DNA of 64,000 nucleotides. It comes from Phyllobacterium bourgognense (GTDB lineage: Bacteria > Pseudomonadota > Alphaproteobacteria > Rhizobiales > Rhizobiaceae). The position numbers and the translations under genes were made by a program. Position 1 is the stretch's first letter. Every line of letters begins with the position of its first letter. Under the pieces are notes generated by a model. It saw nothing but the letters and a program-made list of their open reading frames with translations. It made no database searches and was not told the DNA's origin. Positions 1 through 64,000 of the stretch are shown here, piece by piece. Location of the stretch: NCBI RefSeq assembly GCF_003337575.1, contig NZ_QPJM01000009.1:62001-126000 (forward strand), written 5' to 3'.

Positions 1-2
1 TG

Positions 3-1214
3 CGCCAGACCTTGTCCAAGATTCCCGGGATTACCAGCTATCCTGTCGCGGTGCAGAACCTGCGTATCGGCGGCGTCTCCTCCAATGCGCAATATCAATA
101 CAATCTTCAAAGTGTCACTTCGACGGACCTCTATCCATGTTCGCAGAAAATCCTGCTGGCGATGCAGCAGGAACGCCAGACCTTCGTCGACGTATCAAGC
201 AATCTGCAGAACAACGCGCTTCAGGCGAATCTGGTGATCGATGAGGACAAGGCGCAGATGCTCGGTATCAATGCCGATCAGTTGCGCAATACGTTCTACT
301 ACGCTTTCGGTACCAATCAGGCATCTACTATATTCTCGACGGCTGATAGCTATCAGGTCATTCTCGAGCTGGATCCAGACATTCCCTGGACGACCGACAA
401 GCTTGACCAGATGCAGATCCGCTCGCCAACCACAGGCAAGCTGATACCGCTCTCAGCCTTCGCCCATGTCGAGCGCAAGACGGGGCTGCTGGCTGTCAGC
501 CAATTGGGACAGTTGCCTGCTGTCACGATTTCCTTCAATCTGCCGCAGGGTGTCTCTCTCGGTCAGGCGGTACAGAAGCTTGATGCTTTAAAAACGCAAT
601 TAGGTGTACCTGAAACCATCACGTCGAGCTTTACCGGTACCGCCCAGGTGTTCCAGCAATCCCTCGCCAACCAGGGTCTGCTTGTCGGTGCGGCAATCCT
701 GACGATCTATATCGTCCTCGGCATCCTCTACGAAAGCTTCGTCCACCCGCTCACCATTTTGACAGGACTGCCTGCGGCCGCTGCAGGCGCACTCGCTACG
801 CTGGAGTTGTTCGGTTACGATCTCAGCGTCATTGCGATCATCGGCATCCTGATGCTGATCGGCATCGTCAAGAAGAACGCAATCATGATGGTCGACTTTG
901 CGCTTGTTCGCCAAAGAGCCGGTGAAACCTCGTTTGATGCCATTCGCGAAGCCTGTCTCGTGCGTTTCCGGCCAATCATGATGACGACCCTCGCTGCCCT
1001 CATGGGTACGATTCCCATCGCCATTGGCGCAGGAGCAAGCTCCGAGCTTCGCCAACCGCTTGGTGTGGCAGTGGTCGGCGGTCTCGTGGTCTCCCAGATC
1101 CTCACGCTGTTCATCACACCGGTCATTTTCCTTTACATGGAGGATTTGTCTCGCGCCTTGAGCAAGATCGGACGCCGACTGCGCGGCACACACGCGCCGG
1201 CACCAGCTGAATAA
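3..1214 (+). CDS. RND efflux transporter, C-terminal part (5' end outside window)
   Basis: This is the C-terminal ~400 residues of an inner-membrane RND pump (AcrB/MdtB/MdtC superfamily), a proton-driven exporter that works with a periplasmic adaptor and an outer-membrane channel. The reading frame is open from the first bases of the window, so the TTG at 12 is not a true start. A porter-domain stretch (YQYNLQS, ANLVIDEDKAQMLGI) is followed by a TM bundle that begins around GLLVGAAILTIYIVLGILYE. It contains the family motif GILMLIGIVKKNAIMMVDFA and ends with RFRPIMMTTLAALMGTIPIA. The match is closest to MdtB/MuxB-type pumps; the substrate is unknown. Its TAA is directly followed by the stop codon of the convergent haemolysin-III-like gene, with no gap. 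Confidence 0.9.
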   Translation, partial: RQTLSKIPGITSYPVAVQNLRIGGVSSNAQYQYNLQSVTSTDLYPCSQKILLAMQQERQTFVDVSSNLQNNALQANLVIDEDKAQMLGINADQLRNTFYYAFGTNQASTIFSTADSYQVILELDPDIPWTTDKLDQMQIRSPTTGKLIPLSAFAHVERKTGLLAVSQLGQLPAVTISFNLPQGVSLGQAVQKLDALKTQLGVPETITSSFTGTAQVFQQSLANQGLLVGAAILTIYIVLGILYESFVHPLTILTGLPAAAAGALATLELFGYDLSVIAIIGILMLIGIVKKNAIMMVDFALVRQRAGETSFDAIREACLVRFRPIMMTTLAALMGTIPIAIGAGASSELRQPLGVAVVGGLVVSQILTLFITPVIFLYMEDLSRALSKIGRRLRGTHAPAPAE

Positions 1215-1871
1215 TCAGGCGACGGCCGAACACACCGCCGCAAAATGAATACTCGCTGCGACCAAGACGAACCCGTGCCATATCGCATTGTGAAAGGGCA
1301 ACCTCTCCAGAATATGGAAAATAACCCCGAGCGAATAGACCACGCCGCCGGCAAGAATGAGCCAGACGATCGTGGCGGAGAGCGCACCGGAAAATTCCTG
1401 ATAGGCCGCGGCGCCGCTCCAGCCGAGCCCAAGATAGAGTCCGATCGACAGCCTGTCGAAGCGGTCTGGCTTCAGGAATTTCAGAAGCACGCCAACAATG
1501 GCAATTGCCCATACGCCTGCCAGCAGCCACCACGTTCCGCTCTTGGCCATGAAGGGCGTATAGGTTCCGGCAATCAGGAGATAGATCGCCGAATGGTCGA
1601 AACGCCGCAGAAACCGCTTAATCGGCGAGATCGGCCAGATATTATACGCGGCCGACAGCGACATCGATAAAACCAGAGTAACAAGGTAGACCGTCGTTGC
1701 TACATAAGGACCCATCGCTGTCCGATCTAACATGAATGACAGCAGCGCGACCGACCCTCCCATCGCCAGAACAACGCCGATGACATGCACAGCGCCGTCG
1801 GCACGCAATTCGGCCAGCGTGTAGTTCCGGTAGATTACGGCAGGCGCCGTTGAAGTATCGGATTTGGACAT
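1215..1871 (-). CDS. Haemolysin III / PAQR-family membrane protein
   Basis: A seven-TM-type integral membrane protein of 218 residues. The family (YqfA/Hly-III, TIGR01065-like) is related to PAQR receptors and ceramidases; its physiological role in bacteria is mostly unknown and haemolytic activity should not be assumed. Visible family features are the N-terminal HVIGVVLAM helix, SAAYNIWP, the metal-site region RRFDHSAIYLLIAGTYTPF with conserved His and Thr, and the C-terminal FHNAIWHGFVLVAASIHFAA with further His residues. I chose the ATG at 1871 because the longer frame starts with an uninformative extension and AGGAAG lies just upstream. It sits 57 bp downstream of the ABC permease gene on the same strand, so it could be read through from the sugar operon, but no functional link is evident. 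Confidence 0.85.
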   Translation of the reverse strand: MSKSDTSTAPAVIYRNYTLAELRADGAVHVIGVVLAMGGSVALLSFMLDRTAMGPYVATTVYLVTLVLSMSLSAAYNIWPISPIKRFLRRFDHSAIYLLIAGTYTPFMAKSGTWWLLAGVWAIAIVGVLLKFLKPDRFDRLSIGLYLGLGWSGAAAYQEFSGALSATIVWLILAGGVVYSLGVIFHILERLPFHNAIWHGFVLVAASIHFAAVCSAVA

Positions 1872-1928
1872 GGTCTTCCTATTCCCTCCAGCATCGACGC
1901 TTGGGGGCAACTTGTCCAGCTCCTGCCG

Positions 1929-2915
1929 CTACTTTCGATCGATCTCGCCGCGCCCGTATGCGAGCAGCATCACTAGAATAACCACGCCATAGATGATCTG
2001 CCGGCCGGCTTCCGGCATCTGCATCACCGCGAGGATCGATTGCAGCAGGGTGATCAGGATAACGCCGGCAATCGTACCGAGGTAATTGCCGCGCCCGCCG
2101 AGAATATTGGTACCGCCGAGAACAACTGCAGCGATGGCCGGCAGCAAATACGGGTCCCCCATGGCCTGATAAGCCTTGGTCGAATAACCCGCAAGCAGCA
2201 CACCGGCGAACGCAGCAGCCGCCCCCGACAGAACAAAACACCAGATGATCACTGCATTGGTGTTGACGCCGGAGAGGTAGGCCGCAGCCTCGCGATTGCC
2301 CACCGCATAGACACGGCGGCCGAACGCGGTACGGGTCAAAAGGAAGATGGTGAACGCACCGACGACGACCCATATCAGCAGGGCATTCGGGATACCGAAG
2401 ATCGGGCGTCCGACAGCCAGGAAATGCATCGCATCGGTGGCATGGTCCTGCGGCGCAAAACCGCCCGTATGCAACACCATCAGCCCTTGCACCACAGCGT
2501 TCATGCCAAGTGTAAAAATCATCGACGGCAACCGCAAATAGGCCACCCCGAGGCCATTCAGCAATCCGACCATCGCACCACAAAGTATCCCGACCGGAAT
2601 GGCGATAAGATTACCGGTCTCGCCGAACCAGCCGGCAACGGCCGTCGCCATCATCGCGCCGAGCGTCACCGTCCACGGGATCGAAAGATCGATGTGACCG
2701 ATCAGGATGACCATCATTGCGCCCGAGGCGATGATACCGAGAAAGGCGCTGATTTGCAGTTGCTGCAAGAGATATTCCGGTGAGAGGAACTCGCGGGAAT
2801 AAAGTGCGCCGCCAAGCAGCATCAGGATTATGCAAGCAAAGGCAATGACAAGCGAGCGGTCGAAGGCAAACCGCAGGGCAGGGATGGTGCTGACCGGAAG
2901 TTTCGACTCGCTCAT
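1929..2915 (-). CDS. Sugar ABC transporter permease (second)
   Basis: RbsC/BPD_transp_2-type inner-membrane permease of 328 residues with about eight to ten TM helices. Family landmarks are GHIDLSIPW (the usual G-x-DLS motif after TM3), GRRVYAVGNREAAAYLSGV before the conserved cytoplasmic loop, and LGGTNILGGRGNYLGT near the C-terminus. It should pair with the permease encoded just upstream and be energised by the double ATPase. The ATG at 2915 overlaps the upstream TGA as ATGA, indicating translational coupling. The longer frame back to 3011 would run deep into the first permease and is rejected. Substrate specificity cannot be read from the sequence. Confidence 0.9.
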   Translation of the reverse strand: MSESKLPVSTIPALRFAFDRSLVIAFACIILMLLGGALYSREFLSPEYLLQQLQISAFLGIIASGAMMVILIGHIDLSIPWTVTLGAMMATAVAGWFGETGNLIAIPVGILCGAMVGLLNGLGVAYLRLPSMIFTLGMNAVVQGLMVLHTGGFAPQDHATDAMHFLAVGRPIFGIPNALLIWVVVGAFTIFLLTRTAFGRRVYAVGNREAAAYLSGVNTNAVIIWCFVLSGAAAAFAGVLLAGYSTKAYQAMGDPYLLPAIAAVVLGGTNILGGRGNYLGTIAGVILITLLQSILAVMQMPEAGRQIIYGVVILVMLLAYGRGEIDRK

Positions 2916-3892
2916 GCGAAAAGCTCCAGGCGGTTGCGGATACGCAGGACGCGCAATGCGCCGAGACTTACGGCCGCAAGCAGAACAACCCCTTGGAACA
3001 GCGGCTGCCACAACGGATCGAGATCAAACACGAAAAGCAGATCTTCGATAGTGCGAAGCACGAACGCACCAAAGATCGATCCGACCGCCGAGCCCCAGCC
3101 ACCGAACAACGACGTTCCCCCTATCACCACGGCCGCGATGGAATTGAGGGTATAGGTGCTGGCAATCGGAGCCGAGGCCTCGCCTGAATAGGTGTTGAAG
3201 GTCAGCATCAGTCCGCCGATGGCGGCAAGCAGACCTGCAAGCGTGTAGGCCAGGAGCTTCGCCCGCTGTACGGGCACGCCGGACATATAGGCGGCCTGCT
3301 CGTTAGACCCCACCGCATAGGCCGCGCGTCCGAGCACTGAATTCCGGTAGGGTAGCCAGACGATCAGCACAATTGCAAGGAGTACAACGAGTGCTGTCGG
3401 TATGATGCCGAAGAGCTGGCCCGTTGCAAAGTCGGCGATATCAGATTGTACGTCGCCTCCAGGTCCCGGACGCACATAGAGCGCGATGCCGTAATATACG
3501 GCGCCAGTTGCAAGCGTCGTGATGATCGGCTGCAGTCGCCCCCAGACAATGATTGCCCCGTTGATGAATCCGGCCAGCGCACCCACCCCCAATACGAGCG
3601 CGATACCCGCAAACCCTTCGCCGATCGTTCCAACCACGAGGACGGATGCAAGACAATTGGCAAGGATGAAGACCATTCCCACCGAAAGGTCGAGACCGCG
3701 CGTCAACACCGGCAATGTCTGCGCCATGGCGACCAGCGCGAGCAGAACCGCCTTGTTGGACGCTGTGGTCGCCACCGCCGCTGTCAGCCCGACCGGATGA
3801 TTGCTGACATAGATGATGAACATCACGATGAAGAGACCGATGGCTGCGAGCAACCCGCCATTGTGATGGATGCGATGGCGAAGGTCGTTCAT
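2912..3892 (-). CDS. Sugar ABC transporter permease (first)
   Basis: RbsC-like inner-membrane permease of 326 residues. It shows TRGLDLSVGMVF (the G-x-DLS motif), LGRAAYAVGSNEQAAYMSGV, and VIGGTSLFGGWGSAVGSIFG towards the C-terminus, the same pattern as the partner permease. Its ATG overlaps the ATPase stop by ATGA at 3889-3892, and its own stop overlaps the next start the same way, so ATPase and both permeases are one coupled translational unit. Two different permeases suggest a heterodimeric channel. Probable cargo is a monosaccharide or sugar acid, inferred from the SMP-30 lactonase and Ldh_2 neighbours. Confidence 0.9.
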   Translation of the reverse strand: MNDLRHRIHHNGGLLAAIGLFIVMFIIYVSNHPVGLTAAVATTASNKAVLLALVAMAQTLPVLTRGLDLSVGMVFILANCLASVLVVGTIGEGFAGIALVLGVGALAGFINGAIIVWGRLQPIITTLATGAVYYGIALYVRPGPGGDVQSDIADFATGQLFGIIPTALVVLLAIVLIVWLPYRNSVLGRAAYAVGSNEQAAYMSGVPVQRAKLLAYTLAGLLAAIGGLMLTFNTYSGEASAPIASTYTLNSIAAVVIGGTSLFGGWGSAVGSIFGAFVLRTIEDLLFVFDLDPLWQPLFQGVVLLAAVSLGALRVLRIRNRLELFA

Positions 3893-5415
3893 GCCGCCTG
3901 TTCCTTGTCATCGACATTCAATGCCGTTTCGATGATAGTGCGCTCATTGAGATGCTGGCCCTTCAGTTCCCGTGCGATGCTGCCGTTATACATGACGAGA
4001 ACGCGGTCACAGCAGCCGATCAGCTCTGCATAGTCTGTGGAATAGAAGAGTACCGCCACTCCTTTGTCGGCAAGGTCACGAAGCAGCTGATACACCTCCT
4101 GTTTGGTGCCTACGTCGATACCGCGCGTTGGATCGTTGAGAAGGATGATGCCGGGAGCAGTCATCAACCATTTAGCCAGCACGACCTTTTGCTGGTTGCC
4201 ACCCGACAGGGTGGAGACTGCGGCGGAAAGATCGGAAATCTTGATCTTCAGGCTGTCGATCATCCTTTCGACAGCGGAATGTTCTTTACCGCCATCCAGT
4301 CTCAATCCCTTCTGGAACCGCGACAACGAAGCCAGACTGATATTGTCGCGAATATTCATCGGCAGCATCAAGCCTTCGGTCTTGCGGTCTTCAGGAATAA
4401 GCGCCAATGGCAGGGAAGCGCGCATTGCCGAACGGGGGCCCGAGAGACGGTGCGGTTTGCCCATTATCTCCACAGTACCTGAAACACCTTTGAGCACACC
4501 GAAAAGCGCCAACAGCAGGGAACGCTGTCCCTGACCGTCCAATCCTCCCAGTCCGACGATTTCGCCCTTGCGAATATCAAGTGAGATATCGCGCAACTGG
4601 GTACCCCAAGCAAGGTTTTTGGCAGACAGTGCTACCGGTTCCGCCGGCTTCGGCGCTGGCTTGTCAGGATAGTGATGCGTTAATTCACGCCCAATCATCA
4701 TCTGGACGATGGCGCTGACCGAGCGTTCGCCCTTCCGGAACGTTTCGATCCTCCTTCCATTGCGGAAAACGGTTGCAACATCGGCAAGAGCCTCGATCTC
4801 ATGCATCCGGTGCGAAACGTAGAGAATACCCAAGCCTTCAGATCGGAGCTTGCGGATGATCGCGTAGACACGTTCAACATCGGCGGCTGTCAACGCTGAA
4901 GTCGCCTCGTCCAGAATGAGCAGCTTCGGCTTTTTGCCGAGCGCCTTGGCGATTTCCACCATCTGACGCCGTGACAGCGGCAGGTCGCGTACGAGTTCGA
5001 GCGGATGCACATCCTCACAGCCGATCGACGCAAGGAGCTCCCGCGCGCGTTGACGCTGTGCAGCACTGTCGATCAACCCGCCGCGAAGGGGAGGGGAGAC
5101 GATCGAGAGATTATCCGCAACCGTCAGGTCAGGCAGCAACGAAAGCTCCTGGAAAACGCAGACCACGCCTGCGGCCATCGCCTCCGTTGGGTTGCGAAAA
5201 TTTACGCGCCGGCCCTCGACGAAGACCTCGCCATCGCTCGGGTCGGTCACTCCGGCGGCAATTTTGATCAGGGTCGATTTGCCAGCGCCGTTCTCGCCAA
5301 GAATCGCATGAATCTCGCCTGGGTAGGCGACGAAATCCACCTCGTTCAGCGCAGCGATACCGCCATAGCGCTTCGAGACATGTTTCATTTCCAGAATTGG
5401 TGCAGCGTCCGACAC
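3889..5415 (-). CDS. Sugar ABC transporter ATP-binding protein (two ATPase domains)
   Basis: RbsA/MglA/XylG-type double ATPase of 508 residues that drives sugar import. Domain 1 has Walker A GENGAGKST at residues ~40-48, a degenerate signature (LPLSRRQMVEIAKAL) and Walker B LLILDEATSAL. Domain 2 has the usual degenerate P-loop GLDGQGQRS, the signature LSGGNQQKVVLAKWL and IILLNDPTRGIDVG. I selected the GTG at 5415 because GGGAGGGG lies six bases upstream and the length then matches the family (~500 aa). The frame continues upstream to 5724 but that would overlap the binding-protein gene. Its stop overlaps the first permease start. Confidence 0.93.
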   Translation of the reverse strand: MSDAAPILEMKHVSKRYGGIAALNEVDFVAYPGEIHAILGENGAGKSTLIKIAAGVTDPSDGEVFVEGRRVNFRNPTEAMAAGVVCVFQELSLLPDLTVADNLSIVSPPLRGGLIDSAAQRQRARELLASIGCEDVHPLELVRDLPLSRRQMVEIAKALGKKPKLLILDEATSALTAADVERVYAIIRKLRSEGLGILYVSHRMHEIEALADVATVFRNGRRIETFRKGERSVSAIVQMMIGRELTHHYPDKPAPKPAEPVALSAKNLAWGTQLRDISLDIRKGEIVGLGGLDGQGQRSLLLALFGVLKGVSGTVEIMGKPHRLSGPRSAMRASLPLALIPEDRKTEGLMLPMNIRDNISLASLSRFQKGLRLDGGKEHSAVERMIDSLKIKISDLSAAVSTLSGGNQQKVVLAKWLMTAPGIILLNDPTRGIDVGTKQEVYQLLRDLADKGVAVLFYSTDYAELIGCCDRVLVMYNGSIARELKGQHLNERTIIETALNVDDKEQAA

Positions 5416-5471
5416 GAAAACCCCTCCCAAAGAGAACCGGGGCGCACATCTAGCGCCCCGGCATTGAAGAT

Positions 5472-6602
5472 TTACTGATCGGCTTTGGTCTGACCCATGA
5501 TTTCCTGTGCACTGAAATTTATGCCGCAGGTCGGGAAGGAATTGCCAACGAAGAAGTTGTCGGTTTCTTTTGAATAGAAGCTGTCGCCGTCCTTGAAATT
5601 CGGATCTTCGACAATGGACAGCGGCAGCGAAATCGATTGCGGGACGACCTCTCCTTCGAGCGCCGCAATAGCAGTCTTGATGGCAACCGCAACCTGCGCA
5701 GGGCCGGTACCGGCGGAGGTGCATTTCAATCCATCCTTGGAATATTGCGCGCAGAGCTTGCGGAAACCATTCTCCGTTTCACCGCCCACCGGAACGAAAG
5801 GATGTTTCGCGTCGATCATGGCACGCACTGTTCCGGTCGAGCCTCCCTGAACGGAAACCCCATCGAAGTGCTTGTGCACGGCAATGGCATCAGCCACGAC
5901 CTTCTGCGCGGTGCCGTCATCCCAGCGGCCGACGACCTCGACGGTTTCCCACTGTCCACCAGACTTTTTCAGGACTTCCTGAATGCCCTCATGACGATCG
6001 CGATCGACGGAAGTGCCGGTAACGCCGCGTACTTCAAGCAGCTTGCCTTTGTTGCCAGGCACATTCTTGACAAGCCAGTTGCCCCACAATTCGCCAAGCC
6101 CCTTCTGGTCGACATTCACATTGACGGCTTCATCGGTATCGAGGGTGTTGTCGAAAGCGATGAGGACAACACCAGCGGCATTGGCACGCTTGATTACCGG
6201 CTTGAATGCCGTCGGATTCTGCGCGTTGACGACGATGGCGTCATAGCCGGAATTGATGAAATTATCCACTGCCGCGATCTGCGCAGCGACATCGTCGCCA
6301 GTCGAGACCACCTTGAATTCCTTGAGCTTGGCCTTCACCTCTGGCAAGGCAGCATAGGCTTTGGCGGTCTGAATCATCTGGATACGCCAGGTGTTGCCAA
6401 TGAAACCGTTAGCAAGCGCTATGCGGTATGGACCTTCCTTCTTGGGCCATTGGAAAAACTTCGTTTCTGCCGTCAGCGGCTTGAAGCATTCTGCATCCTT
6501 GCTCGGACCTTTGACGATTTCGGGGCCCGCCGCATGGGCAGATACCGTCATCACGAGAGTGGCAGCTGTCGCGGCCAACAGATACTTAAGTGTCGTTTTC
6601 AT
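5472..6602 (-). CDS. Periplasmic sugar-binding protein of ABC transporter
   Basis: Peripla_BP_4/RbsB-type solute-binding protein, 376 residues. A Sec signal peptide (MKTTLKYLLAATAATLVM..SAHA) is cleaved after about residue 24. The mature part begins unusually with a longer N-terminal extension before the typical YRIALANGFIGNTWRIQM lobe-1 strand, then DAIVVNAQNPTAFKPVIKRA and VVLIAFDNTLD, as in ribose-binding-like proteins. AGGAGGAACTGAA just upstream of the ATG gives a strong ribosome binding site, expected for the most highly translated member. It precedes the ATPase by 56 bp in the same operon. The ligand is unknown. Confidence 0.9.
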   Translation of the reverse strand: MKTTLKYLLAATAATLVMTVSAHAAGPEIVKGPSKDAECFKPLTAETKFFQWPKKEGPYRIALANGFIGNTWRIQMIQTAKAYAALPEVKAKLKEFKVVSTGDDVAAQIAAVDNFINSGYDAIVVNAQNPTAFKPVIKRANAAGVVLIAFDNTLDTDEAVNVNVDQKGLGELWGNWLVKNVPGNKGKLLEVRGVTGTSVDRDRHEGIQEVLKKSGGQWETVEVVGRWDDGTAQKVVADAIAVHKHFDGVSVQGGSTGTVRAMIDAKHPFVPVGGETENGFRKLCAQYSKDGLKCTSAGTGPAQVAVAIKTAIAALEGEVVPQSISLPLSIVEDPNFKDGDSFYSKETDNFFVGNSFPTCGINFSAQEIMGQTKADQ

Positions 6603-6647
6603 TTCAGTTCCTCCTCCTTGTTAGTTATTGTTTTGTATTCGCAGTTT

Positions 6648-7619
6648 TTACGGGGTTTGCGCGCCCCGTCGCGTCGTCTCCAATGCGTAGACAGAGCTTG
6701 TGGCGGTGATGTACAGCCGCGACTTTTCCGGCCCGCCAAAGGTGAGATTGGCGACGACCTCGGGTACGAGAATCCGGCCAAGCCTTGTTCCATCAGGCGT
6801 GTAACAGTGAATGCCGTCCTCGGCGGAGATCCACAACAGCCCCTCGGTGTCGACGCGCAGTCCGTCCGGGACCATGTCGATCTCCGCAACCACGCGGCTG
6901 TTCCCAAGTTTTCTCCCGTCGATCACCTCGAGAGCGCGTACGTTATGCGGACGCGAGTTGTCAAAACCGAAGCCATGGCCGCGAGCACGACCGGAATCGG
7001 CGATGTAGAGCACTGTTTCGTTGGGGGAGAAGGCGAGACCGTTCGGCCGGTCGAAATCATCCGCAACCACCTCGACGAGGTGCGTCTCCGGATCGATCCG
7101 GTAAACCTGATTGCTGCCGATTTCGCTCGGCGCGCGAATGCCCTCATGATCGGAAATGATGCCGTAGGGCGGATCGGTAAACCAGATCGAACCATCGGAT
7201 TTGACCACCACATCATTGGGAGAATTCAGGCGTTTGCCCTTCCAGTGCGTGGCGAGAACCTCGTAGCTGCCATCCTTGCCGGTGCGGCTGACACAGCGTC
7301 CGCCATGTTCGCAGGAGATCATCGCGCCGGTCCGGTCCAGCGTATTGCCATTGGTTCGTTGTGACGGCTGCCGGAACACCTGCAAGCCTTTATCCTGTGA
7401 CCAGGACATCATCCGGTTGTTGGGAATGTCGGAAAAGCGCAGTTCATGCGTTTCGTTTATCCAGACCGGCCCTTCGGCCCAGATAAAGCCGGTCGCGATC
7501 CGCTCCAGCCTGGCGCCGTTCGGAAAAAAAGACGCGAACTGTTCATCGTCCGATGAAAGAAAATCCTCTTCCGTTCCCAATGATGGCCCTCCCCAAGTCG
7601 ATCCGTCATGCTTTTTCAC
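6648..7619 (-). CDS. SMP-30/gluconolactonase family hydrolase
   Basis: Six-bladed beta-propeller lactonase of 323 residues (SMP-30/gluconolaconase/LRE-like domain). The metal-site pattern is visible: the first Glu in WAEGPVW, Asn in LNSPNDVVVKSDGSIWFTDP, and Asn/Asp in PNGLAFSPNETVLYIADSG. Family enzymes hydrolyse sugar lactones such as gluconolactone to aldonic acids using one divalent metal. It lacks a signal peptide, so it should act in the cytoplasm on imported or oxidised sugar. The start is GTG at 7619; no better ATG exists before the conserved region. It lies 17 bp after the GntR stop and 45 bp before the binding-protein gene, inside one leftward operon. Confidence 0.88.
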   Translation of the reverse strand: MKKHDGSTWGGPSLGTEEDFLSSDDEQFASFFPNGARLERIATGFIWAEGPVWINETHELRFSDIPNNRMMSWSQDKGLQVFRQPSQRTNGNTLDRTGAMISCEHGGRCVSRTGKDGSYEVLATHWKGKRLNSPNDVVVKSDGSIWFTDPPYGIISDHEGIRAPSEIGSNQVYRIDPETHLVEVVADDFDRPNGLAFSPNETVLYIADSGRARGHGFGFDNSRPHNVRALEVIDGRKLGNSRVVAEIDMVPDGLRVDTEGLLWISAEDGIHCYTPDGTRLGRILVPEVVANLTFGGPEKSRLYITATSSVYALETTRRGAQTP

Positions 7620-7636
7620 GCCGCCGAATACGGCTA

Positions 7637-8353
7637 CTATCGTTGCACGGCTTTCAGCCGCCGCTCACTATTGCGCGTTGGTCTGTTGTAGGCTGCAGGC
7701 ATCCCCAGCAATTCAATGTAAGACGAACGTGTCCATTCAATATGCCAGGCCAGCAATTCCACAACCTTCTCATTGTCGTTCTTCGTAACCAGCTCCAGCA
7801 GCCGCTTGTGCTCTCCATGCGACTTTTCATTGAGCGCAGGATCGAGTGACAGCCGGTTGCGCAAGGCCTGGATGCGGAACGCGATAACGGTGAACGTCTC
7901 GGACAGAAACTGATTTTCTGCGAGATCGAACATTGCTTGATGGAACATCCCGTCGAGAACGCGATAATCCTGCGTGTTTCCAATTGCCATCGCCACATCC
8001 ATGTCGGCGACAAGTTCGGCCCAACGGCGGCGCAGGGCATCCCGATTGCGTTCCATGGCCAGACGAAGGGCGGCGAGTTCGAGTATGGAACGCATCTCGG
8101 CGAGCTGCACAACCTGGACTGAACTCATTTCGAAGACGAAGGTACCACGCTGAGGGTGTATCTCGACAAGGCCCTGGCGCTTCAATTCCAGAAGCGCCTC
8201 GCGCACCGGAGTCTTGCTTACCCCAAGCTCCTGAGCCAGCGCCAGTTCCGACAAGGGTTCGCCGCACTGCAGCGTTCCGTGTACAATGCGGCTGCGAATA
8301 TGCGCGGCGGCCTGTTCCGTCAATGAAGGACCTCTGGCAAGCGTTAGAGTCAC
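7637..8353 (-). CDS. GntR-family transcriptional regulator (FCD type)
   Basis: Winged-helix regulator of 238 residues. The N-terminal GntR domain reads LTEQAAAHIRSRIVHGTL..GVSKTPVREALLELKRQGLVE and is followed by an all-helical FCD ligand domain with acidic/histidine metal-type residues (DYRVLDGMFHQAMF, HGEHKRLLE). Family members are usually repressors released by sugar acids or other carboxylates. I use the GTG at 8353, which has AGGAG eight bases upstream. An ATG at 8410 would add 19 residues encoded by DNA that contains a perfect palindrome and is more likely the promoter. It is the first gene of the ABC operon and is divergent from the dehydrogenase at 8427. Confidence 0.88.
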   Translation of the reverse strand: MTLTLARGPSLTEQAAAHIRSRIVHGTLQCGEPLSELALAQELGVSKTPVREALLELKRQGLVEIHPQRGTFVFEMSSVQVVQLAEMRSILELAALRLAMERNRDALRRRWAELVADMDVAMAIGNTQDYRVLDGMFHQAMFDLAENQFLSETFTVIAFRIQALRNRLSLDPALNEKSHGEHKRLLELVTKNDNEKVVELLAWHIEWTRSSYIELLGMPAAYNRPTRNSERRLKAVQR

Positions 8354-8375
8354 AAAGACATCTCCTGTCGTGCTT

Positions 8376-8388
8376 ATATCTGAGATAT
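8376..8388. promoter_or_regulatory. Perfect palindrome in GntR/dehydrogenase divergent promoter
   Basis: ATATCTGAGATAT is a 13-bp perfect palindrome centred between the GntR start (8353, leftward) and the dehydrogenase start (8427, rightward). GntR/FCD proteins bind short palindromes in such divergent gaps. It is therefore a likely operator for autoregulation and control of both directions; binding is inferred. Confidence 0.5.
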
Positions 8389-8426
8389 CATATATTAGCG
8401 GCACAGACATCTAGATACTTGTAGGG

Positions 8427-9464
8427 ATGGTAGAGCAGATGGCGGAAATTCTCGTTAAGGTGGATGAGCTTGCAAAACGCCTTCTGGCTGCGCTTGTGGC
8501 CGAAGGCGTTCATGATGAGGCGGCAGCCGCAACGACAAAAGCCCTGATGCACGCATCCCTTCTTGGCATCGACAGTCATGGCGCGCGCTTGATCACGCAT
8601 TACTGCAAGGTCCTTCGCGGCGGGCGCGTCAATCCGCGAGCTGCTGTTTCATGCCACCGCACTGGTCCTGCCACAGCCATGGTCGACGGCGATAACGGGC
8701 TCGGTCATCTAACCGCATATCGCGCTGTGGCCGTCGCCATCGAGATCGCCCGCGAAAGCGGCATAGGTGCCGTTGGCGCGACTCGTTCCTCACATTTAGG
8801 GGCTGCAGGCCCCTATGCCCTCGCCATTGCGGAAGCGGGCATGATCGGCTTTGCCACCACCAATACCGACTCGATCGTGGGGCTTTTCGATGGTGCCGAA
8901 CCATTTCACGGAACCAACCCGCTCGCCTTTGCCGCACCGGTAACGGGCGAAAAGCCATGGCTGCTGGACATGGCGACCTCGTCCATCCCGCTCAACCGCG
9001 TCCTGCTCTATCGTTCCTTGGACAAAGAGTTACCTGAGGGCGTTGCGGCGGACGCTGCGGGTGCACCTACGCGAGATCCGGATGTAGCGCAGATGCTGTT
9101 GCCACTAGGCGGCGCAGGCTTCGGTTTCAAGGGTGCCGGACTTGCCGGTGTGGCGACACTCCTTTCCGCTGTCCTCACAGGCACGACGCTCGATCCTGAT
9201 TTTATCCCCATGGTCAATAGCGACGACATATCGACGCCGCGCAATATGGGACATTTCTTTCTGGCTATCGATCCTGCACGCTTTGCAGGCGCGAACATCT
9301 TTGCCGCAGGTATGCGCGCCTACCTCGATCAGCTCCGGGCAGTTCCCGCCATCGATGGCGGGAAGGTCATGGCGCCGGGCGATCGCGAATGGGCCGTGAA
9401 ACAGCAGCGTCTGCGGGACGGCATACCGCTCGATAGCGATACAGCAGCGTTCCTCAATTTCTAG
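8427..9464 (+). CDS. Malate/L-lactate dehydrogenase family oxidoreductase (Ldh_2)
   Basis: NAD(P)H-dependent 2-oxoacid reductase of the Ldh_2 family (YlbC/YiaK/malate dehydrogenase fold, distinct from classical LDH), 345 residues. It has the family signatures HASLLGIDSHGARL, MVDGDNGLGHL, GAVGATRSSHLGAAGPYA and GFATTNTDSIV, and LDMATSSIPLNRV follows the glycine-rich segment. Relatives reduce diketo-sugar acids, ureidoglycolate or sulfolactate. Next to a lactonase and a sugar importer, a sugar-acid substrate is plausible. A second ATG at 8439 (MAEILVKVDEL) may be the true start; neither has a strong Shine-Dalgarno sequence. It is divergent from the GntR-led operon and probably shares its operator. 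Confidence 0.87.
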   Translation: MVEQMAEILVKVDELAKRLLAALVAEGVHDEAAAATTKALMHASLLGIDSHGARLITHYCKVLRGGRVNPRAAVSCHRTGPATAMVDGDNGLGHLTAYRAVAVAIEIARESGIGAVGATRSSHLGAAGPYALAIAEAGMIGFATTNTDSIVGLFDGAEPFHGTNPLAFAAPVTGEKPWLLDMATSSIPLNRVLLYRSLDKELPEGVAADAAGAPTRDPDVAQMLLPLGGAGFGFKGAGLAGVATLLSAVLTGTTLDPDFIPMVNSDDISTPRNMGHFFLAIDPARFAGANIFAAGMRAYLDQLRAVPAIDGGKVMAPGDREWAVKQQRLRDGIPLDSDTAAFLNF

Positions 9465-9489
9465 CGGTCAAGCTGCATTTTCTTGACCG
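9465..9489 (+). terminator. Hairpin after Ldh_2 gene
   Basis: CGGTCAAG (9465-9472) pairs with CTTGACCG (9482-9489) around a T-rich 9-nt loop, directly after the dehydrogenase stop. There is no following T tract, so termination is only suggested. Confidence 0.35.
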
Positions 9490-9558
9490 GAACGGGAACT
9501 CCTCTGACGGGCGATGCGTTCGATAGCATCGATCAACCCCAAAAGAGGGAGTGGAAAA

Positions 9559-9828
9559 ATGTCTTCGACGCAATCAACGACAGACCACAAGCTCATTCGT
9601 AAATGGGTGGAGGCGCGGGATGGCCGGCCATCCAAGGTTGCAGGACGCGATGAGGGGGGTATCTTGCGGATCGATTTCGGCGAACGGGAAGAAACCCTCG
9701 AGAAGATGTCATGGGACGATTTTTTCGAAGTTTTCGATGATCGCCAGCTCGCCTTTCTCTATCAGGAAAAAACCGAGGACGGAAAACCGAGCCGGTTCAA
9801 CAAATTCGTCTCGCGCAAAGACAACTGA
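9559..9828 (+). CDS. Conserved small hypothetical protein
   Basis: 89-residue acidic cytoplasmic protein, MSSTQSTTDHKLIRKWVE..., with a compact pattern that includes ILRIDFGEREETLEKMSWDDFF and ends FLYQEKTEDGKPSRFNKFVS. I have the impression that similar short proteins occur in rhizobia and are sometimes mislabelled as 1,4-alpha-glucan branching enzyme, but no catalytic domain is present here. GAGGGAGTGG upstream of the ATG supports this start over the longer frame from 9514. It stands alone between the dehydrogenase and the debris region, read rightwards. Function unknown. Confidence 0.7.
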   Translation: MSSTQSTTDHKLIRKWVEARDGRPSKVAGRDEGGILRIDFGEREETLEKMSWDDFFEVFDDRQLAFLYQEKTEDGKPSRFNKFVSRKDN

Positions 9829-9905
9829 TCGCGGAATCCCGCGCCCCGCAGCAAGGAAACGCCCGGTCTCGAAACTTGCCGAAGCTGAATTTCGCGCGCA
9901 GTTCC

Positions 9906-10313
9906 TCAGGAATTCAAATACGGAGCGTACGATCGCACGTTCGGGTTGAAGCAGTAGTCGCGACCTTCTGGTTCTGGATGGAACTTCGAAAGACCCTTAC
10001 ATCCAGCTGGTCGAGGCGTCCGAGAGCGATATCGTCGCCGTACCGAGCGAGGTCGGGCGGAGGGTGGCGGCAGTGCCAAGGTCCAGGATCGGCCTTGAGC
10101 AGCCATTGCCCGAACGGCGTGCAGCCAATTGATCGCACCTCGACTATCGGGACCGCGGTCGATGATGTCGCCGAGAAATATGAACTTCGGAATAAATTCG
10201 TTCCTATCGGCATGCACTGTGATTGCAGCGACCAAAGTTCCTAGCAAGTCGGCACGACCATGGACGTCGCCGATGGCATACGTGCAGATGGCTTGAGTGG
10301 GATGCGTGACCAT
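9906..10313 (-). pseudogene. Broken metallophosphatase, N-terminal fragment
   Basis: The first ~62 residues match PPP-type Ser/Thr phosphatase or metallophosphoesterase proteins. They include the metal-binding motifs YAIGDVHGRADLL (GDxHG) and FIFLGDIIDRGPDSRG (GDxVDRG). After GAINWLHA the family's GNHE motif never appears; the frame becomes low-complexity, Arg- and Pro-rich sequence. The region after 10130 in the minus direction has no phosphatase homology in any frame I could read. The catalytic core is incomplete, so this is a truncated pseudogene. Alternative: a rearranged chimera joined at about 10130. Confidence 0.7.
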
Positions 10314-10920
10314 ACTGATTTTCTAGTAGGAGTTGAGGGACAGAGTGCCTGTAACATGACCAGCAAATCTTTATTAAGAGTTGAATAGCGGTGTTCTTTA
10401 CAAGCTCGGAAACAATTTTCTGGTCGAGAAATCATCGCAACCTAGTTTAAGTTAACTGTGAAACGCTATGTAATATTACTGACAAACCACTGTCGCGCGG
10501 CTACTTTTTGTTCAGAATATAGCGAATGATTCTGGATGTCGCTGCTGAAAATTTTCTAACGCTGCTTCACATCGATAGACATTGAAGACGACTGCCGCTG
10601 GCCATTATCTCGGCACTCGTTGCAACAGCTGCGACTATGCGTCGACCGTGTCATCCTCCATGACCGAAAACCGTTCAACCTATACGCAAGGTTAGATTGC
10701 CCTCGCTTCTGGCGCGAGTACGTTGGCATGGAAGGTCGCGATGACCCACTTTGAACATGGATCCGGGCCGCGGCTGCGGTTGTCTGGCTGCTGTCATTTT
10801 ATCGAGAGAATGGCGAATGAGAAAAGATGCCTCCGACGTAGTACAGCAGCGAGGCCAGTCGTTCACAATGCTTCGCGGTAATTACCCACGGAAGGTTAGC
10901 TCAGGAATGGAATCCGAATT
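10314..10920. other. Non-coding or decayed stretch
   Basis: About 600 bp, AT-richer than its surroundings. All frames give short peptides without recognisable domains and with no convincing ribosome binding sites. I see no repeat, RNA gene or mobile-element end here. It is flanked on both sides by broken genes. Confidence 0.4.
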
Positions 10921-11189
10921 ATGGAAGATCTGACCGTAGCGCAGTGTTGAGAGACCCATTGATCCGGCAAATGATGACGGCCGACGGCGTGACACTTACA
11001 GAATTAGCAAGTTTGCTGGAGGAAGCCGCCGCGAAGAGGAACCTAAGCTTCGGGGTCCATCTACCAAGAAACATCGTTTCGAATCTCGGCATGGGCGATG
11101 GTCTGGGGCGGGAACCGGCGGCGTTCGTAGCCGGCGGCGGAATGGTTCATCCCCATCGTTTATGCCAAAGTCACTCAGCCCAAGTATAA
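10921..11189 (+). pseudogene. Frameshifted small hypothetical gene
   Basis: An ATG at 10921 opens MEDLTVAQ and then hits TGA. One base out of frame the sequence continues VLRDPLIRQMMTADGVTLTE and LASLLEEAAAKR, a protein-like helical segment. A single missing base near 10944 would join them into one ORF. After about residue 45 the sequence loses protein-like character. No family is recognised with certainty. It is most likely a decayed small gene in the debris region. Confidence 0.35.
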
Positions 11190-11224
11190 CGTGATAAGCC
11201 CTCACTCGGAAGCGTGATAGAACC

Positions 11225-11281
11225 ATCGTTTCGATCGTTGAAATAGCCCAAATGAGCAGGCATCGAGTGCATCGAAACGAT
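11225..11281. promoter_or_regulatory. Inverted 11-mers upstream of TetR gene
   Basis: ATCGTTTCGAT (11225-11235) and its exact reverse complement ATCGAAACGAT (11271-11281) lie 46 bp apart just before the TetR start at 11310. A third partial copy (ATCGTTTCGA) is at 11073. They are candidate operator half-sites for autoregulation; inference only. Confidence 0.35.
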
Positions 11282-11309
11282 CGGTTGGAAATAAGAAAAC
11301 GAGATTAAA

Positions 11310-12008
11310 ATGTCATCTACGAAGGCGTCACACGTATCATCGATAAATGCTTCCGGCTTGGAAGCGGTGATGCTTGTCGACAAGCGGCAGCGCAGATTGG
11401 CGGCTGGCCAGGATCCGGCCAAGCGCCAGCAGATCCTTGAAGGCGCAAACCGCGTTTTTTCGCATTTGGGTTTCGATGCCGCGAGCATGAATGACATAAC
11501 GCGCGAAGCCGGCGTGTCGAAGGGGACGATCTACGTCTATTTCGATAGCAAAGAAGAGCTTTTCATGGAGCTCTGCAACCATTACCGCGAAGTCCTTTTC
11601 GTGAACATCTATAATTTTCTGGAGGACGATGGGGATTTGCGGGAAGCGCTGATCGGTTTCGGATCAGCCTTGGCGGAACTAATCACCTCCGATGTGGTCA
11701 TTAGCGCGCAGCGTGGGGTGATCGGCGTTGCCGAGCGCATGCCGTCGATCAGCCGTGAGTTCTACGAGCGGGGCCCCAAGCGCGGTCAGGCCAAACTCAG
11801 GGGGCTACTGGACAGGAATGTCGCGACTGGAGTTCTGGACATCCCGGACACCGAGCTAGCGACCTACCAGTTGGTTGACCTGTTCATGTCGGGCATGTTC
11901 AAGAAACGCCTGTATGGTTGTATGGAAGGTCCGCCTTCGCAGGAACTGATCCGCAGGACCGTGACGGCTGGGGTTGATGTGTTCCTGCGAGCTTACCGAC
12001 CGTCCTGA
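11310..12008 (+). CDS. TetR/AcrR family transcriptional regulator
   Basis: 232-residue TetR regulator. After a ~30-residue N-terminal tail the HTH domain reads [49 protein letters not shown], a very canonical TetR_N. The helical ligand domain carries [22 protein letters not shown], a segment seen in the AcrR group that often controls multidrug pumps. A later ATG (residue 21, before LVDKRQRR) is possible. The adjacent genes are broken, so the natural target is not evident; it may be an orphan left after its neighbours decayed. Inverted ATCGTTTCGAT elements upstream suggest autoregulation. Confidence 0.85.
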
Positions 12009-12106
12009 TAGTCCGCCGTGGCGATCGTGCCGGGTATTCTAGAAGCGCTAAATTTTCCAACTCCAAACCGTCCCCTAACCGTCGATCTGACATAGAGGCG
12101 AACCCG

Positions 12107-12250
12107 ATGAAAATTCTTGTTGTAGGTGCAGGTGGCATAGGCGGTTATTTCGGAGGTAGACTTCTGGCTGCTGGTCGCGACATAACTTTCTCGTACAATG
12201 ATGATCGAAAAACTACAATCAAATCCAACCTCTCAGGTCTATGTCGTTGA
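12107..12250 (+). pseudogene. panE: Ketopantoate reductase (PanE/ApbA) N-terminal stub
   Basis: 47 residues beginning [20 protein letters not shown], the unmistakable Rossmann GxGxxG N-terminus of 2-dehydropantoate 2-reductase, followed by AAGRDITF. The match ends abruptly after about residue 28 (near 12190) and the rest is unrelated. The intact enzyme has about 300 residues. The start of the broken response regulator at 12198 lies inside this stub, marking a recombination join between two unrelated gene fragments. Confidence 0.75.
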
Positions 12251-12446
12251 TGATGACGTGCATATGCGGGAAGCTGTTCTTGGCATGCTTCGATCATTGA
12301 ACATCTCCGCTCGTGCTTCGAAACTGCCTCTGGCTTTTCTCGAGAATGTCCCGCCAGGCCCCGGATGCATCGTGCTTGATGTCAGAATGCCCGGTATCAA
12401 CGGTCTGGATTTTCAAGATGAATTGGTCGTGATGCAATGCAGTTAA
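12198..12446 (+). pseudogene. Truncated FixJ-like receiver domain
   Basis: The frame encodes [20 protein letters not shown] and GPGCIVLDVRMPGINGLDFQDEL, a FixJ-type receiver with the acidic pocket and phospho-acceptor Asp. It then stops at VVMQCS, before the switch Thr and Lys motifs and without the LuxR-type HTH. Intact paralogs at 36095, 45022 and 46108 continue for another ~130 residues. The ATG at 12198 lies within the panE stub and has no clear ribosome binding site. It is a remnant. Confidence 0.75.
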
Positions 12447-12490
12447 GACGGGCCTTTTTCATCTTGGCGGCTGATGGCCATTCGCGAAAC

Positions 12491-12538
12491 AATACGGCGC
12501 TCAACCTGTTTCCGAGGAGCGCCGTATTACCCGGAGAA
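12491..12538. repeat. 12-bp inverted repeat after receiver fragment
   Basis: AATACGGCGCTC (12491-12502) and GAGCGCCGTATT (12527-12538) are exact inverted copies around a 24-nt loop. It could be an old terminator of the broken regulator; there is no T tract. Confidence 0.4.
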
Positions 12539-12666
12539 AGCGAGCGTCATTGCTGGCTGCTCAACAATCTCGATGACGGGTGGACAGCACGAATGGGAAC
12601 GATGCGAAGCATTTGCAAGTCCCGGGATGACCTTCGATTATCACTATGTAAGCCACGGCTTTATTC

Positions 12667-12695
12667 TTGACTCCTTGGTCCAGAATAACTATTTT
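12667..12695 (+). promoter_or_regulatory. Sigma70-type promoter of TetR gene, leaderless
   Basis: TTGACT (12667-12672, preceded by C as in the alphaproteobacterial CTTGAC) and TATTTT (12690-12695) are separated by 17 bp. The expected start of transcription coincides with the ATG at 12702, which has no Shine-Dalgarno sequence, so the transcript may be leaderless. Confidence 0.5.
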
Positions 12696-12701
12696 CGTTT
12701 T

Positions 12702-13289
12702 ATGGCCAGACCCAAAGAATTTGATCGCGATGCAGCCCTTGCCGGAGCACTCCAGGTGTTCTGGGCCAAGGGCTATGAAGGAGCTTCGACTGGTGATCTC
12801 CTGAAGGGAATGAAGATCGGTCGGCAGTCAATGTACGACACATTCGGTGACAAGCAGGCGCTTTATCTCGAATGCCTGCACTGCTACCACAAGCTCGATA
12901 ACAAGAACTTCTTCGACCATCTGAGCGACAATCCTTCGCCGCTTGAGGTCCTACATGGTTTCCTTGCGATCTTCACTCGCCGGAGCGAAGCGGAGAACGC
13001 CATGGGTTGTATGGGCATTAATGCCATTACTGCCTACGGCCAAACGAAGCCGGAAGTAAAGGCGTTGGCACTTAACACTGCCGCTAGAGTCGAAGCTATG
13101 CTTGCCCGGTTGATCGAGGCGGCGCAGAAAACTGGGGAATTAGCCAACTCCGTGGATGCCGATGTCGCCTCAAGCTTTGTGTATGCTGCTCTGCAGGGCC
13201 TCACTGTTCGCGCCCAAGCCGGCGCTAGCCGAGGTGAACTGGCTGACGTCGCAGATTTCACCATAAAGGCGCTTAAAGCTATGCGGTGA
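12702..13289 (+). CDS. TetR/AcrR family transcriptional regulator
   Basis: 195-residue TetR regulator starting MARPKEFDRDAALAGALQVF, a start typical of the subgroup that sits beside short-chain dehydrogenases. The HTH is GYEGASTGDLLKGMKIGRQSMYDTFGDKQALY. The C-terminal half has the subgroup hallmark GCMGINAITAYG and an alanine-rich last helix. The frame is open back to 12474 but that extension is not protein-like; the ATG at 12702 follows a good promoter with no room for a leader. The SDR gene begins 86 bp downstream, with a TTTTGGA inverted repeat between them, so repression of the SDR is the likely job. Confidence 0.87.
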   Translation: MARPKEFDRDAALAGALQVFWAKGYEGASTGDLLKGMKIGRQSMYDTFGDKQALYLECLHCYHKLDNKNFFDHLSDNPSPLEVLHGFLAIFTRRSEAENAMGCMGINAITAYGQTKPEVKALALNTAARVEAMLARLIEAAQKTGELANSVDADVASSFVYAALQGLTVRAQAGASRGELADVADFTIKALKAMR

Positions 13290-13323
13290 ACACCTCATGC
13301 CTAAAAGTCACTACCGTGGTCAA

Positions 13324-13345
13324 TTTTGGATTACTCAGTCCAAAA
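13324..13345 (+). promoter_or_regulatory. Putative TetR operator before SDR gene
   Basis: TTTTGGA (13324-13330) and TCCAAAA (13339-13345) form a perfect 7-bp inverted repeat with an 8-bp spacer, 30 bp upstream of the SDR start and just after the TetR gene. Geometry and position fit a TetR-family operator. Binding by the 12702 regulator is inferred. Confidence 0.55.
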
Positions 13346-13375
13346 CCCAACTTTGTGTTCATGAAAGGAACCAAT

Positions 13376-14125
13376 ATGTCGGCATCTCTCACACTTCTCA
13401 ACAAGCGCGCCATCGTCACTGGGGGCTCACGCGGTATTGGCGCTGCTATCGTCCGCCGACTTTCGGCCGACGGAGCAAGCGTCGCTTTCACCTATTTGGC
13501 CAACTCCGATGCGGCCGATAGCCTTGTCGATGAAATTGCTGTCAATGGCGGCAAAGCTTTTGCCTTTAGAGCTGACAGCTCCGATGTAGAAGGCTTGCAA
13601 GGCGCGATCCGCCAGGCAGCAGAAAAACTGGGAGGACTCGACATCTTGGTCAACAATGCCGGTGTCCTGACCCATGCCGTGATCGAGGACGTAACACTTG
13701 CCGATTTCGACAAAACAATCGCCGTCAATGTGCGCGCTCCCTTCTTTGCCATGCAAGAAGCAGCAAGGCACATGCAGGCGGGCGGGCGTATCATCAATGT
13801 GTCGAGCAACACTGCGGTCCGCGTTGCAGTGCCAGGGGCCAGTGTCTACGCCATGTCCAAAGCCGCAGTCACCTCAATGACACGCGCCCTGGCTCATGAG
13901 TTCGCCCCCTTGGGTATCGCCGTTAATGCCATCCAACCTGGTCCGACGACAACCGACATGACTGATCGTGGAGAAGAGATGAAGGCATTTATCACCGGCA
14001 TGGTTCCGGCAGGCCGTATGGCCGATGTCTCGGAGCCTGCAGCGCTGGTCGCCTATCTTGCTGGGCCCGCCGCGGGCTTTATCAATGGCGCAGCAATAAC
14101 CATCGACGGAGCGATGACGGCCTGA
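13376..14125 (+). CDS. Short-chain dehydrogenase/reductase (SDR)
   Basis: Classical SDR of 249 residues, a cytoplasmic NAD(P)(H)-dependent oxidoreductase. It has the cofactor motif TGGSRGIGAAIVRRL, NNAG (LVNNAGVLTHA), catalytic Ser in INVSSNTA, and YxxxK as YAMSKAA; PGPTTTDM follows the active site. Arg in GGSRG suggests NADP(H) preference, which is inference. The ATG at 13376 has AAAGGA upstream; the ORF extension to 13286 overlaps the TetR stop and is rejected. It is probably controlled by the TetR gene just upstream. Substrate unknown. Confidence 0.9.
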   Translation: MSASLTLLNKRAIVTGGSRGIGAAIVRRLSADGASVAFTYLANSDAADSLVDEIAVNGGKAFAFRADSSDVEGLQGAIRQAAEKLGGLDILVNNAGVLTHAVIEDVTLADFDKTIAVNVRAPFFAMQEAARHMQAGGRIINVSSNTAVRVAVPGASVYAMSKAAVTSMTRALAHEFAPLGIAVNAIQPGPTTTDMTDRGEEMKAFITGMVPAGRMADVSEPAALVAYLAGPAAGFINGAAITIDGAMTA

Positions 14126-14146
14126 CGAATTGCAATGACCAACACA

Positions 14147-14262
14147 GTTGGTCTCATCGGATGCAAACGTGCGAAATGCCGTTCTGGCTCGATGAGACCA
14201 ACCATGCGAACCTTCAATATTGTAGTCAAGTCGGCCATCGGCATTTCGCACGTTTGCATCCG
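14147..14262. repeat. Two interlocked perfect inverted repeats
   Basis: Repeat 1: 13-bp arms 14147-14159 and 14190-14202. Repeat 2: 24-bp arms 14158-14181 and 14239-14262 (key sequence GATGCAAACGTGCGAAATGC). All pairs are exact. The left arm of repeat 2 lies in the loop of hairpin 1 and its right arm outside it, so the two stems cross in pseudoknot order. Located between the SDR stop and the HD-domain gene. Confidence 0.75.
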
Positions 14263-14282
14263 GCGATTACTTCTCGGCTACA

Positions 14283-14300
14283 CACTAAGTATACTTATGG
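14283..14300. promoter_or_regulatory. Recurrent palindromic box (HD gene promoter)
   Basis: CACTAAGTATACTTATGG. Its core TAAGTATACTTA is a perfect 12-bp palindrome, shared exactly with the box at 42744. It belongs to the window-wide CCTAAAC-N4-GTTTAGG-like set. Confidence 0.4.
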
Positions 14301-14357
14301 CATCGGGCATTTCGTCCTATGAACGCCTTCGACTTGCACTAGGAGTTGAAGCATCCC

Positions 14358-15002
14358 ATGGACACCAATAAGCAAACGATAGCCAGTGTAGTGGTTCCCG
14401 ACACCGAGCTGATCCGGAAAGCCCTCGACTACGCGAAAACCGTCTACGAACCCTACCTGTACAACCACGTGCTTCGGTCATGGTTATTCGCCGCAACCTT
14501 GGCTGACATGAAAAATGTCCAACACGACGGAGAGATTCTCGCCGTTGGAACGCTTCTGCATGATGTCACTTTAAATACATCGTTTCGTGGCCCACGGCGC
14601 TTCGAGGTAGAGGGTGCTGATATAGCTCGCTCGTTCGCAAAGGATAGCGGCGTTGATGATAGGCGCGCTCAGCTAATTTGGGACAGCGTTGCCCTCAATT
14701 CAACCCCATCAATTGGTCTCTACAAGGAACCAGAGGTGGCCTTATGCACAGCAGGGATTTGCCTCGACGTAGTCGGCTTGGATTATACCCAAATTCCAAC
14801 AGACCGGCGGAAAGTCATCACCGACGCATATCCGAGATTGGGAATGAAAGAGAAGATGACGCGTTGTTTCTGCCACATGGTGAAAGCCGCGCCGGAAACA
14901 ACGTATGATAACTTTCTCAGAGATTTTGGGCTGCGATGTGTTCCCGGTTACTCGACACCATCGTCTGTAGACTTCGTTCAGGATGCTCCGTTCGAGAGCT
15001 AA
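14358..15002 (+). CDS. HD-domain hydrolase, cyanamide-hydratase-like
   Basis: 214-residue metal-dependent HD-domain protein. The metal ligands are visible as His in YLYNHVLRSWLFA, the HD pair in VGTLLHDVTLN, and a downstream Asp in CLDVVGLDY. Layout and length resemble the fungal/bacterial cyanamide hydratase-like group, whose members hydrate nitriles or act on unknown small molecules. The start is the ATG at 14358 with AGGAG nine bases upstream. A palindromic CTAAGTATACTTA element lies 60-75 bp upstream and matches boxes in front of other genes here. It is followed 45 bp later by the frameshifted alpha/beta hydrolase. Confidence 0.75.
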   Translation: MDTNKQTIASVVVPDTELIRKALDYAKTVYEPYLYNHVLRSWLFAATLADMKNVQHDGEILAVGTLLHDVTLNTSFRGPRRFEVEGADIARSFAKDSGVDDRRAQLIWDSVALNSTPSIGLYKEPEVALCTAGICLDVVGLDYTQIPTDRRKVITDAYPRLGMKEKMTRCFCHMVKAAPETTYDNFLRDFGLRCVPGYSTPSSVDFVQDAPFES

Positions 15003-15047
15003 TCCTCTGACTTCGTTCAAGATAGTCCTCATCGGGGAGCGAGGTTA

Positions 15048-16099
15048 GTGACTAAAGATAAACTCAGTACAGCAGCACCTGTGTCGAGAATTGTGGATGG
15101 CATCGGGATGAACCGTCGATCATTCGTGTTGTGCTTTGTGGCGGCAGTCACAGCAGCGCGGCCGGTTGTTGCGGTGAGTGCCCCAAGGGGAAATGAGAAG
15201 ATGTGGCCCAATGCGCCAAAACATGTTGAATCTGGTGTCCTTAACATCGGCTTTTACGAACTCGGGTCTCCTGCCGCGCCGGCGGTTTTTTTGCTGCATG
15301 GTTTTCCCTACGATATACATAGCTATGTTGAAGTGGCTCCTTTACTCGCCCAAAAAGGTTTCCGTGTTATTGTGCCGCATCTTCGGGGCCACGGCACCAC
15401 ATCATTCCTTGAACTCTCCACCGCTCGTTCAGGTCAGCAAGCCGCTATTGGCAAAGACTTAATTGATCTGATGGATACGTTAATGATCGATCAGGCAATT
15501 TTTGCTGGATATGATTGGGGCGGTCGAGCAGCTGCGTCGCAGCTGCGCTTTGGCCTGAACGGTGCAAAGGTCTGGTTTCAGTTAATAGTTATCTGATTCA
15601 GGACATTTCTCGCGCGAACCAGCCCGCCCCTGCGAGAGTCGAGCGCGGTTTTTGGTACCAGTTTTACTTTCAGACTGAGCGTGGACGTCGTGGCTTGGAC
15701 CAATACAGAAGTGACATTGCCCGCATTATGTGGCGAGACAACTCGCCGACCTGGAATTTTGACGAGGCGACGTTCAATCGCTCCGCGGCCTCTTTTGAAA
15801 ACCCCGATTATGTTGACGTCGTCATTCACTCATATCGTCATCGATTGGGTGGCGCACCGGGCTATCCTGAATATGCAGCGCTGGAATCGGCGTTGGCGGA
15901 TCTGCCGAAAATTAAAGTTCCCGCAGTCACACTCGATGGTGATTCCGATGGGGTTGTTGCTGCAACCGATGGGAAGACCACAGCTGCAAACTTCTCAGGC
16001 AAGCGTGTCCATCACGTTGTTCCCGGAGTTGGCCATAACCTTCCACAGGAGGCTCCTGCGGCGTTTGTGGATGCAATAGTCGAGGTAAGCTTGATGTAA
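15048..16099 (+). pseudogene. Alpha/beta hydrolase broken by a one-base frameshift
   Basis: The upstream half (to 15596) has a twin-arginine-like leader MNRRSFVLCFVAAVTAA, the oxyanion motif VFLLHGFPYD and an Asp nucleophile elbow GYDWGG, as in epoxide hydrolase or haloalkane dehalogenase relatives. From about 15532 the homologous sequence continues one frame over (VAALWPERCKGLVSVNSYLI) to 16099, including LDGDSDGV and the catalytic His region VPGVGHNLPQEAP. Inserting one base in the repeated GCAGCTGCG-TC-GCAGCTGCG segment restores a ~330-residue exported hydrolase. The start could be GTG 15048 or ATG 15108. It may be a true pseudogene or a sequencing error. Confidence 0.8.
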
Positions 16100-16156
16100 A
16101 CGCGGCGCTCGGCTTGATTACTGTACCTGCACACTGCGGGTGCGCGTGAAGCCACG

Positions 16157-18371
16157 TCAGACAACATCGCCGCTGCCAATCGTACTTTCATATAGGTTGA
16201 TCGCGGATTCAATTGGTAGCGTAAAAGAGAAGGTTGCCCCGGTTTGCGCCCTTTCTGCGACCCAGAGACGACCACCGTGAGAGTCGATAATTGAACGGCA
16301 AATAGCGAGCCCCATCCCCATACCTTGATCACCCTTCGTCGTGAAGAATGGTTCAAAAATCTTTTCCGGGAATTCAACACCTGGACCGGCGTCACTGATA
16401 TCGATTTGAACAGCACCTTCAAGAAGTCGCGCTCGGATCTTGAGCAGCTTTTCGTTCATGGATCCATCCATAGCATCGATGCCATTGCGCATAAGGTTGG
16501 TCAACACCTGCTGAACCTGAACACGATCCATTGCCACAAGCGGAAGATGCTGTTCAACTTCCAGCGATATTGTCACGCCGCGCTTAAGGGCCTCTTCAGC
16601 CAGCAACTCGCGTGCCTCCGTTATCACGTCTTTCACCGCTTCAGATTGGTGGGTTTCTGCGGCCCGCTTGAATAACGCGCGCACCCGCTTGACCGTATCG
16701 ACCGCTGTCGCAGCGCTTCGGACGATCCTCTCCAAGGCTGCGCGTGCTCGTTCAATGTTAGGTGGCTCAGTGGAAAGCCAGCGTTGGCACGCATCCGAAC
16801 TCGACACCAATGCCGCCAAAGGCTGACCTACCTCGTGTGCGATAGAAGCAGACAACTCCGAGAGGCTGGCAGCTTGGCTGGCCCGTGCGTATCTCTCCTG
16901 AGCGCGGCGCAACTCCTCTTGTGACCGCTCCTGATCTTCAACATCGAAGCATACACCATTCCACTGCACGATAGTGCCGTCAGCTTTCTTCATGGCCGCG
17001 ACGCGCATTTCGACCCAACGAAAATTGTCCATCGAAGCGACGTAGTCGATGCTTGAACGAAAACGGCTCACCAGTTTGCAACGCGTCGAAGAAAGTCTCA
17101 GTTAAACGCTGACGATAATCAGGATGGACGATTTCCTCGAGAACTACAGACAGGCGGGTTCTTCCAACGACATCCTTCGCGTCGACGTCAAAACCAAGGA
17201 AATCACGAAACTGCTGACTGAAGTATATCGGTTCACCATCAGCCGAGGTACACCAGATGAGGGCTGGCACAGTTTCGATCAACTGCCGTAGCGAACCCTC
17301 GCTTTCGCGCAGGGCCATCTCGGTTCTCTTGTAAACATCGATGTCTACTGAAGTGCCATACCATCCCGTGATGCGGCCGGTGGCGTCCGCCGTAGGTCGA
17401 GCCGCAATCCTGTGCCATACGTATTGGCCGGTGGTCCGGAGCATCCTGTATTCGACATGCCAATGTTCGCCCGTTCTGAGCGAATGTCGAAAAGCCTCTG
17501 CCGCTTGTGGATAATCGTCAGGATGAACGCCGAGACTCCAGCCATTATCTCCACCATCGAGAAACGGTCTGCCATTCAATGGCCTGTTGAGGTCTTCGAG
17601 CGTCATACCGATTGCAATCTGACCGGAAGGCGTCACGTAGGTGAACTGTCCCTCAGCGTTGAGCGCCCAGGCTTTGCCATATAAACTTTCGATAACTTTT
17701 GCAGCACGAATTGCATCCGCCGTCTCGCCAACGGGACCCATCTTAAGCCAGCGCTCATTACAATCCGATACCATCGGATCGACGTTCACGCTCACGCTGT
17801 AGCCAGGCTCGGCGCGCATTTCGGCCACCGAGTATTTGCCATCTGCCTGCCGTTGTCTGTATTTGACTACCTGAGGTACCCCAGTCCAAAACGCATATGC
17901 GACGGCGTGCGAGGCCAAAAGGCGATCTTCGGGATGAATCACGCTGAGTGAAGGTGGAACATCTTCGTCACGATCATCCATGAAGGCAGTAACAAGTGAG
18001 TTTGAGTTCGGCACTTCCTCATTCGACGCCCTTATTACTTCACCAATCAAAAATGAGAGGCCGAACAATACAGCGATAGAGATCACTGTCGGCTCACTGC
18101 CTTCCACAACTGCCACAATGGCCGAAATCAGGAAGCCCGCAACCAGCACTGCTCGAAACTGTGACCTGAGACGGCCGTTCAAGAGCACGAACGCCGCAAC
18201 GATCGGGCAGAGCAGTCCCAGCACTGATCCTGCTAGCCAACAAGCCGCTGCGCCGGCAATCACAGAGGCGAGCGCGAGGAAAATCTTGTTTCGAAGAAAA
18301 GCACCCATGATGTGAATCAATCCGCCAAAATGTCGAACCTGCCGAGTGTCGCGTACATACTGTCGTTGCAT
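16157..18371 (-). pseudogene. PAS sensor histidine kinase 1, frameshifted
   Basis: The gene starts near 18371 (or 18308). It encodes four TM-like helices, then PAS domains that include WALNAEGQFTYVTPSGQ and ITGWYGTSVDIDVYKRTE, and runs out of frame after RRFDGQF. The other frame (to 16157) resumes with RWVEMRVA, the H-box SIAHEVGQPLAALVSS, a HATPase_c domain with DAGPGVEF and GMGMGLAICRSIIDSHGG, and a stop. The shift is at an A run (17021-17024): four T on the coding strand where three keep frame. Paralogs at 26091 and 39084 are intact. It is divergent from dps across a shared palindromic box. It is a broken gene unless the run is a sequencing error. Confidence 0.85.
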
Positions 18372-18473
18372 TTCGGGCGGCTTGGATCAGATATGGCACT
18401 TCTCTTGGCATAAACCAATATCGTGGCAGATGGGCGAGTATCAAGCCTGACGGCATCCAAACGTTAGCATGCC

Positions 18474-18491
18474 CCCAAACGTTCGGTTAGG
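18474..18491. promoter_or_regulatory. Recurrent palindromic box (dps / kinase 1 promoter)
   Basis: CCCAAACGTTCGGTTAGG between the divergent dps and kinase 1 genes. An additional CCAAACGTT half-site lies just upstream at about 18456. Same pattern as the boxes at 22124, 35889 and 45975. Confidence 0.45.
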
Positions 18492-18535
18492 TACCAGAAG
18501 CATACGTTTCTTTTTATGCTCGAGCATTCTGAACG

Positions 18536-19054
18536 ATGGAGAAAGACGTGTTCGACACCAACAACCTTAGGAATTCTCGGCCCTTTGACATCCCGGGTTC
18601 GTTGACGGCAGAAGCCGTCGAGAAAATCGCAACTGGACTGAATGGCCTGCTAGCGGATGTATTCACCCTATATATGAAAACAAAGAACTTTCACTGGCAC
18701 ATTTCTGGGCGCAATTTCCGTGATTATCACCTTCTTTTGGATGAGCAGGGCGACCAGCTTCTGGCAATGACAGACCCTATCGCGGAACGCGTGCGGAAAA
18801 TTGGGGCAACAACTTTGCGCTCAATTTCACACATCGAAAAACTTCAGCGCATCAACGACAGTAATGATACTGACCTCACACCAGAGGAGATGTTGAAACA
18901 GCTTCTCGAGGATAACGGCCATCTCGTCCAGATTCTAAGGGACGTGCACGACTTAACGTCGGAACTTGGCGATGTCGCTACCACGAGCGTGCTCGAGAAC
19001 TGGATAGACGAAGGCGAGCGCCGTATTTGGTTCCTTTACGAAACCCAGCATTGA
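18536..19054 (+). CDS. dps: DNA starvation/stationary phase protection protein Dps
   Basis: Ferritin-like mini-ferritin, 172 residues. The family forms a 12-mer that oxidises Fe(II) with H2O2 and protects DNA. The inter-subunit ferroxidase ligands are visible: His in KTKNFHWHISG, then His/Asp/Glu in YHLLLDEQGDQLLAMTDPIAERV, and RKIGATTLRSI follows as usual. The ATG at 18536 lacks a Shine-Dalgarno sequence. The GTG at 18548 has GGAG a few bases upstream and may be the real start, giving a 168-residue protein. It is divergent from PAS kinase 1 and followed by a strong inverted repeat. Oxidative-stress role fits the surrounding detoxification genes. Confidence 0.92.
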   Translation: MEKDVFDTNNLRNSRPFDIPGSLTAEAVEKIATGLNGLLADVFTLYMKTKNFHWHISGRNFRDYHLLLDEQGDQLLAMTDPIAERVRKIGATTLRSISHIEKLQRINDSNDTDLTPEEMLKQLLEDNGHLVQILRDVHDLTSELGDVATTSVLENWIDEGERRIWFLYETQH

Positions 19055-19185
19055 GAAAAAACCAACTTAATTCGCTTTGACTTCATGGAACGACCGTAAG
19101 CGATGAGCAGTGGTTGAATATGCACATATTATGATGGCGGCGGGTGTCGCCATCAGCATTCAGACCCAAAAATACAATATTGGAA

Positions 19186-19229
19186 CAGAGGAAAGTCCGG
19201 TTCCGCGTTACGGTGCGGACTTTCCTCTG
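19186..19229. terminator. Bidirectional hairpin between dps and GST
   Basis: CAGAGGAAAGTCCG (19186-19199) and CGGACTTTCCTCTG (19216-19229) are exact 14-bp inverted arms with a 16-nt loop in the gap between two convergent genes. A terminator is the simplest reading, although no T tract follows. Confidence 0.55.
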
Positions 19230-19264
19230 GAGTGAGCTCCCCAGTTCCGACTAGACCTGTTTGT

Positions 19265-19849
19265 TCAGTGGATTCCTTCGGCCGCCATTGCCACCTTCAC
19301 CGCTTCCCGGTTTCTTACCCTTTCGCGGAAGGCGACGAGCACTTGCGGCGTGCCAATTTTGAAACGCTCAGCCCACAGCAGCATCACAAAGAGATAAAAA
19401 TCAGCAACCGTGGCAGCATCGCCGAATAAATAGTCACTCTTGAAGTCCTGCGCCATGAATTCAAACCTCTTTTGGATTTCAACTCGTGCTTGGGTTTTTT
19501 CCTGATCGCTGCCGGCGTGGAATATTCCTCTAAAGCTACCATGCACTTCAGTAGATATATAGGTGAGGGCCTCGAGCAGGCGGCTTCTGCCCAGGTTACC
19601 CGATACACCCAATTGCGGAAAACGCGATGCGACCCAATCGAGGATCGCAATGTTTTCAGTCAGTACCTCCCCATCGTCTAACTCCAACGCGGGGACATAC
19701 CCCTTCGCCGTTATATCTTTGAAATTTTGACCTGTGGCCGTGATTTTCGTTGAAAGGTCTACGCGTTCGACTTCAAATTCGATACCAGCTTCCTGGAGAG
19801 CGATGTGATCGGCAAGGCTGCATGCCATTGGGTAATAGAAGAGCTTCAT
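19265..19849 (-). CDS. Glutathione S-transferase family protein
   Basis: 194-residue cytosolic GST. The N-terminal thioredoxin-fold domain starts MKLFYYPMACSLADHIAL, the beta-class pattern in which Cys/Ser near residue 10 contacts glutathione. It contains VPALELDDGEVLTENIAIL with the conserved cis-Pro and the ENIAIL turn. The C-terminal helical domain has YLFGDAATVADFYLF, the N-capping motif with Asp. It is the terminal gene on this strand and converges with dps. Role probably conjugation or reduction of electrophiles; substrate not predictable. Confidence 0.88.
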   Translation of the reverse strand: MKLFYYPMACSLADHIALQEAGIEFEVERVDLSTKITATGQNFKDITAKGYVPALELDDGEVLTENIAILDWVASRFPQLGVSGNLGRSRLLEALTYISTEVHGSFRGIFHAGSDQEKTQARVEIQKRFEFMAQDFKSDYLFGDAATVADFYLFVMLLWAERFKIGTPQVLVAFRERVRNREAVKVAMAAEGIH

Positions 19850-20204
19850 TATGGTACTTTCAGTTGGAGGACGTCTCTTGATTGGCTCACGCCAACCCTC
19901 ATCTTTGACTGAAGGTTAAGGACGGATCCCAGAAATTGGAATAAAACGAGTGGTTAGCTTGTTTTTTGTTTCAAGCAGTAGCCGCGCAGCTCCGCCGAAA
20001 TTTATGGATACCACCCACGCTATTATCCCCTGACCCAAGCAGGTTCCTGCATACCTATGTTTGGGTTGCATGATTGTCTTACCTGCATCCAAGCTGAACC
20101 GTTACATCGCTTAACAGGGTCGGGGGATATAACGCTTGGGATTCTTTCCGACCTGCTCAGAAGAAGCATGGCCAGGCAATTTTCAAAGAAACAAAGGAAT
20201 GATC
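19850..20204. other. Intergenic region upstream of alpha/beta hydrolase
   Basis: 355 bp between divergent GST and hydrolase genes. It contains a half-match to the recurrent box on the minus strand (CCCAAAC within 20048-20066) and AAAGGA before the hydrolase ATG. No ORF with protein character was seen. Confidence 0.4.
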
Positions 20205-20984
20205 ATGAAAAAAATCGCTAAATTCGTCTTTGCTGCAGGATTTTACGCAGCATCGACGCTGGCAGGTTTCGCTACCACAAGTAAACCGACAATCGTGCTG
20301 GTCCATGGGGCTTTCGCAGATTCATCGAGCTGGAACCACGTCGTGTCCCGTTTGGAAAAAGATGGTTATCCAGTCCTGGCGGTGGCCAATCCTCTCCGCG
20401 GAGTGAAGAGCGATGGTGAGTATGTCGCCCGGATTCTAAAAAGTGTGAAGACGCCGTTGGTGCTGGTCGGACATTCCTATGGCGGTTCGGTTATTAGTAG
20501 TGCAGCGGCGAACGTTTCGAATGTCAAAGCCCTAGTGTTTGTCTCGGCATTTGCGCCTGAACTGGGAGAATCAGCGGCAACGCTTTCTGGCAAGAATCCA
20601 GGCAGTACGCTCGGGCCGACACTTGATGAGCCGGTTGTGCTGCCCGACGGTACCAAGGACCTTTATATCAATCAGCGGAAGTTCCCGGAACAGTTCGCTG
20701 CTGACGTTCCGTTGGCAACTGCAAGATTAATGGCAGTCGGGCAGCGGCCAATCACCGACGCTGCCTTAGCGGAGCCGGCTTCCAATGCCGCATGGGAGAA
20801 AATTCCGTCGTGGTTCGTTTATGGAGAGGCCGACAAGAACATTCCGCCTCAAACCCTTAAATGGATGGCAGATCGCGCCAAATCGAAGAAGACTGTAGCC
20901 ATCCAAGGTGCCTCCCACGTAGTAATGATTTCTCATCCAGACGAAGTCACTAAGTTGATTGAAGCAGCCGCATCAGAACAGTAA
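20205..20984 (+). CDS. Exported alpha/beta hydrolase (esterase-like)
   Basis: 259-residue hydrolase with a Sec-type leader MKKIAKFVFAAGFYAASTLA followed by the mature alpha/beta fold. TIVLVHGAFADSSSW carries the oxyanion HG. The nucleophile elbow is GHSYGGSVI (Ser), the acid lies in SWFVYGEADKNIP, and the catalytic His in GASHVVMISHPDEV. The group includes EstC-like and pyrethroid-esterase-like proteins that are often annotated only as alpha/beta hydrolase. The ATG at 20205 has AAAGGA six bases upstream. A Rho-independent terminator follows at once. Periplasmic esterase activity is inferred. Confidence 0.87.
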   Translation: MKKIAKFVFAAGFYAASTLAGFATTSKPTIVLVHGAFADSSSWNHVVSRLEKDGYPVLAVANPLRGVKSDGEYVARILKSVKTPLVLVGHSYGGSVISSAAANVSNVKALVFVSAFAPELGESAATLSGKNPGSTLGPTLDEPVVLPDGTKDLYINQRKFPEQFAADVPLATARLMAVGQRPITDAALAEPASNAAWEKIPSWFVYGEADKNIPPQTLKWMADRAKSKKTVAIQGASHVVMISHPDEVTKLIEAAASEQ

Positions 20985-20995
20985 GATTCGACTTA

Positions 20996-21024
20996 CCGAA
21001 GGCGGGCCGCCCGGCTTCGGTTTT
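20996..21024 (+). terminator. Rho-independent terminator of alpha/beta hydrolase
   Basis: The GC-rich stem CCGAAGGCGGG / CCCGGCTTCGG (one mismatch) with a 3-nt loop is followed by TTTT, 12 bp after the stop codon. Confidence 0.75.
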
Positions 21025-21565
21025 CGGATAGAACCTTCGTATAGGTAGGGACGCGTGGCTGCAGTGTTATGATTGCTTGCCGGGCGAGTATACGAGCGGC
21101 GATATGCAACCGAGGGAGGACGGACAGCATGATGCGGATTTTCGTTAGCGACGATTCCGCCGCCCGACAGCTTGACCACCATGCGGGACGATCAATACCT
21201 ATCGTCACTAAGCGCATGCGTTCGGCAATCTTGATGGGCAGACAGTCAATGGGTCACGGTGCTGGTCGTCTTGTCCGAAACACGTTGGCAAGAGCGTGAG
21301 CCGAGGATGACCCTTTATCCGCCTCGGCAAGTTTGATCTTCAGGATAAAGGAAATGGGGCGAGCCAATGGCTGCATAAGCAGATTGACGAACTGTCGTTA
21401 ATCGAGATGATAGGAACTGTCGGAGCAATGATGAGTTATAGTCTGTTGCCTTGCCGATTTGTTATGAAATTAGAATGGGCGTCCGAGACTTCCGACCTGT
21501 ACCAGTAGAAAAGATATCAGCTGCGGACAGCTAAGATTTTTTCTAGAAAGAGTTCGCTCACGCCA
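21025..21565. other. Intergenic stretch without recognised gene
   Basis: 540 bp. The only long frame (21069-21299, rightward) is arginine-rich, has no ribosome binding site and shows no domain, so it is not called. No RNA gene or repeat was recognised. Confidence 0.35.
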
Positions 21566-21937
21566 ATGTCAGCCGTAAACACGAAGATCCTAGCAATTAT
21601 CGACGACGACCGGCACCTTCGGGAGTCGCTTCAGGATTTATTGGAGACGGAAGGCGTTAAAAGCAATCTCTATGGATCGGCAGAGGAATTCCTGGCGGGC
21701 AACGGTCATGAACTCGTGCATTGCATCCTGGCCGATGTAAGAATGACTGGAATGTCTGGCATCGAGTTGCTGCGGATTTTGCGTCAAAAGGACGGATGTC
21801 CTCCCATCCTGATCATGACTTCTTATACCGATAATGGAATGCAGGCGACAGCGCTGCGGTGTGGGGCAAGCGCATTTCTCGCCAAACCTATTGACAGTCG
21901 CCAGTTAATGGCTTGCATCGAAAAAGCTACTTCCTAA
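21566..21937 (+). CDS. Stand-alone response regulator receiver domain
   Basis: 123-residue single-domain receiver of the FixJ type. The acidic pocket is ILAIIDDDRHLRESL, the phospho-acceptor Asp is at residue ~57 in CILADVRMTGMSG, the switch Thr/Ser in PILIMTSYTD, and the conserved Lys in FLAKPIDSRQL. There is no DNA-binding output, so it may act as a phosphate sink, a phosphorelay shuttle or a kinase regulator. The PAS kinases of the window are plausible partners because their cognate regulators are FixJ-like. ATG at 21566; only a weak AGAAAGAG upstream. Confidence 0.85.
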   Translation: MSAVNTKILAIIDDDRHLRESLQDLLETEGVKSNLYGSAEEFLAGNGHELVHCILADVRMTGMSGIELLRILRQKDGCPPILIMTSYTDNGMQATALRCGASAFLAKPIDSRQLMACIEKATS

Positions 21938-22123
21938 AGAATACCTCCCTTATCGGCAGCGCCAGTGACTCATTGCGCCACCGGGAAGGCCCTTATCCCG
22001 ACATCCGATGATTAGCGTGCTTTTACGTGTCCGGAGCACGGAAGCCAGCGCCAATTCCGCCGGGATATTCCAACCCGACGACCACATCAGGGACGATCCG
22101 GACCGCCTTAAGTCCCGCTCTAT

Positions 22124-22191
22124 CCTAAACCTTCGTTTGGGAGGTGTGTTGGCCCACGTGGTGTTAATTTCTTCGTAATCAAACGAAGGAG
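22124..22191 (+). promoter_or_regulatory. Palindromic box and hairpin covering the ribosome binding site
   Basis: CCTAAACCTTCGTTTGGG (22124-22141) is a copy of the recurrent box. Its inner CCTTCGTTTG (22130-22139) is exactly complementary to CAAACGAAGG (22180-22189), which includes the Shine-Dalgarno GAAGGAG (22185-22191) of the gene at 22199. Folding would hide the ribosome binding site. Confidence 0.5.
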
Positions 22192-22198
22192 ATAAGAA

Positions 22199-22684
22199 AT
22201 GGCAGTACGCAAATATTCGGTATTAGCGATGGTATGGTTCAACATCGTGCTGGCCGCCTGGCTTTCTGTCTACATGCTCTATGACCCCGAGAGTTGGTAC
22301 TATTTCATACCCGGTGTGACGGACACCGGCCTCTTCAATCAACATTTTATTCGGGATATCGGGATCATTCAGGGTTTCATCGCCTTGGCTTTTTTGATCG
22401 GGGTACGCCGCCCGGAGCGTCGAACAGAGTTGTGGGGCGCAGCGACGCTTTGGCTAATTGCTCACGCCGTATTCCACTTGTGGGAAGTTGCCGTAGGCAT
22501 ATGCTCTGCTTCTGTTATTGTCCGTGACTTTCCGGCGGTAAGTTTGCCAGCATTGTTCGGCATCGTTGCTACAATGTGGGCCTGGAACCAACAGAACGCA
22601 CCCGCCGGAGGAGGCACATTCATGCGGGGAAGTAATGGTGGCTCAGGCAAAGACCGTGCAGGTAAGCCAATCGCCGAAAATTAG
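22199..22684 (+). CDS. Small integral membrane protein of unknown function
   Basis: 161 residues with four predicted TM helices: SVLAMVWFNIVLAAWLSVYML, GIIQGFIALAFLIGV, LWGAATLWLIAHAVFHLWEV and PALFGIVATMWAW. A hydrophilic glycine-rich tail follows. His and Trp in HAVFHLWEVAVG are reminiscent of small DoxX-like or cytochrome-associated membrane proteins, but I cannot name a family. GAAGGAG precedes the ATG by seven bases and may be sequestered in a hairpin. It could be co-transcribed with the overlapping small ORF at 22635. Role unknown. Confidence 0.75.
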   Translation: MAVRKYSVLAMVWFNIVLAAWLSVYMLYDPESWYYFIPGVTDTGLFNQHFIRDIGIIQGFIALAFLIGVRRPERRTELWGAATLWLIAHAVFHLWEVAVGICSASVIVRDFPAVSLPALFGIVATMWAWNQQNAPAGGGTFMRGSNGGSGKDRAGKPIAEN

Positions 22685-22871
22685 TTTTTCAAATGCCGTT
22701 ATTCGCGTGGGAAGAAGGTTATCGGTTCGAGCGAACCCGGTCGAACTTTGGCAGCACACGAGCAACCATCGTTTTTCGCATCTTAAGCGACTAGGAGATC
22801 AGATAGCAGTCCGTTTATCTAATACCGGAGAAGTAATTCGAATCCACCAGAACAAACGATTTCAAGTTTGA
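22635..22871 (+). CDS. Possible small hypothetical protein overlapping upstream gene
   Basis: A 78-residue frame, MVAQAKTVQVSQSP..., overlaps the last 50 bp of the membrane protein gene in another frame and continues with protein-like sequence (VIRVGRRLSVRANPVELWQH, IAVRLSNTGEVIRI). GGGGAAG lies five bases before the ATG. The overlap and ribosome binding site are compatible with translational coupling. No family recognised; it could equally be a chance frame. Confidence 0.35.
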   Translation: MVAQAKTVQVSQSPKISFSNAVIRVGRRLSVRANPVELWQHTSNHRFSHLKRLGDQIAVRLSNTGEVIRIHQNKRFQV

Positions 22872-23203
22872 TCGTCAATGCGCCCCGGCAGGTCCTGCTA
22901 TCGGTTTAACGGTGCAATAATTTGCACGATGTTCAAGAGCGAAGCGGCGAGGCTGAAGGACACCACGTGGATTCGTCCGGATGCGTCCGAGAATTCTTGG
23001 TCTTAGTCGAGCTAGCTTTCGCACTGAGAAATCCGCATTGCTTCGCAGCATCCAAGTTCCCGTTGCTCGTCCCCTATGCGAATCTGATAGATCTGAAACT
23101 CGATGCGCCAGATGGCTCAAAGCCAGTTGATTACTGACCGCAAGCGTGTTTTGTGGCGATTGATGAGATGCCTGCTTTGGCGCGTTCAATCCTGAAGTGA
23201 TAG
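22872..23203. other. Promoter region of MFS gene, duplicated at 25.7 kb
   Basis: No convincing gene. The part from about 23030 to 23180 (CCGCATTGCTTCG..., CTCAAAGCCAGTTGATT, GTGTTTTGTG) has a diverged copy at about 25750-25910, showing that this promoter was duplicated. Confidence 0.5.
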
Positions 23204-24457
23204 GTGGCAAAAAGCAAAACGATGACTACCAATCAAAGTGAAAACAGCGATCGATCCGTGCAGACAATCCTGCAGATGACTGCCGCGTTGTCGGGAGTGA
23301 TAGTATATACTTCGGCCAACGGTTTCATGACGGGCGGACTCGCGGTAGCTGGCCGTGAAGTAGGACTTTCGGAAGTTGTAATTGGTTTCGTGCTCGGCAT
23401 CGGCGCATTTATTGGAGTGATTGCCGCTCCACTTTGGGGCTATGCCGCAGAAATCTGGAGCCGACGAAAGCTAATGCTTCTTGCGGTTCCAATGGTTGCG
23501 TTGGGACCGGCGGCGATGGCAGTAATCACTGCTCAGTCGATATTGATATCGTCGGTCGTAGCAGCTGCAGCACTGACGGTTGCTCGTCTCGTACAGGCCA
23601 TGTTCGGCGCGGCACTGATCCCAGTCGCGCAGGCGTATATGGCTGACTTGACGAACCCGAACCACCGCATCCGGGGGATGGGAGGTTTAAGCGCAGTTAT
23701 AAGCTTTGGAACATTGATAGGATCAGTCTTGCTGTGGGGCACAGGTCGACACGGCGTGGCTACCGGATTTGCTATTGTTGCTCTGCTTGGCGTAGTCGCC
23801 ACGTTATTGGTTTTCATCTTTTTACCAGAGGCTCAGTCCCGCACTAACCTTCCCGTTGCCGAACGCACGTTGCCTCTTACACGTATTGCTCCCTACATAG
23901 CGATAACCTTGGTGGGTTTTACTTCTTACACAGTTGTGCCACCGATCCTTGCATTGAGGCTCATGGATAAATTTGGCTTCGCTGGGGGCGAGGCTGCTGC
24001 TACGGCAGGGCTAATCCTAACTGTTGGGGTTGTAGCCGTTTGTCTTGCCCAGGTATTGATAGCAGCTCGGCAGAACTGGAATCCATCAATTATGTTACGC
24101 GTTGGAAGTGCTTCAATTTTAGGCGGTTTGGCAATGCTGCTTGTCGCTGATGATGTGATAAGCATGTGTATTGCGATGATCACCATTGGCTTTGCCGTTG
24201 GTTTCATCGCTCCTGCAAATCTGGGGGCGATCAGTCTGCACGCTGGGCAAGGGTCCCAAGCTAAAGTAGCAGGGCTGAATATGGCCGCCCGGGGATTGGG
24301 TTCGGCCATCGGACCGATAATCGGGACGATAATGTATAAAATGGACGTAGATGCTCCAATCTATGGTTCCATGATATTGGTTAGCGCACTTCTGCTGCTC
24401 ACTGTCGTCGTTCGCACTCCAAGTGTGACCTGCTCGATCCGTAATGCCAATTTCTAA
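23204..24457 (+). CDS. MFS transporter
   Basis: 417-residue major facilitator with 12 predicted TM helices, probably a DHA1-type proton-coupled drug or metabolite exporter. Visible landmarks are the loop 2-3 signature GYAAEIWSRRKLMLLAVP (a variant of the G-x-x-x-D-R-x-G-R-R motif) and the exporter-type helix 5 stretch GGLSAVISFGTLIGSVLL. The C-terminal half repeats the pattern, including GLNMAARGLGSAIGPIIGT. Start GTG 23204; ATG 23222 is an alternative, and neither has a strong Shine-Dalgarno sequence. The 3' end of this gene, with its downstream flank, is found again in decayed form at 25.9 kb. Confidence 0.85.
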   Translation: MAKSKTMTTNQSENSDRSVQTILQMTAALSGVIVYTSANGFMTGGLAVAGREVGLSEVVIGFVLGIGAFIGVIAAPLWGYAAEIWSRRKLMLLAVPMVALGPAAMAVITAQSILISSVVAAAALTVARLVQAMFGAALIPVAQAYMADLTNPNHRIRGMGGLSAVISFGTLIGSVLLWGTGRHGVATGFAIVALLGVVATLLVFIFLPEAQSRTNLPVAERTLPLTRIAPYIAITLVGFTSYTVVPPILALRLMDKFGFAGGEAAATAGLILTVGVVAVCLAQVLIAARQNWNPSIMLRVGSASILGGLAMLLVADDVISMCIAMITIGFAVGFIAPANLGAISLHAGQGSQAKVAGLNMAARGLGSAIGPIIGTIMYKMDVDAPIYGSMILVSALLLLTVVVRTPSVTCSIRNANF

Positions 24458-24593
24458 TTCGATAAATAACCTGTTCTTAAATAGAAATTGCAGGTGAGAC
24501 CGTGATCATAGTGGTTCAATCGTTACTTCGTAGAAGTCTCAACCTGAGCCGCCCCGAGTTTGCCGGAGCCCCAACTTCTGAGAAAGTGGAGCC

Positions 24594-24733
24594 ATGACAA
24601 GCAAGACAGCGAACGAGTTTTCACCTGAAGTCCTTAACCGAGCCATCCGCATAGTGCTAGATCACGAAGCCGAGCATCCGTAACGGTCGCTGCTGTTTCA
24701 TCTAGCGCGGCCAAGATCGGCAGCTTGCCGGCT
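24594..24733 (+). mobile_element. IS3-family orfA remnant
   Basis: The frame MTSKTANEFSPEVLNRAIRI then VLDHEAEHP is the N-terminus of an IS3-type OrfA transposase (HTH_Tnp_1). It stops at TAA (24681). The expected continuation (VAAVSSSAAKIG) is visible two frames over to about 24721, and then homology ends. The rest of OrfA, all of OrfB and terminal repeats were not found, so this is an inactive fragment. Confidence 0.65.
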
Positions 24734-25191
24734 GGACTGGCTTCCGGATAGCCAGAACCGAACCGGAGCTTGTCGAAATAGACACTGACACTGGCTCGCG
24801 CCGCGTCACAAATCTTGTATTGGCAAGCAAAGCCGTTGCGACCGATGGACAAATTCGAGAATGTGGTCAGATAATGTACGACCAAAAGCGCTATTTAAGC
24901 TGGCGCTATTGCTCCTATTACCCGTCTCCTTTCCTTCGACACGGTCCATATTGGAATTGTACACCGGAGCTACCAATGACCCGTCGATTCAGGAATGGCA
25001 GTCGGCTTTCCAAGACGGAAATAGCGGAACTCGAGAAAATCCATCGAGTTTTTCAACGATATTCATTGGGGGCGAAATTATGATGCAGCGTTTGCTCCAA
25101 TTCTGCAGCCATAATTTCGCTCAAAGACAGAAGCGGTCAGTAGAGCAACGTTCTTGAGTATTCACCAATAATTCAATCAGTGGGAAAGAAA
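24734..25191. other. IS-scar region with possible tiny ORF
   Basis: No clear gene. A 35-residue frame (24976-25083, rightward, MTRRFRNGSRLSKTEIAELE...) has GGAG seven bases before its ATG and could be a truncated helical protein. An overlapping 98-residue frame (24861-25157) is not convincing. The sequence probably derives from the same insertion and decay event as the orfA scrap. Confidence 0.3.
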
Positions 25192-25686
25192 ATGCAGAGC
25201 ACTCTTGTTCTCAAGTCATGGACTACTGAAGGATTTGAGATCTTGCGGCAAAATAATACCCCTGATCAAACACTTTACATTGGAGGGCCCGAGTCAGAAG
25301 AAAAGCTGGCTGACCGCCAGCGCAGATATATGCAAAATTCTCCCGGCATTACATCCATGCAAATGATCGAATTCGGCGGCGTATTGGTTGGATCGATTGG
25401 CTATTGGGAGACGGTCTGGAATAACATGGAGGTGTACGAAACTGGTTGGGCCATCGTGCCTGAATTCCGCGGTCGCGGAATTGCCCGTGGAGCTCTAGTT
25501 GCTCTCGTGGAGCATCTGAGGCCGATAGCGCGGCATTCCAAGCTGCAAGCATATCCTTCAATAGACAATATAGCTTCGAATGCACTGTGCCGGCGATGCG
25601 GTTTTAAATTTTTGGGAGAGTATAAAGTCGAGTATCCACCTGGCCGCTTCTTTCGAGGCAATGCTTGGGAGCTGGAATTAATCTGA
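25192..25686 (+). CDS. GNAT family N-acetyltransferase
   Basis: 164-residue acetyl-CoA-dependent acetyltransferase of the RimJ/RimL-like GNAT group. The acetyl-CoA pyrophosphate loop is GWAIVPEFRGRGIARGALVAL (R/Q-x-x-G-x-G/A). The preceding strand is GVLVGSIGYWETV and the late motif B is DNIASNALCRRCGFKFLGE, where a substituted N-x-x-S-x-x-L-x-x-x-x-G-F pattern is normal. The ATG at 25192 has GGGAAAGAAA before it. Target unknown; it may modify a small toxic amine or a protein N-terminus. It lies alone between the IS scar and the duplicated MFS scar. Confidence 0.85.
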   Translation: MQSTLVLKSWTTEGFEILRQNNTPDQTLYIGGPESEEKLADRQRRYMQNSPGITSMQMIEFGGVLVGSIGYWETVWNNMEVYETGWAIVPEFRGRGIARGALVALVEHLRPIARHSKLQAYPSIDNIASNALCRRCGFKFLGEYKVEYPPGRFFRGNAWELELI

Positions 25687-25699
25687 ATCTTCCCCTGGC

Positions 25700-26060
25700 C
25701 GGCCCTCGACTTTGAATGCGTGCTTGTGTCCCCGAACGAACTCCTATCTAGGAAGCCCGCATTGCTTCGAGGCAGCTAAGTTCGCGGGCTTAATCGTCCT
25801 CAGATGCACCCCTTCCTACTAAAACGACTCAATGCCGATACAACTCAAAGCCAGTTGATTGCTGCAAGAAACCGTGTTTTGTGACAATTTATGAGATGTC
25901 TACTTTAGCGCACTTTTGCTGCACACTATCCTCGTTCGCACTCCAAGCATGGGCAGTTCGACCCCGTAATGCCAATATCTAATCCGATAGATAACCTGTT
26001 CTCAATTGAACAATGCAGGAAAGACCATAGTCATGGTAGTTCACTCGTTACTTCTTAGAA
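25700..26060 (+). pseudogene. Scar of a duplicated MFS gene (ends kept, body deleted)
   Basis: 25750-25910 resembles the MFS promoter region 23030-23180 (CCGCATTGCTTCG, CTCAAAGCCAGTTGATT, GTGTTTTGTG). Immediately after, 25912-26060 resembles the MFS 3' end and downstream flank 24395-24530 (GTTCGCACTCCAAG, GTAATGCCAAT, ATAACCTGTTCT). The join falls at a short GCGC/AGCGCA match. A second copy of the gene was thus deleted between two short repeats. Confidence 0.65.
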
Positions 26061-26090
26061 ATTTCACATTCGACGGATGAAAAAACAGCT

Positions 26091-28220
26091 ATGAAAGACA
26101 TGCCGACGCTCATAGCAGCCACGTTTTCAATTGCGGGTCTGATCACATATTTATTGACGGAGATGAAGATCGCTCTAATCCTCTTGGTTGTCGCAGCCGT
26201 TCAAGTAACTCCTGCCAATTGGATAATGACAGTTCGCTGGGGCCTGGTAATCGGATTTTTAAGTGCTGTAGCCCTCTCACTGCCCATCCTAAGTATTCTA
26301 AGTGACACAGCGTTTTCCTGGGCACTTTTCTTCGCGGTGGCAATCGCCATCAGCGTTACTGGTAGTCCAAACCGTTCAACAACATCTTCAAAAACTGGTT
26401 CTGCAGATAACCGTGACGGTGCCCGTTCTGATTATTCCAACCGCAGCGATCTAGATTTCATTCATCCTGACGATCGAGATGCGATCACTCAAGCAGAGGG
26501 CCGAGCATTATGGAGCGGCTTTCCCCAAGTCGTAAAATATCGACATATCCAGCCCGATGGAAGCTTCATTTGGACGGATTTTAGAGCCGAGCCCACCTAT
26601 CGCATAGCTGATACCATCGCTCCCAAAATTTCCGCCCAACACTTACCGTGGACGGTTGCTGACTCGCTTGGAGAGACAGCAGACGCGGCGCGAATGGCAA
26701 TGACTCTCGAGACAATTTTCGGAGGTGGGTGGGCGCTGGATCCGACGGGAAGATTCACGTACGCGACACCTAACGCCCAGACTACAGTCGGTCTGACGCT
26801 CGAACAAATGAACGAACCTTTGGATGGCAAATTGTTCGTGGATGGCGGCAACCTGGGATGGAAACGTATGTTCCATCCTGACGAGTATGAGCGTGTGGCG
26901 ACTTGGTTTCGCCATTGCCTCAAAACGGGTCAGAATTGGAACGACGAATATCGTTTGAGAAGAGCCAGCACCGGCGAGTATGGATGGTACCGGGTGGCGG
27001 CACGGCCTACTCGTGACAGCCACAATCGCATTACCGGCTGGTACGGCACATCGATCGACATAACCGTTCTCAAGCAAACAGAGGAGGCCTTGCGTAGTCG
27101 TGAACGCGAGCTCTCCCAGCTAGTGGACATGGTTCCAATTCACATTATCCGGCTCACCGCTGACGGCAAACCCACCTTCATGAGCAAGGGCACGGCAGAT
27201 TTTTTTGCCTTGGAAAATCAACTACTCGAAGAACCAGACAAGGTTATGGCTGTAATGCGGGAAGCGTTACACCCCGACGACGCAGCAAAAGTCACCGCGG
27301 TGCTTAAACGAGCGTCGAGGGAGGGGGAACGTTTCGCGTTGACCTATCGCGTCCGAAGGGGAGATGGCATGTATCGCTGGATGAACGGCCGGGGAGAACC
27401 CCTCAGAGATGAAGCCGGAGGAATAGTCCAATGGTACGCTGTTTCTCTCGACATTGACGATCAGGTGCGCACGCAAGAGGAGCTTCGACTTGCGCAAGAG
27501 AATCTGGCGCGCGCTAGCCAAGCCGCTAGCCTCGCTGAACTCTCCGCGTCGATTGCACACGAGGTGGGTCAACCTTTGGCGGCGCTTCTATCGAGTGCAG
27601 AAGCAAGTCAACGGTGGCTGTTAAACAATCCACCCAACATCGAAAGGGCGCAGCAGGCGCTGGAGCGAGTGGTGCGGGGGGGGAACTCGGCCGCGGAAAT
27701 CATCAACCGCATACGCGCCCTGTTTAAACACTCAACTGCGTCCAGAGAACCCATATATCTGCAATCTATCGTTGCAGAGGCACGCGATTTGATGGCTGAG
27801 GAATGTTCACAGCACGGCGTTCAGCTTGAAGTGAATGTTGATGATGATCTTCCTGCAATCTCACTGGATCGTGTGCAGATTCAGCAGGTTCTAATAAACC
27901 TTCTCCGAAATGGTGTTGATGCCATGAAGGCAAGCAACGATGCGAAGTTACTTCGTGTTTGGATTTTACTAAAACAGGAAGTCATCGAAATTGGCGTTAG
28001 CGACACTGGGCACGGGGTGGAAGTGCCTACGCTGATCTTTGAACCGTTTTTTACTACCAAAGAACAGGGGATGGGAATGGGACTGGCAATTTGTCGTTCG
28101 ATCGTTGACCGCCATGGCGGTCGACTTTGGACAGAAAAAAACCTGCCAAAGGGAGCAACATTCCTCTTTACATTGCCCCTTGATAGCGAAGGCCATCGAC
28201 TTGACCCAACTCTCTCCTGA
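26091..28220 (+). CDS. PAS sensor histidine kinase 2
   Basis: 709-residue membrane-bound sensor kinase. The first ~95 residues hold TM helices (IAATFSIAGLITYLL, ALILLVVAAVQV, VIGFLSAVALSLPIL, FSWALFFAVAIAISV). Three PAS-like domains follow; the second contains WALDPTGRFTYATPNAQ and ITGWYGTSIDITVLKQTE, the third PLRDEAGGIVQWYAVSLDID. The phospho-acceptor is His ~490 in SIAHEVGQPLAALLSS, with HATPase_c N/G boxes (INLLRNGVDAM, VSDTGHGVEV, GMGMGLAICRSIVDRHGG). No receiver or linked regulator gene is adjacent; likely partners are the FixJ-like regulators at 36095, 45022 and 46108. Paralog of kinases 1 and 3. Confidence 0.9.
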   Translation: MKDMPTLIAATFSIAGLITYLLTEMKIALILLVVAAVQVTPANWIMTVRWGLVIGFLSAVALSLPILSILSDTAFSWALFFAVAIAISVTGSPNRSTTSSKTGSADNRDGARSDYSNRSDLDFIHPDDRDAITQAEGRALWSGFPQVVKYRHIQPDGSFIWTDFRAEPTYRIADTIAPKISAQHLPWTVADSLGETADAARMAMTLETIFGGGWALDPTGRFTYATPNAQTTVGLTLEQMNEPLDGKLFVDGGNLGWKRMFHPDEYERVATWFRHCLKTGQNWNDEYRLRRASTGEYGWYRVAARPTRDSHNRITGWYGTSIDITVLKQTEEALRSRERELSQLVDMVPIHIIRLTADGKPTFMSKGTADFFALENQLLEEPDKVMAVMREALHPDDAAKVTAVLKRASREGERFALTYRVRRGDGMYRWMNGRGEPLRDEAGGIVQWYAVSLDIDDQVRTQEELRLAQENLARASQAASLAELSASIAHEVGQPLAALLSSAEASQRWLLNNPPNIERAQQALERVVRGGNSAAEIINRIRALFKHSTASREPIYLQSIVAEARDLMAEECSQHGVQLEVNVDDDLPAISLDRVQIQQVLINLLRNGVDAMKASNDAKLLRVWILLKQEVIEIGVSDTGHGVEVPTLIFEPFFTTKEQGMGMGLAICRSIVDRHGGRLWTEKNLPKGATFLFTLPLDSEGHRLDPTLS

Positions 28221-28267
28221 TCAGCTTAAGGCACATGTCGTGCAAGACCCGAACCTTGGATTACAAG

Positions 28268-29311
28268 TTATGGTGCGAGATTCACAACATCAATCATCGG
28301 CTGGACGGACATGCCGACACGCAAGCGACTAGCAGCTGCCTGGCCGGGGTCAATACTAATACGAACGGGCAAGCGCTGAACAATCTTGGTAAAATTACCT
28401 GTGGCGTTGTGCGGCGCAATCGGCGAGTAACTCACCCCGCTTGCAGGTCCCATGCTCGCAACCCTGCCTGTCAGCACCTCATTAGGCAGTGCGTCGATTC
28501 TTATTTTTACTATTTGGCCAATGTGAACGCGTGCCAATTGTGTCTCGCGAAAATTGGCATCAATGTAGACAGCATCGAGAGGAACGACCGACAAAAGAGG
28601 TTGGCCGGGATTAACGTAAGCACCGACACGTATTGATTTTTGTCCAATGGTCCCGTCAATTGGTGCTTTGATGTCGGTATAGGACAGTTTCAGTTCGGCT
28701 GTAGATTGCGCGGTTTCCGCCCGAACCAACTCTGCCCGCAATTTTTCGAGATCGGCACTGATAATATCAATTTGTTGTTCTGCCGCCTTTATCCCCGCGA
28801 GATTCTTTTCTCTGGTGGCAATTTGAATGCCAAGCTGAGCTTCCGCCTGCTGCATGGCTTTAACAGTACCAGATCCGTTCGATGCCAATTGCTGGTAACG
28901 CTTTTGCTCAGCTTGTGCGAATTTCAACGCAGCATCATCCGCAGCGAGTTCAGCGTACGCTTTCCGTATCAATGACTCTTGCAAAACCAATTGAGAATTA
29001 AGACTTCGAACAGAAGCCTCAGCACTGCCAACCTGCGCTTTTGCGGCATCTACTGCGATGACGAAGTCTCTGTCGTCAATCTTTGCCAACATGTCGCCGG
29101 CCTTTACGAGTTGGTTTTCCTCGATGAAAACTTTTTCCACCGTTCCCGCAACCTGTGGGGCAACCGTCGTAAAGTCCGCCTGAACATAGGCATCGTCGGT
29201 TGATTGAATAGACGCGTCGGACTCCGGGGTGTTGAAAAATACTATCATGCCCCCAGCTGCGGCAAGCATTAAAGTGAACAACACGATTCGTGATTGCTTA
29301 GACATAGTCAT
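28268..29311 (-). CDS. HlyD/EmrA-family efflux periplasmic adaptor
   Basis: 347-residue membrane-fusion protein. One N-terminal TM (IVLFTLMLAAAGGMIVFF) anchors it. The biotinyl-lipoyl-like half DAYVQADFTTVAPQVAGTVE is followed by a coiled-coil hairpin (about residues 85-200) and the second lipoyl half TDIKAPIDGTIGQKSIRVGA. Its ATG overlaps the stop of the MFS pump gene (29308-29311, ATGA), so adaptor and pump are translationally coupled as an EmrAB-type system exporting hydrophobic toxicants. No outer-membrane factor is encoded here. It converges with kinase 2. Confidence 0.92.
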   Translation of the reverse strand: MTMSKQSRIVLFTLMLAAAGGMIVFFNTPESDASIQSTDDAYVQADFTTVAPQVAGTVEKVFIEENQLVKAGDMLAKIDDRDFVIAVDAAKAQVGSAEASVRSLNSQLVLQESLIRKAYAELAADDAALKFAQAEQKRYQQLASNGSGTVKAMQQAEAQLGIQIATREKNLAGIKAAEQQIDIISADLEKLRAELVRAETAQSTAELKLSYTDIKAPIDGTIGQKSIRVGAYVNPGQPLLSVVPLDAVYIDANFRETQLARVHIGQIVKIRIDALPNEVLTGRVASMGPASGVSYSPIAPHNATGNFTKIVQRLPVRISIDPGQAAASRLRVGMSVQPMIDVVNLAP

Positions 29312-30945
29312 TTTGTACTGCCTATAGAACGAGGATTTGTACCAGTCCCTGCACTGGGAGATGGGATGTATGAAAGACCCAAAACCAGTGGGATAAGGAG
29401 AATTCCGAGACTGCCCAACAGCCGATAGGCGTCTGCGGTAGCCAAGACGAGCGCCTGATCGGCGATGAGGTTTTGTAACGTCGGAAGGTCAATTGGATTT
29501 GCCGGAGAGCTACCAACCAGACCGGCATTGTTAAGTAGCATTTCGGAGTGAAAACGCCCGCGAACTGTAACAAACTGTCCGACTACCGCAGCACCGCTCA
29601 AGGTACTGAAAACACGCAAAGTATTGATAGTTCCGGAAACGTACGGGCCCTCTGACGGATGGACAACGCTTGTGATGAGAAACAGCATGGGTACGATTGC
29701 CATCGGTTGGCCGAGACCCTGGAGGACCTGCGCTTTTATGAACTGGTCTCCATTCCAGTCAGAGTTGACGAACGACGCGTCCAAACATGCGAGCGAAATC
29801 AGACACAGCCCAATCACAAATATGATTCTGGCGTCGATCCATTTTTGATAAAGGATCAGAGCAACAATCGACCCGAGGAACAGTTGTGGGAGAGCAATGA
29901 TGAGGCCAAGTGGTGCTCCCTGGAGAGCTTTGTACCCCTGGATCTGGCCAAGGAAGGTCGACGGCAACATCGATCCAGAAAGGAGAACCACTAACAAACA
30001 AGCGAAGATCACGAGCCCCAACCCAAGGTTGCGGCGACTGAGCATTTGCAATTTTAAGAAGGGTTGCGGATGATGCCATTCACTCAGAAAGAAACTGATG
30101 AGAAGCACGGAACCGACCGTTACCGTCGTGGTGATCAATGGGGAGTTGAACCAATCCAGCCGACTGCCCTGATCAAGGCCGATTGTGAGAAGGCATAGCG
30201 AGGGAATGGCGAATGCCATGCCGAACCAATTAGCATGCCGAAAACGAGCGATTTGGATCGGCTCTTTTGGCAGTCCCCACCCCACAAGCAGGCTAGAAAA
30301 TGCAGCCATGGGAATGACCTGCCAGTAGACAAACCGCCAATCGACGAGAACGTCAGTCCATTGCCCAGTCAACCAAATCGCCACGTTCGGAGCAAATGTT
30401 GAGGTTAGGGCAAATAGTGCTAAGCCGTGAAGCCGGATGGACAGGGGCAGAAATTTCAGCGCAGCCATCATCAAAATCGGTATCATCCCTCCGCAACTGA
30501 TGCCTTGCGCGAAACGTAAAACCAACAGAAGGTTCAGGTTCTGTATGTAGGGAAGTATCGTCGCGAGAATTGTACAAGAAACAAGCAGGCACAGGTGAAA
30601 TCGGCGTATTGAAAGAGTAATCGCGAACCAGGCCGCGAATGGCATGATGGCGAGCTCTCCAGCACTATAAGCCGTATTGATCCAAGAACCTTGATCAATA
30701 CCGTAGCCCAGCTGGCCACGAAGATCAGCAAGCGCTAGCGCGCTCACGCGTGCGTTCAACCCCGCCATAATAGCAGCCAGCAATATTCCCACCAGAGCCG
30801 CGATAGTCCGTTTTGTCGGGTTCGATCCGGTCGCTGATGGAGCGCCGGTTGCGGGAAAAGACGAAGGAATTGCTATCACTTCACGCACCGCTCGGTGTCC
30901 TGCATCGGGGAGAGTAGACCACTGCAAGTTCCATGGACGCCACAC
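29308..30945 (-). CDS. DHA2-family MFS multidrug transporter (EmrB-like)
   Basis: 545 residues with about 14 TM helices. DHA2/EmrB hallmarks are visible: MAGLNARVSALALADLRGQL in TM1, WINTAYSAGELAIMPFAAWF in TM2, and the exporter segment RFAQGISCGGMIPILMMAAL. The start is uncertain: GTG 30945 has AAGGAGA almost touching it, and GTG codons about 19 residues further on are alternatives. It is coupled to the EmrA-like adaptor and read divergently from the TetR gene at 31067, with two palindromic operators between. Proton-driven export of an unknown toxic compound is inferred. Confidence 0.88.
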   Translation of the reverse strand: MWRPWNLQWSTLPDAGHRAVREVIAIPSSFPATGAPSATGSNPTKRTIAALVGILLAAIMAGLNARVSALALADLRGQLGYGIDQGSWINTAYSAGELAIMPFAAWFAITLSIRRFHLCLLVSCTILATILPYIQNLNLLLVLRFAQGISCGGMIPILMMAALKFLPLSIRLHGLALFALTSTFAPNVAIWLTGQWTDVLVDWRFVYWQVIPMAAFSSLLVGWGLPKEPIQIARFRHANWFGMAFAIPSLCLLTIGLDQGSRLDWFNSPLITTTVTVGSVLLISFFLSEWHHPQPFLKLQMLSRRNLGLGLVIFACLLVVLLSGSMLPSTFLGQIQGYKALQGAPLGLIIALPQLFLGSIVALILYQKWIDARIIFVIGLCLISLACLDASFVNSDWNGDQFIKAQVLQGLGQPMAIVPMLFLITSVVHPSEGPYVSGTINTLRVFSTLSGAAVVGQFVTVRGRFHSEMLLNNAGLVGSSPANPIDLPTLQNLIADQALVLATADAYRLLGSLGILLIPLVLGLSYIPSPSAGTGTNPRSIGSTK

Positions 30946-30989
30946 TCTCCTTGTTTTGTTATCAATGACGATGATTGAATATAATGGGC

Positions 30990-31009
30990 GTGGTAATGAT
31001 CATTACCAC
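30990..31009. promoter_or_regulatory. TetR operator 1 (perfect 20-bp palindrome)
   Basis: GTGGTAATGATCATTACCAC is fully palindromic and lies between the divergent efflux operon and TetR gene. It shares TGGTAAT/ATTACCA half-sites with operator 2. Confidence 0.75.
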
Positions 31010-31022
31010 CGATTGACGTGTA

Positions 31023-31040
31023 TGGTAATTCCAATTACCA
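31023..31040. promoter_or_regulatory. TetR operator 2
   Basis: TGGTAATT-CC-AATTACCA, centred 32 bp (about three helical turns) from operator 1, so two regulator dimers would bind the same face of the DNA. Confidence 0.7.
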
Positions 31041-31066
31041 GTCAACTAATTCTCATGGAGCATTTG

Positions 31067-31702
31067 ATGCACGATCAAGAAAATCAGCAAACTTTGTCAC
31101 GTGCGGAGCGGCGAGCTGTCATACTTGATGCTGCGGCGTCAGTATTTTTTGAACGCGGGTTCGCGGCTACGAGTATCGATGCTGTGATCGAGCGATCCGG
31201 AGGTTCCAAACGAAATATTTATGACGAGTTTGGAAACAAGCAGGGGCTTCTGATCGCACTAATTACTGAGACAGCCGACAAGGCACTTGCAGTTTTGACC
31301 GTTGATCATTTGCGGACACCAAACCTGCACGACACGCTGCTGGAATTCGCCCAACGCCTCTTTACGAATTACATGTCCCCTCCATTACTTGGAATTTTCA
31401 GGATAATCATGGCGGAGTCGTCTCGCTTCCCGGAGCTGGCAAAAGCGTTTCACGAGAAGGGACCAGGACGGGCAGTTAAACGTCTTGCTGAGCTATTAGA
31501 GGATGCGTCTAACCGCGGCGAAATCGAAACAGTGAATTTTAAGGTTGCAGCTGATCAATTCCTTGGTTTACTACGTGGCAATCTTCATTTGGAGGTTATG
31601 CTGGGCTTGCGCCCAGTGCCAGATAAGGCGGAAGCTGAGATGTTTGTAAGATCCGCTGTAGGCATGTTCGTAAAGGGTCTTAGGGTTGAAAATCGAAACT
31701 GA
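31067..31702 (+). CDS. TetR family regulator of the EmrAB-type pump
   Basis: 211-residue TetR regulator. The HTH is SRAERRAVILDAAASVFFER then GFAATSIDAVIERSGGSKRNIYDEFGNKQGLL. The C-terminal domain contains LGIFRIIMAESSRFPELAKAF and resembles TetR_C_7-type domains found in regulators of efflux and fatty-acid genes. The frame is open back to 30956 across the operators. The ATG at 31067, with GGAG six bases upstream (inside the earlier ATGGAG), is preferred. It most probably represses the divergent pump genes and itself through the twin TGGTAAT palindromes. Confidence 0.88.
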   Translation: MHDQENQQTLSRAERRAVILDAAASVFFERGFAATSIDAVIERSGGSKRNIYDEFGNKQGLLIALITETADKALAVLTVDHLRTPNLHDTLLEFAQRLFTNYMSPPLLGIFRIIMAESSRFPELAKAFHEKGPGRAVKRLAELLEDASNRGEIETVNFKVAADQFLGLLRGNLHLEVMLGLRPVPDKAEAEMFVRSAVGMFVKGLRVENRN

Positions 31703-31764
31703 ACGATTTCTTCCCCAATCCAGTTCGTTGTATAAACTGCTCAGACGGTCGTCACGTTGAACCG

Positions 31765-32046
31765 TCAATTGTTACGACTGTTATCGTTTGGCTTCACAAC
31801 GCCGTAACGATGTGCCGTTTTGTATCTCGTATTCCTGACCTCAATAATGCCTCCTGCCAACACCTCGTATATGACTTCTCCATTTTTTGAAGTAGCGACG
31901 TCTCCTACTTTACCCTCGCCGCGTATTATTTGATTTACTGTAATCCGGGGAGGCGGGTCATCTGCTGCAACTGCGGCTGCGCCAAAGAAAAGGAAGCCCA
32001 AAAAAGGGGATACTGCAGCAGCCAGCACTAATTTGTTCTTCACCAC
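31765..32046 (-). CDS. Small secreted protein of unknown function
   Basis: 93 residues. A clear Sec signal peptide (MVKNKLVLAAAVSPFLGFLF...AVAA) is followed by a compact mature domain of ~65 residues. This domain has alternating hydrophobic residues (ITVNQIIRGEGKVGDVATSK, GEVIYEVLAGGIIEV) that suggest a small beta-barrel or SH3-like fold. No cysteines in the mature part. GGAGACTGC precedes the GTG start. Not assigned to a family. It is read leftwards, convergent with the TetR gene, and 380 bp downstream of the SDR gene. Confidence 0.6.
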   Translation of the reverse strand: MVKNKLVLAAAVSPFLGFLFFGAAAVAADDPPPRITVNQIIRGEGKVGDVATSKNGEVIYEVLAGGIIEVRNTRYKTAHRYGVVKPNDNSRNN

Positions 32047-32428
32047 GCAGTCTCCGGATTATGGAATGCCGACTTTGGTATTCATCTAAGGTTTGCATCA
32101 ATTGTCATCAGCATGAGGTCCCTGGACCATGTGTAAGTATTTGCCAGCAAGCCATCATCCCGCAGTTCCGGATGCCAGGTCGCCTCCGAGAAGGCGACCT
32201 GGTTGCGGATCGTGGGAGGATCCACTTGCGGACCGGATGTCGTCCGCCGAGTCGCTCTTCGAGGGGTAAGAAGAGGCTGACCAGAAGACGATACTCCAAC
32301 CCGTTACCTGTCGTTAGTATACTTTAGTATGGTGAGGACATGTATTCTTCATTCAGGATTACATGCACTCAAAGCAAACAGCGTCTTTTACAAGTGTATC
32401 GGACATACCCATCGCAACGTTTGTTAAA
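32047..32428. other. Intergenic region with serial hairpins and a palindromic box
   Basis: No ORF with protein character. Contains the strong hairpin at 32175-32202, two weaker stems after it (GGATC..GATCC near 32207-32223; GCGGAC..GTCCGC near 32227-32246) and a TTAGTATACTTTAG element at about 32314-32327 related to the recurrent box. Confidence 0.5.
32175..32202. terminator. Strong hairpin downstream of SDR gene
   Basis: CCAGGTCGCCT and AGGCGACCTGG are exact 11-bp arms around a 6-nt loop. No T tract on either side, so a structured RNA element is as possible as a terminator. Confidence 0.45.
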
Positions 32429-33178
32429 TCACGTCAAAGCCATTCCGCCATCAACCAGAAGTTCGATGCCATTTACAAAGCTTCCGGATTGGCTGGCGAG
32501 GAAGAGTGCTGCGTTGGCAATTTCTTCGGCCTGGCCAAGTCTACCTGCTGGTATCATTCCGGCCATCATGTCGACGAAGCCTGGAAGCTCCGCTTCGCCT
32601 ATACCCAGCTTCGAAAGAATAGCTGTTTCGACTGGCCCAGGGCTCAAAACATTGACACGAATCTTCCGGTCCCTAAGTTCGAGAGTCCAGTTGCGTGCAA
32701 ATGCAGCCACTGCAGCTTTTGAACCGGCGTAAGCAGCATGTCCGTCGAGGACCTTGGTGGCGGCCATCGAACTGGTGAGGATAATACTGCCACCTTCACT
32801 GAGGAGGGGGACAATAGCCTGGACGCCAAAAAATACCCCTCGTGTATTAATCGCGAAGTGGCGATCATAATCCTCCACCGTTACCTCGTTCGATCCCGTT
32901 AAGTTTATGTATCCGGCGTTTGCCATGTAAACATCCAATCGGCCGAACCTTCGTTGCACTTCATCGGCAACTGCTTGGTGGTGGGCGATGTCGGCCACGT
33001 CCCCACTAATAGCGATCGCGCCCGAACCGATCTCCTGCAGCGCTGAATCCAAGACGCTCTGACGGCGTCCTGTAATCACAACTTGCGCTCCTTCCTTCGC
33101 AAACAGCTTCGCTGTCGCTTTCCCGATTCCGCTATTGCCTCCAGTGATCACCACAATCTTATCAGCAAGCTTTTTCAT
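32429..33178 (-). CDS. Short-chain dehydrogenase/reductase
   Basis: 249-residue SDR with TGGNSGIGKATAKLF (cofactor glycines), Arg-Arg after beta-2 (VVITGRRQSVL, suggesting NADP), NAG as VYMANAGYINL, catalytic Ser in ILTSSMAA, and YAGSKAA for YxxxK. SPGPVETAILSKLG is typical of the group that sits opposite LysR regulators in proteobacteria. AAGGAGAAC lies before the ATG at 33178; the longer frame to 33226 is rejected. Divergent from the LysR gene 93 bp away, which likely controls it. Substrate unknown. Confidence 0.9.
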   Translation of the reverse strand: MKKLADKIVVITGGNSGIGKATAKLFAKEGAQVVITGRRQSVLDSALQEIGSGAIAISGDVADIAHHQAVADEVQRRFGRLDVYMANAGYINLTGSNEVTVEDYDRHFAINTRGVFFGVQAIVPLLSEGGSIILTSSMAATKVLDGHAAYAGSKAAVAAFARNWTLELRDRKIRVNVLSPGPVETAILSKLGIGEAELPGFVDMMAGMIPAGRLGQAEEIANAALFLASQSGSFVNGIELLVDGGMALT

Positions 33179-33271
33179 CACAGTTCTCCTTTGATGTTGC
33201 TTGAAGTAAACATTTGTGGCTCCCACTATTAGGCCGTGCGCGAGAACAATATAATTTCCGGAGAAGCATGA

Positions 33272-34183
33272 ATGGCGAGATTATTGAATGAAGCACCGGG
33301 TCTGTTGGCATTCATTCGAACAGTTGAGGCTGGCTCGTTCACGGCAGCTGCACGGGATCTAAAGACTTCGCCTTCAGCGGTGTCGAAGGCTGTGGCACGA
33401 CTAGAAAACTTGGTCGGAGTTAGATTGTTCTTGAGAACAACCAGAGCGCTAAAGTTAACGCCGGACGGGCACTTATTCTTCGCGCGCATTGCTCCACTTT
33501 TGAGGGAAATTGATGAGTCCGCCGAATTGCTGCGTCCATCGAAAGAGCCAACCGGAAGACTGAGGATGAGTATGCCAAGTGAGATCGCGCGCTTCCTAAT
33601 GGCACCCCTTATGACAAAATTCGCCAATGATTATCCGTTACTGCAGCTCGATATCGGTATAACCGATCGTTATGTGGATTTAGTCAGAGAGGACTATGAT
33701 GTTGTGTTCCGGGTCGGCCACGTCAGCCAAGGAAATCTTATGGTCAGGCGTCTGATGGACGTTGAAATGGTGCTGGTGGCATCCCCCTCTTTTACGTCAC
33801 AGTGGGGACACCCGCACACCGTAGCTGAACTTAGCAAACTTCCCTTTGCACGGTACGTTGCCGGGCGCACCCAAACCATCCACTTTCAAAACGGAGAGAG
33901 TATCGTTACGAGCGGTCGTGTCGATTGTGATACCGGATATGGTCTGCAAGTTGCAGCCCAGGAAGGTATGGGCATAGCACATCTCATGCGGTGGGTGGTC
34001 GCAGACGACCTCCGCGCTGGGCGTTTGGTACAGATCCTGGCGGATGTACCGTTGCCCTCACTACCCTTTAACGCTGTTCACGCCTTCAGAGAAAATATCC
34101 CCGCCAGAGTCCGACTGCTGTGTGATTTCATGCGTGACGAAGCGAGGCGGTCATCAGTTGATCACTCTTCAATCCATAGTTGA
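33272..34183 (+). CDS. LysR family transcriptional regulator
   Basis: 303 residues. The N-terminal winged HTH is LLAFIRTVEAGSFTAAARDLKTSPSAVSKAVARLENLVGVRLFLRTTRALKLT, followed by a two-lobed PBP2 effector domain (ITDRYVDLVREDYDVVFRVG, VAAQEGMGIAHLMRWVVADDL). The DYDVVFRVG segment is typical of the CrgA-like subgroup that regulates adjacent SDR or MFS genes. It is divergently transcribed from the SDR gene and probably activates or represses it with an unknown small ligand. Confidence 0.9.
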   Translation: MARLLNEAPGLLAFIRTVEAGSFTAAARDLKTSPSAVSKAVARLENLVGVRLFLRTTRALKLTPDGHLFFARIAPLLREIDESAELLRPSKEPTGRLRMSMPSEIARFLMAPLMTKFANDYPLLQLDIGITDRYVDLVREDYDVVFRVGHVSQGNLMVRRLMDVEMVLVASPSFTSQWGHPHTVAELSKLPFARYVAGRTQTIHFQNGESIVTSGRVDCDTGYGLQVAAQEGMGIAHLMRWVVADDLRAGRLVQILADVPLPSLPFNAVHAFRENIPARVRLLCDFMRDEARRSSVDHSSIHS

Positions 34184-34303
34184 GCACAGAACTGTTGCTT
34201 CTTGTGACGTCTTTCTTGGAAGACGGCAGAGGCAACGCTCGATATAAAGGAGACGTGGCAATCGAGCCGTTTCGGTGAACACTGAAGAGCGGTGGAGGAA
34301 TGC

Positions 34304-35773
34304 CTATATGTGTCTTGCCCCAAACCTGGAACGAATGGCTTGGATAAGATGTATTCCCGAGCCACCAGATGCGATTGTTGGCGGGGCTCCCGATTCTTGT
34401 TGTGTCCCACGGTTCGAAAGGCTGGCAACGAGATCGTCGGCCAATGTGGGCCTCTCAGCGACCAGTTGCTCAAATGCCTCTTTGTTGAGTTCGTAGAGCT
34501 TGGCAGGTGTGAGAGTTGTAGCCTCATAAATCTCTGGAGTTCCGGCAAAGAGACCTTTCTCACCCAGATAATCGCCCGGAGCCAGTCTCGCTACATCCTC
34601 GTCATTCTTATGAAGAAGTATTATCCCAACGCTGATGATTAAAAGTCTGCTTGAGACCTCGCCCTCGTCCAATATTTTCTCCCCAGCGGCCAAGCGATGA
34701 GTGGTGGCTGAAGCAGCCAGCCGTGACCGTTCCTCAGCGGTGAGTTCCGAGAACATCGGTATAGTTTCCAGGAGGGCTTCGACCGATGGCAGAGGCATCG
34801 GGGTTGAAGTCTCCTGCAGGGTGGTCTGACTTCCTGGCGGCTTCGCGAGGACCAGACCATTGGCTAGACAATGCCTGTATACGAGGTCGATAACTTCGTT
34901 TCGCGCAAGACTGCGCTCTGCAGGGCTCGTTACTCTAAAGTATAATTCCATATCTATCGCTGCCGCGTCGATGTTCACAAGCGAAACACTGGGAGCTGGA
35001 TCATGGACGATGCCGTTACAACTATTCAGCGCATCAAGCATTACGTTGAGAATGAACTTCGGGCCCCGCGTGGGGACGACCCGAACCCCTAACATTATCT
35101 GATGGTTTTCGTCGGGTTTGCTAACGTTGGTTATACTTTGTTTGGCGAGAACGCTGTTTGGCAACACCACAAGATTGTGAGCGCCGGTAAGCAGATATGT
35201 TGATCGCCAATTGCTTGCGATCACCCGGCCCTCAGTAGCGTCGCTCAGCAATATCCAGTCACCAATCGTGTACGGTCGACCGAGAGTCAGAGCTATTCCC
35301 GAAAACAGGTCACCCAAAGTGTTCTGGAGGGCCAAACCTAGAATAATCGCGAAAATGCCCGATGTTGCGAGTAGGGTTCCGATCGGCACGCCAAAGACGA
35401 ACGCCATAACTGAAAGTACCACACCCAGATATACGACCGCTACGAGCAGATCCTGAATCAACCTAGCTTGCCTCGGCCTTCCATCGAGGACGATGTATAT
35501 TCGGACAAAACCGATGGTCGCCCAAGAAAGATGCGTCCACCAAAGAATCTTCGCTGTCACCACCAGGGCAGCACTGCCTTCCAAGTGCGGCGCATCGAAT
35601 CGAAAAGGCATCACGTTCGCAAATATCAGCGAGATCGTCATTGCAATGAAGAAAATGATCTGGGCAACCAATCGTTGTGTTGGTCTGGACCTTCCCTGAA
35701 GATGCCAAACGACGATGCCGAGCACTCCGAGGACATTAATCAAAATCATCAGCTGGAAGGCGTGCTCAGACAT
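34304..35773 (-). CDS. MscS-type channel with C-terminal cyclic-nucleotide-binding domain
   Basis: 489-residue inner-membrane protein. N-terminal TM helices (residues ~5-150) lead to the MscS pore helix SGIFAIILGLALQNTLGDLF and the beta domain RPYTIGDWILLSDATEGRV. A C-terminal cNMP-binding domain (~345-465) follows: PMFSELTAEERSRLAASATTH, then GDYLGEKGLFAGTP in place of the phosphate-binding cassette. The usual Arg of the cassette (PRxAT) is replaced in PEIYEATT, so ligand affinity is uncertain. Family members are cyclic-nucleotide-gated rather than strongly mechanosensitive. An adenylate cyclase is encoded 957 bp away in the divergent unit, a likely source of ligand. Palindromic boxes lie between the two units. 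Confidence 0.9.
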   Translation of the reverse strand: MSEHAFQLMILINVLGVLGIVVWHLQGRSRPTQRLVAQIIFFIAMTISLIFANVMPFRFDAPHLEGSAALVVTAKILWWTHLSWATIGFVRIYIVLDGRPRQARLIQDLLVAVVYLGVVLSVMAFVFGVPIGTLLATSGIFAIILGLALQNTLGDLFSGIALTLGRPYTIGDWILLSDATEGRVIASNWRSTYLLTGAHNLVVLPNSVLAKQSITNVSKPDENHQIMLGVRVVPTRGPKFILNVMLDALNSCNGIVHDPAPSVSLVNIDAAAIDMELYFRVTSPAERSLARNEVIDLVYRHCLANGLVLAKPPGSQTTLQETSTPMPLPSVEALLETIPMFSELTAEERSRLAASATTHRLAAGEKILDEGEVSSRLLIISVGIILLHKNDEDVARLAPGDYLGEKGLFAGTPEIYEATTLTPAKLYELNKEAFEQLVAERPTLADDLVASLSNRGTQQESGAPPTIASGGSGIHLIQAIRSRFGARHI

Positions 35774-36094
35774 AAATAGCTCACGTTTTGTCGATCCCGC
35801 ATAATCCGCCTTGTGGTTTGAATGCGGCGAACAACGATTGAGGATGAATGACCCGATCGAAGCTTATCCATTGTTCGGTCCGACGTATATTAAACGTTCT
35901 GGTAGGTGCCTATTTGAACGCTTGGTTAACGGAACAGGCACTTGGAAACAGCCGGTTGTCGACGTTAATGCATGGATCGTCCCATTCTAATTGCCGCGAT
36001 ATGGCAAACGTTGGTTTACTTGTGCCAAACCGGAACGTTGATAAAATAGGCAGCTGTGAATAAATGCCCATTAATATCGGTTGGAGGACCCACT
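35774..36094. promoter_or_regulatory. Divergent promoter region with two recurrent boxes
   Basis: 321 bp between the MscS-CNB gene and the FixJ-like regulator. Boxes ATTAAACGTTCTGGTAGG (35889-35906) and GGCAAACGTTGGTTTACT (36003-36020) resemble the boxes at dps and 45975. No ORF. Confidence 0.5.
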
Positions 36095-36733
36095 ATGGCG
36101 GACGCTGCCGATTTTCCCGAATCCATCCCCTCGTTCAGCCAGATAGTCCACATAGTTGAAGACGATGAGCAATTCCGTCTGTCGCTACTTGATCTTTTTG
36201 AGTCACTCGACATCAAAGCTGAAGCATTCGAAGATGCCGGTGCTTTTTTGGAGCGATCATCAAAAAACGCCGCAGGATGCATCCTCTTGGATGTTCGCTT
36301 ACCCGGGACAAGCGGTATTGAGTTTCAGCAAGAATTAGTGAAAGCCGGCTACGATCTCCCTATCGTCTTCATGACTGCACACGGCGACGTCTCTACCAGC
36401 GTACATGCCATGAAGGCGGGCGCAGTAGATTTTCTTGAGAAGCCACTTCGCACATATGAACTGCTCGATGCCATACGTGCTGCATTTGACCTTCACGTCG
36501 GGCAACAGAAAAAACGCGCGCTCCGTCAGATGATGCAAGAACGCGCTGCAGGGCTAACGCCCAGGCAAATGCAGGTTTTTAGTTTGGTCGCCAGCGGACT
36601 GATGAACAAGCAAATCGCCTACGAACTAGGGATCAGTGAGATAATGGTTAAGCTTCACCGTGGCCACGTCATGCGAAAGATGCGGGCTTCGTCGCTCGCC
36701 GAGCTCGTTCGGCAGCACGAGCTTCTTGAATGA
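36095..36733 (+). CDS. FixJ-like response regulator (LuxR-type output)
   Basis: 212-residue regulator. The receiver has acidic pocket [11 protein letters not shown], phospho-acceptor Asp66 in [13 protein letters not shown], Thr in IVFMTAHGD and Lys in [11 protein letters not shown]. The output is a LuxR-type [46 protein letters not shown]. The ATG at 36095 has GGAGG seven bases upstream; the GTG at 36056 is less likely. Its last codons overlap the cyclase start (ATGA at 36730), so regulator and cyclase are made together. Kinase partner probably one of the three PAS kinases. Confidence 0.92.
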
Positions 36734-37989
36734 GTCAGTTACTCCGGCATCCGGTGCCAGAAAGACCGTTCCATCACGACGAGGTGCCTATTGGGTATCA
36801 GAACGGAAATACAGGAGATGATATGACCGACGGATTTCACCAACACCGACTGTCAATCATCAGCTGGCTCTCGACTGGACTGAGAGAAGAACAATCTTTA
36901 GAGAAAATTTTCGCCCAGCTTTGCGCCCGCTTCGTCGAATGCGGCGTCAATCTAAGCCGCTCCACGTTGCATCTACGTGTCCATCATCCCCAATGGTTAG
37001 GAACACGGATCTTGTGGGCTCGAGGTCAGAGCGAGACGGAAGTGCAGACAGTGGCTTACGACGTAGAGGGGACAGACGTGTTTCGACGAAGCCCCTTTCG
37101 TTTGGTCATCGACACCGGCCGAGTTGTTCGCCAGCGGATACTGATATGCGGGCCGCATGTGTTTCCGGTTTACGAAGAGCTGCGGAATAATGGTCATACT
37201 GACTATATCGCATGGCCGTTGGATCACACGCAAGGTCGACGCCACCTGATTACCTTCGCGACTGATAAGATCGGCGGGTTCGATGACCAAGAAATTAAGT
37301 TGATCGAAGAAACCTTACCATTTGTATCTTTGGTCACAGAGATCCGCCTGAAAAACCAATTGGCGCGCACCCTTTTGCAAACCTATGTTGGGCCACATGC
37401 CAGCGAGCAGATACTGGACGGTGCAACGACGCGGGGAAGTGGGGTAACTTTAAGAGCAGCCGTGATGATGTGCGACTTAAGGAATTTCACACACCTCTCG
37501 GATCGCCGTAGACGCGATGACGTTATCAAAATTCTAAACCAGTATTTCGACCTCATAGCCGATCCAATCGAGAAATATGGAGGAGAGATATTGAAGTTTG
37601 TTGGTGATGGCCTTCTCGCAGTATTTCCATTAGATCGCTCTGACGCTTGCACGCGTTTGTTGAAGGCCGTACGCGAAGCTCAGGAAGCAGCTGCAGCCGA
37701 GGATCAGGCACGCGACTTTCGTATTGAATTTGGCACCGGAATACACGTTGGGGAGGTCATGTACGGAAACATCGGATCCAAGCGAAGACTCGATTTTACA
37801 GTCATCGGCCCGGCCGTTAATTTGGCTTCCCGTCTTGAGAGTCTTACGAAGTCGCTTCAACGCTCTGTTTTGATTTCGGGGGAATTCGTGACTGCCGCTG
37901 ACTGCATGTCGGAGACGGAGTGTCTTGGTCGACATAATATCCGGGGGTTTGACGCCGAGACCGAAGTTTACGCCCTGCGCACGGCATGA
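36730..37989 (+). CDS. Class III adenylate cyclase
   Basis: 419-residue soluble cyclase. The N-terminal ~210 residues look like a GAF-like sensory region ([39 protein letters not shown]). This arrangement is common in rhizobial cyclases. The catalytic domain shows both metal Asp residues ([13 protein letters not shown] and [11 protein letters not shown]), the ATP-specifying Lys in [11 protein letters not shown] and Asp in [20 protein letters not shown], and the transition-state Asn and Arg in that same helix. All catalytic positions appear intact. Translationally coupled to the FixJ-like regulator; the product cAMP could gate the divergent channel. Confidence 0.92.
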
Positions 37990-38037
37990 GCCGCACCGCT
38001 TTTAATGTTTCCACGGACAGTGCTTTTAGAGAGAACG

Positions 38038-38060
38038 GGAGGGTTGTGATTCAACCCCCC
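38038..38060. terminator. Hairpin between convergent cyclase and MBL gene
   Basis: GGAGGGTTG / CAACCCCCC with loop TGATT lies in the 98-bp gap between two converging genes. It probably terminates both. Confidence 0.5.
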
Positions 38061-38087
38061 GCTCTAATCGGAACAGGATTTGTCCAG

Positions 38088-38971
38088 TTATCTCTTGGGC
38101 AACCATTTAAAGTGACCATTCTCCCGTTCGATCCATCCTACACCGGGGAAAGGAAAATGGGGGGCAAAGACAAGTTGACGGCTCTGAGAAAGTTCATCCA
38201 ACATTCGACGGCGGCTCGTCTTCCCGCCTTCTGCATCATTGTCATAACCCATGGTCCATTCCGGCTCCACGAGAGAGATTATCGAGCTGTGGGCTGTGTC
38301 GCCAATATCCAAGAGGCTCTCACCTTTGGAGCTGATCATATACCCCACATGGCCAGGGGTGTGCCCAGCGATTGGCACAGAAGTAATCCCGGCAGCGACG
38401 TCCTGACCAGGATCAAAAACCTTGACTTGATGACTGATCGCCGAGGAGAGTTGCTTCATCTCGGGCTGCTTTTGAAGCCAAATCCAATCCGGATTGGCGA
38501 TTTTGATTTCTGCATTGCGGAACACGCTATTCCCATCGGCCGTTATCAACCCACCAATGTGGTCACCATGAACATGGGTAATCAAGACTGTGGAAATATC
38601 TTCAGGCTTCACGCCTGCTTCCGCAAGGCTAGCACCTAACGAGCCCGGAATTGCAGGACCAAGCCCCGTATCTATCAAAACAGCGGATTATCGGAGCGGA
38701 CAAGCAACGCATCTACTGACAATGATATTCTATCGGTTCGCAGCCCGACACCACGCAGTAGTGCCGCAACGGCATTTGAACCGACATCCTTGCCGAACAC
38801 TGATCCGTCATTTGGCACCACGTTAACTGAGTCGCGCAGCGCCGTGACGCGAAGCGCGCCAACAGTAAAACTGTGGGCAGCGGGTGGAGCTGGCATTGGG
38901 CCTGTCTCCCCAGCGAGGACGTCACCTGAGGCAAGTGAGGCAATGATTGTGAGTATCTTAAGCGCTTTCAT
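38088..38971 (-). pseudogene. Exported MBL-fold hydrolase broken by a one-base frameshift
   Basis: The 5' part (38971-38675) has a signal peptide MKALKILTIIASLASGDVLA and the MBL N-terminus ending LLVRSDNPLF-stop. The main part (from 38678, one frame over) begins LIDTGLG and has the metal motif ITHVHGDHIGG (HxHxDH), GHTPGHVGY and DIGDTAHSS. One extra base near 38680, next to a TTTT run, would restore a ~295-residue exported metallohydrolase. The paralogous fold occurs intact at 41473 and 52047, though those lack signal peptides. Divergent from PAS kinase 3. Pseudogene or sequencing error. Confidence 0.8.
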
Positions 38972-39060
38972 TGTTTCTCTCTGTGATCGGAAAATGGCGT
39001 GGGCAATTCTGGTTTTACTCAGGGCCGTCGACAGACGATGCTCCGCCTAAAAGCGTTTTG

Positions 39061-39076
39061 CCTAGACTAACTTAGG
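39061..39076. promoter_or_regulatory. Palindromic box before PAS kinase 3
   Basis: CCTAGACTAACTTAGG: CCTA/TAGG ends in inverted orientation, 8 bp before the kinase start. It is a 16-bp relative of the recurrent box and lies between divergent genes. Confidence 0.4.
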
Positions 39077-39083
39077 TATACCG

Positions 39084-41189
39084 ATGACTGTGAAATGCTT
39101 CCGTATCGGTCCGCGAATTGAAGTTTCTGGCCGTGAGCGCGACGGTCAACCCCTATCTTCGTTTTATCGATCCTCACTTGCTAACAAGGTTATGGTCCAT
39201 GGCGGAACGCCGGGGAGTAAGGTGATGATTGATCCTGCGATAGCGCATCAGGCGGATGATTTGACGACGGCAGAAGCACCTGGCGAGTGTGCGGAAGCTG
39301 TACGCGCAGCCATGGTTGTCGAAAACCTTTACGGGTGCGCGTGGGCCCTGGATGCTTCCGGCCAGTTCACATACGCAACAGCGACGGCGCAAACTTTAAT
39401 GGCAATGACGCTGAGCGAGTTGAATCTCTTGTTGGATGAGCGGCCATTTTTAGACGGAGGCGAACAAGGGTGGCAAAGGAGTGCGCACCCTCAGGACCGC
39501 GAGAAAGTCGGCGATTCATTACGTCGTGCCCTTCGTTCAGGGCAAGATTGGAATTGTGAATATCGCGTTCTTCGTGCGGACGGATCCTACGTTTGGCATC
39601 GTGCTGCGGCGAGACCGACACGCGATAGCCAAGGGCGAATTACTGGATGGTATGGGTCAACCCTGGACATTGACGTCTATATGCGAACGGAACCGGCTCT
39701 AGTCGAACGAGAGCGTTTGCTACAGCAGCTCATCGATACAGTGCCGGCGCTATTTTGGAGCACGAATGCTAACGGCACTCCCGCCTACATTAACAAGCCC
39801 TTTACTCAGGTGACAGGAGCGAGCTTGGCGGCAATGACCGCCGACGATGGCTCACCAACACTTAGCATAGTCCACCCGGAAGATAGGGAGGCGGCTCGGC
39901 AGGCGTTTCATACGTCCCTCACGACTGGGATTCCCTACATCCGAAGATATCGCCAAATCCGAAAAGATGGCAGCTACCGCTGGACAGAATCGAGAGCCAA
40001 ACCACTGCGAGATGAACATGGCACAATCGTGCAGTGGTATGGTGTCAGTACGGACATACACGATCTAGTAACTGCACAAGACACGATCGAGAAACGCGAG
40101 CGTTTCTTGTGGCAGCTTGTTGCAAAGCTTCCCGCCATGATCGACTGCGCCGACGCAAATGGTGAACCAATCTTTCGCAGTCAGCAGCTTCAGGAATTTC
40201 TGGGATACGATCTCGAAGAGCTGAATGCGAGAAAATCACGCTTGGCTGCAACATTGGACGCGGCGGTGCATCCTGATGATCTGGCAAGCGTCAAGGAACT
40301 TTACGCTCATTCTCTCGCTACGGGCGAGCCATACTTAAAAAAGCATCGGTTACGACGCTTTGACGGCGTTTATCGTTGGGTGGAAACGCGCGCTGCTCCC
40401 ATGCGCGATACTGACGGCACTATCGTACAATGGAACGTCATATGCTTGGATATTGATGGAGAAGTCCGCGCTCAAGAAAACTTACTCAAGGCCCAGCAGC
40501 GACTTGCCAGCGCCAGCCAAGCTACGCGACTTGCGGAACTATCAGCATCCATTGCCCATGAGGTAAACCAGCCTCTCTCCGCTGTCATTAATTATTCGGT
40601 TGCATGTCAGCGTTGGCTGGCTGCAGATCCCCCCAATTTTAGCCGCGCGCAACGGTCGTTGGAACAGATCATTCACAGTGCAAACTCTGCGGTCAACGTA
40701 GTCGGGCGAATAAGAGCTTTGTTCGAACAGGCGACGGATCAGCGTGACTGTACCGCGCTGACAGAAGTTGTACACGAGGTAAAGGACCTTTTGACCGAGG
40801 AAGGTCACCTTCACGGCGCTCGTATTGCGGTCACTTGCGAGGCTCATTTGCGTCCGCTGCCTTTCGATAGAGTGCAAATTCAGCAGGTTCTCTTCAACCT
40901 CATGCGAAATGGGTTGGATGCGATGGTTGCAAGCGTAAACGACAAGTTGCTCGAAATTCGAATCCACCATGCAGCCGGCAACATCCAAGTGGAGATAAGC
41001 GACCGCGGGAAGGGAATTGCCTTCCCCGAAAAGATCTTCGAACCGTTTTTTACTACCAAAGAACAGGGCATGGGCATGGGACTAGCTATCTGCCGCACCA
41101 TTATCGAAGCTCATGGTGGAGAACTTTGGGCCGAAAGAAACGAGCCCGAAGGCGCAAGGTTCATTTTCACCCTGCCAGTCGAGAAATAA
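39084..41189 (+). CDS. PAS sensor histidine kinase 3 (soluble)
   Basis: 701-residue kinase without TM helices, so cytoplasmic, unlike kinases 1 and 2. Three PAS domains are visible: WALDASGQFTYATATAQ..ITGWYGSTLDIDVYMRTE, then PALFWSTNANGTPAYINKPF, then PAMIDCADANGEPIFRSQQL. These are followed by the H-box SIAHEVNQPLSAVINYS (His ~492) and HATPase_c (FNLMRNGLDAM, ISDRGKGIAF, GMGMGLAICRTIIEAHGG). The PAS-to-kinase part closely parallels kinases 1 and 2. The ATG at 39084 follows a palindromic box directly, with no clear Shine-Dalgarno sequence; a later ATG near 39192 or 39225 is possible. Phosphorylation of a FixJ-like regulator is inferred. Confidence 0.88.
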   Translation: MTVKCFRIGPRIEVSGRERDGQPLSSFYRSSLANKVMVHGGTPGSKVMIDPAIAHQADDLTTAEAPGECAEAVRAAMVVENLYGCAWALDASGQFTYATATAQTLMAMTLSELNLLLDERPFLDGGEQGWQRSAHPQDREKVGDSLRRALRSGQDWNCEYRVLRADGSYVWHRAAARPTRDSQGRITGWYGSTLDIDVYMRTEPALVERERLLQQLIDTVPALFWSTNANGTPAYINKPFTQVTGASLAAMTADDGSPTLSIVHPEDREAARQAFHTSLTTGIPYIRRYRQIRKDGSYRWTESRAKPLRDEHGTIVQWYGVSTDIHDLVTAQDTIEKRERFLWQLVAKLPAMIDCADANGEPIFRSQQLQEFLGYDLEELNARKSRLAATLDAAVHPDDLASVKELYAHSLATGEPYLKKHRLRRFDGVYRWVETRAAPMRDTDGTIVQWNVICLDIDGEVRAQENLLKAQQRLASASQATRLAELSASIAHEVNQPLSAVINYSVACQRWLAADPPNFSRAQRSLEQIIHSANSAVNVVGRIRALFEQATDQRDCTALTEVVHEVKDLLTEEGHLHGARIAVTCEAHLRPLPFDRVQIQQVLFNLMRNGLDAMVASVNDKLLEIRIHHAAGNIQVEISDRGKGIAFPEKIFEPFFTTKEQGMGMGLAICRTIIEAHGGELWAERNEPEGARFIFTLPVEK

Positions 41190-41472
41190 TTACTTTTTCC
41201 CGTAAATGGAACCGTTTGGATACAAACCTGATGGTGAGGGATACGGGCCGAGAGTGACCTCTGTATCTGTCACAACGCAGTTGTGATGCCCGGGACACGG
41301 AGATCGGTGCGTGGCCATAGCGGCGGCGGCATCTGTCCCGATACGGGACCAATTATTGCACCGACATATGCGGAAGTATGGGGTTATGCAGATGCGCGAC
41401 AGCAAGACTGTGCCGCGCATCGTGGAATGCTTGCTCAATGTGAAGAAGCCGGTTCCGAGCCGGCCGAGGTTG
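41190..41472. other. Intergenic region with possible short reading frame
   Basis: 283 bp. A leftward 41-residue frame (41315-41190, MATHRSPCPGHHNCVVTDTE...) has the look of a secreted-protein end (SPSGLYPNGSIYGKK) and may be the stub of a lost gene or part of a short secreted peptide. No start signal is evident. Confidence 0.3.
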
Positions 41473-42441
41473 TCAGTAGTCCCAGATGACAGGCACCCAG
41501 CGGAAGGCCTCGCCCGCAGCTGCAACACGGCCGACGGATGGGAATGCCAGATGCGTTGCCACCAGCAATTCGCCGGTTGAGGCCAGATCACGTAGAAGAT
41601 CAACCCGAACACGAGCAGCTTCCTTCGGATCATGTTCAAAGCCGTTGTACCAATCAGGCTGTTCGAAGCCGACTTGAAACACTGCGTCGCCTGCAAAGGT
41701 AAGCGCGTCCCCTTCGGAGGCCACACGGATAACGCAATGCCCCGGAGTGTGTCCGCCAGTGCGACGGGCAATCACGCCTGGTGCAATTTCAGATTCCTCA
41801 TCGAACAACTGTAGATAGTTTCGATATTCTTTCAGGAACTGTTTGGACGCCGCCCGAAGCGCATCAGGAAACCCCTGAGGCATGTTGGTCTGGGTGAAAT
41901 CTGGGGCTTCCCAGAACTTAACCTCTGCTGCCGCGACGTGGATCTTGAGGTCCGGACGGAGCTGTTCTTTAACGCCCTCTACCAGAAGACCGCCTATGTG
42001 ATCCATGTGCAGGTGGGTGAACACGATGTCGGTCACTGATGCAAGATCAATCTCAGCTGCTTCCAGTCGCTTGATCAACTGTCCAGCCCGCGGCAAGTGC
42101 AAGTCCGGATCAAGGCCAAGCCCAGCATCGAGAAGTATTGTCTGGTCACCGCTACGTACAACCACCGCATTCAGAGGCCAGTCGAACGCATCCGTGGGAA
42201 GAAACATGTTCTCCATCCACCTTGCCCGTACCTTCGGGTCTGCGTTGTGCCCCAACATTACTGTTGGCAGTGGTAGCACCCCATCACTGACCACCATAAC
42301 ATCGATATTGCCTATGCGCAGGGCGTAGCGTGAAGGAACCAGTTCGCCCTTACTCGGCTTTCCGGGATGAAAGGTATTTTCCGATGGTATGCTTGGCTGA
42401 TGCATACCTGAGGTAGGGGTTTTTGTTTCTGACTGCGACAT
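41473..42441 (-). CDS. MBL-fold metallohydrolase
   Basis: 322-residue cytoplasmic metallo-beta-lactamase-fold hydrolase. Metal ligands: HLHMDH in VFTHLHMDHIGG, His in TGGHTPGHCVIRV, Asp in FAGDAVFQVGFEQPDW, and a final His in LLVATHLAFPSVG. The architecture resembles AttM/AiiB- and ahl-lactonase-like proteins but also many uncharacterised rhizobial hydrolases; quorum quenching is a possibility only. An N-terminal ~30-residue polar tail precedes the fold. The paralog at 52047 is very similar (VPSRYALRIGNIDVMVVSDG versus VPSRYAVQVGDIDVMVISDG). Divergent from the haloperoxidase-like gene, with two palindromic boxes between. Confidence 0.9.
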   Translation of the reverse strand: MSQSETKTPTSGMHQPSIPSENTFHPGKPSKGELVPSRYALRIGNIDVMVVSDGVLPLPTVMLGHNADPKVRARWMENMFLPTDAFDWPLNAVVVRSGDQTILLDAGLGLDPDLHLPRAGQLIKRLEAAEIDLASVTDIVFTHLHMDHIGGLLVEGVKEQLRPDLKIHVAAAEVKFWEAPDFTQTNMPQGFPDALRAASKQFLKEYRNYLQLFDEESEIAPGVIARRTGGHTPGHCVIRVASEGDALTFAGDAVFQVGFEQPDWYNGFEHDPKEAARVRVDLLRDLASTGELLVATHLAFPSVGRVAAAGEAFRWVPVIWDY

Positions 42442-42856
42442 GACGCACTCCTATGTTGCTTTGACAGTGGCCAGCCACCCTCAGTTCAGCTTGCGCTAAA
42501 TGTAGAATGCCAGGATCTGACGCTCAAAGCCCTAAAGACCTTGAGAGCTTGGTGACGGCTCCCAACAGCTTTACAATTGTCGTGAGACGCTCGTAATCCA
42601 AACTTAAGTTTAGTGTGGCAGTTGATCGCTGCGACGTTGATGTGCCCCGCTTTAAGAGCAGCACACAGTCAAATTGTCTGATCCGATGTAGGCAACATAA
42701 CGACGATCGTGCCGACGTGCGTGCACACGACGAACAAGTAAAACCTAAGTATACTTACAGGGGTTCTATATTCAATTTAAAAGTAACTGATACAAGTCCG
42801 GCATTTTTGCGATGGCCATAACAACTTGTTTTTATTTTCCAACCAGGAGATTCAAC
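42442..42856. promoter_or_regulatory. Divergent promoter region with two recurrent boxes
   Basis: Boxes TCCAAACTTAAGTTTAGT (42597-42614, containing the perfect palindrome AAACTTAAGTTT) and CCTAAGTATACTTACAGG (42744-42761, containing TAAGTATACTTA). No ORF with protein character in the 415 bp. Confidence 0.55.
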
Positions 42857-43831
42857 TTGAACAATTCTTCGATGACCGCCACAAGGCGCAACGTCATGGC
42901 TGGCACGCTCTCGCTTGCGGCTGCGGCAGCAGCAAGTGCCACCCGTCCCGCAGAAGCTGCCAACAAAAAGAAGGCAGCGCAAGGTACACTCCCAACTGGT
43001 CCTGGTTATGTGACCTCCAGTGACGGTACTCGCATTTTCTTTAAGGATTGGGGTCCCAAGGACGCGCAACCCATCATGTTCCACCACGGCTGGCCACTAA
43101 GCGGTGATGACTGGGACAATCAAATGCTCTTCTTCCTTGGGAAAGGCTATCGGGTAATCGCGCATGATCGTCGCGGACACGGCCGGTCATCCCAAGTGAG
43201 TGAGGGGCACGACATGGATCACTACGCGGCGGATGTGGCCGCGGTCGTCAAACATCTCGACCTCCAAAATGCTATTCACATCGGCCACTCAACCGGAGGC
43301 GGTGAGGCAACTCGCTACGTGGCTCGTCATGGCAAGAACCGTGTGTCCAAGCTGGTACTTATCGGAGCGGTTCCGCCCATCATGGTGAAGACCGCATCCA
43401 ATCCTGGTGGTATGCCCATAGGCGCATTCGATGGATTAAGGGCAGCACTAGCTGCTAACCGCTCGCAATTCTACTATGATCTGGCCAGTGGTCCATTCTA
43501 CGGTTTCAATCGAACTGGCGTGAAAGCTTCGGACGCTATCATCAACAATTGGTGGCGGCAGGGTATGTCTGGTGCGGCAAACGCCCACTATCTCGGGATT
43601 AAAGCGTTCTCCGAGACAGACTTCACCGATGATCTGAGGATGATTGAAGTTCCTACGCTGGTGCTGCACGGCGATGACGATCAGATCGTGCCGGTTGCTG
43701 ATTCCGCAGAACTCTCAGCGAAGATTCTTAAGAAGGCCACCCTCAAGATCTACAAGGGTTTTCCGCACGGTATGGCGACAACGCATTCCGATGTGATCAA
43801 TGAGGATATCCTCAGTTTCATCAAAGGATGA
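42857..43831 (+). CDS. Tat-exported alpha/beta hydrolase (non-haem haloperoxidase-like)
   Basis: 324-residue hydrolase of the chloroperoxidase/arylesterase group. A twin-arginine leader, TATRRNVMAGTLSLAAAAAA, ends at about AEAA. Catalytic features: oxyanion region MFHHGWPLSGDDWDNQ, Ser in IGHSTGGGEATRY, Asp in LHGDDDQIVP, His in GFPHGMATTHSD. Family enzymes are perhydrolases or esterases; halogenation in vivo is doubtful. The TTG at 42857 has AGGAGA seven bases upstream and adds five residues to the ATG at 42872. A terminator follows. Divergent from the MBL hydrolase with two operator-like boxes between. Confidence 0.9.
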   Translation: MNNSSMTATRRNVMAGTLSLAAAAAASATRPAEAANKKKAAQGTLPTGPGYVTSSDGTRIFFKDWGPKDAQPIMFHHGWPLSGDDWDNQMLFFLGKGYRVIAHDRRGHGRSSQVSEGHDMDHYAADVAAVVKHLDLQNAIHIGHSTGGGEATRYVARHGKNRVSKLVLIGAVPPIMVKTASNPGGMPIGAFDGLRAALAANRSQFYYDLASGPFYGFNRTGVKASDAIINNWWRQGMSGAANAHYLGIKAFSETDFTDDLRMIEVPTLVLHGDDDQIVPVADSAELSAKILKKATLKIYKGFPHGMATTHSDVINEDILSFIKG

Positions 43832-43838
43832 ATAAATC

Positions 43839-43867
43839 TCAGAAGGTGCTCATCGAGCACCTTCTGA
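43839..43867 (+). terminator. Terminator of haloperoxidase-like gene
   Basis: TCAGAAGGTGCTC / GAGCACCTTCTGA are exact 13-bp arms with a 3-nt loop, 8 bp after the stop. Only a weak T tract (CTTTG) follows. Confidence 0.65.
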
Positions 43868-43996
43868 CTTTGCCGCTGCAAGAAGCGCTTGAACTGAACA
43901 ATATCGGCGATATCGTAACCGACGTTCAAATGACGGTCAGGTGGTATGAAGGACCCGTTTGAACGAGGCCCTTCGCGTGGCGCTCTTTAGCGCTCT

Positions 43997-44758
43997 CTAT
44001 CGTGCAGGTGGTGGGGTTGCCGTCTTCACCCATTCCGAAAATGCGACTTTGCCCAAGCGGGCACCTGCAGCCGGAACGAGGCTGCTGTCGTTTAGCACGG
44101 CACCAAAGTAACGTGTCTGGCTATCAACCAATATCTCACGGGAATCGCCGATCTGACGCAGATACGCCCCAACCGCATCGGCCATCCGAATTTTTTCCGG
44201 TCCGGCGATCTCAACAGTCCTGTTAAGCGGAGCACCAAGCACGTAGTCGGTCAGAGCATCTGCAACGTCGTCTGAGAAAATCGGCTGCATCATACCCGGT
44301 GACAGATGAATCTTATCGCCTTGGACGCCGGACTGGGCAATGCCGAACATAAATTCAAAGAACTGCGTCGAGTGCACAATCGTATACGGGATGCCTGATG
44401 CCTTGATAATTTGCTCTTGAGCCATCTTTGCTCGGAGGTATCCGCTTTCAGGGAGACGTTCTGTTCCGACGATGGAAAGAGCAAGATGATGTTTCACGCC
44501 TGCTGCTGTTTCCGCTGCCATCAAATTCCGGCCGGATTTCTCGAAGAACTCCATAACAGCCTTGTCTTCAAAATTTGGAGAATTAGCGAGATCAACGACC
44601 ACATTCGCCCCAGTAAGAGTCTCGGCAAGACCTTCACCCGTGACGGTGTTTACGCCGGAAGCCGGCGATGCGGCGACCACCTCGTGACCCTTTGCTTGAA
44701 GGCGTTTCACCAACTTGGAACCGATTAATCCAGTTCCGCCAATTACGACGATCTTCAT
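43997..44758 (-). CDS. NmrA-like NAD(P)-binding protein A
   Basis: 253-residue atypical SDR (NmrA/NAD(P)H-binding, PF13460-like). The Rossmann glycine motif is GGTGLIGSKLVKRL; VVVDLANSPNFEDKAVMEFF and HHLALSIVGTERLPESGYLRAK complete the core; the Tyr-Lys pair is not in classical YxxxK position. Members act as redox sensors or quinone/flavin reductases. The ATG at 44758 has AAGGAGC upstream. Closest paralog in the window is the protein at 49447, with which it shares most of the core; 48176 is more distant. Monocistronic here. Confidence 0.88.
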   Translation of the reverse strand: MKIVVIGGTGLIGSKLVKRLQAKGHEVVAASPASGVNTVTGEGLAETLTGANVVVDLANSPNFEDKAVMEFFEKSGRNLMAAETAAGVKHHLALSIVGTERLPESGYLRAKMAQEQIIKASGIPYTIVHSTQFFEFMFGIAQSGVQGDKIHLSPGMMQPIFSDDVADALTDYVLGAPLNRTVEIAGPEKIRMADAVGAYLRQIGDSREILVDSQTRYFGAVLNDSSLVPAAGARLGKVAFSEWVKTATPPPAR

Positions 44759-45021
44759 TGTACTGCTCCTTGAATGAGAACCTTTTGTTGGATGACTGCA
44801 ACCTATGGACAAGTGCAATGACTATGCTCCAGTGCGAGTTTCTCTGTCAGCCAAAAGAAGACTGGGCTTTATGTCCTGTGTCAAAGTCAGGTGAGAGTTC
44901 CTCCCGTCGCTGGTGGCACATTTCGAGCGTAAGCAAATATATTGGCAGGCATAGATAAACGTAGGTTGGGGGCAGCCACGTCGGAACGTTCCTGGGTTCA
45001 CAACCTTCTGGTGACCGTGAT

Positions 45022-45663
45022 CTAGTTTCTTTGCAGGTGCTCTGTTTTGCGGACCAAATCTGCGAGCGATCTGCTCTGCATCTTCCGCATCACACTCATG
45101 CGGTGTAGCTTCACCGTCATCTCGCTTATGCCGAGTTCGTAAGCGACCTGCTTATTCATTAATCCACTAACGACGGCGAACATTACCTCCTGCTCGCGTG
45201 GAGTCAGGGTTTTGGCAAGCTCCCGGATACGGATTTGCTCCGCGTCACATTTTCGTCGCTCCGTGTCCAATTGTAGGGCGTGGTCGACTGCTTCCAAGAG
45301 CTCCTGATTGACGAAGGGTTTCGTGATAAAGTCCGTCGCCCCAGCTTTCATCGCTTTCACGCTCGTTGGAATATCGGCATAGGCAGTGAGGAAAATCACC
45401 GGCAACCTGCTACCAATCGAATTTAACTCATTTTGCAGATCCAATCCTGTTCCACCAGGCATGCGAAGATCGACGACGACACAACCCGGGACGCTTATGT
45501 CAGCTGATCGGAGGAATTCGCCGCTGTTGGGAAAGGCGCATGCCCGCTTCTTTGTAACCATGAAGAGGTCTAGCAAGGCGCATCGCATTTCTTCATCGTC
45601 GTCAACCACGTATATGATTGGCTCGACCGACGTTTCCACTTTAACTTGTGTGTTTTGCGTCAT
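45022..45663 (-). CDS. FixJ-like response regulator (LuxR-type output)
   Basis: 213-residue two-component regulator. Receiver: IIYVVDDDEEM acidic pocket, Asp65 in CVVVDLRMPGGTG, Thr in VIFLTAYADIP, Lys in FITKPFVNQEL. Output [46 protein letters not shown], ending SLADLVRKTEHL. It is closest to the regulator at 36095 in the HTH ([19 protein letters not shown]). Divergent from the regulator at 46108 across a 444-bp region with two boxes. No adjacent kinase, so partner inferred among the three PAS kinases. Confidence 0.92.
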   Translation of the reverse strand: MTQNTQVKVETSVEPIIYVVDDDEEMRCALLDLFMVTKKRACAFPNSGEFLRSADISVPGCVVVDLRMPGGTGLDLQNELNSIGSRLPVIFLTAYADIPTSVKAMKAGATDFITKPFVNQELLEAVDHALQLDTERRKCDAEQIRIRELAKTLTPREQEVMFAVVSGLMNKQVAYELGISEMTVKLHRMSVMRKMQSRSLADLVRKTEHLQRN

Positions 45664-46107
45664 TGAATCGTCTCAATCAAACTAAATTCGCGCTGACAAT
45701 GCCGATGGTCACACAGACTGCTCGTCATCATCGCTGAAATTGTAGTTTACCCTTCTCGGCAACCATAGCCGAAACTCGGATGCGAAAGAGCGTATACTTT
45801 AGTTTAGGTCTTGGACTCGAAATCCTACGGTTATACTCGCGGCGGTTCGTCAATCTTCTACAAATTCCGGCGCGTACCGTGCTTGTCGCAACTCAACATC
45901 CCGTTTGTAACCAGAAAACGATTTGGCAACCTCGGCGGTACAAGCCGCAATGAAACGATTGGCGGCGGCGTCAACCTAAAACTTCGTTTAGTCGACCAGT
46001 GATGCGAAACGCCTACAATGTCGCGTTAAACCTACGGAGCTTGTCATGAGAGGAATGGTGGTGCGTCGCGATCTGCAGCATAGGCTGTGCCAGTATCGGA
46101 GGTTGAA
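45664..46107. promoter_or_regulatory. Divergent promoter region of two FixJ-like regulators
   Basis: 444 bp without a convincing gene. Boxes CGTATACTTTAGTTTAGG (45791-45808) and CCTAAAACTTCGTTTAGT (45975-45992) suggest binding by a regulator, possibly one of the two flanking ones. Confidence 0.5.
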
Positions 46108-46791
46108 ATGAACATATTTACAGGCACCCCCATTAGCGCTCAGCAAAAGCAAGCGCGTTCTGAACAAAAGCCTATCGTGTTGGTGGTTGATGATGACGAA
46201 TCGCTACGACTATCCATATGCGATCTGTTGGAATCTGTCGGGATTCAAGCGGCCGGATACGGATCTACACAAGCGCTCATGGACGCCAACGTCCTCAACC
46301 GACCGGGTTGCATAATCCTCGATGTTCGCATGCCGGGCTTGAGCGGTCTTGACTTTCAGGCCCGGCTGGCCGCAAGCGGCATTTCCGCAACGATTGTTTT
46401 CCTTACGGGGTACGGCGACATTCCGATGACAGTGCAGGCGATGAAGGCCGGCGCAGTCGAGTTCCTCACCAAGCCGTTTCGTGACCAAACATTGCTGGAC
46501 GCGGTAAGCAAAGCTATCGAAATCGACAGGGAAAAACGCGCCGAACAGCTCGAAAGCGACACTAACGTGGCACGATATCTCACGCTCACTCCTCGTGAGC
46601 GCCAGGTAATGGAGGCCGTTGTACGAGGAAAGCTAAGCAAGCAAATCGCGTTCGATCTCAACATAACGGAAATCACAGTCAAGCTACACCGGAGCAACCT
46701 GATGCGCAAAATGCAGACACCTTTTGTCACCCAATTGCTTCGAGCCTGGCAGTCGATTCCCAAGGATATACGTCACGACAATCCGCGGTGA
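46108..46791 (+). CDS. FixJ-like response regulator (LuxR-type output)
   Basis: 227-residue regulator. Receiver: IVLVVDDDESLRLSI, Asp72 in CIILDVRMPGLSG, Thr in IVFLTGYGDIPM, Lys in FLTKPFRDQTL. Output: LTPRERQVMEAVVRGKLSKQIAFDLNITEITVKLHRSNLMRKM. The C-terminus (TPFVTQLLRAWQSIP) differs from the other two regulators, and the HTH has KLSKQIAFDLNITE instead of [14 protein letters not shown]. It may therefore recognise related but distinct DNA. The ATG at 46108 has CGGAGG upstream; the GTG at 46087 is less likely. Confidence 0.92.
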   Translation: MNIFTGTPISAQQKQARSEQKPIVLVVDDDESLRLSICDLLESVGIQAAGYGSTQALMDANVLNRPGCIILDVRMPGLSGLDFQARLAASGISATIVFLTGYGDIPMTVQAMKAGAVEFLTKPFRDQTLLDAVSKAIEIDREKRAEQLESDTNVARYLTLTPRERQVMEAVVRGKLSKQIAFDLNITEITVKLHRSNLMRKMQTPFVTQLLRAWQSIPKDIRHDNPR

Positions 46792-46823
46792 TCAAATGAT
46801 GTTCATCTCTCAATGAACCCAAC

Positions 46824-47846
46824 TCAAAATAGGATATCACTCTTTGCCACAATAGGTTGCAGGTCGTTTGACTCGCCCATCATGCCCCGCATTGCTATCT
46901 CGATTCTCCGTGCGATGGACGAAATTGGTACATCGTTGGCATTGCCCTCAAATGGGTTCGATGAGTTCTCTCCGACTTTTTCCAACGAAACGAAAACCCA
47001 ACCGACAGCAACGCTGAATGGGACGTTCAGCCAAGCCGTCCAATCCGCGATGCCGGCAGACTTTCCCAATTCATAGGCAAACGGAAATAGGCCAAAAGGA
47101 ATGATGGCGACAAACATTTTTACCAAAATAACGGCTATCGAATAGTAGTTGCGGGGGTAGGGATAGTTTTTGATTAGCTTCAGTCCGCCCTGCAATCGGG
47201 AAAGATCATCAAGTCGGGCTATCAGCCCAATGAACATGTACTCGCTGATAAGATTTTGCTTGCGTAGTTTTCTGAGTGCTTCGTATTGCCAGTCAAGAAT
47301 GAGGCTTTCTTTGTCACCCGAACACGCCATTATTTTCTGCACTTCGTCATCCGACAAGTAGTTTTTCAGTTCGTCGTCAAGTGCGGAAGTGCTTTCAGGG
47401 CTTGGGATTTTGGCAAGGAAACGAATGTTGCCGGCATCGAACCTATTCTCCCAAGATCTACTGTCTCGCAAATAAAAGCGTAGAGAAGTGAGCCAAGCGA
47501 AATGGCGATAGAACATATCTTCCAATCGTGCACCCGAAGGAACATCACCCAGCTCGCACGTTGCAGAGATCAGCCTTTCGGCCAGGATGAAGCTACTGCC
47601 ATTGAGTTGCTCCGATAGCGTCAGGGCGTTGGTGCATCGTGCAAAACATTGCTGACTCTTAAATGCGAGGCTAATCGCTAGTGCCGCCCCGACGATTGTC
47701 AGTATCGGCGCTGGCACTGTCAGGAAATTCAATGTCGAAACGTGAAGGAACAAAGTTGCAAACAAAGCCCAGCCAATTAACCATTGGGTCTCCTTTCTCG
47801 TCCAAGCAAGGAAGTCGTTGACGCTATATTGCCGGCCTATATGCAT
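46824..47846 (-). CDS. Bestrophin-family membrane protein
   Basis: 340 residues of the bestrophin/UPF0187 family. These are pentameric anion (or, in some bacteria, cation) channels. Visible features: early TM QWLIGWALFATLFLHVSTLNF and PAPILTIVGAALAISLAFKSQQCFARC, where the family's N-S-S-Y-x-R-x-x-E region is replaced by KSQQCFARCTNAL. C-terminal TMs lie around ILVKMFVAIIPFGLFPFAYE, then the family motif-like VFVSLEKVGENSSNPFEGNANDVPIS, which includes the D/E-x-x-x-x-P-F-G-x-x-x-x-D-x-P element. Last gene of the leftward redox operon, 3 bp after the small GNAT gene. Confidence 0.85.
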   Translation of the reverse strand: MHIGRQYSVNDFLAWTRKETQWLIGWALFATLFLHVSTLNFLTVPAPILTIVGAALAISLAFKSQQCFARCTNALTLSEQLNGSSFILAERLISATCELGDVPSGARLEDMFYRHFAWLTSLRFYLRDSRSWENRFDAGNIRFLAKIPSPESTSALDDELKNYLSDDEVQKIMACSGDKESLILDWQYEALRKLRKQNLISEYMFIGLIARLDDLSRLQGGLKLIKNYPYPRNYYSIAVILVKMFVAIIPFGLFPFAYELGKSAGIADWTAWLNVPFSVAVGWVFVSLEKVGENSSNPFEGNANDVPISSIARRIEIAMRGMMGESNDLQPIVAKSDILF

Positions 47847-47849
47847 GGA

Positions 47850-48158
47850 TTAGCCATTTTTTTGTTTTCGAGACGATAGAGCGGAGTCAACGAGGTCATT
47901 ATATTCTGGATGCGTTTGCAAGAAACTGTGCATGAACGAGCATCTTATGACTGCTTTCTTGCCTTCCTCACGGAGTATATCGAACACCCCCTCGATTAAT
48001 GCCGCGCCTATACCCTGACTGGCAAATTCGGGAACTTCGACCTTAAAGAACACAAACTGTTCGTCCTCCAGTCGGTAGTATGCAGCTGCCCACATCCCAT
48101 CATGTATCTGGCGTTCAAAGCGATGCTTTTCCCGGTTGTCTCTGACTTGGGCATCCAT
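47850..48158 (-). CDS. Small GNAT-like acetyltransferase (YjdJ/NATD1 type)
   Basis: 102-residue minimal GNAT of the PF14542 type. The core is AAAYYRLEDEQFVFFKVEVP, the acetyl-CoA loop FASQGIGAALIEGVFDIL, and the terminal CSFMHSFLQTHPEYNDLV. That last stretch is characteristic of this family (C-x-F/Y-x-x-x-F/Y-x-x-x-H-P-E-Y). Function unknown in bacteria. The ATG at 48158 has AAGGAG upstream. It sits between an NmrA-like gene and the bestrophin gene. A second family member is at 54265. Confidence 0.88.
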   Translation of the reverse strand: MDAQVRDNREKHRFERQIHDGMWAAAYYRLEDEQFVFFKVEVPEFASQGIGAALIEGVFDILREEGKKAVIRCSFMHSFLQTHPEYNDLVDSALSSRKQKNG

Positions 48159-48175
48159 TGCAGTTATCTCCTTGC

Positions 48176-48928
48176 TCAATTGGCCATAGAGCGGGTTAGC
48201 CAATCGATGTACTGCAACGAACCCACGCGTGCTCCCTTGAACGGCAGCAGCGTGTCGTCATTGAGTTCGACGCCGTAGTACCGGGCGCTGTCGTCGGTTA
48301 TCACCTGGCGGGTATCTTCATTAGCTGCGAGATGCATTCGGGCGATTTCGTCGAGGCCGAACTGGTCGCGTCCGCCAATCTCTACGGTATCGTTCTTTGG
48401 TGCTTTCACCGCTAATTCAGCCAACATTTCTGCGACATTTTCAGCAGCTATCGGTCTGACCGCCGCCGAAGGAAGCCGAAAGCCATCTCCGTCCGCGCCC
48501 ATGTCGATCACGCCGCCGATGAACTCAAAAAATTGCGTTGAACGAAGAATGGTATAGGGCCGTCTCGCTGCCCGAATGAGGTTTTCCTGCACCATCTTCG
48601 CGCGGAAATAGTCACTCTCGACAAGGCGCGGTGTTCCTACCACTGAAAGCGCAACGTAGTGTTTGACACCAGCATCTCTTGAGGCGGCCAGAAGATTCCT
48701 GGTAGATGCCCTGAAAAAGTCAAGCGCAGAGTTGTCACCAAAGGACGCCGCGTTGGTGACGTCGATAACGACATCAGCCCCTGAAATAACGTCCCCAAGG
48801 CCTTCCCCCGTCGCGCTGTTAATCCCCAGTGAAGTGGAGGCGGCGACAACGTCGACACCTCCCTTTTCAAGTTTTTCTACGAGATGGGTTCCAATTTGCC
48901 CAGTCGCCCCCATGACGGTGATTTTCAT
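48176..48928 (-). CDS. NmrA-like NAD(P)-binding protein C
   Basis: 250-residue atypical SDR. Glycine motif GATGQIGTHLVEKL, then VVIDVTNAASFGDNSALDFF and VKHYVALSVVGTPRLVESDYFRAK, TILRSTQFFEF. It is the most diverged of three NmrA-like proteins in the window. GGGAGG precedes the ATG at 48928. Two such proteins in one operon with a membrane cytochrome b suggests electron transfer from NAD(P)H to quinones or another acceptor, but this is inference. Confidence 0.88.
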   Translation of the reverse strand: MKITVMGATGQIGTHLVEKLEKGGVDVVAASTSLGINSATGEGLGDVISGADVVIDVTNAASFGDNSALDFFRASTRNLLAASRDAGVKHYVALSVVGTPRLVESDYFRAKMVQENLIRAARRPYTILRSTQFFEFIGGVIDMGADGDGFRLPSAAVRPIAAENVAEMLAELAVKAPKNDTVEIGGRDQFGLDEIARMHLAANEDTRQVITDDSARYYGVELNDDTLLPFKGARVGSLQYIDWLTRSMAN

Positions 48929-48948
48929 CGTTTCCTCCCTGCGAAATG

Positions 48949-49353
48949 TCACTTCACCGGAATGACAGCTGGAGCGTTCTTGTTCTTAAGCAGCACAACG
49001 ATGAATTTCGCCGGTTTGGTCTTACTCGCATTTCGGCTCACCAAGTGAATGTCGGAAGGACTTTCGTAATAGGTTTCCCCAGGCGACAAGGTGACTGCTT
49101 TTTCTCCTTTGACCTGCATCACGATCGAGCCCTCCAAAACATAGACAAACGCATTTGCTTCGTGTTTGTGAATGGGTGAAGAACCTCCCGGCCCATACTC
49201 GACTGATATCATCAGCCCCTCCTTGCCGGGATAATTCGGAAGGTCCTTTCGTGTGAGCGGGGTGACCTTTGCGGTATCTTCGGCGGCAAACGCAATACCG
49301 CCATGCAGGCAAGTGGCCGCAGATACAAAAAGTGTTAGCAAAACTGCCTTCAT
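48949..49353 (-). CDS. Exported cupin-domain protein
   Basis: 134 residues with a Sec signal peptide (MKAVLLTLFVSAATCLHGGIAFA) followed by a single conserved barrel. Motif 1 is SPIHKHEANAFVYVLEGSIVM, containing H-x-H..E metal ligands, and motif 2 is VTLSPGETYYESPSDIHLVSRNA with the third His. The PGG/SPIHKHE pattern is typical of small periplasmic cupins in oxidative-stress loci. Enzymatic role is not defined; it may bind a metal or detoxify an oxidised compound. It lies between two NmrA-like genes in the leftward operon. Confidence 0.88.
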   Translation of the reverse strand: MKAVLLTLFVSAATCLHGGIAFAAEDTAKVTPLTRKDLPNYPGKEGLMISVEYGPGGSSPIHKHEANAFVYVLEGSIVMQVKGEKAVTLSPGETYYESPSDIHLVSRNASKTKPAKFIVVLLKNKNAPAVIPVK

Positions 49354-49446
49354 CGTAGAAATCCTTTTTTGAATAATGTGAACAAAGCTTCTGGCTGGGG
49401 AACTTCATCCTAATGACCGCTCAGACGGGTCACCGGATGAATTGAA

Positions 49447-50202
49447 TCACTTCGGCTGTTGAGACTGGCGGAACCAGTCTTCGAAGCCGATCTTCCCGAT
49501 CCGCGCACCGTTGCCCGGCACGATCGATTGATCGTTGAGCTCAGATCCAAAATAACGAGCATGGACATCTGCCTCGACCGTACGCGGGTCGTTGGCCGCT
49601 TTCAGATAGCGGGCAATGATTACATTCATGGGAGCACGCTCAGGACCCGCTATCTCGATCATACCGTTGAGCGGGTTCCCCAAGGCGACTTCTGCCATTG
49701 TATCGGCAACATCGTCCGATGCGATGGGCTGGAACGCTGCAGGAGACAACCGGGTGATTGTGCCGACCGTTGCTTCATCAGCAATGCCCTTCAGGAACTC
49801 AAAAAACTGGGTTGAATGGACGATCGTGTAGGGGATCGGCGATTCCTTGATGAGGCGTTCCTGGGCAAGTTTTGCTCTGAAGTAGCCATTCTCCGGCAGT
49901 CGGTCGGTTCCCACAATTGACAGGGCAATGTGGAGTTTCACGCCAGCATCGGCTTCGGCGGCAAGCAGATTGCGGCCCGATGTTTCGAAAAATTCGAGAA
50001 CGGCCTTATCTTCCCAAGAGGGCGCATTTGCCAGGTCAATGACGACTTGCGCACCGACTAATGCTTCAGTCAGACCCTCGCCGGTGATGGTGTTGACCCC
50101 CGTGTTTGGTGACGCGGCAACAACCTCGTGGCCTTTATTGCGCAGACGTACAGCGGTTTTTGACCCGATAAGCCCTGTTCCACCGATGATCACGATTTTC
50201 AT
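49447..50202 (-). CDS. NmrA-like NAD(P)-binding protein B
   Basis: 251-residue atypical SDR, GGTGLIGSKTAVRL, VVIDLANAPSWEDKAVLEFF, LHIALSIVGTDRLPENGYFRAK, closely related to the protein at 43997 over its full length. AGAAGGAG precedes the ATG. It follows the cytochrome b gene by 36 bp and precedes the cupin gene in one operon. NAD(P)H-dependent quinone reduction or redox sensing is plausible from the family but not shown by the sequence. Confidence 0.88.
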   Translation of the reverse strand: MKIVIIGGTGLIGSKTAVRLRNKGHEVVAASPNTGVNTITGEGLTEALVGAQVVIDLANAPSWEDKAVLEFFETSGRNLLAAEADAGVKLHIALSIVGTDRLPENGYFRAKLAQERLIKESPIPYTIVHSTQFFEFLKGIADEATVGTITRLSPAAFQPIASDDVADTMAEVALGNPLNGMIEIAGPERAPMNVIIARYLKAANDPRTVEADVHARYFGSELNDQSIVPGNGARIGKIGFEDWFRQSQQPK

Positions 50203-50238
50203 AACATTTCTCCTTCTTTCGGCCCTCGCGGCCGATGA

Positions 50239-51507
50239 TCAACTAGATTTCTCGACCGCATTGCTCTTCGCAAGGACTGCTTCTGTAATCGAGTTCGGCA
50301 ACCGCCGCGGCTTCTCGATCAGCCCCAGAAGCGGCATGATGACGATGAAAAATGCGAAATAATAAAGCGTCGCCAACTGGGACAGGACGATGTAGGTGCC
50401 TTCCGCGGGCCGCGATCCGAGCCAGCCGAGGAAAAGGCCATTGGCAACGAAAAGCGTGAAAAAAAGCCTGTATAATGGTCGATAGACCGCCGAACGTACC
50501 TTCGTGGTATCGAGCCACGGCGCGAAAAACAAAACGGCAATGGCGGCGAACATGGCCAATACCCCGCCGAGCTTGGAGTCGATCGGTCCGACGCTGAAAG
50601 TGATCGCACGCAGAATCGCGTAAAAGGGAAGGAAGTACCATTCAGGCACAATGTGCGCAGGCGTCTTCAGCGGGTCAGCTACAGTATAATTGTCGGGGTG
50701 GCCGAGAAAGTTCGGCATGTAAAAGACGAAATAGGCCAGAACGAGCAAGAAGACGACAATTCCAAGCGCGTCTTTGACCGTTGCGTGGGGGGTGAAGTCA
50801 ACGACGTCCGTGGGCAATTTGACGTCAATGCCAATAGGATTGTTCTGGCCCACCACGTGCAATGCCCAGATATGCAAGGCCACCACGCCAGTAAGCATGA
50901 ATGGCAGAAGATAGTGCAGCGCAAAGAAGCGATTGAGCGTCGGATTGTTGACTGAAAAACCACCCAGGAGCAATTGCTGAATCCAGTCGCCGACCACCGG
51001 AATGGCGGTGAAGAAGTTGGTGATGACGGTGGCACCCCAAAACGACATCTGTCCCCAAGGCAGGACGTAGCCCATGAATGCAGTCGCCATCATCAACAAA
51101 AAATTCATGCAGCCGAGCACCCAGAGAAGCTCTCGCGGCGACTTGAACGAGCCGTAATAGAGGCCCCTTCCGATGTGGATATAGACGGCAATGAAGAAGA
51201 AAGACGCTCCGTTCGAATGCAGGTAGCGAAGCAGCCAGCCGGAGTTCACGTCACGCATGATCTTCTCGACTGAAATAAAGGCCAGTCCCGTATCGGGAGC
51301 AAAATGCATCGCCAGCACGACGCCTGTCAGTATCTGAGAAACCAGCATGACGGTGAGGATGCCGCCGAATGAGTAGGCGTAGTTCAGGTTACGCGGAACC
51401 GGGTAGACTATGAAGGAATCGTACACCATCCTCGGCAGCGGCATGCGGGTGTCAAACCAGCGTTCAACGCCCGTCTTTGGCGTATAGATCGGACGTTCGC
51501 GTCTCAA
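50239..51507 (-). CDS. petB: Orphan cytochrome b (bc1-type)
   Basis: 422-residue cytochrome b with eight to nine TM helices. Both haem-ligand pairs are present: [11 protein letters not shown] and [11 protein letters not shown] in the first bundle region, [23 protein letters not shown] in the second. The Qo-site motif [15 protein letters not shown] is intact, so quinol oxidation is possible. No Rieske or cytochrome c1 gene is adjacent, unlike a normal pet/fbc operon, so this is a stand-alone paralog. I place the start at the TTG (51507), which has GGGAGAAACCC before it and overlaps the stop of the upstream small ORF; the longer frame to 51552 is less likely. First recognisable enzyme of the leftward redox operon. 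Confidence 0.9.
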
Positions 51508-51719
51508 CGGGTTTCTCCCTGCTGCCCGATTTCCGGCATACGGTCGCGGCACTTTTCGGACGAGATGAATCTTCGGCGGCTGCGCGCATTGGCTAGCCGA
51601 GCCGCCGCAAATGTTAAGTCGTCCGAAAGCTCCCGTCTTTCCGGCGTCAGCGCTGCATCAACGCCCCAAAGCCTCAAGATCAACGTCATTAAACTTGAAA
51701 GCGCGAAATGGGTGGTCAT
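51504..51719 (-). CDS. Small protein upstream of cytochrome b
   Basis: 71 residues, [20 protein letters not shown] then a charged helical part ([32 protein letters not shown]). One N-terminal hydrophobic stretch could be a membrane anchor. The stop overlaps the cytochrome b TTG start (TTGA), which suggests translational coupling and a shared role, perhaps as a small subunit or assembly factor. GAGGAAG lies upstream of the ATG. No known family recognised; the longer frame to 51908 runs through the bfd gene and is rejected. Confidence 0.55.
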
Positions 51720-51804
51720 CTTCGATCTTCCTCGTACCGGGTTGCGGGTTTTCACTTTGCAAAACTCAAGGGGTCTCGACCATCGTGCGCAGGACGTGTG
51801 CGTT

Positions 51805-51820
51805 CTATACTCTGGTATAG
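51805..51820. promoter_or_regulatory. Palindrome upstream of cytochrome b operon
   Basis: CTATACTCTGGTATAG: exact 6-bp arms CTATAC/GTATAG with a 4-bp spacer, 85-100 bp upstream of the small ORF and downstream of bfd. Candidate operator; GGTATAGG is also found at 53035-53042 before the MBL gene. Confidence 0.45.
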
Positions 51821-51838
51821 GGATACCTGAGTGTAGGG

Positions 51839-52021
51839 CTATGGCGTTTCGTCGGTGCCGAGCGCCTCGTCTATGATGCGGCGGATGGTGCGGGCGCAGC
51901 GGCCGCAACGAGCGCTGCAGCCGAGACAGCCGTAAACCTTACTGATCGAGCGTGTCCGCTCCACCTCGATAGCGAAGCGGACATCCTGATCAGTGAATAC
52001 GTTGCATGAACAGACAATCAT
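51839..52021 (-). CDS. bfd: Bacterioferritin-associated ferredoxin-like [2Fe-2S] protein
   Basis: 60-residue Bfd-type protein. The four cluster cysteines follow the family pattern: CSC at the N-terminus (MIVCSCNVFTDQDV) and C-x-x-C in YGCLGCSARCGRC, where an extra Cys pair is seen. Bfd reduces bacterioferritin to release iron, but Bfd-like domains also serve as electron carriers in other contexts. No bacterioferritin gene is nearby. It follows the MBL hydrolase by 25 bp in the same direction, so the pair is probably one transcript. No strong Shine-Dalgarno sequence before the ATG. Confidence 0.85.
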   Translation of the reverse strand: MIVCSCNVFTDQDVRFAIEVERTRSISKVYGCLGCSARCGRCARTIRRIIDEALGTDETP

Positions 52022-52046
52022 GATGTGATGGCCAACCTAACAGCGG

Positions 52047-52961
52047 TCAGTAGTCCCACCAGGCTGGAACCCAACGAAACAAATCACCATGGGCCGCCAC
52101 GCGACCGACAGACGGAAAGGGTATGTGCGTCGATACCAGCCACGAGCCAGTCTCTGCCAGCTCGCGCATCAGACGGAGCCGAACGCGGGTTGCCTCCTCC
52201 GGATCGTGTTCGAATCCATTGTGCCACTCGGGGTGCTCAAACGACACAGGAAATATGGCGTCGCCGCCGAACATTAGCCGTTCGCCGCCGGATGCCATGC
52301 GGACAACGCTGTGTCCGGGAGTGTGGCCGCCAGTGCGGGTGACGACTATGCCTGGTGCCACCTCGGACTCTTGATCAAACGTATGGAGCTGGCTGCGATA
52401 CTCGTCGAGGAATTGCAGTGACGCTCGTCTTGCCAACTCCGCAAGTTCAGGTGGCATTCCGGTACGAGAGAAATCGGGGGCCTTCCAGAACTCGGCCTCG
52501 GCCGCCGATACGTGGATTCGCAGGTCCGGACGCAGTTGATCCTTCACGCCGTCTACGAGCAGTCCGCCTACGTGGTCAAAGTGCATATGGGTCAACACCA
52601 CATCGGTCACGGCCGCCAGATCAACCCCGGCCGCCTTCAGTCGATGGCCGAGCTGCCCGGCGCGCGGGAAGTCGGGGTATTCCTCACCTATCCCACTGTC
52701 AATAAGGATGGTCTGGTCGCCGATGCGCACTACGACTGCATTTAGCGGCCAGTCGAACGCGTCGTGAGCAAGGAGTCTTTCGTCCAGCCAGGCACCGCGG
52801 ATTGCTGGGTCAGCGTTGGTTGCCATGGATTCAGCTGGCGGCGTTAATACTCCATCGCTGATCACCATTACGTCAATGTCGCCGACCTGTACCGCGTAGC
52901 GCGATGGAACCGACTCGTCGATTCCCGCCTTGCCGGCGAGTGGGGTGTTGTCGAAGCTCAT
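52047..52961 (-). CDS. MBL-fold metallohydrolase
   Basis: 304-residue metallo-beta-lactamase-fold hydrolase, paralog of the protein at 41473. Metal motifs: VLTHMHFDHVGG (HxHxDH), TGGHTPGHSVVRM, FGGDAIFPVSFEHPEW and LVSTHIPFPSVG. No signal peptide. The ATG at 52961 has AGGAGA upstream and is preferred over the extension to 53099. It is followed by the Bfd-like gene. Pairing of an MBL protein with an iron-sulfur electron carrier may indicate a persulfide dioxygenase-like or redox function, but the Asp/His layout does not prove it. Confidence 0.9.
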   Translation of the reverse strand: MSFDNTPLAGKAGIDESVPSRYAVQVGDIDVMVISDGVLTPPAESMATNADPAIRGAWLDERLLAHDAFDWPLNAVVVRIGDQTILIDSGIGEEYPDFPRAGQLGHRLKAAGVDLAAVTDVVLTHMHFDHVGGLLVDGVKDQLRPDLRIHVSAAEAEFWKAPDFSRTGMPPELAELARRASLQFLDEYRSQLHTFDQESEVAPGIVVTRTGGHTPGHSVVRMASGGERLMFGGDAIFPVSFEHPEWHNGFEHDPEEATRVRLRLMRELAETGSWLVSTHIPFPSVGRVAAHGDLFRWVPAWWDY

Positions 52962-53418
52962 GTCAATCTCCTGCTGAGTAGCGTTTCGTGATTGCATTAG
53001 TCGTCGATTTGAGATGGAGGCGGAATCGGCCTGTGGTATAGGCTTCTTATGCCCGACGAATAGGTGGAACACCGAGAAGTTCTCGTGCCCTTGAACCATG
53101 GGTTAAGTCGGCTGCATCAGCTGGCTGGGTGCTGTAGTCAATTCGAGAATGCCGATAAACAGTTCAGGTGCCGCCAATCAACACTCCAGAATTGTAGTGC
53201 CAAGGATCGGATGAAACTTAGTGTTGGCTCCCGGTCATCAGGGATGAAAATCGGCGAGCGGATGACGAAACCCAGACTTCCCAGCCGCAATCCAGGCCAC
53301 TCTAACCAGAAGAATAGCACGGCTTCACACTTGGTAGGATAGTCTGCGTGCGCGGGATGACGGCACATACCGCTGTACAAAATGCGGGTAACTGAATGTT
53401 CCGGAGGCTAGAGGCGGC
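52962..53418. other. Intergenic region between divergent MBL and TetR-like genes
   Basis: 457 bp. Contains CTGTGGTATAGG (53031-53042) related to the palindrome before the cytochrome b operon. Short frames here have no protein character. Confidence 0.4.
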
Positions 53419-54099
53419 GTGCAACTGAATTTGAGGTCATTGACAGGACGAAACGAAATTCCGTTTGAGGACAGTCTTCAATCTTCGGATATCAGGACGA
53501 CCATTCTGCAAACGTCCATGCGGTTGTTCCAAGTCAATGGTTATGTCGGCACCTCGGTAGAGTGCATTGCCCTTGAGTCGTCGTGCAGTATGACCGCAGT
53601 GCACGAAGAATTTACGGATAGGATTGGGATATTCGGCGCGATCGTATCTGATGTTGTCGAACAAGGACTCCAGTTGCGCATACACAAGGACGACAACGCG
53701 ATTGATCTAGGCACCGTGCTGATGGAACATGGTCGACAGATCGTATCCCTGTCCGAAACGTCCGATCTGTTGTTCCTGTACCGCTTGACGGTGTGGGAAT
53801 CGGCGGCGGCTCCGGAGTTGGCCAGCGCATTTTTTGAATACGGTCCTCGTCGGTTGTCAGTGCGAATTGCGAAGCAAATCATGAACGACTGTGAACAATT
53901 TGGCATTCAGGCCGACGTGACCCGAGCCATCTCGAACTGGATGGCTACTCTGCTCTACGCTCAAATTCACCTGAGATGCTTGAGCAGAGTTTCATCAGCA
54001 TCGCAAGAGCAGATGACACACGAAGCGATAGGCTTTTTACTCGATGCAATTCTGCAGAACGCTCGGGCATCTCGAAACAATCCAATCGGGAGAAGCTGA
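53419..54099 (+). CDS. TetR-like regulator with degenerate HTH
   Basis: 226 residues with TetR architecture: an N-terminal HTH region RTTILQTSMRLFQVNGYVGT..ECIALESSCSMTAVHEEFTDRIGIF and an all-helical C-terminal domain containing TSDLLFLYRLTVWESAAAPE and FFEYGPRRLSVRIA, as in AcrR-type regulators. The recognition helix differs from the usual VSKGTIYxYFxSKE pattern (here CSMTAVHEEFTDR), so DNA binding may be altered or lost. GGAGGC lies before the GTG start. Target unknown; the divergent MBL gene is a candidate. Confidence 0.75.
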   Translation: MQLNLRSLTGRNEIPFEDSLQSSDIRTTILQTSMRLFQVNGYVGTSVECIALESSCSMTAVHEEFTDRIGIFGAIVSDVVEQGLQLRIHKDDNAIDLGTVLMEHGRQIVSLSETSDLLFLYRLTVWESAAAPELASAFFEYGPRRLSVRIAKQIMNDCEQFGIQADVTRAISNWMATLLYAQIHLRCLSRVSSASQEQMTHEAIGFLLDAILQNARASRNNPIGRS

Positions 54100-54100
54100 A

Positions 54101-54118
54101 CCTAGACGAAAGTATAGC
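54101..54118. promoter_or_regulatory. Weak relative of recurrent box
   Basis: CCTAGACGAAAGTATAGC after the TetR-like gene, 150 bp before the small GNAT gene. The left half matches the kinase 3 box (CCTAGAC). Confidence 0.25.
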
Positions 54119-54264
54119 GTAGCCAGCAATCAAGTAGGATAGCTGGCCTGACGAGCGGATTCCATAATCGTCAAATTCCCCGCCACTCAATCCATCCACA
54201 ATAGCCGCTTGAAGTTCGGTCGATAGACTATGGGGACTTACAGCCGCCAATCTTGGAGTAAGAA

Positions 54265-54552
54265 ATGCTCGCCAATGCCATTGTTGAAGACAACCCCACT
54301 TTCAACCGTTACGAGATGCCGATAGCCGACGGTCTCATTGCCGCGGCGTATTACAGGACTGAGGGTCATATTGTGATTTTAACCCACACGGAAGTGCCAT
54401 TCCAATATTCGGGCGAAGGCATCTGTTCACAGTTGGCGAGGGGGGTATTCGACATAATACGCGAGAGTGGCCGCAAGGTAATGCCAACTTGTACGTTCAT
54501 GGTAAAATTCGCGGGTCAACATCCAGAGTATAGCGATCTGATCGTTGGCTGA
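54265..54552 (+). CDS. Small GNAT-like acetyltransferase (YjdJ/NATD1 type)
   Basis: 95 residues of the same minimal GNAT family as 47850: AAAYYRTEGHIVILTHTEVP, acetyl-CoA loop FQYSGEGICSQLARGVFDII (with IC in place of the common IA), and the family tail CTFMVKFAGQHPEYSDLI. GGAGTAAGAA is before the ATG. It is read rightwards and followed by the PhyR-like gene. The repeat of this rare small family in one window supports a shared pathway, function unknown. Confidence 0.85.
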   Translation: MLANAIVEDNPTFNRYEMPIADGLIAAAYYRTEGHIVILTHTEVPFQYSGEGICSQLARGVFDIIRESGRKVMPTCTFMVKFAGQHPEYSDLIVG

Positions 54553-54692
54553 CTGATACCGAAGTCCTCTTTACGAATACATCTTGAGCCAGGCACGCAC
54601 CACTGGTGAACAGGTCTAAGCTCCAGAACCTGGTTTTCATAGTAAGCGGTTTGCCGCACTGTTTAATTCCGGTGTCACAGGACTCCAAATCA

Positions 54693-55145
54693 ATGTCATT
54701 GTCCGCTCGTATAACTCCGCACTTGCCTTGTCTTCGGCGCTTTGCGCACGCCATCGCGGGTTCACAATATCGGGGCGACGCCTATGTAGCTGCCACTCTG
54801 GAGAGTCTCATTCACGACATAGAGATTTTCCCACACACCAGTTCTGATCGCGTGGGCCTGTGCAAGCTCTTTCTCAGATTTTTTAATTCGGTAGATGGGT
54901 CCGAAATTGGGCAGAGAAAGCAAGTGTTTGCTGGATTCAAGTCGTCTACGACAGCGCGTCAAGCACTTCTTTTGACTGCCATTGAAGGTTTCAGCGAGGC
55001 CGAGACAATGGAGATCCTCGAGGTGACCGAAGATGTGTTGCATGCGCTACTGGAGGATGCATCTGACGAACCCGTCGGCGCATCGCGATCGGCATCTTCA
55101 ATTCGCCGGAATATCCACATACTGCCGCGAAGATCCAACGTATAG
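54693..55145 (+). CDS. phyR: PhyR-type sigma-like protein lacking the receiver domain
   Basis: 150-residue protein that matches the N-terminal sigma(EcfG)-like half of PhyR, the anti-anti-sigma factor of the alphaproteobacterial general stress response. It starts MSLSARITPHLPCLRRFAHA, then GDAYVAATLESLIHDIEIFP and SSDRVGLCKLFLRFF (sigma2-like), and ARQALLLTAIEGFSEAETMEILEV (sigma4-like). PhyR continues into a receiver domain (IIEDEPLIAMD...); here the frame ends after the linker with IRRNIHILPRRSNV and no receiver is found in any frame downstream. It could be a decaying copy or a constitutive NepR ligand. The frame extends upstream to 54606, but ATG 54693 matches PhyR starts. Confidence 0.8.
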   Translation: MSLSARITPHLPCLRRFAHAIAGSQYRGDAYVAATLESLIHDIEIFPHTSSDRVGLCKLFLRFFNSVDGSEIGQRKQVFAGFKSSTTARQALLLTAIEGFSEAETMEILEVTEDVLHALLEDASDEPVGASRSASSIRRNIHILPRRSNV

Positions 55146-55365
55146 CGGGTGAATGCGCCTCGTGATCTCTCGGCAATTAAACTACAGTAGATCAAACCAA
55201 CTGCAAAGCCGACCGTTGTCATCGCAGCACACATACATATTCAGCAGATCATGTGCGAACGTTGCGGTTCACCCTCGACGGAGAGTGGGCAAACCATGGT
55301 TCTATAGATTTGGAGGGCGTTTTTAGGCTCTGTGGGCCTCATTTTTCGAATGTCTGGAGTCTGCA

Positions 55366-56289
55366 ATGCGCTTTTACTTTTTAGTGGCCCTTATAATTGG
55401 AACGTTTGCGGGTATATCGGCAGTGCCGGCAGCAAATGGCACGATTATCGATGGCAAGTCGGACGTGGAGGGGGTCGCTTATCACTACCTTTTGGCGCAG
55501 GGTGGGCCGCAAACAGTAGTGCTGCTGCATGGCTGGGGTACCACATCATACATGTGGCGTCATGTGATGCCGCAATTGGCGGCTAAAGGGTATACAGTTC
55601 TCGCGCCGGATCTACGTGGTCTGGGCGACACCGCCAAACCTCTGGCCGGCTATGATAAGGCTTCGATAGCCGAGGACGTTCGAAAGCTGGTGAGCAATCT
55701 GGGCATCGGTCCGTCGGTGAACCTCGTCGGCCATGACATGGGCGGCATGGTCGTCTATGCTTATGCGGCCAAACATCCCAATGACGTTGAGACACTGGCG
55801 ATTCTGGATGTTCCTCTCCCCGGCATTGAGCCTTGGGACGAACTGATCCAGGGCCCTCGTACTTGGCATTTTCGCTTCCACTCTGTCCGCGATGTTCCGG
55901 AAATGCTTATCGCAGGCCGTGAACTCGAATATCTCAAATGGTTCCACACTGCCGAGGGCGTTAATTCGCGCGCCTTCGACAACGAAGCCGATGAGTTTTA
56001 CGGACGCTCATATGCTCAACCGGGGGCACTTCGGGCTGGTTTTGAATATTATCGTGCATTTCCCAAAGACGTGGAAGCTAACAGATTATTTTCCATCGAA
56101 AAGCTACAGATGCCGGTTCTTGCCATGAGTGGAGTTGGGGGCATGGGACTGGAGTATGGCAACCATATCCGCCACGTCGCAAAAAACGTGCGGGGCGTGG
56201 TCGTGGAAGGTTCTGGCCATTGGATCCCTGAAGAGCAGCCTGCAGCCGTCACGAAAGCACTGATCGAATTTCTTCCTGCACCCATGTGA
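55366..56289 (+). CDS. Exported alpha/beta hydrolase (epoxide hydrolase-like)
   Basis: 307-residue hydrolase with a signal peptide MRFYFLVALIIGTFAGISAV. Motifs of the epoxide hydrolase/haloalkane dehalogenase group: VVLLHGWGTTSYMW (oxyanion), Asp nucleophile in VGHDMGGMVVYAYA, cap-domain segment with FDNEADEFYGRSYAQPGALR, and catalytic His in VEGSGHWIPEEQPAAV. An Asp rather than Ser nucleophile favours epoxide or haloalkane hydrolysis. The broken hydrolase at 15048 belongs to the same group and is exported too. It follows the PhyR-like gene by 220 bp. Confidence 0.88.
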   Translation: MRFYFLVALIIGTFAGISAVPAANGTIIDGKSDVEGVAYHYLLAQGGPQTVVLLHGWGTTSYMWRHVMPQLAAKGYTVLAPDLRGLGDTAKPLAGYDKASIAEDVRKLVSNLGIGPSVNLVGHDMGGMVVYAYAAKHPNDVETLAILDVPLPGIEPWDELIQGPRTWHFRFHSVRDVPEMLIAGRELEYLKWFHTAEGVNSRAFDNEADEFYGRSYAQPGALRAGFEYYRAFPKDVEANRLFSIEKLQMPVLAMSGVGGMGLEYGNHIRHVAKNVRGVVVEGSGHWIPEEQPAAVTKALIEFLPAPM

Positions 56290-56546
56290 TTGCCACCCCA
56301 TCGGGTCGCTGCGGCGGACACGGCAAGTGGATGGCAGAGAGCCATCTCGCCGTTGGCAGAAACGGGATAAGCGAAAGCCGATCCAGCCAAACACGTCGTT
56401 GGAAATCCTCAACGATAATAGCCTAATGTTGCTTTGGGTTTTGCGACCAATGCGTGATACTGGAACCGTCCAGGTATCCGGGAGCGCGCCCTATCGCCGG
56501 GCTGGCGTCTTTCATTCTTCTTCGCATCTCCACATAGCCGTTTGCG

Positions 56547-57380
56547 CTATGGGACAATAAGAAATGGCACTTTAGCGGCAGCTGATAAATACGGCTGGCC
56601 GATCCCAAAAGGGAAGGCGTCAATCCAAGAAAGCCTAGATGCAGCGAACGCTACCAAGTCGAAGTTGTGATGTTCGGCCATGCCAAAGAGCGAACTGCTA
56701 CGCACGTATCCAGTAGGCATTTGTACCGAAACCTTGGCACCGTGTCTTGCCATATAGAGGGCAAGGTCTCCACCAGGTTGTTCACCTGCGATCTTGCCAG
56801 ATCTGTCGTTGGCGATAAGGTCTATTGAGACACTGTCTGCCAGCAGTAGGAGTAATCCAGTAATGAGCTGCCGGGGAATTGAACTACCATTCCAGCCTGC
56901 GAGTATTCTATTTGGTGGTTCCTTCTTCACCCACAATGGAGGTACCACGATTACAGGAAGCTCAGCTTTTGACAGTATCGACTTGAGCGACCAAATGCCT
57001 GAAATAAAATTCGGCGGGGGCGTTCCCATAACAATCAAATCGGCATGCAGAGCAGTCAAGATTGTGCTTCTGTAGACCTCATCTCTTTCAATCCAATGAT
57101 ACTCATATGTTATATTTTGACCTTCCGTTGCGAATAGAAACAGTTTGTGTGCGATCATTGAATTGCGTACGGCGTCACACCGATGGTGTTTTATCAAGCG
57201 CTGCATGGCCTCTTAGCCACGCACAAAAGATTCCGAATTGTTGCAGCTCGACTTAGGAGCAGTTACACAAAGTGCTACCAAATGAGCGCTATGACGGAGG
57301 CATAACTGCACCGCATACTGGGCCCTGACAAACGTGTCGGGAGAACTGTCAACCAACAAAACTACAGTTTTTAAACCCAT
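56547..57380 (-). pseudogene. Universal stress protein interrupted by an in-frame stop
   Basis: The frame starts at ATG 57380 (AAGGAAAG upstream) with MGLKTVVLLVDSSPDTFVRA, the first Usp strand and helix. A TAA at 57213-57215 then interrupts it; the same frame continues from the next codon and holds most of Usp domain 1 (YHWIERDEVYRSTILTALHA, DLIVMGTPPP, PVIVVPP) and all of Usp domain 2 (ILAGWNGSSIPRQLI, LFGMAEHHNFDLVAFAA, KVPFLIVP). Two-domain Usp proteins have ~280 residues, and the whole frame gives 277. The stop is a point mutation, or readthrough or re-initiation at ATG 57206 makes a shortened protein. Confidence 0.75.
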
Positions 57381-57434
57381 AGCTTTCCTTTTGCGTGCGC
57401 GCCTTGTTTTGGCTCGCGCTGCCGGCGCCGTCAC

Positions 57435-57889
57435 TAGCGGAAGTTCAGATGGCCTCTAACATCGAAGATAGATCTCGGGAAAATTGGCTGTTGAAGCGTC
57501 AACACGAGACCAAAGATTGGCTGTCGGGATGCGACAAGACAATCGATCGACAAAGAAGATGATTTCCCTACTGTGAAATAGGCTTCCAAGGTGGGTTATT
57601 TTTCAACGTCGCAAAAGTATACATTGGTTTATGTGTTCGCAGGATCTGTTGGCCAGTGAGAGAAACGTTAGAAGTCGTGAAACAGGTCATGACTGAAGTT
57701 CAGGAACGATTTGCTGCGATCTATGGTGTGTGTTTGGGCTTTCCGACGACTAGTGTTTTCGCGTTGAGCGTTGTGGTTCTATGCTCCATAGGGCCGCAAT
57801 ATTCCTATCCGAGGCGACATGCGTTGAGTAGTGCTCTCACCCGTGTGCGCATTGTGCATACGGATGAGAGGTTCTCTGAGGACGAGACT
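57435..57889. other. Intergenic region upstream of Usp and downstream of nitroreductase 1
   Basis: 455 bp. A rightward frame (57656-58141) overlaps nitroreductase 1 on the other strand and has no recognised domain. AAAGTATACATTGG near 57607-57620 weakly resembles the recurrent box. Confidence 0.3.
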
Positions 57890-58612
57890 TTATTCATTGA
57901 AGAAGGAGGTGAATTCCTCAACTTCGAGTTTGTAGTTTTCCATATTGTTTTCCGGCCGATCATTATCGGCATATCCAAGGGCCATACCCGCAACAACCAG
58001 ATCAGATTCGGGTATTCCAAGTTCCGACCGGAGCAACGGATTTTGCAGGGACCAGATCTGCTGAGTACAGGTATCAAGCCCTCTGGCCCGCGCGGCAAGC
58101 ATTACGCTCTGGAGGAAACAGCCGTAACAAATGAAACTTGACCATTCCAGGCGACGATCCATCGAGAATATGATCCCGATAGGAGCATTGAAGAATCTAA
58201 ACTGACGTTCATTGTCTTTTAGCCGTCCATACTTGTCACTTCGCGGCACACCGACGGCGTCTCCCAATTGACCACGAAAAACATTGAATCTGGCAAAGTA
58301 CGGCTCATCGAGTGTTGACGGGAAAAATGCGTACTCGGGCGTAAGCCTTTCAGGACCGGCCCGATAAATATCAACGGCTTTGGAACTTATCCTCTCTTTT
58401 GCTTTGCCTGACAAAACAAAGCATTTCCAAGGCTGGATGTTACTAGAACTTGGTGCGTATCTAGCGACTGATAAGATGTCCTTGACGGTTTCCATTGATA
58501 CTGGCGTATCCAAAAATCCGCGTTTTGCTCGTCTTTGGATGATCGCTTGGTCCACCGATATCTTGTCCTCAAGATCCCGGCAGGTTAGGTTCATTCTCGT
58601 GTTCAAGTCCAT
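57890..58612 (-). CDS. Nitroreductase family protein 1
   Basis: 240-residue FMN-dependent nitroreductase-fold protein. FMN-binding landmarks: the first Arg cluster IIQRRAKRGFLDTPV, APSSSNIQPWKCFVL (the conserved S-S-N-x-Q-P-W), and the later G-x-x-x-G-Y segment VVAGMALGYAD. A distinctive stretch, GDAVGVPRSDKYGR, and CYGCFLQSVMLAARARGLDT place it in the PnbA-like group. Start ATG 58612; AAGGGGA is unusually close, and ATG 58594 is an alternative. It shares about two-thirds of its residues with nitroreductase 2 at 62152. Reduction of nitroaromatics or quinones is the family role. Confidence 0.88.
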   Translation of the reverse strand: MDLNTRMNLTCRDLEDKISVDQAIIQRRAKRGFLDTPVSMETVKDILSVARYAPSSSNIQPWKCFVLSGKAKERISSKAVDIYRAGPERLTPEYAFFPSTLDEPYFARFNVFRGQLGDAVGVPRSDKYGRLKDNERQFRFFNAPIGIIFSMDRRLEWSSFICYGCFLQSVMLAARARGLDTCTQQIWSLQNPLLRSELGIPESDLVVAGMALGYADNDRPENNMENYKLEVEEFTSFFNE

Positions 58613-58706
58613 TCCCCTTTTGTAGCCGACTATAGTCTTCAAAGGTGGCGACATCGTCTTGCGTACGGGCGCTGAATTCGCCAGCTTCATGTCATGCTGA
58701 CGTGAA

Positions 58707-59738
58707 TTATGCAGATCGCAAGTGCTTGGACGGGGGCATACTCATCAACGTCGATTCGATTGCTTCTTGTTGGATGGATGGAAGCTCAGCGACATTCGAG
58801 AAATAGGTACGCACTCTCGGCAGATCACCCCACAGACTACCAAGCCCAAGGTATTCAAGTCTTACTAAACTCACTCCCCAAAATAGATCAGCAAGGGTGA
58901 CCGTGGTACCACACAGCCACTCAGCGCCGTTTGCTTGGAGGTCTCGATCCAACTGGACGATTATTTCGCGGGCCCTTGAACGCGCAGCATGCTGGAAAGA
59001 GGGATCACGACTGACATTCTTGCCCCCTTTTTCCTTCTTTATTTTCGCATGGTATGCGGCAACCAGTTCATGGTCGGCCGAATTGTCGGCGGCAAGCTCC
59101 TGTAGCGCTTCAACCTTATCGTCGTACACGGACAGCATCAGTTCTTGAAGTATTTGGGGCCGCCGGTCGTCCTCAGGATGAAATCCGTACAACAACGCAG
59201 GGTGTGGAGTGTTGTCGACCGCATCCAATTGCGCTTTCATTTGTGCAAGCAACAATGGGTCGTTTGGCACCAGTGAAGGCGAGTTCGAAACAGTCCCGTT
59301 GACATGCAGGCAAATGCGTAGCGAGTCGACTATCACTTCGCCTGTGAAAAGATCCACGAGCGTCGGCACCGCACAGGCATCAAAACCTTGAGTTGAGACC
59401 GACGACACACCCGTATAGTTGGCCGCGAGATCAGTACTTAGCAGTTTGCCACCAATCAACCTCAACCGCACGTAATCGGGATGATAATTCTCAGCCGGAA
59501 TTAGCTTCCCCGATGATGCCATCCTGTTGCCTATGATGACCATATCGCAGGATTTGAAAGCCGCGCCCTTTTGCACCAGTGTGGCACGCACTTTCTGTGA
59601 ACAGAAGGACATTGCGGAATGGAAAAGTGTAAACCGCCCTTGCTCGTAACCGTTGGTGTTTCGCTCGGTCAGTCTGGATGGGTCTGCTATGCTATTGTTC
59701 GCCTTCGCGAGCATCATCTCAAGTGTCGATTTGTCCAT
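58707..59738 (-). CDS. GST-superfamily protein, reductive-dehalogenase-like
   Basis: 343-residue protein, much longer than a normal GST (~210). The thioredoxin-fold part starts RFTLFHSAMSFCSQKVRATL, with Cys at the catalytic position as in PcpC- and LinD-type hydroquinone reductive dehalogenases, then NYHPDYVRLRLIGGKL and the cis-Pro segment AVPTLVDLFTGEVIVDSLRI. The C-terminal helical domain has LCGTTVTLADLFWGVSLVRL. An insert rich in charged residues (about 185-265) accounts for the extra length. Family resemblance to LinD is by length and active-site pattern only. Located between TDO-like and nitroreductase genes. Confidence 0.8.
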   Translation of the reverse strand: MDKSTLEMMLAKANNSIADPSRLTERNTNGYEQGRFTLFHSAMSFCSQKVRATLVQKGAAFKSCDMVIIGNRMASSGKLIPAENYHPDYVRLRLIGGKLLSTDLAANYTGVSSVSTQGFDACAVPTLVDLFTGEVIVDSLRICLHVNGTVSNSPSLVPNDPLLLAQMKAQLDAVDNTPHPALLYGFHPEDDRRPQILQELMLSVYDDKVEALQELAADNSADHELVAAYHAKIKKEKGGKNVSRDPSFQHAARSRAREIIVQLDRDLQANGAEWLCGTTVTLADLFWGVSLVRLEYLGLGSLWGDLPRVRTYFSNVAELPSIQQEAIESTLMSMPPSKHLRSA

Positions 59739-59784
59739 GGGGAAAGTGCCTCCATCCTCGAAAGCTGATCAATGCGTCATGGGT

Positions 59785-59806
59785 GGCCGGCACCCGTGTG
59801 CCGGCC
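59785..59806. terminator. Hairpin between TDO-like and GST genes
   Basis: GGCCGGCAC / GTGCCGGCC exact 9-bp arms with a 4-nt loop in the 121-bp gap. It may attenuate transcription inside the leftward cluster. Confidence 0.45.
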
Positions 59807-59859
59807 CAACACGCCAACATGGCGAGCGTTCCGTTATGCCAGCATTTGCAAAAATGGTA

Positions 59860-60699
59860 TTAGTCAACCATGCCACGGGCCGCCCAAACTTCGGGGAAAG
59901 GAATTTCTTCCATCGTTGGTAACAGCCACCCGATAGCATCTTCTCCGTGATATGCTGGGCGTCCTCCGAACGTCCGTCGCGTCGCCATCAAATGAAGGTA
60001 CTTCCAATTGGTGAACTCCACCGCAATATCGGCCAGAAGTTCTGCCATTGCTCTCCAATGATCAGCAGGATCGTTCTTGATATAGATTTGATGCCAGACC
60101 GCGGCAACGTTGGAATCTGCTACATAGGGTTCCGCATAGTCGCGTGCGATTTGAGACTGCGGCACGGCTGCTCCACTTCGGGCAAGAGCAGCTAGAACAT
60201 CGTCATAGATGCTAGGCTCTTCAAGTGCGGCAGATAATTGTGCCATCCGTTTTGGCTGGCTTGCGAAATAATCTAGCTGATGTCGCTGTTTGATCCCCAT
60301 CAGGAAAACCATGTGACGGAACGACCAACCCTGGAGTGCGCTGTCCTTGCCATGGGTAGATTGAAGCCCGCGGAGAATGGGCATCAGCTCGGACGGAGTT
60401 AACCAAGATAGTGAACGCCAATTCGCATTCAATGCCACCATATGATTTACAATCCGGTGAAAAACACGGTTTGTCTCTGCAATATTATCTTCGCGGAGTT
60501 TTCGCTGAGCGGTTTGCAGTTCTTTGGTAATAAGAGCCCAATAAAGTTCGCTCACCTGCACATTCACAATGAACGCAGGTTCTGCAGGACTATCGCTGAC
60601 CAGGTTTTGAAGTGAGTGAAGAGCTTCTGTCTGGATATAGGCGGAGTACGGAGTCTCCCCCGGCGGACATGTTCCCAGTTTTCGTTCATGGTCTGACAT
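59860..60699 (-). CDS. Tryptophan 2,3-dioxygenase-like haem protein
   Basis: 279-residue helical protein of the TDO/IDO-like superfamily. Early helix FIVNVQVSELYWALITKELQ matches the family's FIVxHQxxELWF segment, with His replaced by Asn-Val-Gln. The region RSLSWLTPSELMPILRGLQS and the proximal region FTNWKYLHLMATRRTFGG keep the W-x-x-x-H pattern with candidate haem ligand His ~236. The glycine-rich GTGGSSG substrate loop of true TDO is replaced by FGGRPAYHGEDAIGW. True tryptophan oxidation is therefore uncertain; PrnB- or MarE-like chemistry on an indole is another possibility. GGAGGAG precedes the start. It is near LysR, GST and nitroreductase genes. Confidence 0.75.
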   Translation of the reverse strand: MSDHERKLGTCPPGETPYSAYIQTEALHSLQNLVSDSPAEPAFIVNVQVSELYWALITKELQTAQRKLREDNIAETNRVFHRIVNHMVALNANWRSLSWLTPSELMPILRGLQSTHGKDSALQGWSFRHMVFLMGIKQRHQLDYFASQPKRMAQLSAALEEPSIYDDVLAALARSGAAVPQSQIARDYAEPYVADSNVAAVWHQIYIKNDPADHWRAMAELLADIAVEFTNWKYLHLMATRRTFGGRPAYHGEDAIGWLLPTMEEIPFPEVWAARGMVD

Positions 60700-61090
60700 A
60701 GACGCTCACTCCTCCAAATGTTTAAGAAAACTTCCGAGCGAGGTTTCCAGATCCGCATTGCAATAGAACCTTTTGACCCCAGAATTTTCCCTTGGTGAAT
60801 GCTTTGCATGTTCCGTTGCTAAAGCAGTCACACTCAAGCCAGTTGTTACTCGGAATCATAGAATGGGTGCTAAGCCTCCAACAGCCGTGAGTTTCAAAAC
60901 ACAGCGTCCAAAGAACTAGACGATACTTTTTGAAAACTTCGTCTGAACAAATTTCAGTTGGGGAGGCCACGCTAGTGCCAAGAGCAACGATAGCGTTGTC
61001 GAAACCACTTTAGGATCAATTAGACGGAATGCAGACAAGCAAAATTAGTTAGCCAAGACACCAATCTCGGAATTAGTATCCGTTTCTGTT
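60700..61090. other. Intergenic region between LysR gene and TDO-like gene
   Basis: 391 bp. A leftward 82-residue frame from GTG 60970 (MASPTEICSDEVFKKYRLVL...) is not recognised and has a cysteine-rich tail; I do not call it. Probably the promoter of the TDO-like gene. Confidence 0.35.
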
Positions 61091-62005
61091 CTAGGCGAGG
61101 GGGGTATAGGCCGTCGTCTTTGGAACTTCAACCGCAAGAAAATCAACGAGTGAACGAACTGCAGGAAGCAACCCTGTTCGATAGGGAATCAATGCAGACA
61201 TTCGCGCATCGGCGGCAATCCAACCGGGAAGTATCTGGCGAAGCTTGCCCGCTTTTAACTCGTCACGGCAGATGTAGCCAGGAAGCGCTGCTATTCCAAG
61301 ATTGGCACAGGCGGCTTCCTTTAACGATACCATGTTGTTACTTATAAAACGGGGTTCTAAAGGGATCGAACTTTCCATTCCTTCGCGATTCTGCAGAGTC
61401 CATATGGACGGGCCGCTTCTCACAATGGCAATTGTAGAGTGTTGAGAAAGTTCGTTTGGGGTGTGGGGAACGCCGTTTACCTCAAGGTATTGCGGACTTG
61501 CGAATAGATACCAAGGTACAGTCGTAATAGTTCTTTGTACCAACGTGGAGTTTTGTAAGGGAGCCACGTGCCCACGTAATGCAAGGTCGAAGCCTTCTGC
61601 AACGATATCCACTAATCTGTCGGTAGAGATTTCGACAATCCGTACGCGAGGATATTTGTTTAAGAATACTGGTATGAGATCGCGCAGGGCAAACTGGGCA
61701 ATCTCCACGGCAGTTGTCATTCGGATGGTTCCGCTGGGCTCCGATAATCGTTCACGGACCGCATCTTCGGCAACATCCGCGCTGTGCAGAAGCTGCCTGG
61801 CGTACTGATAGAACTCTGTCCCAACGTCCGTCATGCCGAATTGACGAGAGGTTCTGTTTATCAATCGTACGCCTAATACTGTTTCGAGTTCGCGAACCCG
61901 GTGGCTTAGTGTGGACTTAGGGATTCGCAAACTGCGACCGGCAGATGTGAAGCCGCCACTATCGACAACTTGGACAAAATAGAAGACGTCTTTAAGATCC
62001 AGCAT
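61091..62005 (-). CDS. LysR family transcriptional regulator
   Basis: 304 residues. HTH: VFYFVQVVDSGGFTSAGRSL..PKSTLSHRVRELETVLGVRLINRTSRQFGMT. PBP2 domain: EISTDRLVDIVAEGFDLALRG, ACANLGIAALPGYICRDEL. The GFDLALRGH stretch is typical of the CrgA/PA0477-like group that regulates oxidoreductase genes. It lies in the middle of the leftward nitroreductase/GST/TDO cluster and is the only regulator there, so control of the cluster is likely. Confidence 0.9.
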   Translation of the reverse strand: MLDLKDVFYFVQVVDSGGFTSAGRSLRIPKSTLSHRVRELETVLGVRLINRTSRQFGMTDVGTEFYQYARQLLHSADVAEDAVRERLSEPSGTIRMTTAVEIAQFALRDLIPVFLNKYPRVRIVEISTDRLVDIVAEGFDLALRGHVAPLQNSTLVQRTITTVPWYLFASPQYLEVNGVPHTPNELSQHSTIAIVRSGPSIWTLQNREGMESSIPLEPRFISNNMVSLKEAACANLGIAALPGYICRDELKAGKLRQILPGWIAADARMSALIPYRTGLLPAVRSLVDFLAVEVPKTTAYTPLA

Positions 62006-62151
62006 TGAAACAAGCTATACGACGAAGTAGAGCCGCGTCAAAGCTGGACGTCGGCTTGCAATGGGCTGTGGCCGCACTTTATGCATCAGATACGCCCCAC
62101 ATTTTATAGCATCCTGCACATCGCTAGTATTGCCTGCACGTATCTAGATGT

Positions 62152-62868
62152 TTACAGGCTTACGAACGACGTAAACTCTTCTACCTCAAGTTTCATGTTC
62201 GTCATATTATTTTCAGCAAGACTATTGTCTGCGAACCCGAGAGACATGCCGGCTACAACCATGTCCTTGTCTGCGAATCCAAGCTCAGCTCTCAGAAGTG
62301 GATTTTGAAGCGACCAGATCTGCTGTGCGCAAGTGTCTATGCCTCTCGCTTTCGCTGCGAGCATAATGTTCTGGAGAAAACAGCCGTAACATATGAAGCT
62401 AGCCCACTCCAGTTGACGATCCATCGTGAATATAATGCCAATGGGCGCTTCAAAGAAGCGGAATTGACGTTCCACATCCCGCATCCGGCCATACTTGTCA
62501 CTTCGAGGAACACCCACAGCATCACCTAATTGCCCTCGAAATGTGTTAAACCGCCCAAGAAATGGATCGGGAAGTGGTTGAGGAAAAAACGGATATTCTG
62601 GAGCTAGTTTTTCGGGTCCAGCACGAAAGACCTCTACCGCCTTGGCGGTAATCCGGTTTTTGCCGTCGCCGCTCAACACGTAGCACTGCCAAGGTTGCGT
62701 ATTACTCGAACTGGGAGCAAACCGGGCGACATTCAGAATGTCCTTAACAACCTCTAGAGGCACCGGCTTGTCAAGAAAACCTCTTTTTGCTCGTCGATCA
62801 ATCATCACCTGGTCGATATCGAATACGTTCGGCGTATGTCTTACTTCTGTCTCCAAAGCGGTGTGCAT
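62152..62868 (-). CDS. Nitroreductase family protein 2
   Basis: 238-residue paralog of nitroreductase 1, with the same landmarks: MIDRRAKRGFLDKPV, APSSSNTQPWQCYVL, GDAVGVPRSDKYGR, CYGCFLQNIMLAAKARGIDT and VVAGMSLGFAD. FMN-dependent reduction of nitro or quinone compounds is inferred from the family. AAGGGGAATTC lies before the ATG. It precedes the LysR gene on the same strand. The high similarity (roughly 70 percent by eye) suggests a local duplication that flanks the TDO and GST genes. Confidence 0.88.
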   Translation of the reverse strand: MHTALETEVRHTPNVFDIDQVMIDRRAKRGFLDKPVPLEVVKDILNVARFAPSSSNTQPWQCYVLSGDGKNRITAKAVEVFRAGPEKLAPEYPFFPQPLPDPFLGRFNTFRGQLGDAVGVPRSDKYGRMRDVERQFRFFEAPIGIIFTMDRQLEWASFICYGCFLQNIMLAAKARGIDTCAQQIWSLQNPLLRAELGFADKDMVVAGMSLGFADNSLAENNMTNMKLEVEEFTSFVSL

Positions 62869-63029
62869 GATGAATTCCCCTTTTTTAGTTTGATTTTATC
62901 AAGCCAGGGAAGTCTATGGGAGAACTGCAAATTGGGAAGACATCCACCTTGTACACATAGTTGCGTAAATCCGAACGATGACCGCGTATGGGTATTACTT
63001 CGAGTTAGTCTTCGACAAATTACAAGCCA

Positions 63030-63632
63030 TCACGTCTGTATTAGTTCAATCCACCCTTCCTGTTGCTTGACGCGAGCCAGCCAGAGCAAAATCGCGGGAA
63101 ACCGTGTCATGTCGTAACCGCCCTGCGAGGCGAGTGCCACATACGCAAATACGCCCAAATCCGCTATGGTATAGCGATCGTCGACGAGCCAATGACGTCC
63201 TCCGAGTCCACGCTCAAGCTTCTCCAGCCCGTTATAGCCATCCGTATGAAATCGCTCTATTTGCTGAGACATACGATCGGCCAGCCCTCGCAAATGATAT
63301 ACCCGCGGCAGCGCGATAGCCCGCTGAAGATCGGCTTGTTCGAAAAACATCCAACTCGTGACTTCAGCCCTTAGATATTGATCATCGGGAAAAAAGGGGG
63401 TGCCGGCAGCCAAGTATTGCAAAATCGCGCCTGATTCAACAATTGTCCGGCCATCCGCCAATTCCAATACGGGCACTCGTGCGAACCGACTAATTTTCTG
63501 GAACTCGGCGCTGTTGGTATCACCCTTTTCGAGGTCGAGTGTGATACGCTCGTACGGCAACTGAAGTTGGTTTAATAGTATGCGGACTTTCCAGGAATTC
63601 CCAGAAAGGCGGCTATCGTAAAGTCGCAACAT
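63030..63632 (-). CDS. Glutathione S-transferase family protein
   Basis: 200-residue GST. N-terminal domain MLRLYDSRLSGNSWKVRILL has the Ser/Asn active-site pattern (SGNSWK) of the theta/nu-like bacterial group. FARVPVLELADGRTIVESGAIL gives the cis-Pro and the ES glutathione-binding turn. C-terminal domain: HWLVDDRYTIADLGVFAYV. First gene of the leftward cluster that includes nitroreductase 2, LysR, TDO-like, long GST and nitroreductase 1. Probably detoxifies an electrophile produced or met by that pathway. Confidence 0.88.
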   Translation of the reverse strand: MLRLYDSRLSGNSWKVRILLNQLQLPYERITLDLEKGDTNSAEFQKISRFARVPVLELADGRTIVESGAILQYLAAGTPFFPDDQYLRAEVTSWMFFEQADLQRAIALPRVYHLRGLADRMSQQIERFHTDGYNGLEKLERGLGGRHWLVDDRYTIADLGVFAYVALASQGGYDMTRFPAILLWLARVKQQEGWIELIQT

Positions 63633-63765
63633 CTATCGAGGCCCCGAGATCGAGTGAGCATGGATAGAGGTTAGCTTCGCAATGGGCGTTTGGCTATAGC
63701 AGGCGGCGTTCAGGAACGCCCAAAGCAGACACGGTGACTTTGGCTTTGGCAACCACTGACCATCG

Positions 63766-64000
63766 TCAACCCGCGATATAAGATCGTATGTACTCTGCTT
63801 CGCATTCAATGGCACGAACGTGGTGCTTCACGGCATCTCCGATCGAAATTATTCCAACTAGATGTCCGTCGTTTTCAACCGGGAGATGACGTGCCCGCAG
63901 TGTATTCATCATTTCCATCAAGGTATTAATGCCGGTGGTCGGTTTGCAGCGGTGCACGTTAGTCCACATAAACGATTCAATAGGCTGAGCTAGTGCGACC
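63766..64000 (-). CDS. CBS-domain protein, C-terminal part (runs off the window)
   Basis: The frame is open to the window edge; the ATG at 63969 is internal to the domain. The visible 77 residues are a second CBS domain: NVHRCKPTTGINTLMEMM, ARHLPVENDGHLVGIISIGD, and the tail VKHHVRAIECEAEYIRSYIAG. This tail is typical of short two-CBS proteins of alphaproteobacteria (~143 residues) that bind adenosyl nucleotides. Function unknown; the promoter lies outside the window. Confidence 0.85.
   Translation of the reverse strand, partial: VALAQPIESFMWTNVHRCKPTTGINTLMEMMNTLRARHLPVENDGHLVGIISIGDAVKHHVRAIECEAEYIRSYIAG

Follow-up and report, generated by a model that had tools for sequence, protein, structure and literature searches.

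The receiver domain of PhyR is generally regarded as the gate on its activity. A short gene of Phyllobacterium bourgognense, which codes for the sigma-like part of PhyR with no receiver attached, raises the question of whether this part can be kept in nature as a protein of its own and what it would then do to the stress response of its host. The gene (hereafter the mimic) lies on contig NZ_QPJM01000009.1 (C9) of assembly GCF_003337575.1, in a stretch of 64,000 nt (positions 62,001-126,000) that was analysed as a whole and is called the window here. Table 1 lists the mimic with its parts and neighbours.

Table 1. Position of the mimic, its parts and adjoining features in the window
Feature	Position	Strand	Remarks
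Mimic, coding sequence	54693..55145	+	150 aa and stop; within open frame 54606-55145 (+)
PhyR_sigma2 (PF22029) match	54711..54872	+	C9:116711-116872; 70.7 bits in contig search, 69.6 in protein search
Loop joining sigma2- and sigma4-like helices, residues 70-85	54900..54947	+	site of alpha4 in PhyR
PhyR_sigma-like (PF22233) match	54951..55070	+	C9:116951-117070; 54.1 bits in contig search, 52.1 in protein search
Tail of out-of-frame linker and receiver-start DNA	55069..55145	+	1-nt deletion relative to phyR; homology to about 55139
Block common to the window and genome G005	12661..56476		92-95% DNA identity, interrupted, about 44 kb; probably horizontally transferred
Small GNAT acetyltransferase gene (PF14542)	54265..54552	+	just upstream of the mimic; 70% identical relative in the G276 cluster
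Alpha/beta hydrolase gene	55366..56289	+	just downstream of the mimic; Pfam
Usp-like gene	56547-57434	-	one in-frame stop; both halves under the Pfam Usp cut-off; just outside the shared block

Domain content and loss of the receiver

A PhyR sigma-like domain without a receiver was originally predicted at this place, and the domain searches confirm it well above what chance would give. Both sigma-like Pfam domains of PhyR are matched by the mimic above their cut-offs of 27 bits (Table 1), no match to Response_reg or Sigma70_r2 was obtained at E≤1, and Sigma70_r4_2 scored 14 bits, under its cut-off of 25.7. The NCBIfam PhyR model NF006623 (258 positions) is covered by the mimic only at positions 2-131 with 97.3 bits, which fails the cut-off of 240, and the full PhyR of the host reaches 369.1 bits with the same model. 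The two proteins share 53% identity over 143 aligned columns. Because a receiver was tested for and found absent, the mimic is not regarded as PhyR in the full sense; judged from its sequence, it is a PhyR-derived, receiver-less sigma-factor mimic. Its start is likely the ATG at 54693, since in the comparison with the second copy of the gene, found in the congener G005, the 140 bp before this codon show 81% identity with 10 gap positions whereas the 150 codons align gap-free.

The way in which the receiver was lost can be traced by DNA homology. Against a DNA profile of 20 phyR genes of the genus, both short copies align from codon 1 to positions 469 and 474 of 792, with 187.6 and 200.8 bits, and both have a 1-nt gap directly past the sigma4-like part. 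Past the gap, ungapped identity to the phyR consensus is maximal at offset +1 (38/80 and 41/80), a level reached by none of 5000 shuffles for either copy with offsets of ±2 allowed. The frameshifted tail scored alone with the DNA profile gave 3.8 bits in the G005 copy and no match of at least 0 bits in the window copy; scores above 3.8 bits were returned by 2 of 1000 shuffles and 6 of 974 control stretches. Support for the frameshift is accordingly drawn from the collinear fixed-position test and not from tail-only scoring, the two copies not being independent of each other. On this DNA homology, the mimic has lost its receiver through a frameshift of 1 nt located past its sigma4-like part. 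The protein thus does not stop in the linker as plainly as was predicted; its last ~25 residues are read from linker and receiver-start DNA in a shifted frame. A tblastn search of 53001-57600 with the genome's own receiver revealed no collinear receiver downstream of the mimic, and together with the remnant comparison it found nothing recognisable of a receiver beyond the frameshifted start. The best tblastn match (E 5e-4) lies inside the Usp-like gene on the opposite strand and was rejected.

Selection and conserved residues

Between the mimic and the G005 copy, 26 substitutions fall on the three codon positions as 5/6/15, without stops or gaps, and dN/dS is 0.23 (bootstrap 0.10-0.54, one pair of copies). 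As the truncation is common to both copies, these substitutions postdate it by parsimony. In 20,000 runs of a neutral simulation 17.8 amino-acid changes were expected and 11 are observed (P 0.0036); a stop-free frame is expected in 52% of the runs and hence gives no evidence of constraint. The other two forward frames of the pair have dN/dS of 1.3 and 1.6. For comparison, the TetR and GNAT genes of the shared block show values of 0.37 and 0.29, and its hydrolase, NmrA-like, metallo-hydrolase-like and cytochrome b genes 0.05-0.14.

In addition, divergence from phyR at second codon positions is 0.51 in the receiver remnant, read in the ancestral frame, compared with 0.14 in sigma2 and 0.12 in sigma4, whereas the same region is the most conserved one among the 20 PhyRs of the genus (0.011 versus 0.027 for sigma2 and 0.050 for sigma4). 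Since the remnant diverged far more than sigma2 and sigma4 did, the truncation is probably old and the sigma parts were constrained afterwards. The selection test comprises 26 substitutions in a single pair, and the stem branch mixes time before and after the truncation; within this scope, the mimic is apparently under purifying selection. The dN/dS comparison thus gives no sign of the relaxed selection by which the original prediction would have recognised a pseudogene. With regard to the two marks of a pseudogene, the frame is disrupted relative to the ancestor by the 1-nt gap, and the remaining frame shows constraint in the one pair available.

Residue conservation follows the same division. 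Of the positions that never vary among 38 full PhyRs, the mimic retains 25/26 in sigma2 and 7/7 in sigma4 (together 32/33), 1/6 in the loop and 1/3 in the frameshifted linker, and the G005 copy keeps 24/26, 7/7, 1/6 and 1/3, respectively. Retention in the sigma parts of the mimic exceeds that in its loop with a Fisher p of 6e-5, a figure whose loop alignment hinges on gap placement. The reference alignment holds 38 of the 42 PhyR loci fetched, L041, L042, L046 and L057 being left out for a mismatch with the start-motif filter. The alpha4 loop of the mimic is 7 residues shorter than in these 38 proteins. The alpha4 helix of PhyR has been assigned a role in NepR binding and likened to a "molecular doorstop" that keeps the receiver from displacing NepR (PMC12148442). 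That alpha4 loop and receiver are both gone fits such a doorstop role, but the loss of the loop may weaken binding of NepR to the mimic.

The AlphaFold2 model of the mimic (pLDDT 75.2, pTM 0.69) contains three sigma2 and three sigma4 helices, with pLDDT below 50 at residues 69-82 and 127-150. Foldseek returned 18 matches to this model at E≤0.001, consisting of 17 PhyR chains and one chain of an RpoE-NepR complex (5UXX). The PhyR entries include 2LFW and 3T0Y, which are titled PhyR sigma-like or anti-anti-sigma domain with NepR and whose PhyR chains have 157 and 142 aa.

Relatives, the shared block and the host pathway

Twenty genomes of the genus yielded 22 listed matches, namely 20 PhyRs whose open frames measure 270-340 aa, plus the copies of the window and of G005. 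The G005 copy is the same truncated gene with 93% identity, and the other 18 of the 20 genomes are without the mimic, so that the absence from relatives held against a functional gene in the original prediction is found in most of them. Wider surveys gave a match in 334 of 394 genomes of the family and 302 of 397 of the order. Among the best ~150 family matches listed, three frames are shorter than 240 aa, those of the window, G005 and genome G276 (internal stop), and among the best ~150 order matches listed the window copy is the only frame below 249 aa; further receiver-less PhyRs may exist outside the matches listed. The only locus obtained when genome contigs were scanned for close relatives, UICE01000004.1, is taken as the G005 genome. 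Phage records gave no relative of the mimic, nor did viral contigs in a search for close relatives only. Plasmid records gave 23 matches, all below 60% identity, and the four that were frame-checked (H5-H8) are all 265-330 aa long and end in receiver sequence. Three RepC genes were found on contigs other than that of the window, although in a draft assembly the contig of the window may nevertheless belong to a plasmid. In the tree, the mimic sits on a long branch (1.17) that falls between the PhyRs of the genus and the PhyRs from outside it, with supports of 89/82 and 96/94; a clade of the mimic with a second phyR copy of G276 is neither demonstrated nor rejected (p-AU 0.165).

The mimic belongs to the block common to the window and G005. 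Seven block genes including the mimic have dS of 0.10-0.22 between the two genomes, whereas at the canonical locus dS is 1.40 for NepR and saturated for PhyR and EcfG; the low values in the block against those near or at saturation suggest that the block moved recently. It carries genes for NmrA-like proteins, a metallo-beta-lactamase-fold protein, alpha/beta hydrolases, PAS histidine kinases, response regulators with a LuxR-type domain and the small GNAT adjoining the mimic. The universal stress protein reported beside the mimic is present as a Usp-like gene, but an in-frame stop breaks it up and its place is just beyond the shared block.

Several other features of this region were noticed. 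An alpha/beta hydrolase at 15048-16099 (+) is divided between two overlapping frames. An adenylate/guanylate cyclase catalytic domain (PF00211) at 36730-37989 (+), in the gene region 36056-37989, directly follows a gene at 36056-36733 (+) called regulator-like from its sequence. The shared block also has a cytochrome b gene at 50239-51552 (-), near which no other bc1 genes were noticed and in whose G005 copy the aligned frame contains one stop. A 59-bp stretch (56420-56478) at the right end of the block matches G005 again ~7 kb further on, and 12487-12641, just left of the block, matches G005 well right of it; both are possible traces of block insertion or rearrangement.

A comparable arrangement occurs in G276, which belongs to another genus. 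There the second phyR copy (L072, G276:C12, 1-5001) stands amid a cluster resembling the block, with 70% identity for GNAT, 78% and 73% for NmrA-like proteins and 57% for the hydrolase (105 aa), and a cupin-like gene beside the phyR copy resembles one in the block of the window. In this copy a 1-nt gap lies close to the corresponding site, and the match ends shortly past the receiver start; the sequence after it resembles what we take to be a transposase frame. The arrangement hints, short of proof, that a complete accessory phyR was part of such clusters.

One alternative is that the mimic is a decaying remnant, a functionless frameshifted phyR copy in which disabling changes have yet to accumulate. 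Its origin by frameshift, its absence from 18 of the 20 genomes, the likewise frameshifted and shortened copy in the similar cluster of G276, the long branch and the share of neutral simulations that stay stop-free all agree with decay. Nevertheless, this alternative is unlikely, though it deserves more weight than those below, because even the upper bound of dN/dS (0.54) and the result of the neutral simulation speak for constraint, the sigma parts were held while the receiver remnant diverged, and all but one of the invariant sigma2 and sigma4 residues are retained.

Full PhyR, NepR and EcfG, on which the mimic could act, were looked for elsewhere in the genome, as originally proposed. The host has a single full PhyR of 264 aa and a single NepR, and adjoining NepR on contig C14 lies a sigma gene that we class as EcfG-type because of its position and its matches to Sigma70 profiles. 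Apart from PhyR and the mimic, PF22029 matches in four places, the EcfG-type gene and three further ECF sigmas, all of which pass the cut-offs for sigma-70 regions 2 and 4. G005 likewise has a single NepR match, making one NepR per carrier genome. Although phyR is usually linked to nepR and ecfG (PMC8103513), the mimic is not, the only NepR match being on C14 and the mimic on C9. The motif GGAAC-N15-19-GTT of EcfG-type promoters occurs 9 times at the canonical locus L007 (G000:C14:34000-46000) versus 1.7 expected, once closely upstream of phyR, an enrichment as expected for the core of an EcfG regulon. None was found upstream of the mimic, the 14 matches in the window (9.2 expected) all lying elsewhere, and relaxed forms were absent over 53901-54700. 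A sigma-70 scan of 54100-55400 gave 2 sites versus 1.1 expected, and the ribosome-binding stretch of the mimic is weak as judged by eye.

A changed partner is less probable still. Here the mimic would be in use, but would bind another anti-sigma factor or hold NepR so as to buffer or damp the response. The loss of the alpha4 loop, the long branch and the three further ECF sigma genes could be understood in this way, and NepR-like antagonists of PhyR illustrate that paralogues can reverse the sign of an effect (PMC6599016); however, the mimic retains the invariant sigma2 and sigma4 residues of full PhyRs, and a second NepR was found in neither carrier. That the mimic is a real small ECF sigma factor driving transcription is hardly credible, for although its model has a sigma2-sigma4 fold and the true ECF sigmas of the genome match PF22029 too, it fails both sigma-70 cut-offs that the four ECF sigmas tested pass, and the sigma-like domains of PhyR are said to have degenerate contacts to promoter DNA and to RNA polymerase (PMC8103513).

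Proposed mechanism and known systems

The reading preferred here, to which we give about an even chance, is that the mimic is a selected free-standing PhyR sigma-like domain that binds the NepR of its host unphosphorylated. An accessory phyR on a transferable block would have lost its receiver by the 1-nt frameshift, and the remaining sigma-factor mimic would have been retained by purifying selection, for which the statistics come from one pair. It would bind the single NepR of the host through its conserved sigma2- and sigma4-like parts, and as no receiver covers these parts, binding would need no phosphorylation. The original statement that NepR is sequestered only after phosphorylation is too strict in any case, as in some species unphosphorylated PhyRs reportedly make contact with NepR (PMC12148442; PMC4438053). 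The mimic would then be an unswitched, probably weak titrator of NepR that shifts the stress set-point, presumably upwards. Weak titration following the loss of alpha4 could avoid harmful over-activation of the pathway; in Sinorhizobium meliloti, deleting rsiA1 is reportedly lethal through over-activation (PMC4814048), and lethal over-activation is also mentioned elsewhere (PMC6599016). A mild set-point effect would fit the missing EcfG-type promoter, the weak ribosome-binding stretch and the eroded alpha4 loop.

In a bolder form, the mimic would be a natural, selected "unlocked" anti-anti-sigma factor from which the receiver was cut off and the alpha4 doorstop then lost, making the mobile block a permanently open key to the stress response of its host. 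We hold this form to be possible but somewhat short of probable, a grading set with the stop-free frame carrying no weight. If it is true, the block could determine the stress state in whichever alphaproteobacterium has a compatible NepR, the receiver gate could be discarded in evolution, and accessory DNA could tune the stress set-point of a host. The mimic would also allow the alpha4 doorstop idea to be tested on a natural case, with receiver and alpha4 features gone and sigma2 and sigma4 residues retained.

A natural receiver-less mimic on a transferable block is, as far as its sequence tells, a new variation on the known partner-switching component PhyR and apparently under selection. Titles and abstracts searched mentioned no natural receiver-less PhyR; their coverage of the literature is limited, so this negative weighs little. 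The mimic shares PhyR-type sigma2- and sigma4-like domains with PhyR itself but has no receiver and hence no phospho-switch, its alpha4 loop is shorter with the invariant residues mostly gone, and it sits on a transferred block and not beside nepR and ecfG. Its domain content is that of the isolated PhyR sigma-like domains in 2LFW and 3T0Y, which are bound to NepR, and by this analogy it most likely acts like them; nevertheless, those are laboratory constructs whereas the mimic is a gene found in nature, whose tail is out of frame and whose loop is reduced. EcfG-type ECF sigmas have the same sigma2-sigma4 layout, and Foldseek matched the model to the RpoE-NepR complex 5UXX as well, but the mimic shows no match to Sigma70 region 2 and only a sub-threshold one to region 4. 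RsiB1 and RsiB2 of S. meliloti resemble the mimic as extra PhyR copies beyond the single-copy scheme (PMC4814048), yet they are described there as PhyR proteins, and the single S. meliloti plasmid copy that was frame-checked retains its receiver. NepR2-type antagonists of PhyR, like the mimic, represent accessory paralogues tuning the same partner switch (PMC6599016), but they are NepR-like and lower the response, whereas the mimic would stand on the opposite side of the switch.
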